Positions 1 through 64,000 of a DNA stretch of 64,000 nt are shown one piece after another. A model generated the notes under the pieces. That model saw only the letters and a program-made list of their open reading frames with translations, did no database searches and had not been told where the DNA came from. Each line of letters begins with the position of its first letter. The first letter of the stretch is position 1. Origin of the DNA: Psococerastis gibbosa (lineage: Eukaryota; Arthropoda; Insecta; Psocodea; Psocidae); the NCBI GenBank assembly GCA_963971405.1, contig OZ020489.1, positions 20,176,290 to 20,240,289 of the forward strand, written 5' to 3'. Position numbers and translations under genes: made by a program.

Positions 1-633
1 ATGCCTAGAGCTGCTGGCATTGGATATAGTATATTAAAGTAAGAAAGATCAGGTTCACAGAGACCGAAAGTGCGTCAGGGTACACAGAAATTTAACATTT
101 CGCAAGTTAATCAATAAAGGGTCATAATGTTTTTGACTGCTAAAAGCGTCAGAGGCTACGAAATTAATAGGCGCCTGGTTATAGTCTGTGTGGAATGAAT
201 GATGGACTGAAAAAATAATGAACGTCGCTTGCTCTAGATAAAATTTCAACAAGGTGTGGTCTGTCCGAAATAATGATTTCCCGGGGGGCGATGATCACCT
301 GAGCAAATTGTAGATCCCTGCACGAAGGGTACACCAAACTTACGGAAACCCCATTGCCGCCAAACGTGCATTCACGGGGTTGTGAAGCTGGCATTATGTA
401 ATAATTATGTAATCATCGGTAATGGCTTAGAATAGACCCCTAGATATTATTTAATGCTGCCGGGGTAAAATAAATCACCAAGAGACTGACGATTTGCCAC
501 TTTGAACTGTAGCAAAGTGCTAAAAAATGCAATTTGTAAGCATGTCCGGAAATATTTTATTCGGAGGGCTTAAAAAGTTAATGCAATGCAATTACCTGTA
601 TGTTCATAAAGAACATTTTTTTTCCCTTCAAAT
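1..633. other. Intergenic, no gene recognised
   Basis: Short open frames here have no recognisable motifs, and the base composition is AT-rich. I see no repeat with defined ends. It only flanks the non-LTR fragment that follows. Confidence 0.4.
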
Positions 634-850
634 TACGCTATTGGCTTCCGCCATCAGCTTTCTTACAGCTCAATACAACATATAATCTGGTGAACCTCTG
701 CTACTGACGAGAGCGGGGCACATCTTAAGGTGTTTTCCGTCAATCTCTTCCCAGGTGTTGCATAAAGGGCAGAAAGGCTCCGCTGCTACACCTATACGGT
801 GCAGATGTTTTTGAAGTTAGTCATGACCCGTAGTTAACCTAAATTCCGCC
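634..850 (-). pseudogene. Non-LTR retrotransposon ORF2 C-terminal fragment (zinc knuckle)
   Basis: Read on the minus strand, this stretch encodes the cysteine-histidine knuckle that closes the ORF2 of Jockey-type non-LTR retrotransposons. The pattern is Cys-Pro-Leu-Cys (plus positions 760-771), then His (730-732) and Cys (719-721), followed by a Ser-Pro-Asp-Tyr stretch and a stop. The same C-terminal sequence recurs on the plus strand at 43866-43923, just after the N gap, so this is a dispersed family. In-frame stops and the lack of any upstream reverse transcriptase make it a 5'-truncated dead copy. The family assignment rests on the knuckle and its position before the stop. Confidence 0.6.
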
Positions 851-1290
851 ACTGACTGGTATCTGGGTAGTTTCTTCTCTTCTTCTTTCTTCTGCACTAT
901 AGTTTTCCCACGTTTTTCCAGCGGCGTCGGTCCTTTGAGCTGTCCCGCACTTACCCTGAATTACATTAAATACATTAAATTACATTAAATCATAAAACAT
1001 GGCTTATCTTTCTATTAGTTTTCCTTCTAGGCTAGGCTACGAACTTCTGGACTGTCCCTTGTATATTGTACTGTATTTTTACTGTACTTGAGATTAAGAT
1101 TACGTTTGTGTTGATAATTAGTAGGCTATGTTGATTAAAACTCCAACCTGGCAACGTGCTCTTCTTTTTTAAAAAATGTTGACTTATTGTCAGATTTCTC
1201 ATAAAAAAAATTACGTTAACTATAGTTAAAGTCATGTAATCCAATTAATTGCGTAAAGGGGCAAACCCAATTATTTATTATTATTATTAT
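851..1290. other. Intergenic, simple repeats only
   Basis: A pyrimidine-rich tract near 870-900 is followed by three near-copies of an ATTACATTAAAT-like motif (about 959-992) and a short TTA run at 1272-1292. No coding signal is visible. Confidence 0.4.
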
Positions 1291-1935
1291 TAAATTGGGG
1301 AAAGCTTTTTGACTCGAGATTTCAACGGAATCACACGTTTTAAGGTCCCAAAAAAGTGGTTTAACGAAATGTTTCTCTGTAGCTCTATAATTTTTCTGCC
1401 CCTAGAACCAACGATTTTCTTTAAATTAATAAATTAAAATTATTATAGTCGTTATTAATGTGAACAAAACGCAATAGGTCGCTTGCCCCTTGATTGTTTG
1501 GTTCTGGGGACAAAAAACTAAAAAAACCTCAATTTTCATGAAAAATGACTAGCCTACCTATTAATAAAATAATTTGTCTGCGAAACCTTTTTGTCAATGC
1601 TTTCTAACTTCAGGTATGTTTTAGGTATTAAATAGTGAAAAAAACCAAACCGGTTGCTTTCCCATGCAAAGTTTTGGTTTTGAATAAAAAATTATTTTTG
1701 GAAGATTTTATGGATAATTCATGTCCATTATTAGTGTGTTGTCATATTGTTCTGCCCGTTCTAGACTATGCAATCGCCCCATCGATCAATTCAGGGCTTT
1801 GGGATAGGGAAAGTCGAGGCCATTGAAATTTTACCGTAGGACAATTATTTACCATGGAACTACTCATATTATCTATTTTGGTACCAATACTAATTTATAA
1901 ATAGGAAAGCATGTACGGGTTCACTCGTTCTGTTC
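1291..1935 (+). repeat. Dispersed repeat family, copy 1 (partial)
   Basis: This shares long similarity with 12530-13412 and, inverted, with 10634-11485 and 45837-46658. Shared landmarks are the 'gatttcaacgga' block, the 'caaaaaagtggttt' block, the 'cgcttgccccttgat' block and a right end near 'ctaatttataaa.aggaaagc'. This copy lacks the internal GTCTGTC-rich section present in copy 3. No protein is encoded, and I cannot name the superfamily. Confidence 0.7.
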
Positions 1936-2990
1936 TTGTCAATTTGCCGCTTGTTTAGGTTATTTCATTATTAACAATTGACAAATGACGAACTGACGGT
2001 AATGCATGTTCCCATTTCGCACCAAGTTGTCAACTCGTATATTTACATGACGCGATCACATCGCATCGGGCAAGTAGCGTGGCATGCCTCGTGAGTGGCT
2101 CCGAGCCTCCGACCGGTATTCGTTGAACTTCGCAGAGATGCGCCAGTTAGTCCGCGACTACACTTCGACCTATGCGTTTCAGTTTTTTGTAGGCTCAACC
2201 AGTTCTAAAAAAACCTTAACCAGTTCTTGTGTACCAACATTCGAATAAGTGTTTCCAGTGATTTTGGATATTTTATTCACACTTTTATCTCGTATTGGGT
2301 AATTTACTTCAATATTTTATTCACGTACACCTTCTGTTGATTCCCACCATTCTTTCTAAGGACATGACAATAGAATTCTTCAATAAGCAATCGAGGTTGT
2401 TAGGGAGACCTGCCTCCGTGATGTAGAAGAGCTGGGTAGCCAATGGTCACCTTTATTATAAATAATAAGATAGGTCTGGATCGTTTTGTCCACGGAGCCC
2501 TAATTCCCGGTCCCAGCTACTTGTGGACTTTCGTGGCGTGATACAAATAGTAAATAGACTACCATGGCATAAAGCTTACTCCTGCTGAAGGAGGGGGGGG
2601 GGATAAGTTAATTTATCTAGCGTACTTTTACAGTTACTTCAATGTGACCCTGGTGCAGGGGTGGAATAAGGAAATAATGATTTTCGTCAGGAGGCGGGGG
2701 GGGGGGGGGTGCAAACTATGCCTAATGCAAATTGGGCTTCCTCCTCAGACGTTGCAAACGTCCGGTCCTGGGGTCTCCTCCGCGGATAAATTTGAAACTG
2801 TACCTAATGTACCTGATACTATACTTAGCTATAGGGAAAGTATATCTTGCGCATTCGAACTAAGAATTATCTTAAGGTTTTTTCAGTCAATTGACATCTT
2901 AAATTAATTAACTCTTTAATGGGAGTCATATTTGAGACCAATTACACTTAAATAAAAAAAGGTTCATTAGGAATAATTGGAATTGGCCTC
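1936..2990. other. Intergenic, poly-G tracts, no gene
   Basis: The region has two poly-G tracts (about 2592-2602 and 2697-2710) and no coding signal. The stretch around 2640-2800 resembles the G-rich interiors of the hAT-type MITEs elsewhere in the window, but I could not find terminal inverted repeats or a target duplication for it. Confidence 0.35.
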
Positions 2991-3059
2991 AAAGGCGGAT
3001 CCACAGGGGGGGAGGGGGGGGGGGGCATGACCATCCCTAAATGAGTAAATTCATAAGAT

Positions 3060-3335
3060 ACCTAGTAAAAAAAAAAAAAACTCAAAGTGTCGATTGTCAA
3101 CCAATATTTTATTATTAGCCTACATTACTTTAGTTATCTGCCTGCACAATTATTTTCTTTTAACTTTTAAATTTTTTTCTTAATTCGTAATTTTTTTACT
3201 TTGTATTTGTACTAATTTTTACTTTTTCTTTTAAAGGGGGGCCCAGCACGGGACTTGTCCTTTGGGCCCCCCTTCCATTTGTAATATTGTAAATGTTTTT
3301 TTATTTGATTTAATAAATTTGAATTTGAACATCCA
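3060..3335 (+). repeat. Possible 3' end of a non-LTR element
   Basis: A G/C-rich hairpin (about 3234-3274) is followed by an AT-rich stretch ending 'aataaatttgaatttgaa', a kind of tail seen on arthropod Jockey-like elements. A related antisense stretch with a repeated 'aaatc' tail lies near 10395-10480. No ORF is attached, so the assignment is tentative. Confidence 0.3.
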
Positions 3336-3995
3336 TGTGATACTTGATTTTGTACACTTGTAAGGTTTTCCCCTCCAATTGTCTCTTAAGAGGTATGATG
3401 GTCCTCTCCTCAGTTGAATCAGTCCCTTCAGCTGTCCATGATTAAGTTACTGATGTTTGACTTGTCTGGATTATTATTGCTGAACCCAATTATATTAGAC
3501 TTCCTTGTTCTGTGATTGGACTTTATTTATGATTTTGTTTTTATTTTAGCATACCTAATAAAAGAAATAACCTGTTCCAGCCCCAGTTCTAAATCAATTT
3601 GCGATAAATTTGTTAATTGGTCCTGAATCAGGTGAAATACTTGTAATGCCTAACCGTCCATTATAGTCCTACAAATATCGCTGAAGAACTGCAGTTGCAA
3701 TCGCTTTATTTAGGCAGTACTAACAGTTGGTAGACTTGTCTTAGTTGCTTTTTATGCGTGTTGCCTTCGTTGAGTTTATCCGCCTTTAAACGCTGATCCT
3801 TGTTGTTGAAACTTTGTGGAAAAATATTGTATTTGAATTCCTGTCTTTTCTATTTAATCTTTTTCATTGTGACAGCAGTCAAGAGCAATCGATCAGGACG
3901 AAGGACGCAAGAAACCAATTTACCCTTATCATTCAATTTTCTGCAGGCTTCCTTGATAAGCCAGTGAGTTGTACGGTATACGATAGGCCTATACC

Positions 3996-4559
3996 CAGTG
4001 CCGGATTAACCCCTGGGGGGGGGGGGGGGCATGGGTGCAAACCAGAGGCGGACGAGGCGGTTCCAGACCTCATAAAAGGGGGAGGTACTTGTCAGTGGCG
4101 TAGTGATAGGTTTTCGAATGTATGGTATAATTTGGCGCCTCTCCACCCATTTTCATAAAAGTTGCTCAGGAGACAAGGGCTGAAATATTGGGGTTTTCCA
4201 CATTTTGAGAGCAAGAAAGCTTACATATTACAAAGAATCATTATAATTATGGACAAGGGGGGCTCTGGGGTCTCCCCCGCGAGAAATTTTTTGAAAAATT
4301 GGGCAGAAATGTTGAAGTTTTACACACTCTTAGAGCAATAAGGCTTATAGATTAGAATGAAGCAATATAATTGTGGACAAGGGGGGGTTGGGGGTTTCCC
4401 CCGTGGGAAAAGTTTCGAATAATAGGGCTGAAATAGTGAGGTTTTGCGCATTTTGAGTGCTGTAACACTTAGATTTTAGAGATATAGAATATAATTTTAG
4501 GCATTTCTGGGGGGGCCGGGGGCACGTGCCCCAAGTGCCCATGGGTTAATCCGGCACTG
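3996..4559. mobile_element. hAT-type MITE with 8-bp target duplication
   Basis: Perfect 17-bp terminal inverted repeats (3996-4012 and 4543-4559, starting CAGTGCCGG) are flanked on both sides by the 8-bp direct repeat CCTATACC (3988-3995 and 4560-4567). An 8-bp duplication and a CAG-starting end are typical of hAT transposons. The 564-bp interior encodes no transposase. It contains poly-G and several G/C-rich blocks of the kind 'ggggtctcccccg.gagaaa', which recur in the larger hAT-type element at 29748 and in the MITE at 45477. Confidence 0.9.
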
Positions 4560-4567
4560 CCTATACC

Positions 4568-5423
4568 GGCATGACTATTCACTAATTTAACTTTCAAAGG
4601 AAAGAAATAAATAAATTTATATTTCTGTTAAATTATCCGATCGAGTAGTCAACAATTAATCGACAAGAAAGTATAAAGTAAAATCGTAATTCGGGTAGTT
4701 CTGTCATTTTCATTGTGTGCTAGTGCGTCAGTGACAGTGTAGAAAACTATCTCTAGTAAGAGATGGTCCCTAAGCAATTTAGGGAAGTTTGTAGAATTTC
4801 TTGCCGCTCTCAGTTCAATTTAAGGTAGGAAAAACCTTGTGGTATAAGGCCCAGTTCTCCCCTTTGCCCCGTGTTGTAGGTGTGGGTGTCCCCATGTTTT
4901 CAAACTAGCGGAGAATTTACAACGTCTTACCATATAAAACACAATTTGTTATATTATTACATTTAATGTAATAACATTTTTATAATTTGACGATGGAGCT
5001 AAAATTTGTCATACTGCCATAGATTTCAATGGAATTCTTGCGTGAATCGGTGTGGTATAGGAAATAAATACAACCTTTACCTTTCCGTTGAGGTCATTGT
5101 AGCCCTATATATGGAGGAAATTTATAATGAAACGAATTTTCTGCGTTGTACGTTGAACATGCATGGGGGCCGGACCCCCTAACCTCAGATTCATCAAAAT
5201 AGACTGTCACGTGTGAATCATTGGCACTTCCCAATGCCTACCTGTTAACTTTCAGGTTCACATGACCTCCTTATCAGGTTGTCTAGACGTAGGTTAGCTC
5301 GAAGAAGGTGGACTAGGAAGGCGATCGAGATTTCTGTCAATACACTTACTGGTCAAGGTACTGGCACCAAATAAAGCCTAGGCGCTTTTTTGCTTCTGTT
5401 TCGCTGACTATTTTGTCATATAA
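4568..5423. other. Intergenic, nothing recognised
   Basis: Short frames have no motif and no repeat boundary is found. A CACGTG hexamer occurs near 5209, but it is over 10 kb from the cwo start and I attach no function to it. Confidence 0.35.
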
Positions 5424-5640
5424 CATTGGCATCTTCTCTTCGGGTTGAGCAAGTCTCAAATCGTTGATAAGGTGTAACTGTGCTATTGGGTTTCCCTCTG
5501 TAGATGACAGTTCTTCCGGAAGCGCTCATGGTTTTATACTAGCACTAGTGGGTTTCTTTGACAAAGTTAATTTCATAACGATTATCTGGGCTTTATCTAG
5601 TTAAGTTACTGTATCAAGTTTAATTAAAACACTAATTTTT
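5424..5640 (+). repeat. Direct repeat, copy 1 of 2
   Basis: About 215 bp align with 7252-7470 at roughly 80 percent by eye. Shared blocks include 'ctctgtagatg.cagttctt' and 'gacaaagttaatttc.taacg'. The two copies lie about 1.8 kb apart in the same orientation. Identity of the element is unknown. Confidence 0.65.
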
Positions 5641-5799
5641 TGTTTGTTAATCTATAACAAGACCATGCCCTTTAATACCCAACTCTAGCTTGTTTACCTT
5701 ATTTTGCGAAGCACGACCAGAAAATGTGACAACATTTGTGGGACTCGTTTCAACTGGCTCATGTACGATAATTAGTTTGTTTAAGTCCAAGTTATGAAT

Positions 5800-5895
5800 A
5801 ATGAAGCAGTAGAATCCGGGCTGATGGGCCGTGGTCGATCTGAAAGCGTACTTGTAAACGTTTTATCCACTCTGTGGATCTTCAGTGGTATTACT
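5800..5895 (+). repeat. Foldback repeat family, partial copy
   Basis: It shares the stretch 'ccgtggtcg.tctgaaagcg' and the following block with the hairpin at 6205-6410 and with 21617-21765. Only one arm is present here. Confidence 0.55.
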
Positions 5896-6204
5896 TGGAA
5901 GCCTAAGATTGTGTCGTAGACTTAGTAACAACTGTTTGTGGACTAATATTTACACTAAGAGAAGGGGTGGGAGGTGGAGGCACCCTGGGCCCTGATTTGC
6001 TCGCTGTCAACACAACTCGATTCCTGATCCCCTATTGGCCCACTGCTGACAACTCTATTTCCGGTTGCTGACGTCATTCATTTTGTTGCTTTGCTCAGGG
6101 CTGGATGGGTACCGATAGTCCTTCTTGTCCAACATAAAGGAAGAAAGAAGACCAGTTTTTTTTTTCATTTTTTAAGCAACAATGGGCAAAATATGTGACG
6201 AATC

Positions 6205-6410
6205 TGTAGAATCCGTGATGATAGGCCGTGGTCGTTCTGAAAGCGTATTTCCAAACGTTTCGTCAGCATCTTTAGTGGAACTGCCTAGACTTCTAAGATG
6301 TATCGAGCCTCCAAGATACAATCATAGAAGTCTAGGCAGTTCCACTGAAAATGTTGATCGCAGATGTTGACGAAACGTTTGGAAGTAAGCTTTCAGAACT
6401 ACCACTCGGC
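6205..6410. repeat. Foldback (hairpin) repeat
   Basis: The arms are about 6222-6309 and 6316-6408, reverse complements of each other around a very short loop, with a few indels. One arm is shared with the single-arm copies at 5800-5895 and 21617-21765. No target duplication is evident. Confidence 0.7.
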
Positions 6411-7251
6411 CGTGAAAGACTGCAATTATAATGCGCATAATATGTCTCATCTTTAATGTAAATGGACATAGTTGCTTTCATAAAATATGTCATATCTCAG
6501 GTATTCGACGTAAATCCCAAATTATATTTAATCTAAATTCATTGCAATGGCAAGGTCACAGTTTCGGTGATTGGCTAACTGGATGAGAATAGGTGAGTAG
6601 GATAGGTTAGCAGCCTTCTGACGACAAAATGTCACGGCATTCTTTTGGATTTTATTTGCATAAATTAGTCTCGTGTTAATGTTTTCTCTGTTATGACGCA
6701 TTCTTTCATTCAAGGTTGAATCATAATATGGGACTGTATGATACAGCCATATACTCTATATTAAATTGCAAGTAAGGTTTAACTAACCCTTTAGGCTTTA
6801 ATCTTAATGATATTTTAGGGTTGTCTTGTCTTTTCATTATTTTCTTGTGGGAATTGTTTTTAAGTGCAGTGTACATGAAACAGTTTTCTGCTAACTGAAC
6901 AGACCAAGTCGTTATAATCGTTATAGTCGTTATATAATTAAACCCACCTATTTTGGGGTGATCCAGGACCAGGAGTGGCCAATTTCATTTGTTTGCATCG
7001 TTTTGTTCCCCGACATCTTGCCTTATCATACAGAAAACCAATGGAAGGCTATAATATTCCATACTGAATAGGTCTAACTATTTTATTTATGGCTTTGTAG
7101 ACGAATTGGGTTAAGGCTAAGTCTAACTGTCACTGTCAATCTCACAAATAATGGGAACTATATTACAGCACAGTGCACATGCAGTACCGGTACTGCTGAA
7201 GCTGTTTCAAAAAACTAAACTTTTAAGGTTTCCTCTCCCTAGTCACATTTG

Positions 7252-7470
7252 CATCTTCTCCTCGAGTTGAGCACGTCTCAAATCGCAGATGGGGGTAACT
7301 GTGCTAGTGGGTTTCCCTCTGTAGATGGCAGTTCTTGCCGAAAGCGCTCAGGGTTATATACTAACACAAGTGAATTTCTTAGACAAAGTTAATTTCTTAA
7401 CGATTATTTGGGTTTTACTAATTCGGATTGTTAAACTCTAAGTTTTTGTTATTTTTTGTTTATTAACTTT
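7252..7470 (+). repeat. Direct repeat, copy 2 of 2
   Basis: This is the partner of 5424-5640, in the same orientation. The copies have drifted by point changes and small indels, so the duplication is not recent. Confidence 0.65.
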
Positions 7471-7480
7471 TTTGATAGAT

Positions 7481-10260
7481 TTTGATTTCCAACCTGGCGT
7501 TATGGTAAAATTATTGTTCTATAATACTGACAAGGTCCCAAAATAACAGGCCCTGCTGATGAATCATAGGATGTTGACCGAAAACATTTCCTAAATTGAT
7601 CATAGCCTATTAAAGAATTGCTCAGAAACTTTCATTTTGGGCGTTTTCGTATTAATTTCTGCGGAAACCCAAATTGCAGGCTTTTTAGTTCGTTGTTCGA
7701 GCGGGACATTCTTGAAGTTCATACTTGGGAACCACTGCGTTTTACAGTTGCAATTCTTCTCCGCACTCTAATTGGCCAGTAATTCGCAAGTCCTAAAATA
7801 GGCCTATCTATGAACAAAGGAAGTCCATGACCTTAGTTATCTTCATGTTTCCTTTATTTGTCTCAGTTAATTTTAATTTATACAATGTAGGAGGCTATTG
7901 ACCTTTGTAGTGTCACAGGCCTATACCATACGAATTTGTTATCTCCCTTCGCTTTATCTGTGGACCCACGAGACTCGATAGAGAAGCACAATATCGAGCA
8001 GAATTGTATGGGTGAAATTTTCCTTTGGTGTACGACTATTTTGGGTCCGTGATTAGGTTGGGGCTCTGAAACCAACGGAATTTTGCAGTCGATTATCATA
8101 TTTATGACGACTGAGCGAGGCTTAAATGGGAAACTATGTTTGAAAAATATATAGTGGATAATCACATGACTTTAGATAAAAAGCTGTGGGTATGCTCTCT
8201 TGGCCTCTTCGTGTATGCAAGTGCAAAACTGCTTCTACTTCATCGACTGTGATTCTTGAATGAACTAGCGAAAATACTATTTCTATCTCATTTCTATTTA
8301 TAGTACAATATATATTGTTTTTTTACTGGTATTTCAATCCGGTATACCTATGGCCATGGGCAGCATTTTCCGAATTGAAGACTGATCAAAGTGGAAATTA
8401 GTCATGTCAAAATCAGGTACTGTATTTTAGTGTAGCCAGGATCTAGTTTCCAGTCTTCCACTCTTCCAACTTGGTCCTTTTTACAGTTGCAATTTGCGAA
8501 TAAATAAAGTTTGAACATTTGCAATGCCGCGCCATTCTCCCGCTCGTGCGACTGTATTAAACAGAAGTTGTGTACGGCACAAGGTTATAACAGGCCGTTG
8601 AACTATCAAATAGGAGTTAGGACACAAACCACGTTTCCTAGCCGTCATATCTATCACAATCTCTGGTCGTTCTCTTTTAATTTTGTTTAGTCTGCCCTGA
8701 GAGGCTGGTGAGCATAGCCTTAAGAGGACTGCCAATCCAGCCTGTTGGCTGAAGACTTAAGACCTGATACATGTAGGTGGAGTAGTAGGGTGCAAAAAGT
8801 CGCAGATCGCGAAGACAAATCACCGGGTTGTGTACCATACCTTGTGCCAGCGGTGCGCCCCTCCTTGGGATTAAATGCTTAAAACCTCATTATTTGGCTC
8901 CTGTATTTAAAAAAATTCACCCAGGGGTACTTCCTGGAGAGTTGCTGTATTTAGCAGTTTATAGTTTACTACTGTACATCAGGCGCCCAATGTGGGCAAT
9001 GCCGCATTACACTCAACAAATCCGTAGAATTTATTAAGAGCTTCGTTGAAATCTATAGGAAGCCGCGAGCAAATAAGATTCTACTAGCATGATGTTATCA
9101 ACGCAGTTTAAGAAAATTAAGAATCTCGTCATCTTTTTTATTTAGAATAATTCAAATGTTTTATTTTTTGTTTTCAAATGTGTAATTTTTAAGAAGATAG
9201 AACTTGCTACATAAAACTTAAATAAATATTTGCAATCATTACACTCGGAATTATACCACGCTCCGCCGCTGCAGGCGCCCCCTTATGTAAATCCTGGATC
9301 CTCCCCTGCCTTATGTCAAATGAGGATGGGCGGGCACGATGTGAAACGTACCCTCCTTACCTAAATAATATAATATACTGTACGCCTATGCCTACTACCC
9401 AACTTGCCCATTGATCCTGGAGTGAGTGGCCTTTGAAGAGTGAAGAGTGAAGAGTCAGGTGCTGGAGCCCGGGATGCGGCTTTTGGCCTTGTTGGAGAAA
9501 GAAGTCACGAGAAGTGGTGAACCCCAATGTCAGAGGCAAGGCTTTGGCCTACTTCAGTGGCCTTCCTCCAGGCCACCTCTTATACATGTTACGTCTTTAG
9601 CTGATCCATATATCATAGCCCGTTTCAGGGAGAGGGACGGGGGGGGGGGGGGGGCTAATAGGGCTCATATAATTTTTTAAAGCTACAACTCCTCTTTTCG
9701 CTTCGCTCCAAAATAAAAATACAACTATCCCAAGAGGAAGGTCCACGGGTTTCCGCAGTTGCGTAGAAAATAATCTGATATTGCTGATGAGAGCAACCTC
9801 TGACTTTGACCTTCAAGCTATATAATTTCCCAAGAGTCATTCAAACATTGCATTGTATAACATGGGTATTGCAAAGCTCAATGGGCAATGGACACAGTAA
9901 AATAGTGATAAAACTTCATTTATACACATTCTTCTTATCCAATTCGAACAATGTTCAGATTATGCCTGATTTTTTTTTTTTTACATACCCTTAAAAGATC
10001 CATTATCCCTTATTGAAATAAAATAAATAAATAGTAAATAAATAATTAAGCTTATAATGTGTTGCCAACAGGCAAAGCCCAAAAACCACATCACTTACAA
10101 TGTAAAACATAAAATAATAGAATGATATCGATAGCACTTGTACATTAAAGCAAAGTCGTATGTTACACATAGTAAGTTACCTGTATTCCTAGTGCCGTAT
10201 ATAACATAAAATAATAGCACTTACTAACACTAACTAGCACTTATTAATGATGTCTGCCAC
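7481..10260. other. Intergenic, nothing recognised
   Basis: Open frames of 60-95 codons on both strands show no family motif, no codon-use signal I can see and no splice context that joins them. A poly-G run lies at 9640-9653. I find no RNA gene and no bounded element here. Confidence 0.35.
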
Positions 10261-10261
10261 C

Positions 10262-10313
10262 TTATTGTAACTTAATTTATAATAAGTAAAATCGCCGGTG
10301 GAATACCCGCCTA
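10262..10313. mobile_element. Partial copy of a Harbinger-like MITE
   Basis: The stretch 'taacttaatttataata' and the end 'ggtggaatacccgcctaa' match one end of the nested MITE at 18655-18838, including the TAA immediately after the end. The opposite end was not found, so this looks truncated. Confidence 0.45.
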
Positions 10314-10633
10314 AGAAAGTTTTGACTAAATTTAAATACCGACAAAAGAAAAAAAACTTATAAACCTTGACAAACGTGGTTATCTTTTAAATTCGCTGTC
10401 AATCAAATCAAATCAAAAAGCTGTATATTTTTACAAGTTTTTTTTTTACAATTATAGGGGTGACTTACCGCAGGACTAGTCCGTGTGCGGTTTAGGCTTT
10501 TATACAAATAACTAAATAACTACAGATAACTGTATGGAAACCTAAGTTGAATTATGCTAGTTTTGTTGTTGTGTTAGTATATTAGTATAATAACGTAGGC
10601 TTCCCTGGCCGGAGTCTGGTGAGGAGACAAATC

Positions 10634-11485
10634 AAAGAACCGGTCCGAGTTTACTCGAACATATTTTCCAATTTTCAAAATTAGTAGATAGAGAAAATGA
10701 GTAATTTCATGGTAAATAATTTTCCTATGGTTAAATTTCCTGAAATCTCGGGGGGGGGGGGGGGGGGGGTGTCCATCTGACGTCACTGGAGGTGAGGTAA
10801 ATTCTAGTTAGGTCAGACCATTAACACATTAACACACAGCAATACTGGCAGGGCACGCAATGCGTTTGATCGTGAATTTTCTATCATTTTTTCAAAAAAA
10901 AACATTTTTTTGTACAAAACCAAAAACTTTTCTGGGAAAGCAACCAGTCCGATTTCGTTGCTCAATTTAACACCTAAAACACACCTGAAGGTAGAAATCA
11001 TCGATAGAAAGCTTTCGCAGAAAAATTACTTTTTAATCATTTTTCATTAAAATTTAGTTGTTTTTATTTTTTTACCCCCAAAAGCAAACTATCAAGGGGC
11101 AAGCGACCCACCGCATTTTATTAACATTAATAACAACTACAATACATGTGAATTTATAAGAAATCGTTGGAGGCATTTTTGGGAAATAATTTTTTTATAA
11201 GTTTTTTGGAGTTAAACCCCCCCCCCCCCCCAAATTGAGTTAGCCCTAAATAAAACAATTGGTCTCGAGGTAGGATTTTTGTGAACCTACATGCCGAATT
11301 TCATCAAAATTGACCGTGTAGTTTGCCCGGAAATCGACGCACAGACAGACAGACCGATAGACATTTTGTAAAAACCACTTTTTTGGGTTCCTGGGACCTC
11401 AAAACGTGTAAATCTGTTGAAATCTCGGAATCGAAAATTTCGACCGTCACAAAGCTTTCCTTATGCTACGTATAAATTGGAAAGC
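10634..11485 (-). repeat. Dispersed repeat family, copy 2 (inverted)
   Basis: This copy is inverted relative to 12530-13412 and starts with 'aagaaccggtccgag'. It includes a poly-G tract at 10751-10769, a poly-C tract near 11217-11230 and a run of GACA units at about 11340-11365. Its closest relative in the window is 45837-46658, which has the same orientation and a matching poly-G. Confidence 0.75.
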
Positions 11486-11489
11486 AAAA

Positions 11490-12083
11490 AGTACCCAATC
11501 TAATTTCCTAAATGAAAGTTATGCTTAACAAAATGGATATTCAGTTTCTTGGATCTATAACATGCATTTGTCCACGACATGTGACTGAAGGATATGCGCG
11601 ACGCCTTTGCGGTTACTGTTGAGCATCGGTCGAAAACACGTGTAGCTTACACCTGTTCTGTTCCGCTCTGCCAATGACTCTTTATTCTTCGTAGTGGCGT
11701 TTTTACGCACGTGCTCAGAGGCCATATTGTTCCTCGCCTCAGCAATAGTCAGCAGTCCTCCACCTACAGTTAGTGATATAACATACTTTGCCATCATTCG
11801 TATACTTCCTGTTATTTTCCTTGGACTAAAGGTTAATAAAGCCTGCTCTCCTTATTGTGCTGGGCTACCGTCTACCTACCTACTTCTGTGAAACATAGAA
11901 AGAAGAAAATACTAATATAAGCATATACTTTTTATGTGAGTAACATTTTAAAGTTTAAATATATTTCCCGGGTTAAGTTATTCTTTAATCAGTGGGCCTA
12001 CTATGCCGTTTAGTATTATTTTATTCCTGGGGTTAAAAATGTAAACAAACATTTTGTAATAGCACTTTCCATTGTTTGATTTT
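11490..12083. other. Intergenic, nothing recognised
   Basis: Overlapping short frames on opposite strands (11555-11891) have no motif. I find no repeat boundary or RNA gene. Confidence 0.35.
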
Positions 12084-12420
12084 TTGAGTAGTGGCACGGA
12101 GTCTGACTTTCACACGAGAAGGTTCTTGGTTTGAGTCCCATATCTGCTACGTTTTAATAATACTAATAAACGTCTTATATTTACGGGGCGAGAGTTAAGA
12201 CTAGAAAGTATTTTTCTGTCTAACCCACGTCCAAAAGAACAATACAATTTCCAAAATACTGAACATAGTCAGCAAACAAAAAACAACAGTTAGCCTACAG
12301 TAGCTTATCTTAAATAATCTTGTTCTAAACGTATTTATAACATTAAATATTATAAATATTTATTTCTGGTCATGCTTCGGAGGACATGTAAAGCAGACTG
12401 TCCGGGGCTTCCTAGTTGAA
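12084..12420 (+). mobile_element. tRNA-derived SINE, split copy
   Basis: A tRNA-like head has an A-box-like 'gagtagtggcac' and a B box GGTTTGAGTCC (12128-12138). The matching 3' body ('catgcttcggagg' to 'cttcctagttga') resumes only at about 12370-12420. In the second SINE (21797-21925) head and body are contiguous, so about 210 bp at roughly 12155-12365 interrupt this copy. I could not define clean ends for the interrupting DNA. Confidence 0.6.
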
Positions 12421-12529
12421 TGTAATTAGATAGGACTTTTATTAAAAAAATAGATTATTCTGCATTCAATATTCCTTGATTATCATGAAAATCGCTCTTT
12501 TATTCATCAAAACAATAATTACCTTCTTT

Positions 12530-13412
12530 GCTTTCCAATTTATACGTAGTATAAGGAAAGCTTTGTGATGGTCGAAATTTTCGATTCCGAGATTTCAACG
12601 GATTTACACGTTTTGAGGTCCCAGGAACACAAAAAAAGTGGTTTTTACGAAATGTCTGTCTGTCGCTTTGTCTGTCGCTCTGTCTGTATGTCTGTCTGTT
12701 CATCGATTTCCGGGCAAACTACTCAGCCGATTTTGATGAAATTTTGCATATAGGTTCAAAATAATCCTACCTCGAGGCCATTTTATTTTTAGTTTGGGCT
12801 AACTCAATTTGGGCGGGTTTTATTCTAAAAAACGTCTAAAGAAATTATTTCTCAAAAACGGCTCCAGCGATTTCTTTTAAATTCACATATATTGTAGTCG
12901 TTATTAATGTTAACAAAAAGCGGGGGGGGGGGGGTCGCTTGCCCCTTGATAGTTTGCTTGTGGGGCTAAAAAAATAAAAATAACTCAATTTTAATGAAAA
13001 ATGACTAAAAAATATTTTTTCTGCGGAACCTTTCTATCGATGATTTCTACCTTGTATGTTTTAGGTGTTCAATAGGGTAACAAAAGACGGACAGGTTGCA
13101 TTCCCAAAAAAATATTTCCTTCTGTGCAAAAAATTATTTTTTGAGAAATTATGGAAAATTCACGCTCCAAAACATTACGTGCCATGTGTCATTGTTACTA
13201 CTGTTACAATGTATTGGTCTGTTCGTTCCAGAATATGCAATTAAGTTTTAAGGGGTTTTTAATTAATTGAGGTGGACCCCCCCCCCCCACTCGAGGGATC
13301 TGAAATTTAACCATAAGGAAATTATGTCCTATGAAATTACACATGTCTAGGCCCTATATCTACTAATTTATAAATTGGAAAGCATGTTCGAGTAAACTAG
13401 GACCGGTTCTTC
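12530..13412 (+). repeat. Dispersed repeat family, copy 3 (longest)
   Basis: This is the most complete copy. The left edge is near 'gctttccaatttata' (12530) and an inverted version of the same 15 bp lies at 13369-13383. Similarity with the other copies runs on to 'ggaccggttctt' (13412), so the 15-bp inverted pair is internal on that side. Inside are a GTCTGTC-rich stretch (12655-12700), a poly-G tract (about 12922-12933) and a poly-C tract (about 13276-13286). Nothing long is coded on either strand. Confidence 0.75.
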
Positions 13413-13716
13413 CTACAATACATACATGTTTTCATTGTCATATGAATGTTCCATATACACCCCCGATGAGCTGCCCAGCAAGTTTATCTCCATGGCGAGT
13501 TAACGGCATTTTAGCCACTTTCCAACCATCACTGTAGCTCAAACAGTTGTCTGATTGACCTCTAATTTTGCATTCAGGCTTTAAATACTGCACAGAACCC
13601 CAATTTAAAAATTCAGCACTCTAGCATGATTGGTTGCTGAAATCCAAACACCCCAAAACCACGCTTTTCGTGTGGACTCACTCACTCACTCAGTCACTCA
13701 CTTGCTGACACAAATT

Positions 13717-13863
13717 ATAGCCCACTTCCAGATGTGCTGGAGATGTGAAACTCTGGAATTAGTCTCTTCTTACCATCAAATCCCCACAATAAATCAAAAA
13801 ACCCGAAAAAGTTTTATGATAATTTAGCAATCACGTAATGAATTTTACGTACTTAGCTTACGG
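13717..13863 (+). repeat. Tandem duplication, copy 1
   Basis: About 147 bp repeat at 14005-14152 with roughly 90 percent identity by eye, 288 bp apart. Both copies end 'cttagcttacgg'. No coding content is seen. Confidence 0.75.
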
Positions 13864-13894
13864 CCGAGCATATCTATTGCACGCTCATCCCATC

Positions 13895-13900
13895 CACGTG
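13895..13900. promoter_or_regulatory. CACGTG E-box upstream of cwo
   Basis: This perfect palindromic E-box lies 1.75 kb upstream of the cwo ATG, between the two 147-bp tandem copies. In Drosophila cwo is a CLK/CYC E-box target and CWO itself binds E-boxes. Function here is inference from that family knowledge only. Confidence 0.35.
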
Positions 13901-14004
13901 TGCAGGACAACTGAATTTGGGATTGGGTTCATTCTTGCCATTTCCCATTTTTTCCACTTTATTCAGAAAATTGATTACGTAACTTAACGTAGTCACTTAA
14001 CGAA

Positions 14005-14152
14005 ATAGCCCACTTCCAGATGTACTGGAGATGTGAAACTCAGGAATTAGTCTCTTCTTACCATCACACCCCCAGAATAAAAAAAAAAAAAACGAAAACG
14101 TTGTATGGTAACTTAGCAATCACGTTATGAATTTTACGTACTTAGCTTACGG
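14005..14152 (+). repeat. Tandem duplication, copy 2
   Basis: Second copy of 13717-13863, distinguished by an expanded A run (about 14079-14092). Confidence 0.75.
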
Positions 14153-14561
14153 ATACAATGTAACAGCCGTAGGCATGACTTCACCAAGTTCGGGCCCGAG
14201 TCGTGGCTCGTGTTTAGTCGCATTGTTTTTCCAATTGGTATAGGTTTAACCCTGGAAGATCATGATGAAGGTGAATGCTGGTCAATTGGACAACAATAAA
14301 TTGTCAGTGTCGAGAGATCAGATCACAATTATTATTGTGTATGGTAATACTACTGAGCAATTACTTTTTATATTCAACTAATTTTTCTATTCCGTTGTGA
14401 AAAACAACACATTTGACCCCTTTATAAAATAAATCTATCTGTTATCCCAAATGGAATTAGCAAATAAGTGAATTTATAAATTATGTTTTGAATTTTTTTT
14501 TTCAATATTTAGAATTCGTGCCGAATATTGCTAAATAAGGAATAGGGTGAATTATTATTAT

Positions 14562-14750
14562 CAGTGGTGTCATTTTAGTATTTTTTCAGGGGAGGGGGCA
14601 TGCTGACAATTAGGTAGATTTCAAATTTTTTGTAGGTAGGTACTTCAGACTTACTTACCCATTGATAGGCAAGGTTCAGGGTCAATATCTCATTTTTCCC
14701 AATCGCAGGGGGGGGGGGGCAATGGCTTGGGACCCCAAATGACGCCACTG
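14562..14750. mobile_element. hAT-like MITE, no clear target duplication
   Basis: The ends form an imperfect inverted repeat (CAGTGGTGTCATTT against AAATGACGCCACTG), with a poly-G tract inside as in the other hAT-type MITEs. The flanking 8-mers (attattat and atgatggc) do not match, so the insertion signature is missing or eroded. Confidence 0.5.
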
Positions 14751-14752
14751 AT

Positions 14753-15650
14753 GATGGCTTTGTAAATAGCCTAATATGGTTTAAGCCGTGCTAGTCACGC
14801 TACATATACCTATAATATACATGATATAAAAAAAATGTAATCCATTATGCTGAATACCGCATAAACGTAGACATAGACGAGCATAATGCTAAATCTCTAT
14901 TTTTCAATGCTGGCTCATGCGTATACCTTTAAACCATAATTCTTTCCCCTTCACCTGTCTCTACTAAATCCTGCTCCTAACTGACCATTTTTTCCCATAA
15001 AGTTGGCCTTGTTTGCGTAATTTGTTTGTGTTTGCTAATCTATTGCTTCTCGTTAGAGACGTGAAAGGGCAGCTGACGGGTGTACATCTCTGTTGACAGT
15101 GGCTTATTCCGCCACCTTCTCTTAGTTGCGCCATGGGACCTGTTATTAGGTATGGTAGGCTCGTGCTGTGGAAACATATATTTGTATGAGATAATTGGAG
15201 GGGGGAGGGGAATTATACGGGTGTAAAACAGAAATGTAGATAAAAAAGGAAAATCCGGTATTTCGCTATTAATTACAAACTGGCAAGGGAGGGGGGAGGA
15301 AGTTCTGCAAGCCTTTAAGACTGATTTTGTACCATATAACGCGCTTAATAAGACGTCCCAAATTACATACGCAGGTACGTTGACTTACCTAGTGTAAATA
15401 CTGTGCGTACATTTCGAAGAATGTATTTTTTCGTTTGTACCCTTCTCATGGAGTGCGCCTATTATATCCAACCTGGTTATCAAAGCTACGCGACACATAG
15501 GCTATTTAGTATTGATAAGGCTCATAAATCATACATGTTCGACCTTGGTTACTTAAGGCCTTTTATCAGTCATGGTCCGACTTAGCGAAGGTGTACGTGA
15601 GCATTCCAATAACTATGTTTATTCCATAATTAGATCAGTTGAGCGTTGTG
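14753..15650. other. 5' flank of cwo
   Basis: This 0.9-kb stretch upstream of the inferred start codon should contain 5' UTR or promoter DNA, or an intron if untranslated exons lie further upstream. I see no convincing TATA box or initiator. The nearest CACGTG E-box upstream is at 13895-13900. Confidence 0.3.
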
Positions 15651-15752
15651 ATGGTGACGCATACTCTGGACATGCTGGAAAAACAAATGGCCTACCCCCT
15701 CGAAGACTTTCCTCAAACTGTGAGGACTAGGAAAAGGCCTATTAAGCCTGAG
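15651..15752 (+). CDS. cwo: cwo coding exon 1 (residues 1-34)
   Basis: The start is the first ATG in frame after an upstream stop (TAA, 15627-15629). The exon ends at GAG followed by the donor GTAACT. The basic stretch [10 protein letters not shown] leads straight into DPMSHR of exon 2, which is what makes me accept this small exon. An extra upstream exon with another start cannot be excluded. Confidence 0.75.
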
Positions 15753-15953
15753 GTAACTATATTTTTGTTTTCGCAATTTCAAGGAATGATTTAAATGTTT
15801 GTTATGAGGTTCATTTGTGTAGTCATTTTGTAGATGGCAGCACCAGTTGCTAAGATATCAAAGCGTTGATTTTTTCAAAAGCCTCAATAAAAATTTAAAA
15901 TTATTTTATTTATGTATTATTTTGAAGTGATATTTTTCTATAAATCATGGAAA

Positions 15954-15993
<40 letters not shown>

Positions 15994-18900
15994 TTATATG
16001 CAGCGCAATAAGGTCCAGACATAGTAAAAATATTATGAAAAATATTAAGGCCAAACCGGAGGGGGTCACGTGACTGGCCTGGAAATGACTTTGCAGGGGG
16101 TTCCTAATACACGTTTTAAACCGCAGGGGCATAGTAATAATCGATAGGAGGGAGTAGTATACGCGTAGACATGCTTACACTATCAACCAAACTAAAATTA
16201 CTATTACTATAGGTCTCAAATTTGTGCATGAAGCATTTAAAAACATACCTCTTAGAACATTTTTACGTGCCCCACATTGAAGAAAAACCTCCACCTTTTG
16301 TAATTAAACGCATATGCCTTGAAATATGAACACTTAATTTGACAGTAAAACGCCAGCAATTGGTAAAACTGCAATTATTTGAAATAATAAAAAGTGAAAT
16401 ACGGAACAGGTACGCGACGCGGGGCTTTGTTTATAAAATGGATATTCAACCATCCCGTGGCTAGAGACCGTTATCAATATGGCTGCTAGTGTAGCCTGCA
16501 CAAGATAAGTATGCAATGCGACGGGGAAATAGCCTGCACAAGCTAACTACTAAAGTACAGAGTTTTTGACCGCGTCCAGGTATCCGCTTTGCTATGCCGC
16601 AGTGTGTAACACTTCGATATTTTTTGCGTTGGTACTTATCTCTGACAGTTGGCTTATGGTTAACGGGTGCCTCGTAACTCACGTGAGGCATATTATGGCT
16701 CCCGCCGCTCCAGTTCTATTATATTTCTATGTATTCAACGTTCAAGGTCAAAAGTCTCCGGTTTGGCCTTAAAAGCATTAATTATATGCTAACATAGAAA
16801 TACATTAACTGGAGCGGCGGGAGCCATAATATGCCTTACGAGGCACCCGTTAGCCATAAGCCAACTATCAGAGATAAGTACCAACGCAAAAAATATCGAA
16901 GTCTTACACATTGCAGCATAGCAGAACGGATACCTGGACCCGGTCAAAAACTCTGTACTTAGCTTGTGCAGGCTACACTAGCAGCTATATTGATAACGAT
17001 CTCCAGCCACGGGATGCATGCTAAGAACTTAGTTTTCACATGCAAACGGCGGCCATTTTGAATAATATGGATATCTTATTGTCATCAGCGAACCTAGTGA
17101 CCATAACTGTCCCTACAGAACCTTATTCTCTCGCGTTTTGGTTGCAGTAAAGTAGACTAGTAAAGAATTTTGATTTATTTCTTGCATTTTTAATGTGTAA
17201 TAAAAGATGGGTTTTAAAAGGTCTTAAAAATTGTCTGGTAGGCTAGCTATCATTAGATTCAGTACCAATGCACAAATCCTGTCAAATTGCAATGATTCAA
17301 CCCTGTTAGTTTTGAGTTAAACATAAAAGTCTATTATCCCAAAGATATAAAATATAATAGAGGTAGCGCCAAATAATAAGCTAAGTATTGCCGAAAGTGG
17401 TGAAACATAAGAAGAAAATCTACCAACCTCGCGATGGGTTAAACAGCAAAAGAAGCGTTTCCTCGTTGTAGGGTTCCAACATGAAAAAAGGAAATTGTTG
17501 CAAATAAGAAACAAAGTCAACCAGCGCAGTGTGTTTCTGCACATTTAGCTCGCAATCTAAATAACAGGCTTTGACTGTATTAGGCTTATGGCGAGTACCA
17601 CCCGCTTACACGAGGTAAATACAGCGGAATCATTGGCTGACTGAGCTCCGGATGCCGATCAAGCCCACTTGCATTTTCCCCAGTGCGCCAATTGGCTATT
17701 TTCCTCAATTCCGCGATCTAATTGATATTAATGCAGCTCTGAGAGCACAATAGACATTTTTTTAAAAATAAACAAAATACTTGAAAATCACCTGCCTGTA
17801 CCATGTTGGGATTTTAAGAATTCCAATATTAATTGTGTAACTTAAGTCCTTTCTTTTAATTTCAGGATCCAATGTCTCATAGAATAATTGAAAAACGGCG
17901 GAGGGACCGGATGAACAACTGCCTGGCTGATTTGTCACGACTGATACCGGCAGACTACTTGAAGAAAGGCCGGGGACGGATAGAGAAAACAGAAATAATA
18001 GAAATGGCCATAAAACACATGAGACATCTGCAGACTATAATATCTACAACTCGTGTCTCAGGTAATTATAATTATATAAATCTACGGTAATGAGGTTCAT
18101 TTGTGTAGTCATTTTGTTGCTGAGATATCAAAGCGTTGATTTTTCCACATGCCTCAATAATATTTTAAAATTATTTTAAATTGATATTTTTCTATAAATC
18201 ATGGAGAATATATGTATATGCTATATCAAATTATATGCAGCGCAATAAGGTCCAGGCATAGTAAAAATATTATTAAAATTATTAAAAGAATTAATTAGAT
18301 GCTAAGAACTTAGTTTTCCCATAAAAATGGCGGCCATTTTGAATAACGTGGATATCTTATTGTCGTCAGCGCTTCAAGTGATCCAAACTGTCCTTACAGA
18401 GCCTTATTAATGAAATATTGTGCAATTAAAAGGCCCGGTACACACGGACGAGTCTGCAGTCGCGAATTGCCGACTTTTTTTTTCATTATAGCCATAAGAC
18501 TTTGTGAATGGTTGTTGCTAAACCACATAGTCTACTTCAGAAGATTTCTATAAGCTGGAGTGTCTAGGGAAAACCGTGCACTTTCGTGCGGTCGGCTTCA
18601 AGTCAGCTTCTAAAATCGGCAAGAAATCTTCTGCTGATTTAGCCCATTTGCTAAGGCGGCTATTCCACTTGTCAATATCCCGTCATTTATGCATCAATAA
18701 TAAGTCTCTACCATATTATAACTTAATTTATAATAGATAAGTTAAGTAGGCCTATCTACTTAATAGTCTCCTTAAAACAGACATTTCATCTATTTTTGAA
18801 GCACAAATGACGGATTATTGACAGGTGGAATAGCCGCCTAAAGAAAAAACGTCAAAAAATCTCGACTGCAGACTCGTCCGTGTGTACCGGGTCTAATAAA

Positions 18901-21900
18901 CACGACAATGAAATTTACCCTAGTCATTATGGATACTTGAATCCTTACCATTACCTCTTAAAATTAATAAAATAAATGAATAAATCCCAGTGCTCTTAAT
19001 TACATAATAATTTAAATACAGCAAAATGCATTTGGAATTCAATGTAACCTAGTGATTTTTAGTTGAACTCTGAACCATCATCTATCTATACCTACCATAA
19101 ATTTTCTGATCTCAGGCCCGGTACACACAGACGATTCGACACGTGCGTGTTGTGGGCATTTTTTTTCATTGTAGCAAATGGGTAGTTGGAAAACCACAGA
19201 ACATCAGTAGATTTTTGACGTTGACGCGTGTTCTGGATGAAGGGGAAAACCCGTGCACCGATGTGCGGTCGGCTTCACTCCAGATCAGAAATCTTCTGAA
19301 GTTGACTTAGTTTTCAAACTACCCATTTGCTACAATGAAAAAAAAAACGTCCGCAACTCGCGCAATCGTCCGTGTTTACTTGGGTTCACGTAGCGCACCC
19401 AGGGGCGGATTTGGTTTTGTGCGGATTTAGGCGCTGCTCTTGTCGCGGACATTAATAATTATGGTATGGGGGGGGGGGGGGGGTGTTCACTATTAAAACT
19501 ACAATTTTTTATTTTAAACAAATGTTTATGATAAGAATAAATACCGTATCTGATAATTATTTTAATTTTTTTTGTAACATAATATGCACAAAAGAATCTT
19601 TTATGTAGACCTACCCGCGCGCGGATATAGGCATTTGCCTCAGTTGCCTATTGGTAAATCCGCACCTGAGCGCACCAAAATATTGTTTACCGGTGTGTGG
19701 TTCTCAAACTCAGCTACTGGCTTTGGTGTATTATTCGTTATTTAAAGCGTTGTTTAGCCTAATATTTCCCAAACATAAACATGATAATACACTAATACCT
19801 GCTCATAAGTTACTCTCATTCGATATTATATGAACCAAAATCAATAGTTCATGCATTACGCCTTTTTTCCAACTATGTACCTATTTAACACCAGTGAATA
19901 ATACCATAAAACGTACTAAAGCCTTTTTTAGGATTCAGCAGAATTCTATTTAGCGCCGTATTTTTTATTGAATTAAAATTTTTAATGTATGCTACCATGT
20001 CGGGAAAATGGTAGTTTTATTAGTTCAATGGGGTAGTGTTTCAATGAAAACAAAAAATATTTATTCTTTTTTTTTTCTTGACAGGCAAAAGAGAAAAAAG
20101 CCCCACGAGGCAAACAGTCAACATGGACAACTACCGTCTCGGCTATTTTGAATGTCTGTCGGAGGCTATGCATTTTTTGGTGGAGATTCAAGGGTTCTTT
20201 TCAGGAGACGCGCTCTGCGTTCAAATGATGAACCATCTGCACAGACACTGTGATGGCATATTAAAAGGTTTGTAGCCTAATTTGTTTTTAATGAAACTCT
20301 GGACAACCATGTTCTTATTATTTTTAAACCTCTGTAGTTGGAGGCAATCGGGCCAGATTCCCTTTGGCGTTGAATTCAGTCTTTACAAATAGACGGAAGC
20401 GTACATAGTTCAGAGTGTCTATCATCTCGTCCCCTCCGTATACAGCAACCAGGCACTTATCACCGCTATACTAATAGGCTATAGGCTACTAAAAAAATCA
20501 GAGATACATCATGTTTTGCGAATTTTACTGACCTACATGCTGTTCCAATTACATGAATTTCCCACACCATATCACAGTATGGTTTAACTAGCTACTAGCG
20601 GGTAGACAGCTCCACTGCGCTTGGCTTCCAGTCACGTTAGAAATTTAAGCTTTTCCGCCTTACCCACTGACTTTGATTGTATTTTCCCTATTCTCTGTTT
20701 TAATTTGACTAGTCTCTCGAAATTGGGATGTTCCTTGCCTTGTTCAGTTTCAAAATGGCGAATTTCAATGTTTCAGCGGATACACTCAACTTCCCTCGCC
20801 AACGCAACAGTGGAACCAGTAGCAGTAATTGTTCGAGCAGCAACGGGACGGGTGGGTCGCCACCACTCGGCATGTCCAACAGCGTCTCTGACGATTACCC
20901 GGCGTGCGGTAGCGAGAGCGACGAGTCCCAATACTTACACCGAAACTATTCCTCGTCCAGTGGCGTTGAGTCCGTTGGCGTCAAGGAAGATCCCGAAGGT
21001 ACCTATTTACCACATATTGATTCTTATTGGGATACACTTAAGTCTATTTGAATGTATTATTTTGACAATGTACAGTAAATACAATAGGACGAAAACATTT
21101 TTTTTCAATCTTTAATTTTTTTTTCATAGAAATAATATATACAATACCTAAGGTACATTAGGGAAAATGTTTCAATTTTTTTTAAGCAACATAGGGTGAG
21201 AGCTAATTAATTAGCTTCTCGGTCTAGAGCTCTCATTTTGACAAAATTGCTCCAAAGAACCCTCTTAGTATATGTAAACTGTGGTAAAACACTGTAGATT
21301 TTGTATTGTAAACTATCGTTAATCCATAAGAATCAATGGTCTTATTTCTGGAATGCGTCGACTGCTTCTTACTTTTCTCACATATTGAAGAAAATGCTCC
21401 TAAAAATAAGAATCCTCTAAATTAGGTAAACTGTGGTAAAACATCGTTGATTTTGTCTTGTAAACTATCGTCACCCCATAAAAATCGATAAAATCTTATT
21501 TCTGGAATGCGTCGACTGCCTCTTCCTTTTAGAGAACTTTATATATACATATATATATATAGGTATAACTATATAGATTAACAATTTGTATAATTACAAA
21601 GACTTTCTCAGCGGAGTTACATGATGAATCAGCAGTAGAATCCGGGATGATAGGCCGTGGTTGATCTGAAAGCGTACTTCCAAACGTTTTGTCATCATCT
21701 GCGGTCGACATCTTCAGTGGCACCGCATTGACTTCCGAGATACAATCTTAGAAGTTTACGCAGTGCCCTGAAGGTTAACAATAGTTCATACAGACATGTA
21801 GACTAGTGGTACAGACTCCGACTTTCACCTGAAAGGTATTTGGTTCGAGTCCCACACTAGCTAAATGTTCTGGCCATGCTTCGGAGGGGATGTAGAGCAG

Positions 21901-24900
21901 GCGGTCCCGGGTCTTCCTAGTTGATTTTTATTATTTTAATTTTATTTTTTTATAGACACATTTTTGCATATTAGGTATCTAAGTTTATATATTTCAAGAA
22001 GTGTTCAAAGAGCGATTTCGCCCATATAGCCACTGTGGAACGAGAATTTAGTCAATTAGCCCTCACGCCATGTTGTTCCCCAGAAATTTGTAAAGATTCC
22101 CCTTAATTTGAAAATCATTTTTACTGCCATAGGCCCTATTTTATTTATATATATTTTAATTTTAGATCCCCCTTTGCACTCAAAGCTTGGACATGATTAG
22201 TAGTAGTTTAAATACACTCTTCCAAGCTTAGCATGGGAAAGCACTCACGACGTGCAACTTAACATGTCCATGGTAGGCAAATAAGCCAAATGTGGGGTAC
22301 TAGAGACTATATTGAGTTAATAGCCTATGTTATTGAGAAGTTTTGTGAGCCGAAACAATGGCATGAAGACACTGATTATTTCATCTTTTGCTATGTATTC
22401 AGTTATTTTAAAACTTCCATTGAAACAGCCTTGTTTAGTTGGGAAATGATGGCTGAAGAGTAAAAAGCTATGTCAATAAGGAAGATAGCCTCAAAGGAAA
22501 GCTATAGAGAAGACTTGAAATGTAGCTTACAAATGAAGATTATTATTAAATTATTATATTATATATATATATATATTATTATTTTGCGTTTTCGTTGTCT
22601 AGCATAAAATTTACCAATGCGTGGACAATGCGGATAAAAGTTTCGATTTAATTTTTGAAATTAATTTTAGATCTTTTCTTTTGGTCTACCTTTCTTTATT
22701 AAAATGGGCTTGTCACTTTTCGTTTACTAGATCTTGGACACAATCAAAATTGATTTATTTTTCATTTCTAATACATACTAACAAAATATTGTGAGTGTTA
22801 TAAGGCACCATTCGAATAAAGTGTAATAGTGAGTCTATTGTGTACTTGGCAGTTAATGTAAAACTGTGCTCGGTGACGTCCATGCTCTATGGGAGCCAGC
22901 AACTAGTGCTTTAGTGAGTCGCAAGTACATAGCATCTAGGTGCTTGCCACGAGTCTAGGTCCTAGACCTATTAGTAGACTTTATTAGACCTAAGCCGGAA
23001 AGTCAAGCACTTGCCATTTTCCGACATGATTGTTTCCGTCTTCTGGAATAAGTTGCTCTGAATTTCACCAATATTATTCACTATGGCTAATGCGGGACCG
23101 ATCCTCCAAATTATCATTATTTAAATATGATTATGACTTAATACCATCAGACCCTTGTTCGGAATTTCCAGTGGTCACACTGAGGCGCTTTAGAGCCCAT
23201 ATGCCACAAGCTCGAGTTATGACAATTGTGTGGGTGGCACTATCCTCTATTTCTAAACGCTAATTAGAAATTTGATGAATAGGTACTGTTTCTGTGGTGG
23301 AAGGTAACATCCACAGTAATTGTTGGTTTGGTACTGAGCAAAGTTGTGAACTAAAATCTGTTGAAAGCACTATTTTACTGTGGGTACCTACTTCCGCTTC
23401 CTTCAAATTAGTCATTTTGGCTTCTGCATGCGCCATGCTTGAGGTTCTGGGTTTAATACTGATAGCCTAGTCTACTCTATTCCTTAATTATGGAATTACG
23501 TGTACATGAAGATGTAGATTCAGATGGTGGCTATTAATATCCGCAACACAACCACGAATTACTTATTTTGAGCAGTTCATCAATATTTTCTTTCAGTCAA
23601 ATCCTATCCGTTCATAATTTTTAACATTAAATTGACCTAGGTTGAAGAGGCAACCTCCTTAGTGCATTGTATCCAAAATAGGGAGTCAACAAAAGTCTGG
23701 ACAATGTGGGAAAGAGAATAGCACAACTATTATGTATTCTTTTTGTAGAAACAATTTGTTTGATTTTGATCGGCATAGAACGGTATAGCTCGTGAGCTCG
23801 AGTCTCGCTCGCATTGTCCAGATTTTTCTTGATTCGTGTTAGTCGATAGTAGCCTATGGTGTGGTCTGGGATTTTAGAATTTACAACTTTACTTTAAGGA
23901 ATTGTGAACAAAACAATTGTTTCGGTTTTAGCTGACTTTTGCAGGTGCTCTTATCGTCTTTGTATGTGGTCATCGACGGTGAGAATATTTCGGGAGTACC
24001 TGATATAGCACCTCTTTGGGATAAATGTTCTCTCCTGTGGGCTGGTTTATGTCGATTGACTTTTCACCGGCTGACTTGGTCATCTATATTTCGTCCATGT
24101 ATTGGCTTGTAGGGTTGTGAATTATTTTACACCTATTTTACACTATACAGGATTAGAACCTAGATACAGAATTTTTAAAGTCAAATCTCGCAGAATATTG
24201 TTGTAGTACACAATAACCGTGAAATTAAAACTTGCCAGGTAAATTAAAGGGTTTGTGGCAGCCTATCGAAGCGTTAAAAAACCTCACTAATATTACTAAA
24301 ATAAAACCACATCGACAAATAAACTTGATGAATGAATTTCATTGGATAACATATAGTGGAAATGGAATGCACCATGCCAAAGTTGATTACGTTGGTCTTG
24401 AAACCTTTCATATTATTTCAAGTAGGTACCTATCACACTCGCGGGAACTGCAGCTTACCTTACACGTATGTCTTTATTAGGAAGGACTAAATAGGCCTGT
24501 TAAGCCGGTTGTGTGTACCGACGCGGCAGTAGCAGTTCATCCAAATTACTTTTAGGCAATGTGTCTGATGTATTACTACATTCCAGCTTCTGTTGCAGAG
24601 ATAGGAAATAACCTAATATACCAATATAAAAATGTGCGAATTGAGCGAGGCCCATAAATTATGAATTTTTAGATATATATCATTGGCTCTAGCACCCTCT
24701 AACACTTATTGTAATTAAATTAATACCCTGGATAATAATTCACAGCCCTATTTTCCATGTTATGGTATGTATTTTTAAACAAGTTATTTGTGAAATTCTC
24801 ATTAGGCCTACAGCAATGCAACCAGCAGCGATGGAGTTATTGTTCTTTATATTCCGTCAATGACCCATGATTCTTTTACCATTTTGCAAAGATAAATTTA

Positions 24901-27794
24901 CAGCAACTTATGAGAGTAGTGAAAGCTCAATGATATCAGAAATCAGAAAGTGTTTGCTCAGCCGTTGATGATTGCATCTGTAGTGTATTGGATATTATTC
25001 TCATGGTTTTACGCAATATTTCTGTGCTTTATTGCGGTCAAGATCCAGGCCTTTAATGTATATTAATTAGTTTATTAGTAGGCCCAGATGTACAATACCG
25101 TGCCTATCTATCAGCCTATATTGTGGCCAATTGCCTTTGCAAACTAGGCAAACTACTGCTGGCTGTGTGTATATATAGTACGGTATGGAATTTAGAAAAT
25201 GCATGTAAAGTAAGTCCTCTTCATGGCCATATACTGTAGGTAAAGGATCAGTAGTAACACATCCATATATTTTACCGTACAAATGCAAACGTTTCCGTAT
25301 AATTTTGAGATACGTCACTGAAAACAAATCACATGTTGACTGAGGCGAACAAACGTTATCTTACAAATGATGCGTGGGAGCTTTCGTACCAGGTATTAAG
25401 CCTATCATCTGTAAAATAATTGTTATTCGTGTAACACTTGCACAGTCAACTTACCGTGATTTTTCTACTGTGGCCTATCGCTCAAGTAGATTCAAAATAA
25501 CTTAAATGCGAACGCATGCGCTATAAAATTTTGTAACTTTGTAGCCTATTTTTTAAAAATTACAATTATTGTGTAGTAAATATAGCCTAACCTAGAAAAA
25601 CAAGACAATAAAAGAGAGTCTCAACCTATTAAATTCTAAACGGGCAGCTTGAGGGTTAGTAGTAGTTAGATATTGCAAGGAAAATATACAAGTATAGTAG
25701 AACAGTTAAATATTTTATTAACTTATCAAAGAAACTTTTTAAACTTTTATTACCTGTAAGACTTTAATATTGTAGTCTAATATCAGTTTTACAGTAGTTT
25801 CTGCATGGAATGCATTACAAAAGTAGGTACCTAGCCTAGTAGGGTAGGTACCAGCTGGCATCACAGGTATCGCATGCATTTATGGGTTGTTTTAATGGTT
25901 GAATGCAATTTCGATACTATTACGATTATTCGTATTATCACATCCTACCGCATTGCACTTTAGTCTACTGCTAATTTTTTTTTACTAAGACTTATCAATT
26001 GCTTACGGCGGGATAGTAAATCAGCAAATATTCATAGGGATTTGGAACATACCGTTTTAACACAATGCTCAATTAATAACAAGTTTCCCAAAACTTCAGA
26101 AAGTTTTAAAAGACCAACACTAGGCATTTATTATTATTATTGTATTATTGAAGGACGAAAGCCTACGTGTACATTAGGCCCCTACATTGTTTTATACTGT
26201 ACAGTGGATGTGGCCTGTGGTTAGTATCCTAGCACCCTAGCCTATAATTTAAGCATGCGCCTAACTTATGAGAATGCTCAAGTGTGAAGTGGTCCCAAAA
26301 CGTTTACACATTTTCTTTGTGATTGAATTACCATAAAATCGTCATAAAGGTAAATGAAGTCTCCACTTTCGATATTTTGCGCTAAGTCAAAGTTCCCAAG
26401 AAATATCGATCATAGAGCCATAAAAGTGTCATAAACTAGAAAAAAAAAATCCTCTACGCTTTTATGCTCATTTAGCAGCTGTTATTAATACCGATCGGCA
26501 ACAGTTATTGTACTTGATTTGTTAAAATTAACGGTCACTCAGGATGTCGTAGGCGTTTCAAAACTGTGGCCGATTGGTGTTAGCCACGGCCACATAGGTA
26601 CTATGTATCAAAATAAGAGGAACATTTGTTCTACTTTATAACATCTCATTTATGACTCTACAATTGAAATTTCATAAAAAAAAAAAAAAAAAAAAACAAC
26701 CCGGAATACGACCTGGGCTCCACTTGCTTTCAAGAACAGTTTGAACCGGATTACCAAATTATTTTGTAGCGTATAGCGTGCCCTAACATTAGTATTACTA
26801 ATAAGGTCGTAGGGGGGTGAATAAATTTAACATAACTTATTATTATTATTATTTTTTAACATGTACCGTAACCTGTTAAGGGTGACTCGGACCATCCTGG
26901 GCAAAACGATTTGTCGTCAAGATAAAATGGTCTGCTGTCACAATTCCCAATATCCCAAAAGATAGGGAATTTTAGAAAACTTTAATTCATCGAAGGGTGT
27001 TCGCAGCCAGCCTTACGGCTCGGCCCTAGCTGGCATGCACCGTGTGGGCTTACCTACGATATATACTATAATGACTCATTATTAACAGATGTTATTCGAA
27101 CGGGCCCTTAGATTTTAAGGTACCTTCGGTGCCTAACCTAAATACTGTCGGCTTTGTCAAAATCCCCGAGATACTTCGTTTTGCCTTACGGTATATCAAT
27201 TACACAAGTAATTTTCAGTGTCGATATGATAATTTGACGGCCTCCCATAGTTATTACCGTACCAACTTACTCTTCAATATCGACAGTAGCTTTTACACAT
27301 TTTTTTGAGTTTCAGGTCCGTCTCAGTTGCGTGATATGCTTATGAGCCAAGGAAGCCACAAGTCAGATTCTGGATACGATATGAGCAGCAGCGAAGATCA
27401 CCATATGTACAAGTTTAAAAATAACATCCAACAACGCTACAACGAGAGCAGGCTTCAAACCACTGAAGAACCCCCGCTTAAGAAACTCAAATTGCAAGAG
27501 CAGTCATTCATGGGAAATAACCGATTAAGCTTCGGCCATAAAGCTCTTATTGCCAGGCAGATTCCTATGATGCTGGCATCGCCGAAAGCAGTCAGCGACC
27601 AAAAGCCACCCAGAGTTCCTGCATTTGCACTTCACGCCAGCGGCGAATGCTACATTCCTCTGTCTTTGGAACAGCATTTACTAGCCCCGCACTTACCTGC
27701 GCTTATGGACCAGCCACCGCACAAGGCCACGTTGCACCCGGTTACCATTTCAGTGAATTTTCAACAGCAAGCCCGATCAGACTCTAAACTATAG
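15651..27794 (+). CDS. cwo: Clockwork orange, bHLH-Orange clock repressor (five exons)
   Basis: The coding sequence joins 15651-15752, 17866-18061, 20085-20267, 20777-20998 and 27316-27794, giving 393 residues. All introns are GT-AG with consistent phases (0, 1, 1, 1). Residues 37-95 form the bHLH with basic region [12 protein letters not shown], and residues 114-160 form the Orange domain ([16 protein letters not shown]). The Ser-rich segment 162-234 is probably disordered. The last exon carries [11 protein letters not shown] (266-276), close to a motif I recall from insect CWO, and a basic patch PLKKLKL (289-295) that may be a nuclear signal. There is no C-terminal WRPW, which separates it from Hairy/Hes. 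Known CWO is a nuclear repressor binding E-boxes in clock genes. At 393 residues it is shorter than Drosophila CWO (about 700), so alternative or missed exons are possible, especially in the 6.3-kb intron 4. Confidence 0.93.
15806..16050 (+). repeat. Repeat in cwo intron 1, left part
   Basis: It aligns with 18090-18298 in intron 2 ('tgaggttcatttgtgtagtc' through 'gcgcaataaggtccag'). It contains an expanded TA run (about 15957-15989) where the intron 2 copy has only a few TA units. Its continuation appears at 17018-17145. Confidence 0.8.
16067..16072. promoter_or_regulatory. CACGTG E-box in cwo intron 1
   Basis: A perfect E-box in the context GTCACGTGAC lies 415 bp after the first coding exon. 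The site type fits E-box autoregulation of cwo, but binding is not shown by sequence alone. Confidence 0.4.
16451..17016. repeat. Long palindromic (foldback) element in cwo intron 1
   Basis: The arms are about 16451-16735 and 16790-17016, reverse complements at high identity with a few indels, around a loop of about 55 bp. The left arm contains a CACGTG (16680-16685), changed in the right arm (CCTTACG...). The element sits inside the repeat that is uninterrupted at 18090-18412, so it looks inserted there. No terminal target duplication could be fixed. Confidence 0.8.
17018..17145 (+). repeat. Repeat in cwo intron 1, right part
   Basis: It aligns with 18299-18412 ('atgctaagaacttagttttc', 'ggcggccattttgaata', 'ggatatcttattgtc'). 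Together with 15806-16050 it forms one copy of the intron 2 repeat, split by 16051-17017. Confidence 0.8.
17866..18061 (+). CDS. cwo: cwo coding exon 2 (bHLH domain)
   Basis: The acceptor TTTCAG ends at 17865, and the donor is G|GTAATT after Ser-99. The exon encodes the whole basic region, helix 1, the loop with KKGRGR and helix 2 ([18 protein letters not shown]). The Glu and Arg residues that contact the E-box (E43, R46, R47) are present. Copies of one repeat lie in the introns on both sides of it. Confidence 0.95.
18090..18412 (+). repeat. Uninterrupted copy of the intronic repeat in cwo intron 2
   Basis: It begins 29 bp after exon 2 and matches both halves of the split copy in intron 1. 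Exon 2 is therefore bracketed by same-orientation repeats about 2.3 kb apart. Confidence 0.8.
18434..18891. mobile_element. MITE with 29-bp perfect terminal inverted repeats
   Basis: The terminal repeats are 18434-18462 and 18863-18891 (starting CCCGGTACACAC) and are perfect over 29 bp. The interior is itself largely palindromic. A related, more diverged element lies at 19115-19386. The flanks do not show an unambiguous target duplication, so I leave the superfamily open. It is interrupted by the MITE at 18655-18838. Confidence 0.85.
18655..18838. mobile_element. Nested Harbinger-like MITE with TAA target duplication
   Basis: Inverted ends starting GGCGGCTATTCCAC (18655) and ending in the complement (18838) are flanked by TAA on both sides (18652-18654 and 18839-18841). 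A 3-bp TAA duplication and GG-starting ends fit PIF/Harbinger elements. Removing it restores a sequence that aligns with the uninterrupted relative at 19321-19350, confirming the nesting. Confidence 0.8.
19115..19386. mobile_element. MITE related to 18434-18891
   Basis: The ends (GGCCCGGTACACACAG and its imperfect complement near 19364-19386) and the inner inverted stretch around 'aaatgggtagtt' match the element at 18434. This copy lacks the nested MITE. It contains a CACGTG at 19140-19145. Confidence 0.7.
19400..19668. mobile_element. hAT-type MITE with 8-bp target duplication
   Basis: Ends CAGGGGCGGATTT and the complement of CAGGTGCGGATTT are flanked by AGCGCACC on both sides (19392-19399 and 19669-19676). 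The interior has a poly-G tract (about 19469-19483) and no coding capacity. It lies in cwo intron 2. Confidence 0.9.
20085..20267 (+). CDS. cwo: cwo coding exon 3 (Orange domain)
   Basis: A T-rich tract and TTGACAG precede the exon, and the donor is G|GTTTGT. It completes Gly-100 and encodes the Orange domain, whose C-terminal part ([13 protein letters not shown]) is typical of bHLH-Orange proteins. Phase in and phase out are both 1. Confidence 0.93.
20777..20998 (+). CDS. cwo: cwo coding exon 4 (Ser-rich linker)
   Basis: The acceptor chosen is TTTCAG ending at 20776, because it alone gives the two bases needed to complete codon 161. The nearer upstream AG at 20746-20747 breaks phase. The product is rich in Ser, Asn and Gly with acidic clusters (SESDES). 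A longer frame on the same strand (20621-21115) is only a shadow of this exon. Confidence 0.85.
21274..21519 (+). repeat. Tandem pair of about 93-bp repeats
   Basis: Copies at 21274-21365 and 21426-21519 start 'gtaaactgtggtaaaaca' and end 'ggaatgcgtcgactgc', with a 152-bp period. Confidence 0.75.
21617..21765 (+). repeat. Foldback repeat family, single-arm copy
   Basis: It matches one arm of the hairpin at 6205-6410 ('agtagaatccggg.tgat.ggccgtgg', 'tcttcagtggcaccgc'), with a weak second arm at its right end. Confidence 0.55.
21797..21925 (+). mobile_element. tRNA-derived SINE
   Basis: The tRNA-like head has an A-box-like TAGACTAGTGG (21799-21809) and a perfect B box GGTTCGAGTCC (21842-21852), at the spacing expected for a pol III internal promoter. 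A body ending 'cttcctagttga' follows, then a T-rich stretch. The split copy at 12084-12420 has the same head and body. Confidence 0.75.
27316..27794 (+). CDS. cwo: cwo coding exon 5 (C-terminal region and stop)
   Basis: The acceptor is TTTCAG ending at 27315. The exon encodes residues 235-393 and the TAG stop. It holds the [12 protein letters not shown] stretch, the YKFKNN motif, the Lys-rich patch and a proline-rich tail ([13 protein letters not shown]). Base composition is clearly more GC-rich than the surrounding intron, as expected for coding sequence. Confidence 0.93.
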
Positions 27795-28318
27795 TGTATT
27801 TACATTCAAATTTGGGTTTATTGTGATGTGCGTTTTTATGTAGATAAAGATAGGCCTAAATACAAAATGTATTTAGGCGAAACTGTTTTCGTCGTAACTT
27901 ACAATTTATTTGCTTGAGGCTGTACTTGTCTTTACTTTTGTAAATCTTTTTTTTTAAAAGAAAGTCGCCAGTTTATTTTTGGATTATATCCTTCTTTTGT
28001 TTATCAATGGGGAATTACGATTATAGACTGTTAAATTGTACTTGGTTGGATATTATTTTTGTTAGTTCGCCTAGCTCTCTGCAGCCCGATCGCAGCGATT
28101 TAGGATTATTGTAATACCGGAGTTTATTCAATTGTTTTAAACAAATGAGTGCAGAATGTGCGGGAAATTCAAATTGATAAATTAATATATTTGGTGAGTT
28201 TTTAAATTTTTCTCCCGTAGATGTTACAGATAGCCCTACCATTAATTAAAATTCTTATTATATTTAATAATTCTACCTGTACATTTTAATGTTTATTAGT
28301 ATTTCCTTCAATAATAAA
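27795..28318 (+). other. cwo: Probable cwo 3' UTR with polyadenylation signal
   Basis: AT-rich noncoding sequence follows the stop. The first clear AATAAA is at 28313-28318, which would give a 3' UTR of roughly 540 nt. Further signals downstream are possible, so the end is an estimate. Confidence 0.5.
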
Positions 28319-29457
28319 ACAATGCAACCATTCTCTTGTAGGCTATTCAAATAATTTATTAATTTGAATTTCACGCGCATATTTTAAGACCGTCACGTGA
28401 CACTTTACTACTGCGGTATTATAATAATCACAAATTATGTAGATCAATTAATTGCAACCTGCAGCTTTATTATTTTGTACCGCAGTAAGTCATGTAAATT
28501 ATAAATGCCTACTGTACTCAATATTATTGACAAGTTTTTTCACAAACCCCCTGTGTTCAACTACCGTGTCCAATAGTATAACAATAACAACTTCCTTCCT
28601 CTGAGTCCTATTTTTATCAGAAACGGTACCTAGGGTAACTTTTGGAAAGCAGGTAAATCAATATTAGCTGCTATATCAGAAGACACAGATCTGGCGGCAT
28701 GTTCGAAGTTTTAACAATAACGTTGTAATGCATTATTTGCCAGATTAAATAGATGCTCGGGTCAACAGTGAGCGATAAGCGCTTTGGACGGTAGTATTCA
28801 ACGTCTTCTCGGTCCTCTGCCCGAGGCAAGAAGTTGATACGGTAACTAAAGATTTTATATATTCATGCATTGTAGGTATCTACTTTGTACGTGCTGAAGA
28901 TTAACAGCTTAACGGCTTGAGGGGGCACAGGTTATTTCACGTTCACATGTTCATTTTTGTTGAGAAATATACGGTTTTTCTATTCTATTCCATTATAGTC
29001 AAGGTTTAGTGTATACCTTATAGGCGGTAGGCACTATGCTATATTTTAATAATGGCAGAAATGCCAAGGGTGGGCGATGGCCGGTAAGTATCGGCACGTC
29101 TTTTTATAAAAAAAAATAATATACCTCAGGGTTAAGACTGAATCGATGTTAACTTTGCTTACGTCCGACAGGGTATCTATAAAGGGTACAATCTTTTAAT
29201 ACTACGCCGTAGTTGGAGAAAGAATTGCCACTTGACTGAAAAAGAAGTAGGTTAACTTGCATAAGCCCAACTATGCTCATACGGCCACTTCGGTATAAAT
29301 TCGGTTAAATAAATGTTTCGCGCCGCGCGAAAAGGGGGCCGGTGGCGATAAGACTCAAATCCGCATTAAAAAAAAAGCTAGGAGTCAGTCGTGGTGCCAG
29401 CACGCCCTTCCCCCCCCCATAGGCATCGAAACACATTTAGCCTTTAGGGCAAAGTTA
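28319..29457. other. Intergenic 3' of cwo
   Basis: No gene is recognised. A CACGTG (28394-28399) lies just beyond the likely polyadenylation site. Near the right edge a stretch 'ggtggcgataagactcaaat' appears at 29340-29359 and again at 29494-29513. Confidence 0.4.
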
Positions 29458-29547
29458 GTGGTTTCACAACGATGGATGCGAAAAGGGAGCCTGGTGGCGA
29501 TAAGACTCAAATTCGCAATAAAAAAAAGTCCATCGTTGTGAAACCAC
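29458..29547. repeat. Short inverted repeat, MITE-like
   Basis: Perfect 19-bp inverted ends (29458-29476 and 29529-29547) enclose about 50 bp that duplicate sequence just upstream (about 29330-29375). The element is too short to classify. Confidence 0.5.
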
Positions 29548-31058
29548 AATCAGTATGAGGTCAAAACTATGTTGAAAAAATTTACATAATACTCACTGCA
29601 AGGTGAAGAAAGCCTTCATTGCTGAGGCAGTCAGAAGATTTCCAGCAGAGGGACATTATAATAATTTCCAACAAGGTTTCTTTGGTGTGGTCTGCCACAG
29701 CATCATAAAAACAATCATTGGAAGGATTGTCTCTTTAAGGGCTTAAGCAGCGTTTCAACTTGCGATATATCACATTTCCCTCAGCGACAACTCAAAATTT
29801 CCCTCTTTTCCCTCGCTCGCCCAGCCCAATCGCTAATATTCCTCTATTTTCTAAATTTCCAAAATTTCTGGGAGGGGGGGGGGGGGGGGTCTGCCTAGCA
29901 AATTATATGACTTTTTTTATTATTTAAATTTTATTGTTTTTTAATGAGGATGAATTACATTAAACTATTCAAGTTCAGTAAAACAAAAAAATAAAAAGTA
30001 AACTTTTGTTTCTGGAACGCCCAGCGACCTAGTCGTCTCATTCTACTATATATATGCATGACGGCCAAATTGCTGAACCTGTTATGAATGGTACGGTACA
30101 TATATATATATTATATTATATATTAGTATATATTATGTTGTTCTGTGGTGGTACCAGACGCGAATTTTGGTATTTTTCTCGGAGGATGCGATAGAATTTT
30201 GCCTAAAATTGGAACCTATACATTCATCTTTCAAGTAGGGTATAAATGACCAATACACATGTTATGCCCTGGAGGCAGGGGGGGCCTGGGGGTCTCCCCC
30301 GGAGAAAAAATTGACAATTAATAGGCCCAAATTAGTGAGGTTTTACGCATATGATACATTGGAGGAAAGGGGGTCCGGGGTCTCCCCGGAGAAAAAATTG
30401 ATAAATGGTCCCAAATCCGTGAGGTTTTTGCTCATGTTATAACCTGGAGTAAGGGGGGCCCGGCTCGCGCTATGTGCTTTTTGATTGTATAGTATGTAGC
30501 TCTGGCTTGCTAGCATGCTGTTTGCTTGTTTGCTTGGGGGGAGGCATGCTATGGTCGGACCTTGTCGTGGTGCGTGGGCTTAAGCTGGATGCTGGTGATC
30601 TATCACCAGGACCTGGCGAACTAAGAAAAAGCACAACTCTTTCCCTCCCCTACCCCATCCTCACCACCTCCTTACTCACCTTCCCAACCTCCACCTTGCT
30701 TCCCCATAGTTTGAGACATCTATAAAATGTCTCCGCCCATGGCTCTCCCCGCATGGGTGACACGGAGACCATGTCTGAAGGCTGTGCTGGTAGGTTGAGG
30801 GTCTTTACCCAACACGCCACTTTGCCTGTCGGAGGATATGGTGAACCGCGAACGGAGCTGGCAACTCCTGTTCAGGGGAAACACCTATATTCTTCGGAAT
30901 GAGGAGATAGCAGGTTCCAGACGTGCGAGTAGGTCTACTGAAGGTGGAAAACTCTAGATTTTGGAACGATCTAGAGTCAGACTGCTGGATGGACGATTGA
31001 AGCGTACGTCAGGGGCTACGGAGAGCCAGGTCGCGGGAGGACGAAGTAGTCTGGCCTG

Positions 31059-32224
31059 ATGTGCCTCACCCGTGGTGAGAACGCTGCCTGGAACCCTAGA
31101 AGGGGCAAAAACCCTCTAATTTATAACATGGATACCATAAATTCTGTTGAAATGGAGCATGATAGTATGGTGACTGCGGAAGCTCAAGCAATTGAGCAGG
31201 CTGTCAGTGGACCTACTATCATAGCGGAAGAGTCCCCAGGTACTTCCGGTAAAGAGACCGGAAAACAGACTGAGGGAACAGCCCTTGTAGTATTGCAAGG
31301 AAAATCTGTTGTTGGCACAACGGAAAAACTAAAACGACTTAGCCTGAACGCAAAACCAAAGCGAGACAGCAAGTGGTTTAAAGAAAGGAAAGAGAGGACG
31401 AAACAGAGGAAGATCCTAGAGGGAACGTGGACTGAAACGAAGCCCGGTAGGATTCCTCTGAGCCTCCCAAACCCTCCACAGACGGTCAGGTCGGTGGTAA
31501 CGGAGACTTTAGCTGATACGACAAAACGGCGCAGGTCAGAGTTTAGTACTCCGTCGACTTCCGAAAGACCAGCAGTGAAGAGAGTTAGAGAGGAGGGACA
31601 GCCTAGGCTGTTACCTCTTAACTACTCCGAGGCTACCTCGGTTATAAAGATGCCTGTTTATCCAGACAGTTATCCTAAGTCGGGGTTTACTGAAAAGGTC
31701 TTCAGCCGCAGCTGCAGGCTATGCTCCTGTCCAAGGTGAAGCCAATGGCTTCAGGCGAGCTCCCTCTATTTAGAGACTGCAGGCTCGAGTCAGGCTTGGC
31801 TGTGTTCACATGCGTGAACAATGAGACAAAGGCTTGGCTCGAGGGAGCAGTTCTCGAAGGGAGGGAATGGGGGGGGGGGGGGGGTCATAGTCTGGAGTGC
31901 GGTGAAGCCAGAAAGGTACTCAACCTTACCAAGGTCTTGCTAAGACTGCCGGCTGTTCATAGCAGCAGCAGTGTTGGTGTGATCTTTACAAATCTTGGTT
32001 TATATAACAAGATAAATACAGAGGACTGGAGGATCTTGAACTGTAGCAAAAATGAAAAAGGGGTGACCATAGTTGCTACAGTTACCGAAAGAGACCTTGC
32101 AGTTCTCAAAGAAAAACAGTTGAAACTGTACTTGGGCTTTGGACAGTATCAAGTTAAAGTACTGGGAAAGCGAACGGCTGACTTGAAGGGAGATGAAATT
32201 TCTTCAGATAAACCTCCAACATAA
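31059..32224 (+). pseudogene. Non-LTR retrotransposon ORF1, one frame break
   Basis: Two overlapping frames, 31059-31739 and 31721-32224, make up one ORF1. The first part is Lys/Arg-rich and has no clear domain; the ATG at 31128 is an alternative start. The second part (ESGLAVFTCVNNETKAWLEG) resembles the DUF4780-type region that I associate with ORF1 of arthropod non-LTR elements, which is a tentative match. A poly-G run (about 31869-31884) codes for consecutive glycines and may have expanded. I see no CCHC knuckles. The last 32 bases overlap the ORF2 start. The product would be an RNA-binding coat protein of the retrotransposon particle. Confidence 0.7.
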
Positions 32225-35200
32225 GAGGTTGGCCGTTGCGAATCTTATGAGGAAGCTACAAGCCAGTCACTACGATGTGGTTCTTATACAAGAACCATGG
32301 GTAGTGAGAGGCAGGGTAGCAGGCCTTAATACTAATGGAGGAAAGCTAATATACAGCACAAACTGTACGGTAGCAGAGCCTCCAAGAGCTTGTTTAATAA
32401 TAAACAAAAACTTGAAATTTTTACTGTTGCAAGAATACTGTACCAGAGATCTTGTAGCAATTAAGGTCAAGACTTCGGATAGGGAAGTAACAATAGCTTC
32501 TGCCTATTTTCCGCACAACTCTGATGGCTTACCCCCTACGGAAGAAGCAAAGAGGTTAATCATCGCAACCAGAAGCAGAGGAGAACAGCTAATTCTTGGA
32601 TGCGATGCCAATTCACATCACACAGTCTGGGGAAGTACAGACTGTAACAAGAGAGGTGAGTCATTACTTGAATTTATTTTATGTAATAACCTAGCTGTTA
32701 TGAATGTAGGAAACAAACCAACATTTATAACGGCTGTAAGGCGTGAGGTACTAGATGTAACCCTGTGCACCATGCAGATTGCTTCTCTGGTGGAAGACTG
32801 GAGTGTGCTGGAGCAGCCATCTATGGCAGACCACCAGTACATTGGTTTTTCCATTGGAGAGGGGGGTGAGATGCATGAGAGTACATTTAGAGATCCAAAC
32901 AAAACCAACTGGAATAGTTATCGAGATGATCTAAAAAACCAGTTGAAAGAAACTCCATTAGAGAGTCTAAACTCATATGAAGATCTTGATATAAGAGTGG
33001 AATTCCTACAGAATGCTATCATTAAATCATATGAGAAAAACTGCCTGCCAAAGACCGTTAAAACAAAGAGAGAGGTGAGATGGTGGAACGAGGAACTCAG
33101 TGGACTGAGGAAACAGGTGAGAAGGCAGTTTGTTATCGCAAGAAGAACAAACTGTTGGGCCAGTTATCACAGTCTATTGACAATCTATAATAAAAAGATT
33201 CGTGCGGCTAAAAGGACTTCGTGGAATAGGCACTGTGAAGCGGTAAACTCTACTGCAGAAGTAGCCAGATTACACAGAATTCTTAAAAGCAGCCACTGCA
33301 ACCCTGTAGGTACAGTTCGGAGACCAGATGGGGGCCAGACAACATCTGGAGAAGAAACATTAAGTGTACTACTAGAATGTCATTTTCCAGAATCAAAAAA
33401 TTTGAAAGACGCAAATCTGGCTGAATATGAGAGAGCTAGAAGAACTATGCTAGGCGGGTTATAACTCAACATCATGTTAGATGGGCGATTAACTCGTTTC
33501 AGCCAATGAAAGCCCCGGGACTGGATGGTATGTTTCCTAGACTTCTTCAAGAGGGAAGAGAAATAATTATTCCAGTCCTGACGGACATACACATATCAAG
33601 TCTAGCACTAGGATATGTCCTCAAGGCATGGGTCAGAGCGAAAGTGGTCTTTATTCCTAAACCGGGTAAAAAGTCATATGCGGAAGCAAGTTCGTATAGA
33701 CCAATATGCCTTAATTCATTCATGCTTAAAACTATGGAAAAAATTCTTGATAAAGAAATAAGAAAAATCTTGAAGAGGAACAATGATCTTCATGAAAATC
33801 AATTTGCATACAGACCAGGAAGATCAACTGAGGCTGCACTACACATGCTAGTCAGCAAGGTTGAAAAATCCTTGGAATGTAAAGAAATTGCTCTTGCAAC
33901 ATTCATGGATATAGAGGGTGCCTTCAACAACACTACCTATAGCTCAATGATAAGAGCAGTTAGGGAAACTGGAGTTAAAGGTACAACTTGTCGATGGATA
34001 AAAAATATGCTCTATCGTAGAGAACTACAGGCCTCGTTGTTTGATACCGAGAAGGTAGTGTTGGCGACCAAAGGATGTGCTCAGGGGGGTGTTCTCTCAC
34101 CTCTACTGTGGAATCTGGTGGCCGATAGACTTTTGGTAACTCTGAATGGGGAGGGACTGTACACACAAGCCTTTGCGGATGACTTTGTCATAGTGGTGGT
34201 GGGTAAATTCATCGCTACTGTGATGGAACTAATGCAAAGAGCTATTAAAATAGTAGAGAATTGGTGTCTGGAAGAATCCCTTAGAGTTAATCCTGCCAAA
34301 ACTCACATTATTCCATTCACTCGCCAACAAAGGGTGAGTGATAGGGAACCTCCAATACTATTTGGAGAACAACTCAAATGGGCGAAGGAAGTCAAGTATT
34401 TGGGGGTCACTTTAGACCGGACTCTTACTTGGAATGCCCATCTAAAGTCTAGAGTAATCCAAGCGAAAAACTGCATGTTTGCATGCAGGAGAGCGATTGG
34501 GAAAACTTGGGGGATAAGGCCTAGAATGACTTACTGGCTATATACGGCTGTCATAAGGCTTATAATCTCATATGCTGCTGTAGTTTGGTGGCAGAAGGCA
34601 AATCAAACCACAGCGAAATTAACACTAAATAGTGTGCAGAGGTTGGCTTGCATAGGAATAACAGGTGCAATGTCTACCACTCCCACTGACGCCCTAGATA
34701 CCCTTCTGGATCTCCCATCATTAAATTTATTTATTATGGGGCAGGCCAGAATGAGTGCGTACAGATTGGAGCAAGGAGGACTCTGGGAAAATTCCCTCAG
34801 AGGACACTGTGCTATAAAAAACTCAATTACTGAGGAAGGCATTAGTATGCCATCTGATCAGATGTTGCCTGAATATGACTTTAGGAGGCCCTTCGAATCC
34901 AGAATCTTAACTCGAGAAAGCTGGACGGAGGGTACGCTGAGCCAGGAGGCTGGCACACTGGTATCGTTTACTGATGGCTCTAAGACAGCAAATGGTACGG
35001 GTGCGGGAATTAACGGGGTGAACCCAGTTAAGTCCATTAGCATAAGCCTGGGAAAATTTTGCACAGTTTTTCAGGCTGAAGTCTGTGCCATTGCTGAGTG
35101 CTTAAGGGAAATTCTGAGAATGGAATATGAGAATAAGACCATTCACATTTTTTCGGATAGCCAGGCAGCTATTAAAGCTCTGGATTCTTACTGTACTAAA

Positions 35201-35798
35201 TCAAAGTTAGTACGGGATTGTAAACAGCTCCTACTCAGAGTAAGTAAAAATAATAAACTTAAGTTGGAGTGGGTGCCGGGACACTCTGGAGTAGAGGGAA
35301 ATGAACGAGCCGATGCACTAGCAAATATAGGTTCGGACTCAATATTTGTTGGACCAGAGCCAACCTGTGGTATATCCTATGGAAGTGTACGCACTATAGT
35401 TGACAGATGGATCCAGACCAAGAAAATTGAATCCTGGCACAATATGACAGAAAAACGAAGTCTAAAAAGACTTGGAATAAAACCATCAAAAAAAACTTAC
35501 CCAAAATTTGCTATTACTTGGCAGATTAGAAATAAGGAATATTGTTGGTTTGCTCACAGGGCACTGCCACCTAAGGCATCATCTGTATAAACTCAAAGTC
35601 CACACGGGCAGTAGAGAATGTAGATGGTGTGAAATGGAGGACGAAACAGCAGAGCACGTTCTCTTAGAATGTGAAGCTCTGGCCAAAAACCGTTTCAGCA
35701 TACTGGGAATACCAGGGTCAGAAACGAAGACAATTCGTGAAGATCCAGTAGGAAAAACCCGCTCTTTCATCAAGAAAGTGGGTATATTCCAGACATGA
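32193..35798 (+). pseudogene. Non-LTR ORF2: endonuclease, RT, RNase H, zinc knuckle, two frame breaks
   Basis: Frame 32193-33464 is an APE-type endonuclease: FLQINLQHKR at the start, the catalytic Glu in LIQEPW, GCDANSHHTVWGS and the final DH of MADHQYIGF. Frame 33506-35590 holds the reverse transcriptase, with KAPGLDG, FIPKPGK, the FADD catalytic motif (34172-34183) and the SPLLWN block. RNase H follows with FTDGS near 34967, the Glu in VFQAEVCA, SDSQAA and GHSGVEGNERAD. Frame 35508-35798 carries the final knuckle CRWCEMEDETAEHVLLEC. Breaks lie near 33450-33465 and 35540-35550. RNase H plus the EN-RT order points to the LOA/R1/I group; LOA is my best guess. Catalytic residues are intact, so decay is limited to indels. 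Confidence 0.92.
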
Positions 35799-36869
35799 AT
35801 CTCCATGACAAAGCGGCTGCAATAGATCTCAAAGGTCGACGCAACGAACCTTACCTTAAGGAGGCACCGCAAAAAAAAAAAAAAAAAAAAAAAAAAGGGC
35901 CCGGGGGTCTCCCCCGGAGAAAAAAAATTGTAAATAGGCCCAAATTCGTGAGGTTTTACGAATTTTGCAAGCAGTACAGTTGAGATTTTACCGACAAATA
36001 AACCTATCACTGCGGGGGGCCCGGGGGTCTCCCCTGGAGAAAAATTCTGAAAAAATAGGTCTGAAGTATTGGGGTTTTAAGCTTTTTGAGTAACATTTTT
36101 TTTTTTGTGAAAGTACTTGGTCAATATGTTTATTTTTATTTTTATTAAGTCTTTCAGGTGGAATAAGCACACCAAGAATTAATTTCCCTTTCGTTATTGT
36201 GGATACTACGCCTTTAGCCTCCATTTGTCACCAGAAATCCTGGGGAGGACCCCCCTATTTACGCCAATGATTTTCCCTCGCTCTTTCAACGAGTTTTCCT
36301 AATATTGGTGTAACCTCAATACAGTAGAATCCGTTTATTAAGACTCCGTCTATATTGAATATTGACCAACCGCCTATTATGACGAATTACGAAGATAGTT
36401 TGGTTTTCATTAAATATACCTAGGTATATTGTATACTATACGTCTTGTATGACATCCATGTTTGTCAATTCCCTTCGATGTCATTATAACCGGATTCTAC
36501 TGTATATTTAAAACTCCATTCTATCTAGTGTACGCTGCAAATATTTCGGGGGGAAGACCCAAAACACGTGCCTGTGCCTTTACCTCGTGTTGTCGTGTAG
36601 TTGTGCTGCTACAACTAGGCTAGTCAAATCATCATATCATAAGCAAAGCACTGATGTACTCCTGTTTTTAAAATTCCCACCAAGCCATCAGTCGTGGCAT
36701 CAGAATTGAGAATTCATAATATTTGCGTTAAAATTTGAAACCGTTATTTATTCATATTTATCAAATTTATGTTTTTATTATATATTGTAACATTTTCCAT
36801 CTTCGTGAATAAACCCGGATTTTCCGTAAAAAGGGAAATTTCCCTCAAAGTGGAAACGCTGGGCTTAAG

Positions 36870-37233
36870 GGCTTTAATTTGAAGAAAAAAATATGTCCTA
36901 AATTCATATAATTTATTACTTAAAACTATCCTATAATATGATTTAACGTTATTAGTTTTATGGAGTATTATATAACATTACTTCCATTTTTTTTAAACAG
37001 GCGGGAAACGACGCAACGTTTTTTAAAAAACTTGTCGTCACTAGACATTGATATACATGTGTGGCTAGTCGAAGGACGATGCGATTGAATAGGCAGTGTA
37101 GACTTGAATTGGTTTGTATTGCAGTGCTTCGACTCAAGTTAGAGTAATTTAACACACAGTGGTTACAATATGAGCTGTGAGACGAGAACGATACACGCTT
37201 ACAATTAATATTGAATTTGATCCAGCCTGCTTC
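36870..37233. other. Intergenic, nothing recognised
   Basis: AT-rich sequence between the hAT-type element and the inverted-repeat arm at 37234. No motif is seen in the short frames. Confidence 0.4.
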
Positions 37234-37400
37234 ACGAGTCGGTCAGCGTAACACCTGTGTTTGCACCATTCGTTTGCACTGCGCATGCTCATGGACTCCA
37301 CAACCACAGAACATCGTTTAATTATTTCCGTGGTTTAACTCATAATTCCGTGGGAACTAATTCTATTCCGAGAAATTTCCGGGATCAACAATTTTTGAGG
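37234..37400 (+). repeat. Inverted repeat, left arm
   Basis: It is the reverse complement of 38065-38233 with scattered changes ('acgagtcggtcagcgtaaca' at the outer end). The 0.66-kb interior codes for nothing recognisable. Together they may be the ends of a DNA transposon or a foldback element, without a visible target duplication. Confidence 0.65.
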
Positions 37401-38064
37401 TTTTTCTGTGGATTTTTGGGGAAATACCTATGCATACCAATATTTGTATGCCAATTTATGGAATCATGTCAATTTGTGATGGTTGAATCTGGAGCTGATG
37501 GGTATTTTTTTATCGGCTGCAATTTAAAGTTACAATTAAAATTTAAAATAACCAGATAAGGTTAGGAACCAGGGCCATGGACAGATGAGAGTTAAAAAAA
37601 TCATATCATATAAAGGGGACCAACATTTTAAAAAATTCCGGAGTATTCCGTATTCCGTGAATTATTTAAAAATTGTTAGGAATACGGCTGCCCAGCCTGG
37701 TACTCATCGTAGCTTACCATCATTAGTATTTAGTGCATTTAGTTTTTTACTACTGCACCTAATAACCTAAATGATGAAGCAGTGACACACCTAAATTTCA
37801 AATTATGTAAATAGGATTAAAGAAACTTGTGTTTTGATATTACTAAATAATTAACGGAAAAATTAAAATTCCACAATTCAAAATTAATTAGACTTATATT
37901 GTGTTTGCAATTGAAAACTTCACTGCACTTTACAGAACAGTCAGCAGCACAGAACACCAAAATAGCATGCAGTACCGTAGGCCAAAAGTAAATTGCAGTA
38001 TTACAACCCTTCACATTGAATTGTAGCCAACGTACCTACAGTACCCACTGTTCTTAGGTCGGTA

Positions 38065-38233
38065 CTCAAAAATTGTTGATCCCGGAATAGAATTATTTCC
38101 CACGAAATTCTGAGGTAAACCACGGAATGTGACAGCCCTAATATATAATTATACGATGTTCTGTGGTTCGAGTCCATGAGCATGCGCAGTGCAAACCAAT
38201 GGTGCAAACACAGGTGTTACGCTGACCGACTCG
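38065..38233 (-). repeat. Inverted repeat, right arm
   Basis: Partner of 37234-37400. Its outer end coincides exactly with the edge of the LTR at 38234, so the LTR retrotransposon either inserted at this boundary or removed what lay beyond. Confidence 0.65.
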
Positions 38234-38456
38234 TGCCTGCTTCCATATAGAAAAACCAACTCTGTGTCCACAGCTAAAGGAGCTGATGAGACACAGAGGG
38301 TAGATTAAAGATATTATTGAATAAGAGAAATAAATACGTAAAAGGAAGATTGAGGAATATTGAATTATCTGAATGTGAACAGCGCCATCTACCGGGAAAA
38401 AGGTGAAGCTGGAAGCAGACTGGTTATTACACATGTGGGACTAAGTGGTCCCCACA
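38234..38456 (-). repeat. 3' LTR of the CsRn1-like element
   Basis: It starts TGTGGGG and ends GGCA on the minus strand, about 223 bp, directly after a purine-rich tract (complement of 38457-38468). With no partner LTR in the window, the ends are inferred from TG...CA, the purine tract and the edge of the flanking inverted repeat. Confidence 0.7.
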
Positions 38457-38467
38457 TTACCCCCCTC

Positions 38468-41400
38468 CTAAAACTGGAAGTCGGAGAAATGTCGTGGAAC
38501 GTGGACGTGACGACCTGAGCGAGTGGTGCGAGTCGGTGGTGTCGGCACGACGTCAGTGGCAGGAAGTGGTGAGGAGACCTTCTCCTGAGGTTTATCTTGA
38601 GCAGGATGCTGATGCGGGGGGTTGATCGTAGACTGGTGAGACGGTTCGTCTGTACTGGCATTCATGTAGGCCGGCTTGACCCTGTCCATTGACACAGTAA
38701 CCGCACGACCGCGGCTTGAAATCGTAACTGTTTTGTCGGTGCGACTTAACACAGGGAATGGTCCCGCATAAGGACGTTCGAGGGAAGCACGGACGTGGTC
38801 TTGTCTCACGAAAACGTGCGTGGCCTTGGCAAGGTCTTGTGGGATGAATGTTTGATGAGCCCCGTGTCTCTTGACGCGAGTGGGGCGTAGTGAGTCGAAT
38901 TTCCTTCGAAGTGAGATGAGAGTGTCCGCCGGACTCTGATTTGAAGGAGGAGTTGTCAGCATCTGTCCTGGTAGTTTTAATGGTTCACCATAGACCAGAT
39001 CTGCTGGAGAAGCTTGATGATCTTTCTTAAGAGTGGCGCGCATGCCCAGTAAAACTAGCGGAAGGGCTTCCGTCCATTTGTCATTGGCATGACACATAAT
39101 GGAGGCTTTGAGTGAGCGGTGCATACGCTCTACCATGCCGTTGGATGCAGGGTGGTAACTGGTAGTCCGTGCATGGTGAAATCCGCATAATCGGGCCAGG
39201 TCAGCACACAAATGGCTCTCAAACTGTCGGCCGCGATCTGTAGTAATTGTCTCCGGGCACCCAAACCGGCTGATCCAGCAGGAAATGAGGGTTCTGGCGA
39301 CGTTTTCGGCGGTGATGTTCACCATAGGAGCGGCTTCCGGCCATCGCGTGAAACGGTCAACGAGTGTTAGCAAATACGTGTAGCCTTCTGACGGTGGTAA
39401 TGGGCCTACAATGTCGAGGTGTATATGCTGAAACCGTCGGTCAGGCTGAGTAAAGGTTCCAATCGCGGTGAGGGTGTGTCGATGTATCTTGGACAATTGA
39501 CAGTTGACACACAGACGAGCCCAGGCGCGGCAATCCTTACGGATAGAAGGCCATATGTAGCGTTGGGCAACCAGGTTAGCAGACGCTGCTATTCCTGGGT
39601 GATGTAGGCTGTGTAGGTGCTCGAAAAGTTGTCGACGTAATGGTTTGGGCACAAATGGGCTTTGTATGTCTTGACTAGAATCGCACGTAAGGACTGAATC
39701 AGAGCCCGGAATGGGAACATCAACGAGGATGAGGGACGTCTTTCTACTGGACCGAAGCTCTTTGAGTTCTCTGTCGTCTTTCTGAGCAGAAGAAAGTTGC
39801 TCAGGAGATACGGGAGTAGAGATTGCTTCGATTCTTGAGAATGCATCAGCGGCCAAGTTGTCCTGCCCAGCGATGTATTGGATGTCCGTGGTGAATTGAG
39901 AGACGAATTCCATTTGCCGCATTTGGCGAGGTGAGCAACTTGTTTTTGGATTCTGAAAAGCGTGCGTCAACGGTTTGTGATCGGTATATACGACAAAAGC
40001 GCGCGCTTCTAGCAAGTAACGGAAATGACGAATGGCGTCGTGTACCGCAAGCAATTCGCGATCGTAGGCGGACCACGTTCGTTGGTTTTCTTTAAGTTTC
40101 TGCGAGAAGAATGCCAATGGCTGCCAATGATCGTTGATCCGTTGTTGGACTGTAGCTCCGATACTGGTGTCTGATGCATCTGTGACTAGTGCAATCGGAG
40201 CCGTATGATCTGGATGCGCGAGTAGGGTGATGCGTGCCAGACTGTGTTTGCATGAGCTGAAAGCTTCGGTAAGCTTTGTTTTCCATGGTATCGTAGCGTT
40301 CCCTTTTACCTTGTCTCCAGATAACAACGTGTTGAGTGGTGCTTGTTCGTTGGCTGCATTTGGTAGGAACCGGCGGTAGTAGTTAATCATGCCAAGGAAA
40401 CGGCGTAGATCTTTGAATGTCTTTGGAAGAGGGTATTCAGTGAGTGCCTTTACCCTGTCTGGTAGGGCTTGTGTGCCTTCTGCTGACACGAGGTAACCAA
40501 TAAAGCTGATTGACCCAACGCCGAGGGTACACTTGCTAGGATTAATGACCAGGCCATATTCTCGGAATCGTTGGAAGAGTTGACGCAGGTGTGATTCGTG
40601 CTCCTGCTTATCACTCGATGCAACTAGTACGTCGTCGATGTATGAATATGCCCACGGGAGGTCGCGTAGGATGTTATCCATGAAGCGTTGGAAGGTTTGA
40701 GCAGCATTGCGAAGACCGAATGTCATGAATGGGAATTCGAAAAGGCCGAACGGAGTATTTATTGCTGTCTGTGGAATGTCACCATCGGAAACTGGTATCT
40801 GGGTGAATGCTTTGACCAGGTCTATTTTGCTGAATACGGGGTTTCCTCGCAATTCTGCACTGAAATCTGCGATGTGGCGGACTGGGTACGCGTCAGGAAT
40901 TGTTCGAGCATTGAGCCGTCTGTAGTCCCCGCATGGGCGCCATGAATGGTCGCTTTTAGGTACTAGGTGTAATGGTGAGGCCCATGGGCTGTCGGACGGA
41001 CGACATACGCCGGTCTGGATCATGTCGTTGAACTCCTTTTTGGCGATAATAAACTTGTCCGGGGCCAACTGGCGTGGGCGAGCGGAGACGGGAGGTCCGT
41101 CTGTCGTTCTAATGTAGTGGACCGTGGAGTGTTTGACCTGGTCTGTGGGTTGTCTCGGCCGCGTGAGGTCGCTAAACTCCTCAATTATTACTTTTAGACT
41201 GGCCGGGGTACTGTGCGGTATTGTTAAGGTAGAAACGCTAGGTTGCTTGGAGGGGCTTTGACACAGGTTCGCCTTGCGATGCGTTGTCCCGTCGATCAGC
41301 TTTGAGTTCTGGAGATCCACCAGCAAATTAGAGGCTGCGAGAAAGTCTGCACCGATGATGGGTTGCGTGACATCGGCAATGATGAAATTCCAACGGAAAC

Positions 41401-41731
41401 TGCGTCGTAATCCCAGGTCCAGTTGTTGAGCTGTTGTTCCGTACGTATTGATGATTGTGCCATTGGCGGCAGTCAGCTCGAGTTGAGTACGACGGAGCGG
41501 TAGGTTGAGACGGGCACGTGGAAAAACGCAGATGTCGGACCCTGTGTCAATGAGATAACGTATCTTGGTGCAAGGGTCCGTGATAAGAAGGCGATGTGAG
41601 GTTTTAAGCAGGTGTGTAGTGGCGCAGGCAGGCCCTGCCTTTACTGACTGCGATCGTCGTTTTTCGGAAATCTGCATGGCTGCTGGCACTTTCTGGCCTT
41701 CCTCCCATAGGTTTGGTGGTAAAAACACCAA
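38468..41731 (-). CDS. pol: Pol polyprotein: protease, RT, RNase H, integrase (CsRn1-like)
   Basis: An uninterrupted frame of 1087 codons. Domains in order are retropepsin (LIDTGSD, Asp-62), reverse transcriptase with [12 protein letters not shown] and the YIDD catalytic motif (364-367), RNase H (TDAS near 517, YTDHKPL near 582), the integrase zinc finger (HHPG to CVNC, about 710-744) and the integrase core with Asp-773, Asp-832 and Glu-868, exactly the D-D-35-E spacing. The frame has no ATG near its start and lies in the -1 frame relative to gag, overlapping it by 91 nt, so translation probably depends on frameshifting from gag. Every catalytic residue I looked for is present. It would copy and integrate the element, but with one LTR this copy cannot complete the cycle. 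Confidence 0.93.
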
Positions 41732-42408
41732 GTTGGGTCTTGTTTAGGCGCTGGTGGACGGAACTGGCGCTGGAACCGTGGCTGTGTGGCACGTTGTCCG
41801 TATCTGTCGGCGAACTGTGCCTGTAGAGCCGCGACGTTCTCTGTTAACGTCTTCAATAGGTCCACAGGGGCCATTGTGCACTCAAGAATCCGGTCACGTG
41901 TTGCTGAATTGATGGTGGCCATCTTGTCGGCGAGGTTCGCGACGTCATCTAGTGACAGGTGATCATGACCGATGATTGCCAATTGTATAGCGTGCGGGAG
42001 GCGAGACGTCCAAATGGTGCGTAAAACCGAGTCTGATATGGCTTTCTCTGCGAGGGCCCGCAGTCTCCGGAGAAAAGAGCTGGGAGTTTTGTCCCCTAAG
42101 TCTTCCGACATTAGTAGCTGAATGCGACTGCTTGCTGGAAGACTCATTCGTTGGATTAATTGCGTTTTTAGCTCAGTGTATGGGTTTACTGGTACTGGGG
42201 CAGCTAACAAATCTGAGATCTCGCTGAGGGTACTTTGGTCGAGCGCTGAAAGGACGTGGTAATATTTCGTCGTTTCCATTGTGACCCCAGCAAGTGCAAA
42301 CTGAGCCTCCGCTTGAGTGAACCACAGTGCCGGTGACAGGTTGGCCGACTGTGTCCAGAAGGGTGGAAGCTTGACCGAGACTGCCATCGTACTAGCAGGG
42401 CCTGTCAT
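41641..42408 (-). CDS. gag: Gag polyprotein (CsRn1-like)
   Basis: This 255-codon frame starts at an ATG ([18 protein letters not shown]) after an open Ala/Thr-repeat leader. The capsid-like part ([17 protein letters not shown], then [20 protein letters not shown]) matches the Gag of CsRn1-type Ty3/gypsy elements. Near the C-terminus [18 protein letters not shown] gives C-X2-H-X9-C-X3-C, the unusual CHCC box of that group. The last 91 nt overlap pol. A GAAAAAC heptamer (complement of 41659-41665, gag codons CCG AAA AAC) near the end is a weak candidate slip site. Confidence 0.9.
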
Positions 42409-42416
42409 CTTGGTTG

Positions 42417-42510
42417 TAGCCGTGGGTGTCGGTGTTGTGGCTGTAGCAGTTGTAGCTGTAGCGGTCGTAGCTGTAGCGGTTGTAGCTGCAATGGTTGTGG
42501 CTGTGCTGCT
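42417..42510 (+). repeat. Short minisatellite upstream of gag
   Basis: Imperfect 18-bp units ('gtagctgtagcggt.') occur. On the minus strand they are in frame with gag and would encode Ala-Thr repeats, but no ATG precedes them before the hAT-type repeat. Confidence 0.6.
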
Positions 42511-42551
42511 GCGGTGAATGTAGCTGCTCCGGGGTGGTTTCCACCGCCTAT

Positions 42552-43665
42552 CAGCGTTTCCACTTGCGATATATCACATTTCCCTCAGCGGCAACTCAAA
42601 ATTTCCCTCTTTTCCCTCACTCGCCCAAGTCGCTAATATTCCTCTATTTTCTAAATTTCCAAAATTTCTGGTGGGGGGGGGGGGGAAGTCTGCCTAGCAA
42701 ATTATATGACTTTTTATTATTTAAATTTTATTGTTTTTAATGAGTATGAAATACGTTATATATACATTAAACTATTCAAGTTCAGAAAAACAAAAAAAGC
42801 AAACTGTCCTGGAACGCCCAGCGACCTAGTCGTCTCATTCTACTATGTATATGAATGACAGCCAAATTGCTGAACCTGTTTTGAATGGTGGTACCAGACG
42901 CAAATTTTGGTATTTTTGTAGGATGCGGGAGAATTTTGCCTAAAATTGGAACCTATACATTCATCTTTCAAGTAGGGTATAAGTGACCAATACACATGTT
43001 AAACGCTGGATGCAGGGGGGCCCGGGGGTCTCCCCCGGAGAAAAAATGGATAATTAATAGGCCCAAATTAGTGAGGTTTTAGGCATATTATACACTGGAA
43101 GAAAGGGGGTCCGGGGTTCTCCTCGGAGAAAAAATTGATAAATGGTCCCAAATCAGTGAGGTTTTTGCGCATGTTATAACCTGGAGAAAGGGGGGCCCGG
43201 GGAAAAAATTTATAAATAGGCCCAAATTCGTGAGGTTTTACGCATTTTGCAAGCAGTACAGTTGAGATTAAATTACCGACAAATAAACCTATCACTGCGG
43301 GGGGCCGGGGGTCACCCCGGAGAAAAATTCAGAAAAAATAGGTCTGAAGTATTGGGGTTTTAAGCTTTTTGAGTAACATTTTTTTTTGTGAAAGTACTTG
43401 GTCAATATGTTTATTTTTATTTTTGTTAAGTCTTTCAGGTGAAATAAGCACACCAAGAATTAATTTCCCCTTCGTTATTGTAGATACTACGCCTTTAGCC
43501 TCCATTTTTCACCAGAAATCCTGGGGAGGACCCCCCTATTTACGCCAATGATTTTCCATTGGCGTAAATTCCCAAAATTTCTGGAGGGGGGGGACTTTAG
43601 AACCCTAAGAATTTGATCCCACGGAGAAAAAAAATCGATAAATGAGCCCAAATTAGTGAGGTTTT
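42552..43665 (+). mobile_element. Second copy of the 29.7-kb hAT-type element, right end lost at gap
   Basis: It starts CAGCGTTTCCACTT and follows the same internal order as 29748-36861, including the poly-G, the TA-poor middle, the 90-bp G/C blocks and the block 'aagcacaccaagaattaattt'. It has no retrotransposon: at about 43192-43201 the site is continuous. Beyond a small palindrome at about 43540-43570 the order is rearranged and the sequence enters the N gap, so the right end is not seen. Confidence 0.8.
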
Positions 43666-43865
43666 NNNNNNNNNNNNNNNNNNNNNNNNNNNNNNNNNNN
43701 NNNNNNNNNNNNNNNNNNNNNNNNNNNNNNNNNNNNNNNNNNNNNNNNNNNNNNNNNNNNNNNNNNNNNNNNNNNNNNNNNNNNNNNNNNNNNNNNNNNN
43801 NNNNNNNNNNNNNNNNNNNNNNNNNNNNNNNNNNNNNNNNNNNNNNNNNNNNNNNNNNNNNNNNN
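43666..43865. other. Assembly gap, 200 N
   Basis: Exactly 200 undetermined bases, probably a nominal gap size. It sits between the internal repeats of a hAT-type element and a non-LTR fragment, a typical place for an assembly to break. Confidence 0.95.
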
Positions 43866-43923
43866 AGAGGTTCACCAGATTATGTGTTGTATTGGGCTGC
43901 AAGAAAGCTGATGGCGGAAGCCT
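43866..43923 (+). pseudogene. Non-LTR ORF2 C-terminal tip
   Basis: The last about 19 codons (RGSPDYVLYWAARKLMAEA, then stop) match the end of the fragment at 634-850, in the opposite orientation. The rest of the element is hidden by the N gap. Confidence 0.6.
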
Positions 43924-44117
43924 AATGCTATGGTGTAATTAAAAAAAAGTTATTAATAGCCTAGCAAGAAATGCAGGCCCTGGTTTAGCCTAATGCCTGC
44001 ACTTTTTGTCCGCGAGGTCACTTCAGTTGCATTATTGTCATTAGGAAATTAAATTATCACTTACCATCCTCAGCTGTTTTTGGTAGGACGAGCGCATATT
44101 GTGAATTTTTTTTTCTA

Positions 44118-44750
44118 CTCTAGTGGTTCAATGTCTGTTTGACACTCCAAGGCTGTGATAGGGGTGGATTTGGCAGCCCCACAGATAGCTCTCAGCGCAT
44201 TAAGTCGGGCAATGTCCAGTTTTCGCATGTTAGCGACACTTGCTGTACAGAAGGCTTCGCTGCAGTATTCAATAAGGGGTCTTCAGTATGATTTGTAGTT
44301 GGTGACTAGGACATCTTGCGTTGCACCCCACTGCTAATCTTTTCAACATGCATACTCTCTTACAGGCCTTTGTTGCTGCGCCATCGATATTTTGTTGTCC
44401 AAAAGCATGCAAAGGTATTTGGAGTTGGCAACTACGGCAATGTCGCAGTCGTCGTATTTTAAGTTGACTGTGTGGTTCTTGGTAGACAGGGAGAAAAGTT
44501 GTGCAGTAGTTTTGCCTTTGCTGAAGAGCATCTCATTTTCCGCACACCACGCTCTCAGGACATGCAGGGCTTGGTTCAGTGCTCACTCGAGGGCTTGTAT
44601 ATTGCAGGACGTGCCCCAGATTGTTAGGTTGTCTGCATAGCATAGAACATCGATCCCGGGGATACTTCTAAGTTGTATTATCAAGCCGTTTATCAATCTT
44701 TTAAAGTCTGTTTGGAGGGCCCGGTCTTAGGCAACTGGTTTTGTCAATAT
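44118..44750 (-). pseudogene. Non-LTR reverse transcriptase fragment
   Basis: Minus-strand frames encode the RT palm and thumb of a Jockey-like element: CYADNLT (YADN, plus 44628-44639, an altered YADD), FSLSTKNHTVNLKYDD and a region matching the antisense RT pieces of the 47.9-64-kb array. The shared part runs from 44118 to about 44413 ('ctctagtggttc' to 'gcatgc'). It is broken by stops and frame breaks, and its stops differ from those of the array copies. Confidence 0.8.
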
Positions 44751-45468
44751 AATGGTTTTCTCAGTACTTACCGTAGTAATTTCTTGTCACTCTCACATTA
44801 TATTTTGTTGTTGCATTTGTGAAAACGGAATAGGAAGTTCCCGGCTGGGGTTTTAACTGTTATTTTAAATAAAAATAATTAGTTTTGGTACAATTTTTCT
44901 TGGAGTCAGCCATACTTGTTTCTGGAATTTTTCTATTCATATTCATCTATTGCCCCGTTTATGACGTGGTTTTAACGTAATTCACTCGATATTGTTTTGG
45001 CGGATTTTCTTTGCAATTTAAATTTATTGTTGTCCTTTTATAATTTTGCATTATAAAAGAGTTTGTTGTTGCAGATTTTGTCCAGGTTGATTTTTCTGAC
45101 CTTAACGCTCCCTGAGGCTTGAGTTGAGTCTCCGCAAGTGGCGGGGTGCGGCTCTGGAGCCAAGCGCCCTGCGATCCGGTTTTCTGGCGGATCCAACATG
45201 AGTTTGACATCCGCAGCTGTATATTTCTCGATTGTGTTGAGAAGGTGAGAAGCTGGAGGAAGATTAGCATGGTTGTCGACTGGGCTAGCCCGTTTAACTT
45301 TTAACACCAATCCCAGGCTAATCAGGCTCCATGCTTCCGAGACTATCAGGACAGTCAACAGTTTAAGAAAACGGCAACTTTCTAGAGTAGCCCTATGTTA
45401 ATATTCAATAAGTAATCCATAATTTTCAGAGTCTAATTTTCCTAAATCAGTGATGCAAGAATCGAATA
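44751..45468. other. Unrecognised sequence
   Basis: Two overlapping minus-strand frames (44959-45270 and 45038-45358) are GC-richer than their surroundings and contain SLLNTIEKY-like text without a family I recognise. They could be the 5' part of a non-LTR element, but no motif proves it. Confidence 0.35.
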
Positions 45469-45476
45469 ATCACACG

Positions 45477-45800
45477 CAGTGGCGGTTTAAAATTTTTCGA
45501 AAGGGGGGGGAGCATTTAAAGGCCACTCCCCCCCCCCCGGAGAAAACAATTGTACAATAGGCCTAAATCAGTAAGGTTTTACGCATAATGTACCTTGGGG
45601 AAAGAAGACCCGGGGGTATCCCTCGGAGAAAAAAATTGATTAATGGTTCACATTTGGGTGGATTTGCGCATTTTGCAAGCAGTACAGATGAGATTTTACC
45701 GAAGAATCAACCTACCACAGAGGGCAGCCCAAAAAGCCCCTCTTGGCTACGGCCTGTAAGAGGTAAGAGGGGGGGGGGGGTCCCCTTGAAATCGCCAGTG
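45477..45800. mobile_element. hAT-type MITE with 8-bp target duplication
   Basis: Imperfect inverted ends (CAGTGGCGGTTT against AAATCGCCAGTG) are flanked by ATCACACG on both sides (45469-45476 and 45801-45808). The interior has poly-C and poly-G tracts and two of the 'cggagaaaa' blocks shared with the larger hAT-type element. Confidence 0.88.
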
Positions 45801-45836
45801 ATCACACGCAGTTTTAATAATAAGAAATAGCAGTAC

Positions 45837-46658
45837 AAAGAACCGGTCCGAGTTCACTCGAACATGCTTTCCAATTTATCAAAATTATTAGATAGAGAAA
45901 ATTAGTAATTTTATGGCAAATATTTTTCCTATGGTTAAATTTCCGATATCTCGGGGGGGGGGGGGGGGGCGGTTGTCCACCTGACGTCACTGGAAGTGAG
46001 GTGAATTCTCGATAGGTCAAACAAACACATTAATTACCACACAGCAATAATGGCAGAGCATGCAATGCATTTGAGCGCGAATTTTCTATCATTTTTTTCA
46101 AAAAATAATTTTTTGGGCAAAACCAAATATTTTTTTGGGAAAGCAACCTATCCGGTTTCGTTACTCAATTTAACACCTAAAACATGCTTGAAGGTAGAAA
46201 TCATCGATAGAAAGGTTTCGCATTTTTTAGTCATTTTTTCATTAAAATTTAGTTATTTTTATTTTATAACCCCCAGAAGCAAACTATCAAGGGGCAAGCG
46301 ACCCCCCGCATTTTGTCAACATTAATAACGACTACAATCTACGAGAATTTAAAAGAAATCGTTGGAGCCGTTTTTGAGAAATAAATTTTTTAGGCGTTTT
46401 TTTGGAGTTTTTTGAAAATAAAACCCCCCCAAATTGAGTTAGCACAAAAAAAAATAAATGGTCCCGAGGTATGATTTTTGTGAACCTACATGCCAAATTT
46501 CACTCAAATCCACTGAGTAGTTTGCCCGGAAATCGACGAACAGACAGACAGACCGACATTTTGTAAAAACCACTTTTTTGGGTTCCTGGGACCTCAAAAC
46601 GTGTAAATCCGTTGAAATCTCGGAATCGAAAATTTCGACCATCACAAAGCTTTCCTTT
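45837..46658 (-). repeat. Dispersed repeat family, copy 4 (inverted)
   Basis: It begins 'aaccggtccgagttcactcg' and follows the order of 10634-11485, including a poly-G at 45953-45969. It ends exactly where the non-LTR fragment begins, so one has cut into the other. Confidence 0.75.
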
Positions 46659-46660
46659 AC

Positions 46661-47001
46661 GAGTACGGAGAATGGCGTATAAGAAACAACGCTGAAATCG
46701 ACGCCGCTCTCAACGGAGAAGACATAGTAAGGTTCATTAAAGCACAACGATTAAGGTGGCTGGGACACGTTGTAAGGATGTCTGAAGAACGCATGCCACG
46801 AAAAATGTACAAAGCAAGCATGACGGGAAGACAACTGCCAGGACGGCCAAGAAACCGCTGGAAGGACGAGTTAGAGAATGACCTTCGCGAGTTGGGAGTC
46901 TCCAGATGGTGGAGCGTTGTGCAAAACCAAGAAGAATGGAGGAGTGTTGTCGAGCAGGCCAAAGCCCACCAAGGGCTGTAGAGCCGGAAGAAGAAGAAGA
47001 C
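46661..47001 (+). pseudogene. RTE/Jockey-type non-LTR ORF2 C-terminus
   Basis: An open frame (46661-46981) encodes RLRWLGHVVRMSEERMPRK, then GRPRNRWKDELENDLRELG and a final WRSVVEQAKAHQGL before the stop. This is the familiar C-terminal tail of many animal non-LTR ORF2 proteins. A short AAG/AGA repeat follows (46985-47001), consistent with a microsatellite-like 3' tail. The catalytic domains upstream are absent, so it is 5'-truncated. Confidence 0.82.
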
Positions 47002-47593
47002 AAAGCTTAACAATAATTAAAGGAAGTTATTATAATAAGAGATCAGATTATTTATTTTCCAAAGTTATGAATATTAAATAAAATTTCACAAGTGGCGCCT
47101 ACGCGTTTGGGTGCTTGGACTGTTCTGTTGTTTCCCTTCCCTTTCTTTCCTTTCCCTTCCCCTTTCCCTTTCTTTCCTAACTTTCCCTTCTAATGATTTT
47201 CTCCACTTTGGTAGGCACGGCCCTTTACTTTCAAATGGGCCCGTTTCATATACACTTCATCATCAGGATTTATATTGTCCGGAATAGCGTCGCGGGAAGG
47301 GGATTTTGTCCTTCCATTGCTGTTCCTTCCCGGATGATTCGCAGTTGTATGGGCACTCATCGGTTGTGTTCTGTCACCGACATGGTTCCATACTGCTGCG
47401 ATTTTAACCTGATCCTTTTTTTCCATTCGGTTACCGCCAGTGGAGGGAGTAGACATAGTTTCTGAATGTCTATGCTCTATCACTGGCTGTAATTTTACAG
47501 GTTTATAAACAATAACCGTGTAGGTAGGCAGGTGGTTGTATAGATTATAATACAAGCTGATATTATTATAGATATTATAATGTTCTATGTATA
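47002..47593. other. Unrecognised, with pyrimidine tract
   Basis: A CT-rich tract (about 47133-47190) is followed by a minus-strand frame (47190-47606) with no recognisable domain. Its downstream half is hydrophilic and rich in Asn, Asp and Lys. No start or splice context stands out. Confidence 0.35.
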
Positions 47594-47993
47594 AGTGATT
47601 GCACATTTTGATTGTTAGTCGCTGTCATCTTGCGACTGGTTGTTTGGCTCCTCTTGAGATTGAGGATTTTGTCTTCCCGATTTGGTTATTAAGCCCGGGA
47701 TTTTCCTATGTAATTTTGAGTGCTTCCACGTTCTTGAATATTTTTAATTCTTGGGTATACCTGGAAACAGGAAAACATATTTTAGTATTAATTATAACAA
47801 TTTATTTTCATTATCGTTGTGTCAATATGAGGACGTTTATGTCATGTCAATGCAGGAGACGACAGGGAACGCGGCCAGACTACATAAGCCGATGCCACCG
47901 CAGTGGAGTGCTCCACTGCAGCAGCCGACTGCCCAACAGCCGCCTCGGGCGACAGTTACACAGCAGCCGCAGCAACAGTTTCCACAAGCTTGG
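47594..47993 (+). pseudogene. Left end of the array: upstream part of a retroelement gag
   Basis: A frame (47751-48398) runs through this flank into the first unit. From 47892 on it encodes the Pro/Gln-rich text (PPQWSAPLQQP) that is repeated in every A unit, where it follows the antisense RT piece instead. This flank may therefore preserve the original sequence upstream of gag. No LTR could be defined. Confidence 0.5.
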
Positions 47994-49848
47994 CATACGC
48001 CACCACAGCACCAGAGTGCCCACCAGCCGTCACAAGCAACAGGCTGGCCACAGCCACCGCCGCCACATATGCCGCAGCAACCGCCGACCTGGCAACACCA
48101 GCAACCCTTTCATGGCAGCTCTTACGACCCGTTCCGGCATTCGACAGACATGAGTGGCTACAGGAAGCCCCTGGTTAAATTTCTGGGCGTCTGTCAGTCC
48201 CGAGACATCTGTATCTCTGGGAGGAAGAATTTGTACGAGACTTTGAGAGGCAAGCAAATCAGGATTTCCCATGGATTTAATCTATCCCGGTTTGCTAGAT
48301 CGATCTTCTCTCTTGGACGACAAAAACATCGTTTGAAGTGCACTTACCGGATCTGCAAAGTTGGAATTCCAGGAGGCGTTTACCGTCGTCCGGGGTGACG
48401 CAGCGCTACTACAGGAAGATGACACCGGGGCAGAGATCAGTAGAATTCTTGGCCAATATTCGGAATTGATGAGGTCAACCTTGTGCGCAACAACCTGTTG
48501 CCTCTCTACAGAGAAAAGTTGATTTTCGCGGACGTCTACATCTTCCGGCAACTAGAGGCAGCCTGTGCAGAAATAGAAGCAACAATTAATATTTGGCAGA
48601 CAAAAATACCGTATGTAAGTATGGCCGATGCGTACACCAACAAGGCAGCATCGGTGAATCTTTGTTACAATTGCGATTCGCTACACATTATTTTAAAGAT
48701 TGTGGGGCCGCCCGATGACATGGACCCTCCACATCCCGAATATGCGGATTATATTAAGGATTACTTTTCCAGCGCCAGAGCAGATCGAGCTGGCATGTGT
48801 AGGGCTGGCTGAGTAACCTTTCTTACGTGTCAAAATAGGGGAAACGTTTTTTCCGACGCTGGTAGACACGGGCGCTAATTCTTCCCTAATAGCAGCCCCT
48901 TACTGGGACATTTTGGTTACGAGTGGCTTCCGGGTGACGCCTACGTCTGGTCGAGTAAAGTTAGCCGACTCTTCATTGCACGCAGAGCACGTGGGAACCG
49001 CCTGGCAGCGAGTTTAACTTGGTTCCCGTATGGTCAACCATCGGTTCAACCTTCTTAAGGGCCTGAGGCAACAGTGCCTTATAGGCATTGATTTGTTGAT
49101 GAAATTAAAGGCCTCCATCGACGTGGCAGGTTTATTATTGGTACTAAAACCCTAACAGTTAAACAGTTGAACAAGACGGCCGCGAGAAATTAAATTAAAA
49201 CAATGTCAACGCGGGGTCCAGGCAATGAAGAGAAGCCAGCAAATACTATGCCGTTTCTCCGATCGCGAGTTGCCTTAACCAAAATGAAACGTGTGGATGC
49301 GACTACAAATAATAAAAAAAATTTATCAAGGAAGCCACCAGGAAGTCTCGGCCCATCTCCTCTTCAAACCATTGTGGAAAAAATAAAAAAAGACATCCAA
49401 GAAAGGAAAAGCAAGGCAACGTTTCCAGAAGTCTGCCTCCTCCTTCAAAGAATTTAAGGGTTGTACAGTCGCGGCGCAACTCTAGTGGTTCAATGTCTGT
49501 TTGACACTCCAAGGCTGTGATAGGGGTGGATTTGGCAGCCTCACTGATAGCTTTCAGCGCATTATTTCGGGCAATGTCCAGTCTTCGCATGTTAGCGACA
49601 CTTGCTGTACAGAAGGCTTCGCAGCAGTATTAAATAAGGGGTCTTATGTAAGATTTGTAGTTGGTGACTAGGACATCTTGCGTTGCACCCCAAGTGGTAC
49701 CTGCTAATCTTTTCAACATGCATACTCTCTTACAGGCCTTTGTTGCTGCGCCATCGATATTTTTTTGTCCAAACGCATGCCGACTGCCCAACAGCCGCCT
49801 CGGGCGACAGTTACACAGCAGCCGCAGCAACAGTTTTCACAAGCTTGG
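47994..49848 (+). repeat. Array unit U1 (type A, 1855 bp)
   Basis: The anchor for all units is 'catacgccaccacagcacc'. Order: Pro/Gln-rich gag, gag core frame 48483-48812 (NNLLPLYREKLIFADVY), remnant of the first zinc knuckle (CYNCD), retropepsin 48832-49155 (LVDTGANSSLIA, later IGIDLL), an 84-codon frame of unknown nature (49203-49457), then the antisense RT piece. The next gag start lacks 36 bp, which accounts for the 1855-bp length. Confidence 0.85.
49442..49780 (-). pseudogene. Antisense non-LTR RT piece in U1
   Basis: 339 bp. The minus strand encodes LKRLAGTTWGATQDVLV and, after a TAA, RRLDIARNNALKAIS and TPITALECQTDIEPLELRR, the thumb region of a Jockey-like RT. The TAA is common to all five array copies. 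Confidence 0.8.
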
Positions 49849-50689
49849 CATACGCCACCACAGCACCAGAGTGCCCACCAGCCGTCACAAGCAACAGGCT
49901 GGCCACAGCCACCGCCGCCACATATGCCGCAGCAACCGCCGACCTGGCAACACCAGCAACCCTTTCATGGCAGCTCTTACGACCCGTTCCGGCATTCGAC
50001 AGACATGAGTGGCTACAGGAAGCCCCTGGTTAAATTTCTGGGCGTCTGTCAGTCCCGAGACATCTGTATCTCTGGGAGGAAGAATTTGTACGAGACTTTG
50101 AGAGGCAAGCAAATCAGGACTTCCCATGGATTTAATCTATCCCGGTTTGCTAGATCGATCTTCTCTCTCGGACGACAAAAACATGGTTTGAAGTGCACTT
50201 ACCGGATCTGCAAAGTTGGAATTCCAGGAGGCGTTTACCGTCGTCCGGGGTGACGCAGCGCTACTACAGGAAGATGACACCGGGGCAGAGATCAGTAGAA
50301 TTCTTGGCCAATATTCGGAATTGATGAGGTCAACCTTGTGCGCAACAACCTGTTGCCTCTCTACAGAGAAAAGTTGATTTTCGCGGACGTCTACATCTTC
50401 CGGCAACTAGAGGCAGCCTGTGCAGAAATAGAAGCAACAATTAATATTGGGCAGACAAAAATACCGTATGTAAGTATGGCCGATGCGTACACCAACAAGG
50501 CAGCAGCGGTGAATCTTTGTTACAATTGCGATTCGCTACACATTATTTTAAAGATTGTGGGGCCGCCCGATGACATGGACCCTCCACATCCCGAATTTGC
50601 GGATAATATTAAGGATTACTTTTCCGGCGCCAGAGCAGATCGAGCTGGCATGTGTAGGGCTGGCTGAGTGACCTTTCTTACGTGTCAAA

Positions 50690-50872
50690 ATGGGGGAAAC
50701 GTTATTTCCGACGCTGGCAGACACGGGCGCTAATTCTGCCCTAATAGCAGCCCCTTACTGGGACATGTTGGTTACGAGGGGCTTCCGGGTGACGCCTACG
50801 TCTGGTCGAGTAAAGTTAGCCGACTCTTCATTGCACGCAGAGCTCGTGGGAACCGCCTGGCAGCGAGTTTAA
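50690..50872 (+). pseudogene. Retropepsin fragment, B type (U2)
   Basis: A 60-codon open frame with the catalytic triplet at codons 11-13 (LADTGANSALIA). After the stop the same frame continues with the second conserved block (CLIGIDLLLKLKAS, about 50930-50970). It is the aspartic protease of an LTR retroelement. The B-type form differs from the A type by several coding changes and is shared only with U6. Confidence 0.8.
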
Positions 50873-51261
50873 GTTGGTTCCCGTATGATCAACCATCGGT
50901 TCAACCTTCTTAAGGGTCTGAGGCAACCGTGCCTTATAGGCATTGATTTGTTGTTGAAATTAAAGGCCTCTATCGACGTTACAGGTTCATTATTGGTACT
51001 TAAACCCTTCCAGAAACAGTTGAACAAGACGGACGCGAGAGACTAAATTAAAACAATGTCGACGCGGGGTCAAGGTAATGAAGAAAAGCCAGCAAAAACT
51101 ATTCCGTTTCTCCGATCGAGAGCTGCCTTAACCGAGACGAAACGTGTGGATTCGAATACAAATAATATAAAAGTTGTATCAAGGAAGCCACCAGGAAGTC
51201 ACGGCCCATCTCCTCATCAAACCATTGTGGAAAAATAAAAAAAGACATCCAAGAAAGAAGG

Positions 51262-52640
51262 GAAATGTGATACGACGGACTCCATATCCCCCAAAGAATC
51301 CATGACACAGGAGGAAGTGCACAAACCGTGTGAAGTTGAGCATAAAGCCACAAGGGAAAGAGAAAACCTTTTCTAGACGACTTAAGAGAAAAATGCAGAA
51401 ATGCAGAAGCAAGCAAGCAAAGACGATTGGCTTAAACAACCAGACCCGAGATGGAGCCACACAAACCTCACAAATAATTGCACCAAGCAAGATATTTGTC
51501 GAAGCTGGAATCCAAAGAGACCACCGGAACAATGAGGCAGCCAAGCAAACTGTGCCATTCAGCAGCAGCCGCCACAGAGCACCCCAAACTGAGCCACGCA
51601 ACAGCAGTAGCAACCACGGCACACAAACTAAGCCACCCAGACAGCTGGAGACGACCAGAGAAGGAGTCAAGTCCGTGATACATGCTGTAACGAATGCGTA
51701 CGGTATAAAGGGGGCCGTTCTCCAAAAAGACTACAGGACTGTCGCATCAATCCTAATTAACGGCTCCGAAATAAAATTTGATAGGGTCATAGTAGACAAG
51801 GGATAGCTACTCCATGCCGGATCTTTATGAGTTTCTGCCATCAAAGCTGAGTGCAAAGAAATACTGGTACTCGGGCACTCCAACCCAATTCCTAACCTGG
51901 ACAGGGAAAAAGTGTGCCCCTCTGGTTTAAAATTCCATAGGCCTGATATATATGGGGCAAAATTACAGAGGAAATATCGACCACACGTCGCTGCCCCGCT
52001 GACCTATGCTTTGCATTAAAAGATTTATACAAAAACATTCACACTACAATCAAAGTAGTGACGTCACTTGAACAAATCCCGATTAGCCAAAACACGCCAT
52101 TGCCAAACTATCCAAACAATATATACCTTACTTTCACTAAAATTGAAAAAAGGAGAGTTAATCAAGCAGGGAGTACAGGAATATGGAAATCAATGTTATA
52201 CTGACCATGAACTGCAGGGTGGTTGCACAGACAACATAGCGATTGTAAGGCTAAATCGTGAGGAAAATCACATCTACCACAGCGTTCCACATGCTATTGC
52301 TGCCATTAGTAAGCACAAACAATCTTTGAAATACATAACAGCTGCTGCCGATGACTCTCTTTCAAGATTTATAGTGGCAACAACAAACAAAAACATCGAT
52401 GAATGGAATCAGCTGTGGCTAATTACCTGTACGTCAAAACAAATTGTGACAGCTGAGGCCACTGCGTCAGAGAAAACAGACTCTGCACTTGACACCTGCT
52501 CAAGCCGTGGACCTAAACACTATAGTACTATACAGGCAATTAATACTCCCGACATGAGAACGCAGGATGGATGGTTAGACGATTGTGACCTCCAACAGTA
52601 TATAGAGGGAATAGAACGAAAACTAAACGACCAAACGAAG
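51262..52640 (+). pseudogene. Endogenous viral element: SF1 helicase remnant, copy B1 (motif I deleted)
   Basis: This is a copy of the helicase-like sequence described at 59990-61995. Visible are motif Ia (TREGVKSV, near 51653), motif II VIVDKG (51786-51803), motif III VLGHSNPIP (51867-51893), motif IV around 51980-52000, motif V HELQGGCTDNIAIVRL (52206-52253) and motif VI PHAIAAISKHKQSLKY (52287-52334). The segment carrying motif I and about 600 bp of flank is missing at about 51650, relative to the other copy. Motifs lie in different frames separated by stops; only 52068-52799 stays open. It is a dead gene fragment. Origin from an alphavirus-like positive-strand RNA virus is inferred from the motif set. 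Confidence 0.85.
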
Positions 52641-53270
52641 CATACGCCACCACAGCACCAGAGTGCCCACCAGCCGTCAAACAACAGGCTGGCCACAGCC
52701 ACCGCCGACCTGCCAACACCAGCAACCCTTTTATGGCCGCACTTACGACCCGTTCCGGCATTCGAAAGACATGAGTGGCTACAGGAAGACCCTGGTTAAA
52801 TTTCTGGGCGTCTGTCGTTCCCGAGACATTTGTTTCTCTGGGAGCAAGAATTTGTACGAGACTTTGAGAGGCAAGCAAATCAGGACTTCCGATGGATTTA
52901 ATCTATCCTGGCTTGCTAGATCGATCTTCTCTCTCGGACGGCAAAAACATGGTTTGAAGTGCACTTACCGAATCTGCAGAGTTGGAATTCCAGGAGGCGT
53001 TCACTGTCGTCCGGGGTGACGCAGCGCTACTACAGGAAGATGAAACCGGGGCAGAGATCAGTAGAATTCTTGGCCAATATTCGGAATTGATGAGGTCAAC
53101 CTTGTGCGCAACAACCTGTTGCCTCTCTACAGAGAAAAGTTGATTTTCGCGGACGTTTACAGCTTCCGGCAACTAGAGGCAGCCTGTGTAGAAATAGAAG
53201 CAAATATTAATATTGGGCAGACAAAAATACCGTATGTATGTATGGCCGATGCGTACACCAACTTAAAGGC

Positions 53271-53460
53271 AGCAGCGCTGAGCCTTTGTTACAATTGCGA
53301 TTCGCTAAAACATTTTTTTTAAGATTGAGGGGCCGCCCGCCGTGAATTTTGCGGATATTGTGGCCAAAAGGGCGTGGATGAACACAGTGAGTGCCCACAA
53401 AGTCAGAGGGCGAAATACTGGAAGACCGCTAACCACGGAACCAGCAACACCACCGATGAC
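53271..53460 (+). pseudogene. Gag zinc-knuckle region, intact spacing only in U3
   Basis: First knuckle: CYNCDSLKH, then a frame with stops. Second knuckle: FCGYCGQKGVDEHSEC (53347-53394), pattern C-X2-C-X7-H-X2-C. The A and B units elsewhere go directly from 'gccgcccg' to 'atgacatgg', having lost 116 bp between two CCG triplets. Two knuckles in series are typical of LTR retroelement nucleocapsid, which supports the gag reading of the upstream frames. Confidence 0.75.
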
Positions 53461-54182
53461 ATGGACCCTCCACATCCCGAATATGCGGATTATATTAAGG
53501 ATTACTTTTCCAGCGCCAGAGCAGATCGAGCTGGCATGTGTAGGGCTGGCTGAGTGACCTTTCTTACGTGTCAAAATAGGGGAAACGTTTTTTCCGACGC
53601 TGGTAGACACGGGCGCTAATTCTTCCCTAATAGCAGCCCCTTACTGGGACATTTTGGTTACGAGTGGCTTCCGGGTGACGCCTACGTCTGGTCGAGTAAA
53701 GTTAGCCGACTCTTCATTGCACGCAGAGCTCGTGGGAACCGCCTGGCAGCGAGTTTAACTTGGTTCCCGTATGGTCAACCATCGGTTCAACCTTCTTAAG
53801 GGCCTGAGGCAACAGTGCCTTATAGGCATTGATTTGTTGATGAAATTAAAGGCCTCCATCGACGTGGCAGGTTTATTATTGGTACTAAAACCCTAACAGT
53901 TAAACAGTTGAACAAGACGGCCGCGAGAAACTAAATTAAAACAATGTCAACGCGGGGTCCAGGCAATGAAGAGAAGCCAGCAAATACTATGCCGTTTCTC
54001 CGATCGCGAGTTGCCTTAACCAAAATGAAACGTGTGGATCCGACTACAAATAATAAAAAAGTTGTATCAAGGAAGCCACCAGGAAGTCACGGCCCATCTC
54101 CTCTTCAAACCATTGTGGAAAAAATAAAAAAAGACATCCAAGAAAGGAAAAGCAAGGCATCGTTTCCAGAAGTCTTCCTCCT

Positions 54183-54521
54183 CCTTCAAAGAATTTAAGG
54201 GTTGTACAGTCGCGGCGCAACTCTAGTGGTTCAATGTCTGTTTGACACTCCAAGGCTGTGATAGGGGTGGATTTGGCAGCCCCACTGATAGCTTTCAGCG
54301 CATTATTTCGGGCAATGTCCAGTTTTCGCATGTTAGGGACACTTGCTGTACAGAAGGCTTCGCAGCAGTATTAAATAAGGGGTCTTATGTATGATTTGTA
54401 GTTGGTGACTAGGACATCTTGCGTTGCACCCCAAGTGGTACCTGCTAATCTTTTCAACATGCATACTCTCTTACAGGCCTTTGTTGCTGCGCCATCGATA
54501 TTTTTTTGTCCAAACGCATGC
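54183..54521 (-). pseudogene. Antisense non-LTR RT piece in U3
   Basis: 339 bp, with the same ends and the same internal TAA as in U1. One difference is 'gttagggac' for 'gttagcgac' near the middle. Confidence 0.8.
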
Positions 54522-54625
54522 CGATGCCACCGCAGTGGAGTGCTCCACTGCAGCAGCCGACTGCCCAACAGCCGCCTCGGGCGACAGTTACACTGCAGCC
54601 GCAGCAACAGTTTCCACAAGCTTGG

Positions 54626-56516
54626 CATACGCCACCACAGCACCAGAGTGCCCACCAGCCATCACAAGCAACAGGCTGGCAACAGCCACCGCCGCCACAT
54701 ATGCCGCAGCAACCGCCGACCTGGCAACACCAGCAACCCTTTCATGGCAGCTCTTACGACCCGTTCCGGCATTCGACAGACATGAGTGGCTACAGGAAGC
54801 CCCTGGTTAAATTTCTGGGCGTCTGTCAGTCCCGAGACATCTGTATCTCTGGGAGGAAGAATTTGTACGAGACTTTGAGAGGCAAGCAAATCAGGACTTC
54901 CCATGGATTTAATCTATCCCGGTTTGCTAGATCGATCTTCTCTCTCGGACGACAAAAACATGGTTTGAAGTGCACTTACCGGATCTGCAAAGTTGGAATT
55001 CCAGGAGGCGTTTACCGTCGTCCGGGGTGACGCAGCGCTACAACAGGAAGATGACACCGGGGCAGAGATCAGTAGAATTCTTGGCCAATATTCGGAATTG
55101 ATGAGGTCAACCTTGTGCGCAACAACCTGTTGCCTCTCTACAGAGAAAAGTTGATTTTCGCGGAAGTTTACAGCTTCCGGCAACTAGAGGCAGCCTGTGT
55201 AGAAATAGAAGCAACAATTAATATTGGGCAGACAAAAATACCGTATGTAAGTATGGCCGATGCGTACACCAACAAGGCAGCAGCGGTGAATCTTTGTTAC
55301 AATTGCGATTCGCTACACATTATTTTAAAGATTGTGGGGCCGCCCGATGACATGGACGCTCCACATCCCGAATTTGCGGATAATATTAAGGATTACTTTT
55401 CCGGCGCCAGAGCAGATCGAGCTGGCATGTGTAGGGCTGGCTGAGTGACCTTTCTTACGTGTCAAAATAGGGGAAACGTTTTTTCCGACGCTGGTAGACA
55501 CGGGCGCTAATTCTTCCCTAATAGCAGCCCCTTACTGGGACATTTTGGTTACGAGTGGCTTCCGGGTGACGCCTACGTCTGGTCGAGTAAAGTTAGCCGA
55601 CTCTTCATTGCACGCAGAGCTCGTGGGAACCGCCTGGCAGCGAGTTTAACTTGGTTCCCGTATGGTCAACCATCGGTTCAACCTTCTTAAGGTTCTGAGG
55701 CAACAGTGCCTTATAGGCATTGATTTGTTGATGAAATTAAAGGCCTCCATCGACGTGGCAGGTTTATTATTGGTACTAAAACCCTAACAGTTAAACAGTT
55801 GAACAAGACGGCCGCGAGAAACTAAATTAAAACAATGTCAACGCGGGGTCCAGGCAATGAAGAGAAGCCAGCAAATACTATGCCGTTTCTCCGATCGCGA
55901 GTTGCCTTAACCAAAATGAAACGTGTGGATCCGACTACAAATAATAAAAAAGTTGTATCAAGGAAGCCACCAGGAAGTCACGGCCCATCTCCTCTTCAAA
56001 CCATTGTGGAAAAAATAAAAAAAAACATCCAAGAAAGGAAAAGCAAGGCAACGTTTCCAGAAGTCTTCCTCCTCCTTCAAAGAATTTAAGGGTTGTACAG
56101 TCGCGGCGCAACTCTAGTGGTTCAATGTCTGTTTGACACTCCAAGGCTGTGATAGGGGTCGATTTGGCAGCCCCACTGATAGCTTTCAGCGCATTATTTC
56201 GGGCAATGTCCAGTTTTCGCATGTTAGCGACACTTGCTGTACAGAAGGCTTCGCAGCAGTATTAAATAAGGGGTCTTATGTATGATTTGTAGTTGGTGAC
56301 TAGGACATCTTGCGTTGCACCCCAAGTGGTACCTGCTAATCTTTTCAACATGCATACTCTCTTACAGGCCTTTGTTGCTGCGCCATCGATATTTTTTTGT
56401 CCAAACGCATGCCGATGCCACCGCAGTGGAGTGCTCCACTGCAGCAGCCGACTGCCCAACAGCCGCCTCGGGCTACAGTTACACTGCAGCCGCAGCAACA
56501 GTTTCCACAAGCTTGG
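54626..56516 (+). repeat. Array unit U4 (type A, 1891 bp)
   Basis: Standard unit. Gag core frame 55115-55444, protease about 55464-55785 (A type), 84-codon frame 55835-56089, antisense RT at the end. It differs from U5 by only a handful of bases by eye. Confidence 0.88.
56074..56412 (-). pseudogene. Antisense non-LTR RT piece in U4
   Basis: 339 bp, same borders and stop as the other copies. Confidence 0.8.
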
Positions 56517-58407
56517 CATACGCCACCACAGCACCAGAGTGCCCACCAGCCGTCACAAGCAACAGGCTGGCAACAGCCACCGCCGCCACATATGCCGCAG
56601 CAACCGCCGACCTGGCAACACCAGCAACCCTTTCATGGCAGCTCTTACGACCCGTTCCGGCATTCGACAGACATGAGTGGCTACAGGAAGCCCCTGGTTA
56701 AATTTCTGGGCGTCTGTCAGTCCCGAGACATCTGTATCTCTGGGAGGAAGAATTTGTACGAGACTTTGAGAGGCAAGCAAATCAGGACTTCCCATGGATT
56801 TAATCTATCCCGGTTTGCTAGATCGATCTTCTCTCTCGGACGACAAAAACATGGTTTGAAGTGCACTTACCGGATCTGCAAAGTTGGAATTCCAGGAGGC
56901 GTTTACCGTCGTCCGGGGTGACGCAGCGCTACAACAGGAAGATGACACCGGGGCAGAGATCAGTAGAATTCTTGGCCAATATTCGGAATTGATGAGGTCA
57001 ACCTTGTGCGCAACAACCTGTTGCCTCTCTACAGAGAAAAGTTGATTTTCGCGGACGTTTACAGCTTCCGGCAACTAGAGGCAGCCTGTGTAGAAATAGA
57101 AGCAACAATTAATATTGGGCAGACAAAAATACCGTATGTAAGTATGGCCGATGCGTACACCAACAAGGCAGCAGCGGTGAATCTTTGTTACAATTGCGAT
57201 TCGCTACACATTATTTTAAAGATTGTGGGGCCGCCCGATGACATGGACGCCCCACATCCCGAATTTGCGGATAATATTAAGGATTACTTTTCCGGCGCCA
57301 GAGCAGATCGAGCTGGCATGTGTAGGGCTGGCTGAGTGACCTTTCTTACGTGTCAAAATAGGGGAAACGTTTTTTCCGACGCTGGTAGACACGGGCGCTA
57401 ATTCTTCCCTAATAGCAGCCCCTTACTGGGACATTTTGGTTACGAGTGGCTTCCGGGTGACGCCTACGTCTGGTCGAGTAAAGTTAGCCGACTCTTCATT
57501 GCACGCAGAGCTCGTGGGAACCGCCTGGCAGCGAGTTTAACTTGGTTCCCGTATGGTCAACCATCGGTTCAACCTTCTTAAGGGCCTGAGGCAACAGTGC
57601 CTTATAGGCATTGATTTGTTGATGAAATTAAAGGCCTCCATCGACGTGGCAGGCTTATTATTGGTACTAAAACCCTAACAGTTAAACAGTTGAACAAGAC
57701 GGCCGCGAGAAACTAAATTAAAACAATGTCAACGCGGGGTCCAGGCAATGAAGAGAAGCCAGCAAATACTATGCCGTTTCTCCGATCGCGAGTTGCCTTA
57801 ACCAAAATGAAACGTGTGGATCCGACTACAAATAATAAAAAAGTTGTATCAAGGAAGCCACCAGGAAGTCACGGCCCATCTCCTCTTCAAACCATTGTGG
57901 AAAAAATAAAAAAAGACATCCAAGAAAGGAAAAGCAAGGCAACGTTTCCAGAAGTCTTCCTCCTCCTTCAAAGAATTTAAGGGTTGTACAGTCGCGGCGC
58001 AACTCTAGTGGTTCAATGTCTGTTTGACACTCCAAGGCTGTGATAGGGGTGGATTTGGCAGCCCCACTGATAGCTTTCAGCGCATTATTTCGGGCAATGT
58101 CCAGTTTTCGCATGTTAGCGACACTTGCTGTACAGAAGGCTTCGCAGCAGTATTAAATAAGGGGTCTTATGTAAGATTTGTAGTTGGTGACTAGGACATC
58201 TTGCGTTGCACCCCAAGTGGTACCTGCTAATCTTTTCAACATGCATACTCTCTTACAGGCCGTTGTTGCTGCGCCATCGATATTTTTTTGTCCAAACGCA
58301 TGCCGATGCCACCGCAGTGGAGTGCTCCACTGCAGCAGCCGACTGCCCAACAGCCGCCTCGGGCGACAGTTACACTGCAGCCGCAGCAACAGTTTCCACA
58401 AGCTTGG
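56517..58407 (+). repeat. Array unit U5 (type A, 1891 bp)
   Basis: Same length as U4 to the base. Gag core frame 57006-57335, protease about 57355-57676, 84-codon frame 57726-57980. Confidence 0.88.
57965..58303 (-). pseudogene. Antisense non-LTR RT piece in U5
   Basis: 339 bp, same borders and stop as the other copies. Confidence 0.8.
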
Positions 58408-59248
58408 CATACGCCACCACAGCACCAGAGTGCCCACCAGCCGTCACAAGCAACAGGCTGGCAACAGCCACCGCCGCCACATATGCCGCAGCAACCGCCG
58501 ACCTGGCAACACCAGCAACCCTTTCATGGCAGCTCTTACGACCCGTTCCGGCATTCGACAGACATGAGTGGCTACAGGAAGCCCCTGGTTAAATTTCTGG
58601 GCGTCTGTCAGCCCCGAGACATCTGTATCTCTGGGAGGAAGAATTTGTACGAGACTTTGAGAGGCAAGCAAATCAGGACTTCCCATGGATTTAATCTATC
58701 CCGGTTTGCTAGATCGATCTTCTCTCTCGGACGACAAAAACATGGTTTGAAGTGCACTTACCGGATCTGCAAAGTTGGAATTCCAGGAGGCGTTTACCGT
58801 CGTCCGGGGTGACGCAGCGCTACAACAGGAAGATGACACCGGGGCAGAGATCAGTAGAATTCTTGGCCAATATTCGGAATTGATGAGGTCAACCATGTGC
58901 GCAACAACCTGTTGCCTCTCTACAGAGAAAAGATGATTTTCGCGGACGTCTACATCTTCTGGCAACTAGAGGCAGCCTGTGCAGAAATAGAAGCAACAAT
59001 TAATATTTGGCAGACAAAAATACCGTATGTAAGTATGGCCGATGCGTACACCAACAAGGCAGCAGCGGTGAATCTTTGTTACAATTGCGATTCGCTACAC
59101 ATTATTTTAAAGATTGTGGGGCCGCCCGATGACATGGACGCTCCACATCCCGAATTAGCGGATAATATTAAGGATTACTTTTCCGGCGCCAGAGCAGATC
59201 GAGCTGGCATGTGTAGGGCTGGCTGAGTGACCTTTCTTACGTGTCAAA

Positions 59249-59431
59249 ATGGGGGAAACGTTATTTCCGACGCTGGCAGACACGGGCGCTAATTCTGCCC
59301 TAATAGCAGCCCCTTACTGGGACATGTTGGTTACGAGGGGCTTCCGGGTGACGCCTACGTCTGGTCGAGTAAAGTTAGCCGACTCTTCATTGCACGCAGA
59401 GCTCGTGGGAACCGCCTGGCAGCGAGTTTAA
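59249..59431 (+). pseudogene. Retropepsin fragment, B type (U6)
   Basis: Same 60-codon frame as at 50690-50872, with LADTGANSALIA. The two B-type proteases are nearly identical and set apart from all A-type copies. Confidence 0.8.
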
Positions 59432-59704
59432 GTTGGTTCCCGTATGATCAACCATCGGTTCAACCTTCTTAAGGGTCTGAGGCAACCGTGCCTTATAGGC
59501 ATTGATTTGTTGTTGAAATTAAAGGCCTCTATCGACGTTACCGGTTCATTATTGGTACTTAAACCCTTCCAGAAACAGTTGAACAAGACGGACGCGAGAG
59601 ACTAAATTAAAACAATGTCGACGCGGGGTCAAGGTAATGAAGAAAAGCCAGCAAAAACTATTCCGTTTCTCCGATCGAGAGCTGCCTTAACCGAGACGAA
59701 ACGT

Positions 59705-59880
59705 AGTTAGTTTAGCCAACGCCCGTCTGTGGCAGTTGGGCCATTAGACGCCGAGCCTCCCAGTAGCGCCTCGTTGTGTCGGCAGGAAGAAGTTTTAATC
59801 TGGAACAGGTCTCCAAGTGAGTGGCCACCATCCTTCCGGACGCGCACAGTGGACAGATGTCGGAGTCAGCAATTCCGACT
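59705..59880 (-). mobile_element. 3' tip of a non-LTR retrotransposon inserted in U6
   Basis: It is flanked by a perfect 14-bp target duplication CCGAGACGAAACGT (59691-59704 and 59881-59894) and absent from U2 at the same place. On the minus strand it encodes a terminal knuckle CPLCASGRMVATHLETC and a stop. The long duplication and 3'-only content are typical of 5'-truncated non-LTR insertion. Confidence 0.85.
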
Positions 59881-59989
59881 CCGAGACGAAACGTGTGGAT
59901 TCGAATACAAATAATATAAAAGTTGTATCAAGGAAGCCATCAGGAAGTCACGGCCCATCTCCTCATCAAACCATTGTGGAAAAATAAAA

Positions 59990-61995
59990 AAAGACATCCA
60001 AGAAAGAAGGGAAATGTGATACGACGGACTCCATATCCCCCAAAGAATCCATGACACAGGAGGAAGTGCACAAACCGTGTGAAGTTGAGCATTAAGCCAC
60101 AAAGGAAAGAGAAAACCTTTTCTAGACGACTTAAGAGAAAAATGCAGAAATGCAGAAGCAAGCAAGCAAAGACGATTGGCTTAAACAACCAGACCCGAGA
60201 TGGAGCCACACAAACCTCACAAATAATTGCACCAAGCAAGATATTTGTCGAAGCTGGAATCCAAAGAGACCACCGGAACAATGAGGCAGCCAAGCAAACT
60301 GTGCCATTCAGCAGCAGCCGCCACAGACCACCCCAAACTGAGCCACGCAACAGCAGTAGCAACCACGGCACACAAACTAAGCCACCCGGACAGCTGGAGA
60401 CGGTGACGATACAAACTCACCAAATGGCAAGTAAGCATGAAACCCTTCTTTGCTGGAAAGAGGCCACTATCCCTAAAGCGTTCCCTAATAAATATCTTAT
60501 TAGCTTATCACCAGTAAAAAAGCCACACTTTAAACCTGTATCAAGTGATGACTGGAATAAGTACCTAGTAGCCACGAACAATTCCATGTAGGTAAGAAAA
60601 CCCTGGTGACCTCTACTTACTGCTTGCACGAAAAGGTCCATTTGACAATTTCATTTGCCAATAAAGGTAGAGAGGGCAAATATGACATCTCACGTGGGCT
60701 AGCACGCTGCTTTCCCCACACAAAAAAAGCGGCTGCAGCAGGATGACTTCAACAGACTACCAACCTTAAAACTAAACCAAGTGTCATGTAAGGCTATCTT
60801 AGGCCACAACAGGAAGCCAATAGTAATTGCTGACTTGACAAAGGACAAAATAGGCACATAATCGACGATATTAAAACCACTTTCAGAAGAAATAGCAAGC
60901 CTGGGCAAAGTCATAGAAATCGGGCTAGATGACTGTTCGGAAATGGATTCGGGTTGTGGAAAAACGACTTAGGTTATAAAAAACCATATCCCTGGGAAGG
61001 ATTTAAAATTTTAACAGCGACCAGAGAAGGAGTCAAGTCCGTGATACATGCTGTAACGAATGCGTACGGTATAAAGGGGGCCGTTCTCCAAAAAGACTAC
61101 AGGACTGTCGCATCAATCCTAATTAACGGCTCCGAAATAAAATATGATAGGGTCATAGTAGACAAGGGATGCCGGATCTTTATGAGTTTCTGCCATCAAA
61201 GCTGAGTGCAAAGAAATACTGGTACTCGGGCACTCCAACCCAATTCCTAACCTGAACAGGGAAAAAGTGTGCCCCTCTGGTTCAAAATTCCATAGGCCTG
61301 ATATATATGGGGCAAAATTACAGAGAAACTATCGACCACACATCGCTGCCCCGCTGACCTATGCTTTGCATTAAAAGATTTATACAAAAACATTCACACT
61401 ACAATCAAAGTAGTGACGTCACTTGAACAAATCCCGATTAGCCAAAACACGCCATTGCCAAACTATCCAAACAATATATACCTTACTTTCACTAAAATTG
61501 AAAAAAGGAGAGTTAATCAAGCAGGGAGTACAGGAATATGGAAATCAATGTTATACTGACCATGAACTGCAGGGTGGTTGCACAGACAACATAGCGATTG
61601 TAAGGCTAAATCGTGAGGAAAATCACATCTACCACAGCGTTCCACATGCTATTGCTGCCATTAGTAAGCACAAACAATCTTTGAAATACATAACAGCTGC
61701 TGCCGATGACTCTCTTTCAAGATTTATAGTGGCAACAACAAACAAAAACATCGATGAATGGAATCAGCTGTGGCTAATTACCTGTACGTCAAAACAAATT
61801 GTGACAGCTGAGGCCACTGCGTCAGAGAAAACAGACTCTGCACTTGACACCTGCTCAAGCCGTGGACCTAAACACTATAGTACTATACAGGCAATTAATA
61901 CTCCCGACATGAGAACGCAGGATGGATGGTTAGACGATTGTGACCTCCAACAGTATATAGAGGGAATAGAACGAAAACTAAACGACCAAACGAAG
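59990..61995 (+). pseudogene. Endogenous viral element: alphavirus-like SF1 helicase remnant, copy B2
   Basis: Motifs of a viral superfamily 1 RNA helicase appear in order: I DSGCGKTT (60946-60969), Ia ILTATREG (from about 61008), II VIVDKG (61152-61169), III VLGHSNPIP (61222-61248), IV THRCPAD (61338-61358), V HELQGGCTDNIAIVRL (61561-61608), VI PHAIAAISKHKQSLKY (61642-61689). Spacing and text fit helicases of the alphavirus-like group (virga/nege-like relatives are known as fossils in arthropod genomes). Such helicases unwind viral RNA during replication. This copy cannot work: motif II has Asp-Lys for Asp-Glu, motif III has His and Pro at its Asp and Gln positions, and a TAG follows motif I directly. 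The motifs lie in three frames. 60079-60945 is open in parts but unassigned. No polymerase follows; the sequence joins gag at 61996. Confidence 0.87.
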
Positions 61996-62220
61996 CATAC
62001 GCCACCACAGCACCAGAGTGCCCACCAGCCGTCAAACAACAGGCTGGCCACAGCCACCGCCGACCTGCCAACACCAGCAACCCTTTTATGGCCGCTCTTA
62101 CGACCCGTTCCGGCATTCGAAAGACATGAGTGGCTACAGGAAGACCCTGGTTCAATTTCTGGGCGTCTGTCGTTCCCGAGACATGTTTCTCTGGGAGGAA
62201 GAATTTGTACGAGACTTTGA
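61423..62220 (+). pseudogene. Chimeric open frame: helicase C-terminal half joined to gag
   Basis: This 265-codon frame covers motifs V and VI, an acidic link ending DLQQYIEGIERKLNDQTK, and then the Pro/Gln-rich gag text (HTPPQHQSAHQPS) without a break at 61995/61996. The equivalent frame in U2-U3 is 52068-52799 (243 codons). The ATG is not supported: the frame opens at a TTG. An open frame may simply reflect recent duplication rather than selection. Confidence 0.6.
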
Positions 62221-63858
62221 GAGGCAAGCAAATCAGGACTTCCGATGGATTTAATCTATCCTGGCTTGCTAAATCGATCTTCTCTCTCGGACGGCAAAAA
62301 CATGGTTTGAAGTGCACTTACCGGATCGGCAGAGTTGGAATTCCAGGAGGCGTTCACTGTCGTCCGGGGTGACGCAGCGCTACTACAGGAAGATGAAACC
62401 GGGGCAGAGATCAGTAGAATTCTTGGCCAATATTCGGAATTGATGAGGTCAACCTTGTGCGCAACAACCTGTTGCCTCTCTACAGAGAAAAGTTGATTTT
62501 CGCGGACGTTTACAGCTTCCGGCAACTAGAGGCAGCCTGTGTAGAAATAGAAGCAACAATTAATATTGGGCAGACAAAAATACCGTATGTATGTATGGCC
62601 GATGCGTACACCAACAAGGCAGCAGCGGTGAATCTTTGTTACAATTGCGATTAGCTACACATTATTTTAAAGATTGTGGGGCCGCCCGATGACATGGACC
62701 CTCCACATCCCGAATATGCGGATTATATTAAGGATTACTTTTCCAGCGCCAGAGCAGATCGAGCTGGCATGTGTAGGGCTGGCTGAGTGACCTTTCTTAC
62801 GTGTCAAAATAGGGGAAACGTTTTTTCCGACGCTGGTAGACACGGGCGCTAATTCTTCCCTAATAGCAGCCCCTTACTGGGACATTTTGGTTACGAGTGG
62901 CTTCCGGGTGACGCCTACGTCTGGTCGAGTAAAGTTAGCTGACTCTTCATTGCACGCAGAGCTCGTGGGAACCGCCTGGCAGCGAGTTTAACTTGGTTCC
63001 CGTATGGTCAACCATCGGTTCAACCTTCTTAAGGGCCTGAGGCAACAGTGCCTTATAGGCATTGATTTGTTGATGAAATTAAAGGCCTCCATCGACGTGG
63101 CAGGCTTATTATTGGTACTAAAACCCTAACAGTTAAACAGTTGAACAAGACGGCCGCGAGAAACTAAATTAAAACAATGTCAACGCGGGGTCCAGGCAAT
63201 GAAGAGAAGCCAGCAAATACTATGCCGTTTCTCCGATCGCGAGTTGCCTTAACCAAAATGAAACGTGTGGATCCGACTACAAATAATAAAAAAAATTTAT
63301 CAAGGAAGCCACCAGGAAGTCTCGGCCCATCTCCTCTTCAAACCATTGTGGAAAAAATAAAAAAAGATATGCAAGAAAGGAAAAGCAAGGCAACGTTTCC
63401 AGAAGTCTTCCTCCCCCTTCAAAGAATTTAAGGGTTGTACAGTCGCGGCGCAACTCTAGTGGTTCAATGGCTGTTTGACACTCCAAGGCTGTGATAGGGG
63501 TCGATTTGGCAGCCCCACTGATAGCTTTCAGCGCATTATTTCGGGCAATGTCCAGTTTTCGCATGTTAGCGACACTTGCTGTACAGAAGGCTTCGCAGCA
63601 GTATTAAATAAGGGGTCTTATGTATGATTTGTAGTTGGTGACTAGGACATCTTGCGTTGCACCCCAAGTGGTACCTGCTAATCTTTTCAACATGCATACT
63701 CTCTTACAGGCCTTTGTTGCTGCGCCATCGATATTTTTTGGTCCAAACGCATGCCGATGCCACCGCAGTGGAGTGCTCCACTGCAGCAGCCGACTGCCCA
63801 ACAGCCGCCTCGGGCGACAGTTACACAGCAGCCGCAGCAACAGTTTCCACAAGCTTGG
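61996..63858 (+). repeat. Array unit U7 (type A, 1863 bp)
   Basis: The gag start is the short B-type form, as in U3. Gag core frame 62457-62654 is cut by a TAG where other units read the serine codon after CYNCD. The second knuckle is deleted. Protease (about 62815-63130) is A type, and the 84-codon frame is 63177-63431. Confidence 0.85.
63416..63754 (-). pseudogene. Antisense non-LTR RT piece in U7
   Basis: 339 bp, same borders and stop as the other array copies. Confidence 0.8.
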
Positions 63859-64000
63859 CATACGCCACCACAGCACCAGAGTGCCCACCAGCCGTCACAA
63901 GCAACAGGCTGGCCACAGCCACCGCCGCCACATATGCCGCAGCAACCGCCGACCTGGCAACACCAGCAACCCTTTCATGGCAGCTCTTACGACCCGTTCC
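63859..64000 (+). repeat. Array unit U8, cut by window end
   Basis: Only the Pro/Gln-rich gag start is visible, in the long form of type A units. The array therefore continues beyond the window. Confidence 0.85.

Follow-up and report, generated by a model that had tools for sequence, protein, structure and literature searches.

The stretch of DNA that we analysed (the window) comprises 64,000 nucleotides of Psococerastis gibbosa, C14:20176290-20240289, from an assembly of 409 Mb in 68 contigs, in which the contig carrying the window is 46.5 Mb long. From about 47.9 kb to its end, the window is occupied by a run of repeats with a unit length of 1891 bp, as judged by the spacing of open reading frames, and with long self-matches that are 94–99% identical. 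The gag-like and retropepsin (RVP) part of this unit is seen at 56340..57540 (RVP E 2e-4) and is present in at least 40 copies on C14; a Pfam scan of its two gag-like frames gave no match. Two units are longer and carry a helicase (51129-52641 and 59884-61996), so that the helicase recurs along an array of gag-protease units, as the original prediction had stated. Each of the short units holds 130 bp from the same LINE ORF as the helicase units. These pieces, which correspond to the first 130 bp of that ORF, lie at 49276..49405 (90.0% identity), 54017..54146 (92.3%), 55908..56037 (91.5%), 57799..57928 (92.3%) and 63250..63379 (89.2%). All array features given here are on the plus strand.

Elsewhere in the window, an LTR retrotransposon spans 35913-43557, with likely LTRs at 35913-36276 and 43196-43557 (94.8%) and, on the minus strand, a pol frame of 1091 aa and a gag-like frame of 310 aa. 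A LINE of a different kind from the helicase LINEs lies at 31050-35590, where long open frames encode an ORF1-like product, then an endonuclease (425 aa) and an RT-RNase H (716 aa). A 161-aa open frame at 27309-27794 resembles host coding sequence and had no match in a Pfam scan.

The second of the longer units contains, at 60950-61996, a broken SF1 helicase of the alphavirus supergroup (virga-like). Compared by tblastn with a 1130-aa LINE ORF from another locus, L013, the window matched at 59880-60945 (E 3e-122), 60952-61523 (E 3e-56) and 61171-61995 (E 1e-109). At the DNA level, the N-terminal part of this ORF (L013 2708-3811; residues about 7-375 of 1130) corresponds to 59884..60946 with 88.3% identity, and the helicase part (L013 4418-5470; residues 579-929), whose frame is broken, corresponds to 60950..61996 with 92.4% identity. 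The two meet at 60946..60950, the junction of a 607-bp internal deletion (L013 3811 to 4418). The unit, 59884-61996, is thus larger than the extent originally proposed, 60946..61760. A 267-aa open frame at 61417..62220 runs from helicase motifs V and VI into gag-like, PQ-rich sequence, with the LINE part stopping at 61996, and it passes the Pfam Viral_helicase1 cut-off (22.1 bits vs 21).

The other helicase unit has a different deletion and consists of an N-terminal part at 51129..51653 (L013 2702-3255; 84.0% DNA identity) and a helicase part at 51652..52641 (L013 4484-5470; 93.6%). Overall, the window pieces are 84–94% identical in DNA to the stop-free frame of L013, and both long units end at L013 5470. 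A genome-wide search with PF01443 returned 51 matches, including this other window copy (C14:20228000-20228629). The copy at 60950-61996 (C14:20237241-20238287) was absent from them and was picked up solely by searching the genome with the L013 protein, in which search it showed 13 stops. By sequence similarity, the helicase remnants are genuine and far above chance level.

The motif numbers used here follow the helicase literature. In the copy at 60950-61996 the motifs are ordered correctly and spread across several frames. Seven motifs split over frames had been predicted; their order and frames were borne out, but a complete motif I was not, because the 607-bp deletion ends within motif I and leaves its right half alone (GCGKTT). 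Moreover, motif II reads VDKG (VDEG in L013), motif III LGHSNPIP (LGDSNQIP in L013) and motif VI ISKH (ISRH in L013). With motif I cut and motifs II, III and VI changed, this copy in its present state could therefore hardly be functional.

Eight of the 51 PF01443 matches are stop-free over profile positions 2-228, and the frames that hold them are 477-1130 aa long. The stop-free 1130-aa frame of L013 (on C21, 2686-6078) comprises the N-terminal part, the helicase and a Ulp1/SENP8-like protease; Pfam places Viral_helicase1 at residues 573-828 (5e-32) and Peptidase_C48 at 960-1069 (1.5e-12). The frame next to it contains an endonuclease and RVT_1 (Pfam; endonuclease score slightly below the cut-off). 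The C48 part is nearest to SENP8 (E 6e-14) and retains the aligned His, Asp, Gln and Cys, presumably the catalytic residues. A C48 domain with an apparently complete catalytic set, joined to a helicase, suggests action on ubiquitin-like modifiers. At a further locus, L052 on C12, an old copy with many stops has helicase, C48 and endonuclease-RT ordered as in L013, and the two share a (TATTG)n 3' end. Given the DNA match to L013 and the equal domain order in L052, the window pieces are therefore LINE remnants. None of the copies seen is a wholly intact element of the L013 type, because the RT downstream of the L013 ORF (7906-8858) is split across frames; the L013 copy may thus be young, yet non-autonomous.

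The LINE character of such elements was assessed at several loci. Pfam detected Exo_endo_phos and RVT_1 in L009, L012 and L013, and no direct terminal repeats were found in self-comparisons of L009, L011, L012 and L013. L009 and L010 are 99.9% identical across 6031 bp with unmatched flanks, and L011 is a 5'-truncated copy at 99.6%; it is this pattern that, read from sequence, is a LINE signature and indicates recent movement. All three have ATTC repeats at their 3' end. No clear target-site duplication was seen in the three copies looked at.

Helicase-bearing LINEs do not have a single fixed layout: four were found in this one genome. In L009/L010 and L013, a full-length SF1 helicase domain (profile positions 2-228 of 228, stop-free) lies upstream of ORF2. 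In the layout of L010, an ORF1 of 421 aa overlaps the helicase frame (685 aa), which is followed by a 924-aa frame with the RT, the endonuclease being read in the L009 frame. L012 has an ORF1 of 334 aa, its helicase in two frames and its endonuclease-RT in two frames; L054 has an L012-like helicase and a different ORF2, in several frames; and in L013 helicase and C48 are followed by endonuclease-RT, with the RT split. The RT ORFs scanned had no Pfam match to RNase H. Between L009 and L012, codon differences in the helicase part number 124, 84 and 248 of 415 at positions 1, 2 and 3, which, together with the invariant motif residues, show at the level of sequence that the helicase protein has been kept under selection in the LINEs.

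We then turn to the array beyond the window. A genome search with the 1130-aa ORF gave 84 rows from the 41 of 492 candidates that were scored, so that all counts, taken from this one assembly, are minimum values. C14 20.228-20.838 Mb (0.61 Mb) contains at least 38 helicase pieces, all ending at residue 929. Among these 38, 20 share a pattern of 2 TGA, 2 TAG and 1 TAA stops and 15, including the copy at 60950-61996, share another of 3 TGA, 4 TAG and 6 TAA; 3 are variants. Since many copies share identical stops, decay of the fragment preceded its amplification. The gag-RVP unit was located on C14 in all 40 places scored, of 234 candidates; dispersed copies may nonetheless exist. Decayed endonuclease-RT pieces of the L013-type LINE amount to at least 7 main rows on C14 and at least 5 on C3 (73 of 3613 candidates scored). 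Those on C3 form a second array at 25.58-25.88 Mb, likewise mid-contig, whose pieces resemble those of C14; exchange between the two arrays is possible, as judged from this resemblance.

How the gag-retropepsin sequence came to stand beside the LINE ORF admits two readings. It could be the native 5' part of an L013-type LINE (gag, retropepsin, viral helicase, C48, endonuclease, RT) that was later arrayed. Of the seven window units looked at, six do have the RVP tail ahead of the LINE ORF, as have L015 and L018, which bear endonuclease-RT; the order in L015 is gag part, LINE 3160-3557, RVP tail, LINE 2702-2932 and LINE 6435-8831. Moreover, the RVP frame closes with a 24-bp sequence (57678..57701) that also stands before the intact LINE ORF of L013 (2678-2701), on another chromosome (91.7%, E 9e-5). 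However, the overlap is just 24 bp and may be LINE leader read in frame by chance, and among the matches listed L013 is the sole non-array copy extending this far 5'. In addition, inspection by eye shows a zinc-knuckle pattern in ORF1 of L009 and L012 (for L009, Pfam gives E 0.037), and neither has a Pfam match to RVP. In the unit carrying the copy at 60950-61996, other sequence (about 59705-59880) separates the RVP tail from the LINE ORF. We regard a native gag-retropepsin as rather unlikely.

The viral affinity of the helicase was examined by sequence and by fold. In phmmer searches against solved structures, the replicase helicase of tomato mosaic virus (ToMV) came first (E 2e-31 for L009, E 3e-33 for L013), and L009 scored 117 bits with Viral_helicase1 vs 27 bits with AAA_19. 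An AlphaFold model of a relative, P0007 (mean pLDDT 80.1, pTM 0.62), retrieved ToMV (3vkw) first in a Foldseek search of the PDB (E 7e-28), then alphavirus-type helicases, and UPF1 at 2e-12. Compared with viral proteins, the same model had named virga-like replicases among its best matches. By profile and predicted fold it is thus an alphavirus-supergroup SF1 helicase, and the original call of a non-cellular, alphavirus-like type was right.

Of 22 hits, 20 are full-length relatives (633-667 aa, 39–69% identity), and helicase motif residues are among the invariant columns. Profiles built from them found the helicase in all four virus proteins tried. In P0085, a 2692-aa replicase, they matched both the helicase core (E 1e-87) and the domain directly before it (E 6e-24); this domain was weak in P0005 (2e-6) and absent from P0087 and P0028 in the same search. 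The far N-terminal domain of the LINE proteins is shared with TRAS proteins (hhalign 95.3%, score 57 vs at most 18.4 in 20 shuffled decoys). Its match to P0085 is doubtful, scoring 14.7 with the Jockey-like profile and 23.1 with TRAS, where 20 column-shuffled decoys from another comparison reach 18.4; Foldseek alignments of the P0007 model to virga-like replicases are long, but 38 of the 50 listed have an rmsd of at least 9. An alignment-based scan of viral contigs gave 25 pattern matches and no relative.

Independent helicase origins in TRAS and Jockey-like LINEs have been proposed by Morozov et al. 2017 (PMC5563155). In our helicase tree of 46 rows, a single branch sets the rows from this genome and the Jockey-like rows apart from the others (94/91, slightly below the mark for a firm branch), and P0085 groups with TRAS at weak support (83/57). 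AU tests did not reject a single LINE clade (p 0.189), nor Jockey-like plus P0085 (p 0.432). With a Jockey-like helicase profile, P0085 scores 285 bits vs 214-230 for TRAS rows, which speaks for independent captures; the AU tests neither confirm nor reject them.

Taken together, the feature is very probably a dead fragment of a non-LTR retrotransposon of the L013 family, with an SF1 helicase of virga-like RNA virus type upstream of its endonuclease-RT, that decayed beside gag-retropepsin sequence on C14 and was then amplified. The original prediction had instead seen a virus fossil as such, and a virga/nege-like genome reverse transcribed and inserted directly into the array would account for the virga-like type of the helicase. 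However, the 92.4% DNA match to a LINE ORF rules out a virus as immediate source, no methyltransferase or RdRp was matched by Pfam in the selected LINE and neighbouring ORFs scanned, and at L013 and L052, two loci elsewhere in the genome, the helicase ORF lies ahead of endonuclease-RT. We therefore consider direct viral insertion highly improbable: the locus is a decayed piece of a LINE with a resident viral helicase, stop-free forms of which occur in multiple copies in the genome, and a viral source of the window helicase is, by these sequence comparisons, a distant one only. A match to a known transposon protein family was to refute the original prediction, and in this sense it does, LINEs with such helicases having been published in 2015 and 2017 (PMC4686597, PMC5563155). 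The view that the sequence must once have been reverse transcribed is one that we share.

A misjoin of helicase and gag-protease DNA during assembly deserves mention, given that long near-identical arrays are difficult to assemble, but it too has very little to recommend it: the left flank is alike in 6 of the 7 window units, the right junction is identical in 2 of 2, at least 38 pieces have an equal right end, and the contig is 46.5 Mb long. As for a cellular SF1 helicase (UPF1/Pif1-like) or a Helitron helicase, the SF1 core is common to all of these and there is a weak AAA_19 match, but the Viral_helicase1 score of L009 and the preference of the fold for ToMV over UPF1, both given above, exclude it, and we assign it a negligible probability.

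On the LINE-fragment reading, L013-family members elsewhere in the genome would carry a helicase originally taken from a virga-like RNA virus. A fragment of one would have landed beside gag-retropepsin sequence on C14 and gathered stops and deletions, after which both would have been amplified together. Unequal exchange is the probable route, and the product would be a composite array, some 0.6 Mb in extent, of long helicase-bearing units and short 1891-bp units. The array copies would be dead DNA. Live copies would move by target-primed reverse transcription, with one RNA translated into ORF1 protein, helicase protein and endonuclease-RT. By analogy with SF1 helicases, we take the most likely role of the helicase to be the unwinding or stripping, while the element is copied, of RNA or RNA-DNA duplex belonging to the LINE itself, and perhaps the removal of proteins. 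The next option would be suppression of RNA silencing, for which a plant assay of a TRAS helicase gave weak evidence (PMC4686597, PMC5563155).

LINEs carrying viral SF1 helicases have been published (Lazareva 2015, PMC4686597; Morozov 2017, PMC5563155; PMC6338049). In layout, the elements described here are like the Jockey-like SF1H-ORF1 LINEs (PMC5563155, available text), with a viral SF1 helicase ORF near or overlapping the endonuclease-RT ORF, multiple copies and, among the ORFs that we scanned, none matching RNase H. They differ in that the L013 helicase ORF adds a C48 protease and in that ORF2 appears to be swapped; the terms protease, Ulp1, tandem and satellite are absent from that paper's available text, as is ORF2 swapping. 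Like the TRAS/R1 SF1H LINEs (Lazareva et al. 2015, PMC4686597, available text), they have a virga-like helicase and a homologous pre-helicase domain (hhalign 95.3%). In TRAS/R1, however, the helicase follows RT and RNase H at the ORF2 C-terminus, whereas here it is upstream of the endonuclease, and the two sets of helicases are on different branches of the helicase tree. With virga-like replicases (ToMV 3vkw; P0085) they share the core of the helicase and the domain immediately preceding it, but the LINE ORFs scanned have an endonuclease-RT instead of a methyltransferase or RdRp. A C48/Ulp1 protease inside a LINE is also known from NeSL/Utopia elements (PMC4640811, available text), but those combine an N-terminal Ulp1 with a restriction-like endonuclease, whereas the present elements have an APE-like endonuclease and a protease C-terminal to the helicase; the word helicase does not occur in the available text of that paper.

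In the literature searched, which lay mostly outside subscription journals, we found neither a helicase-C48 protease fusion nor swapping of a helicase module, and no amplification of a helicase LINE into a composite satellite-like array was found in the literature searched. LINEs with an RNA-virus helicase are thus already known; the C48 fusion, the ORF2 exchange and the composite array may be new. A presumed virus fossil thus becomes a LINE remnant, which calls for care wherever endogenous RNA viruses are surveyed by means of helicase hits.

The four layouts also bear on exchange between LINE backbones. Within a LINE, conservation is usually highest in the RT. L010 and L012 are 47% identical in ORF1, 62% (C-part) and 50% (N-part) in the helicase, and about 30% in the RT, and the endonuclease-RT frame of L012 is 20% identical to the endonuclease frame of L009. 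In a 10-row RT tree, 2.78 changes per column separate L012/L053 from the rest, a value to be read with caution given the long branches. L012 and L054 are 92.4% identical in DNA over 1776 bp, up to L012 5274, 23 bp into ORF2; past this breakpoint the DNA comparison reported no match, and identity between the RT pieces is 30–36%. Of 40 rows obtained with an L012 query, 14, counting the place of the query itself, span the L012 junction (query position 575) by 44 bp or more each way, 11 of the 14 at 96–100% identity; three of the 40 end exactly at 575 and one at 559. The L054 junction (query position 561) is crossed by 4 of 46 rows, again including the query's own place, with at least 129 bp on either side; the other three are on C21 (95%), C2 (94%) and C15 (87%). 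One more piece, of 75 bp, crosses 561, and 11 rows end exactly there. It should be noted that L012-type ORF2 copies at C2:2255142, C21:1503400 and C15:1737758 all start at query 525, 50 bp before the helicase-ORF2 breakpoint, perhaps a sign of a third 5' partner.

Near-identical helicase DNA on deeply different ORF2s therefore argues, in a way that can be tested, for an exchange of modules among families of LINEs. We tentatively propose, as a possible though doubtful scenario, that a slice of a virga-like replicase (pre-helicase domain and helicase) is a travelling module, captured once and then swapped among deeply different LINE backbones: the R1/TRAS ORF2 C-terminus in moths and at least three endonuclease-RT backbones here, in one case with an additional deneddylase-like protease and perhaps, upstream, gag-retropepsin. 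If this is true, the 5' modules of LINEs would be exchangeable, much like accessory genes between viruses.
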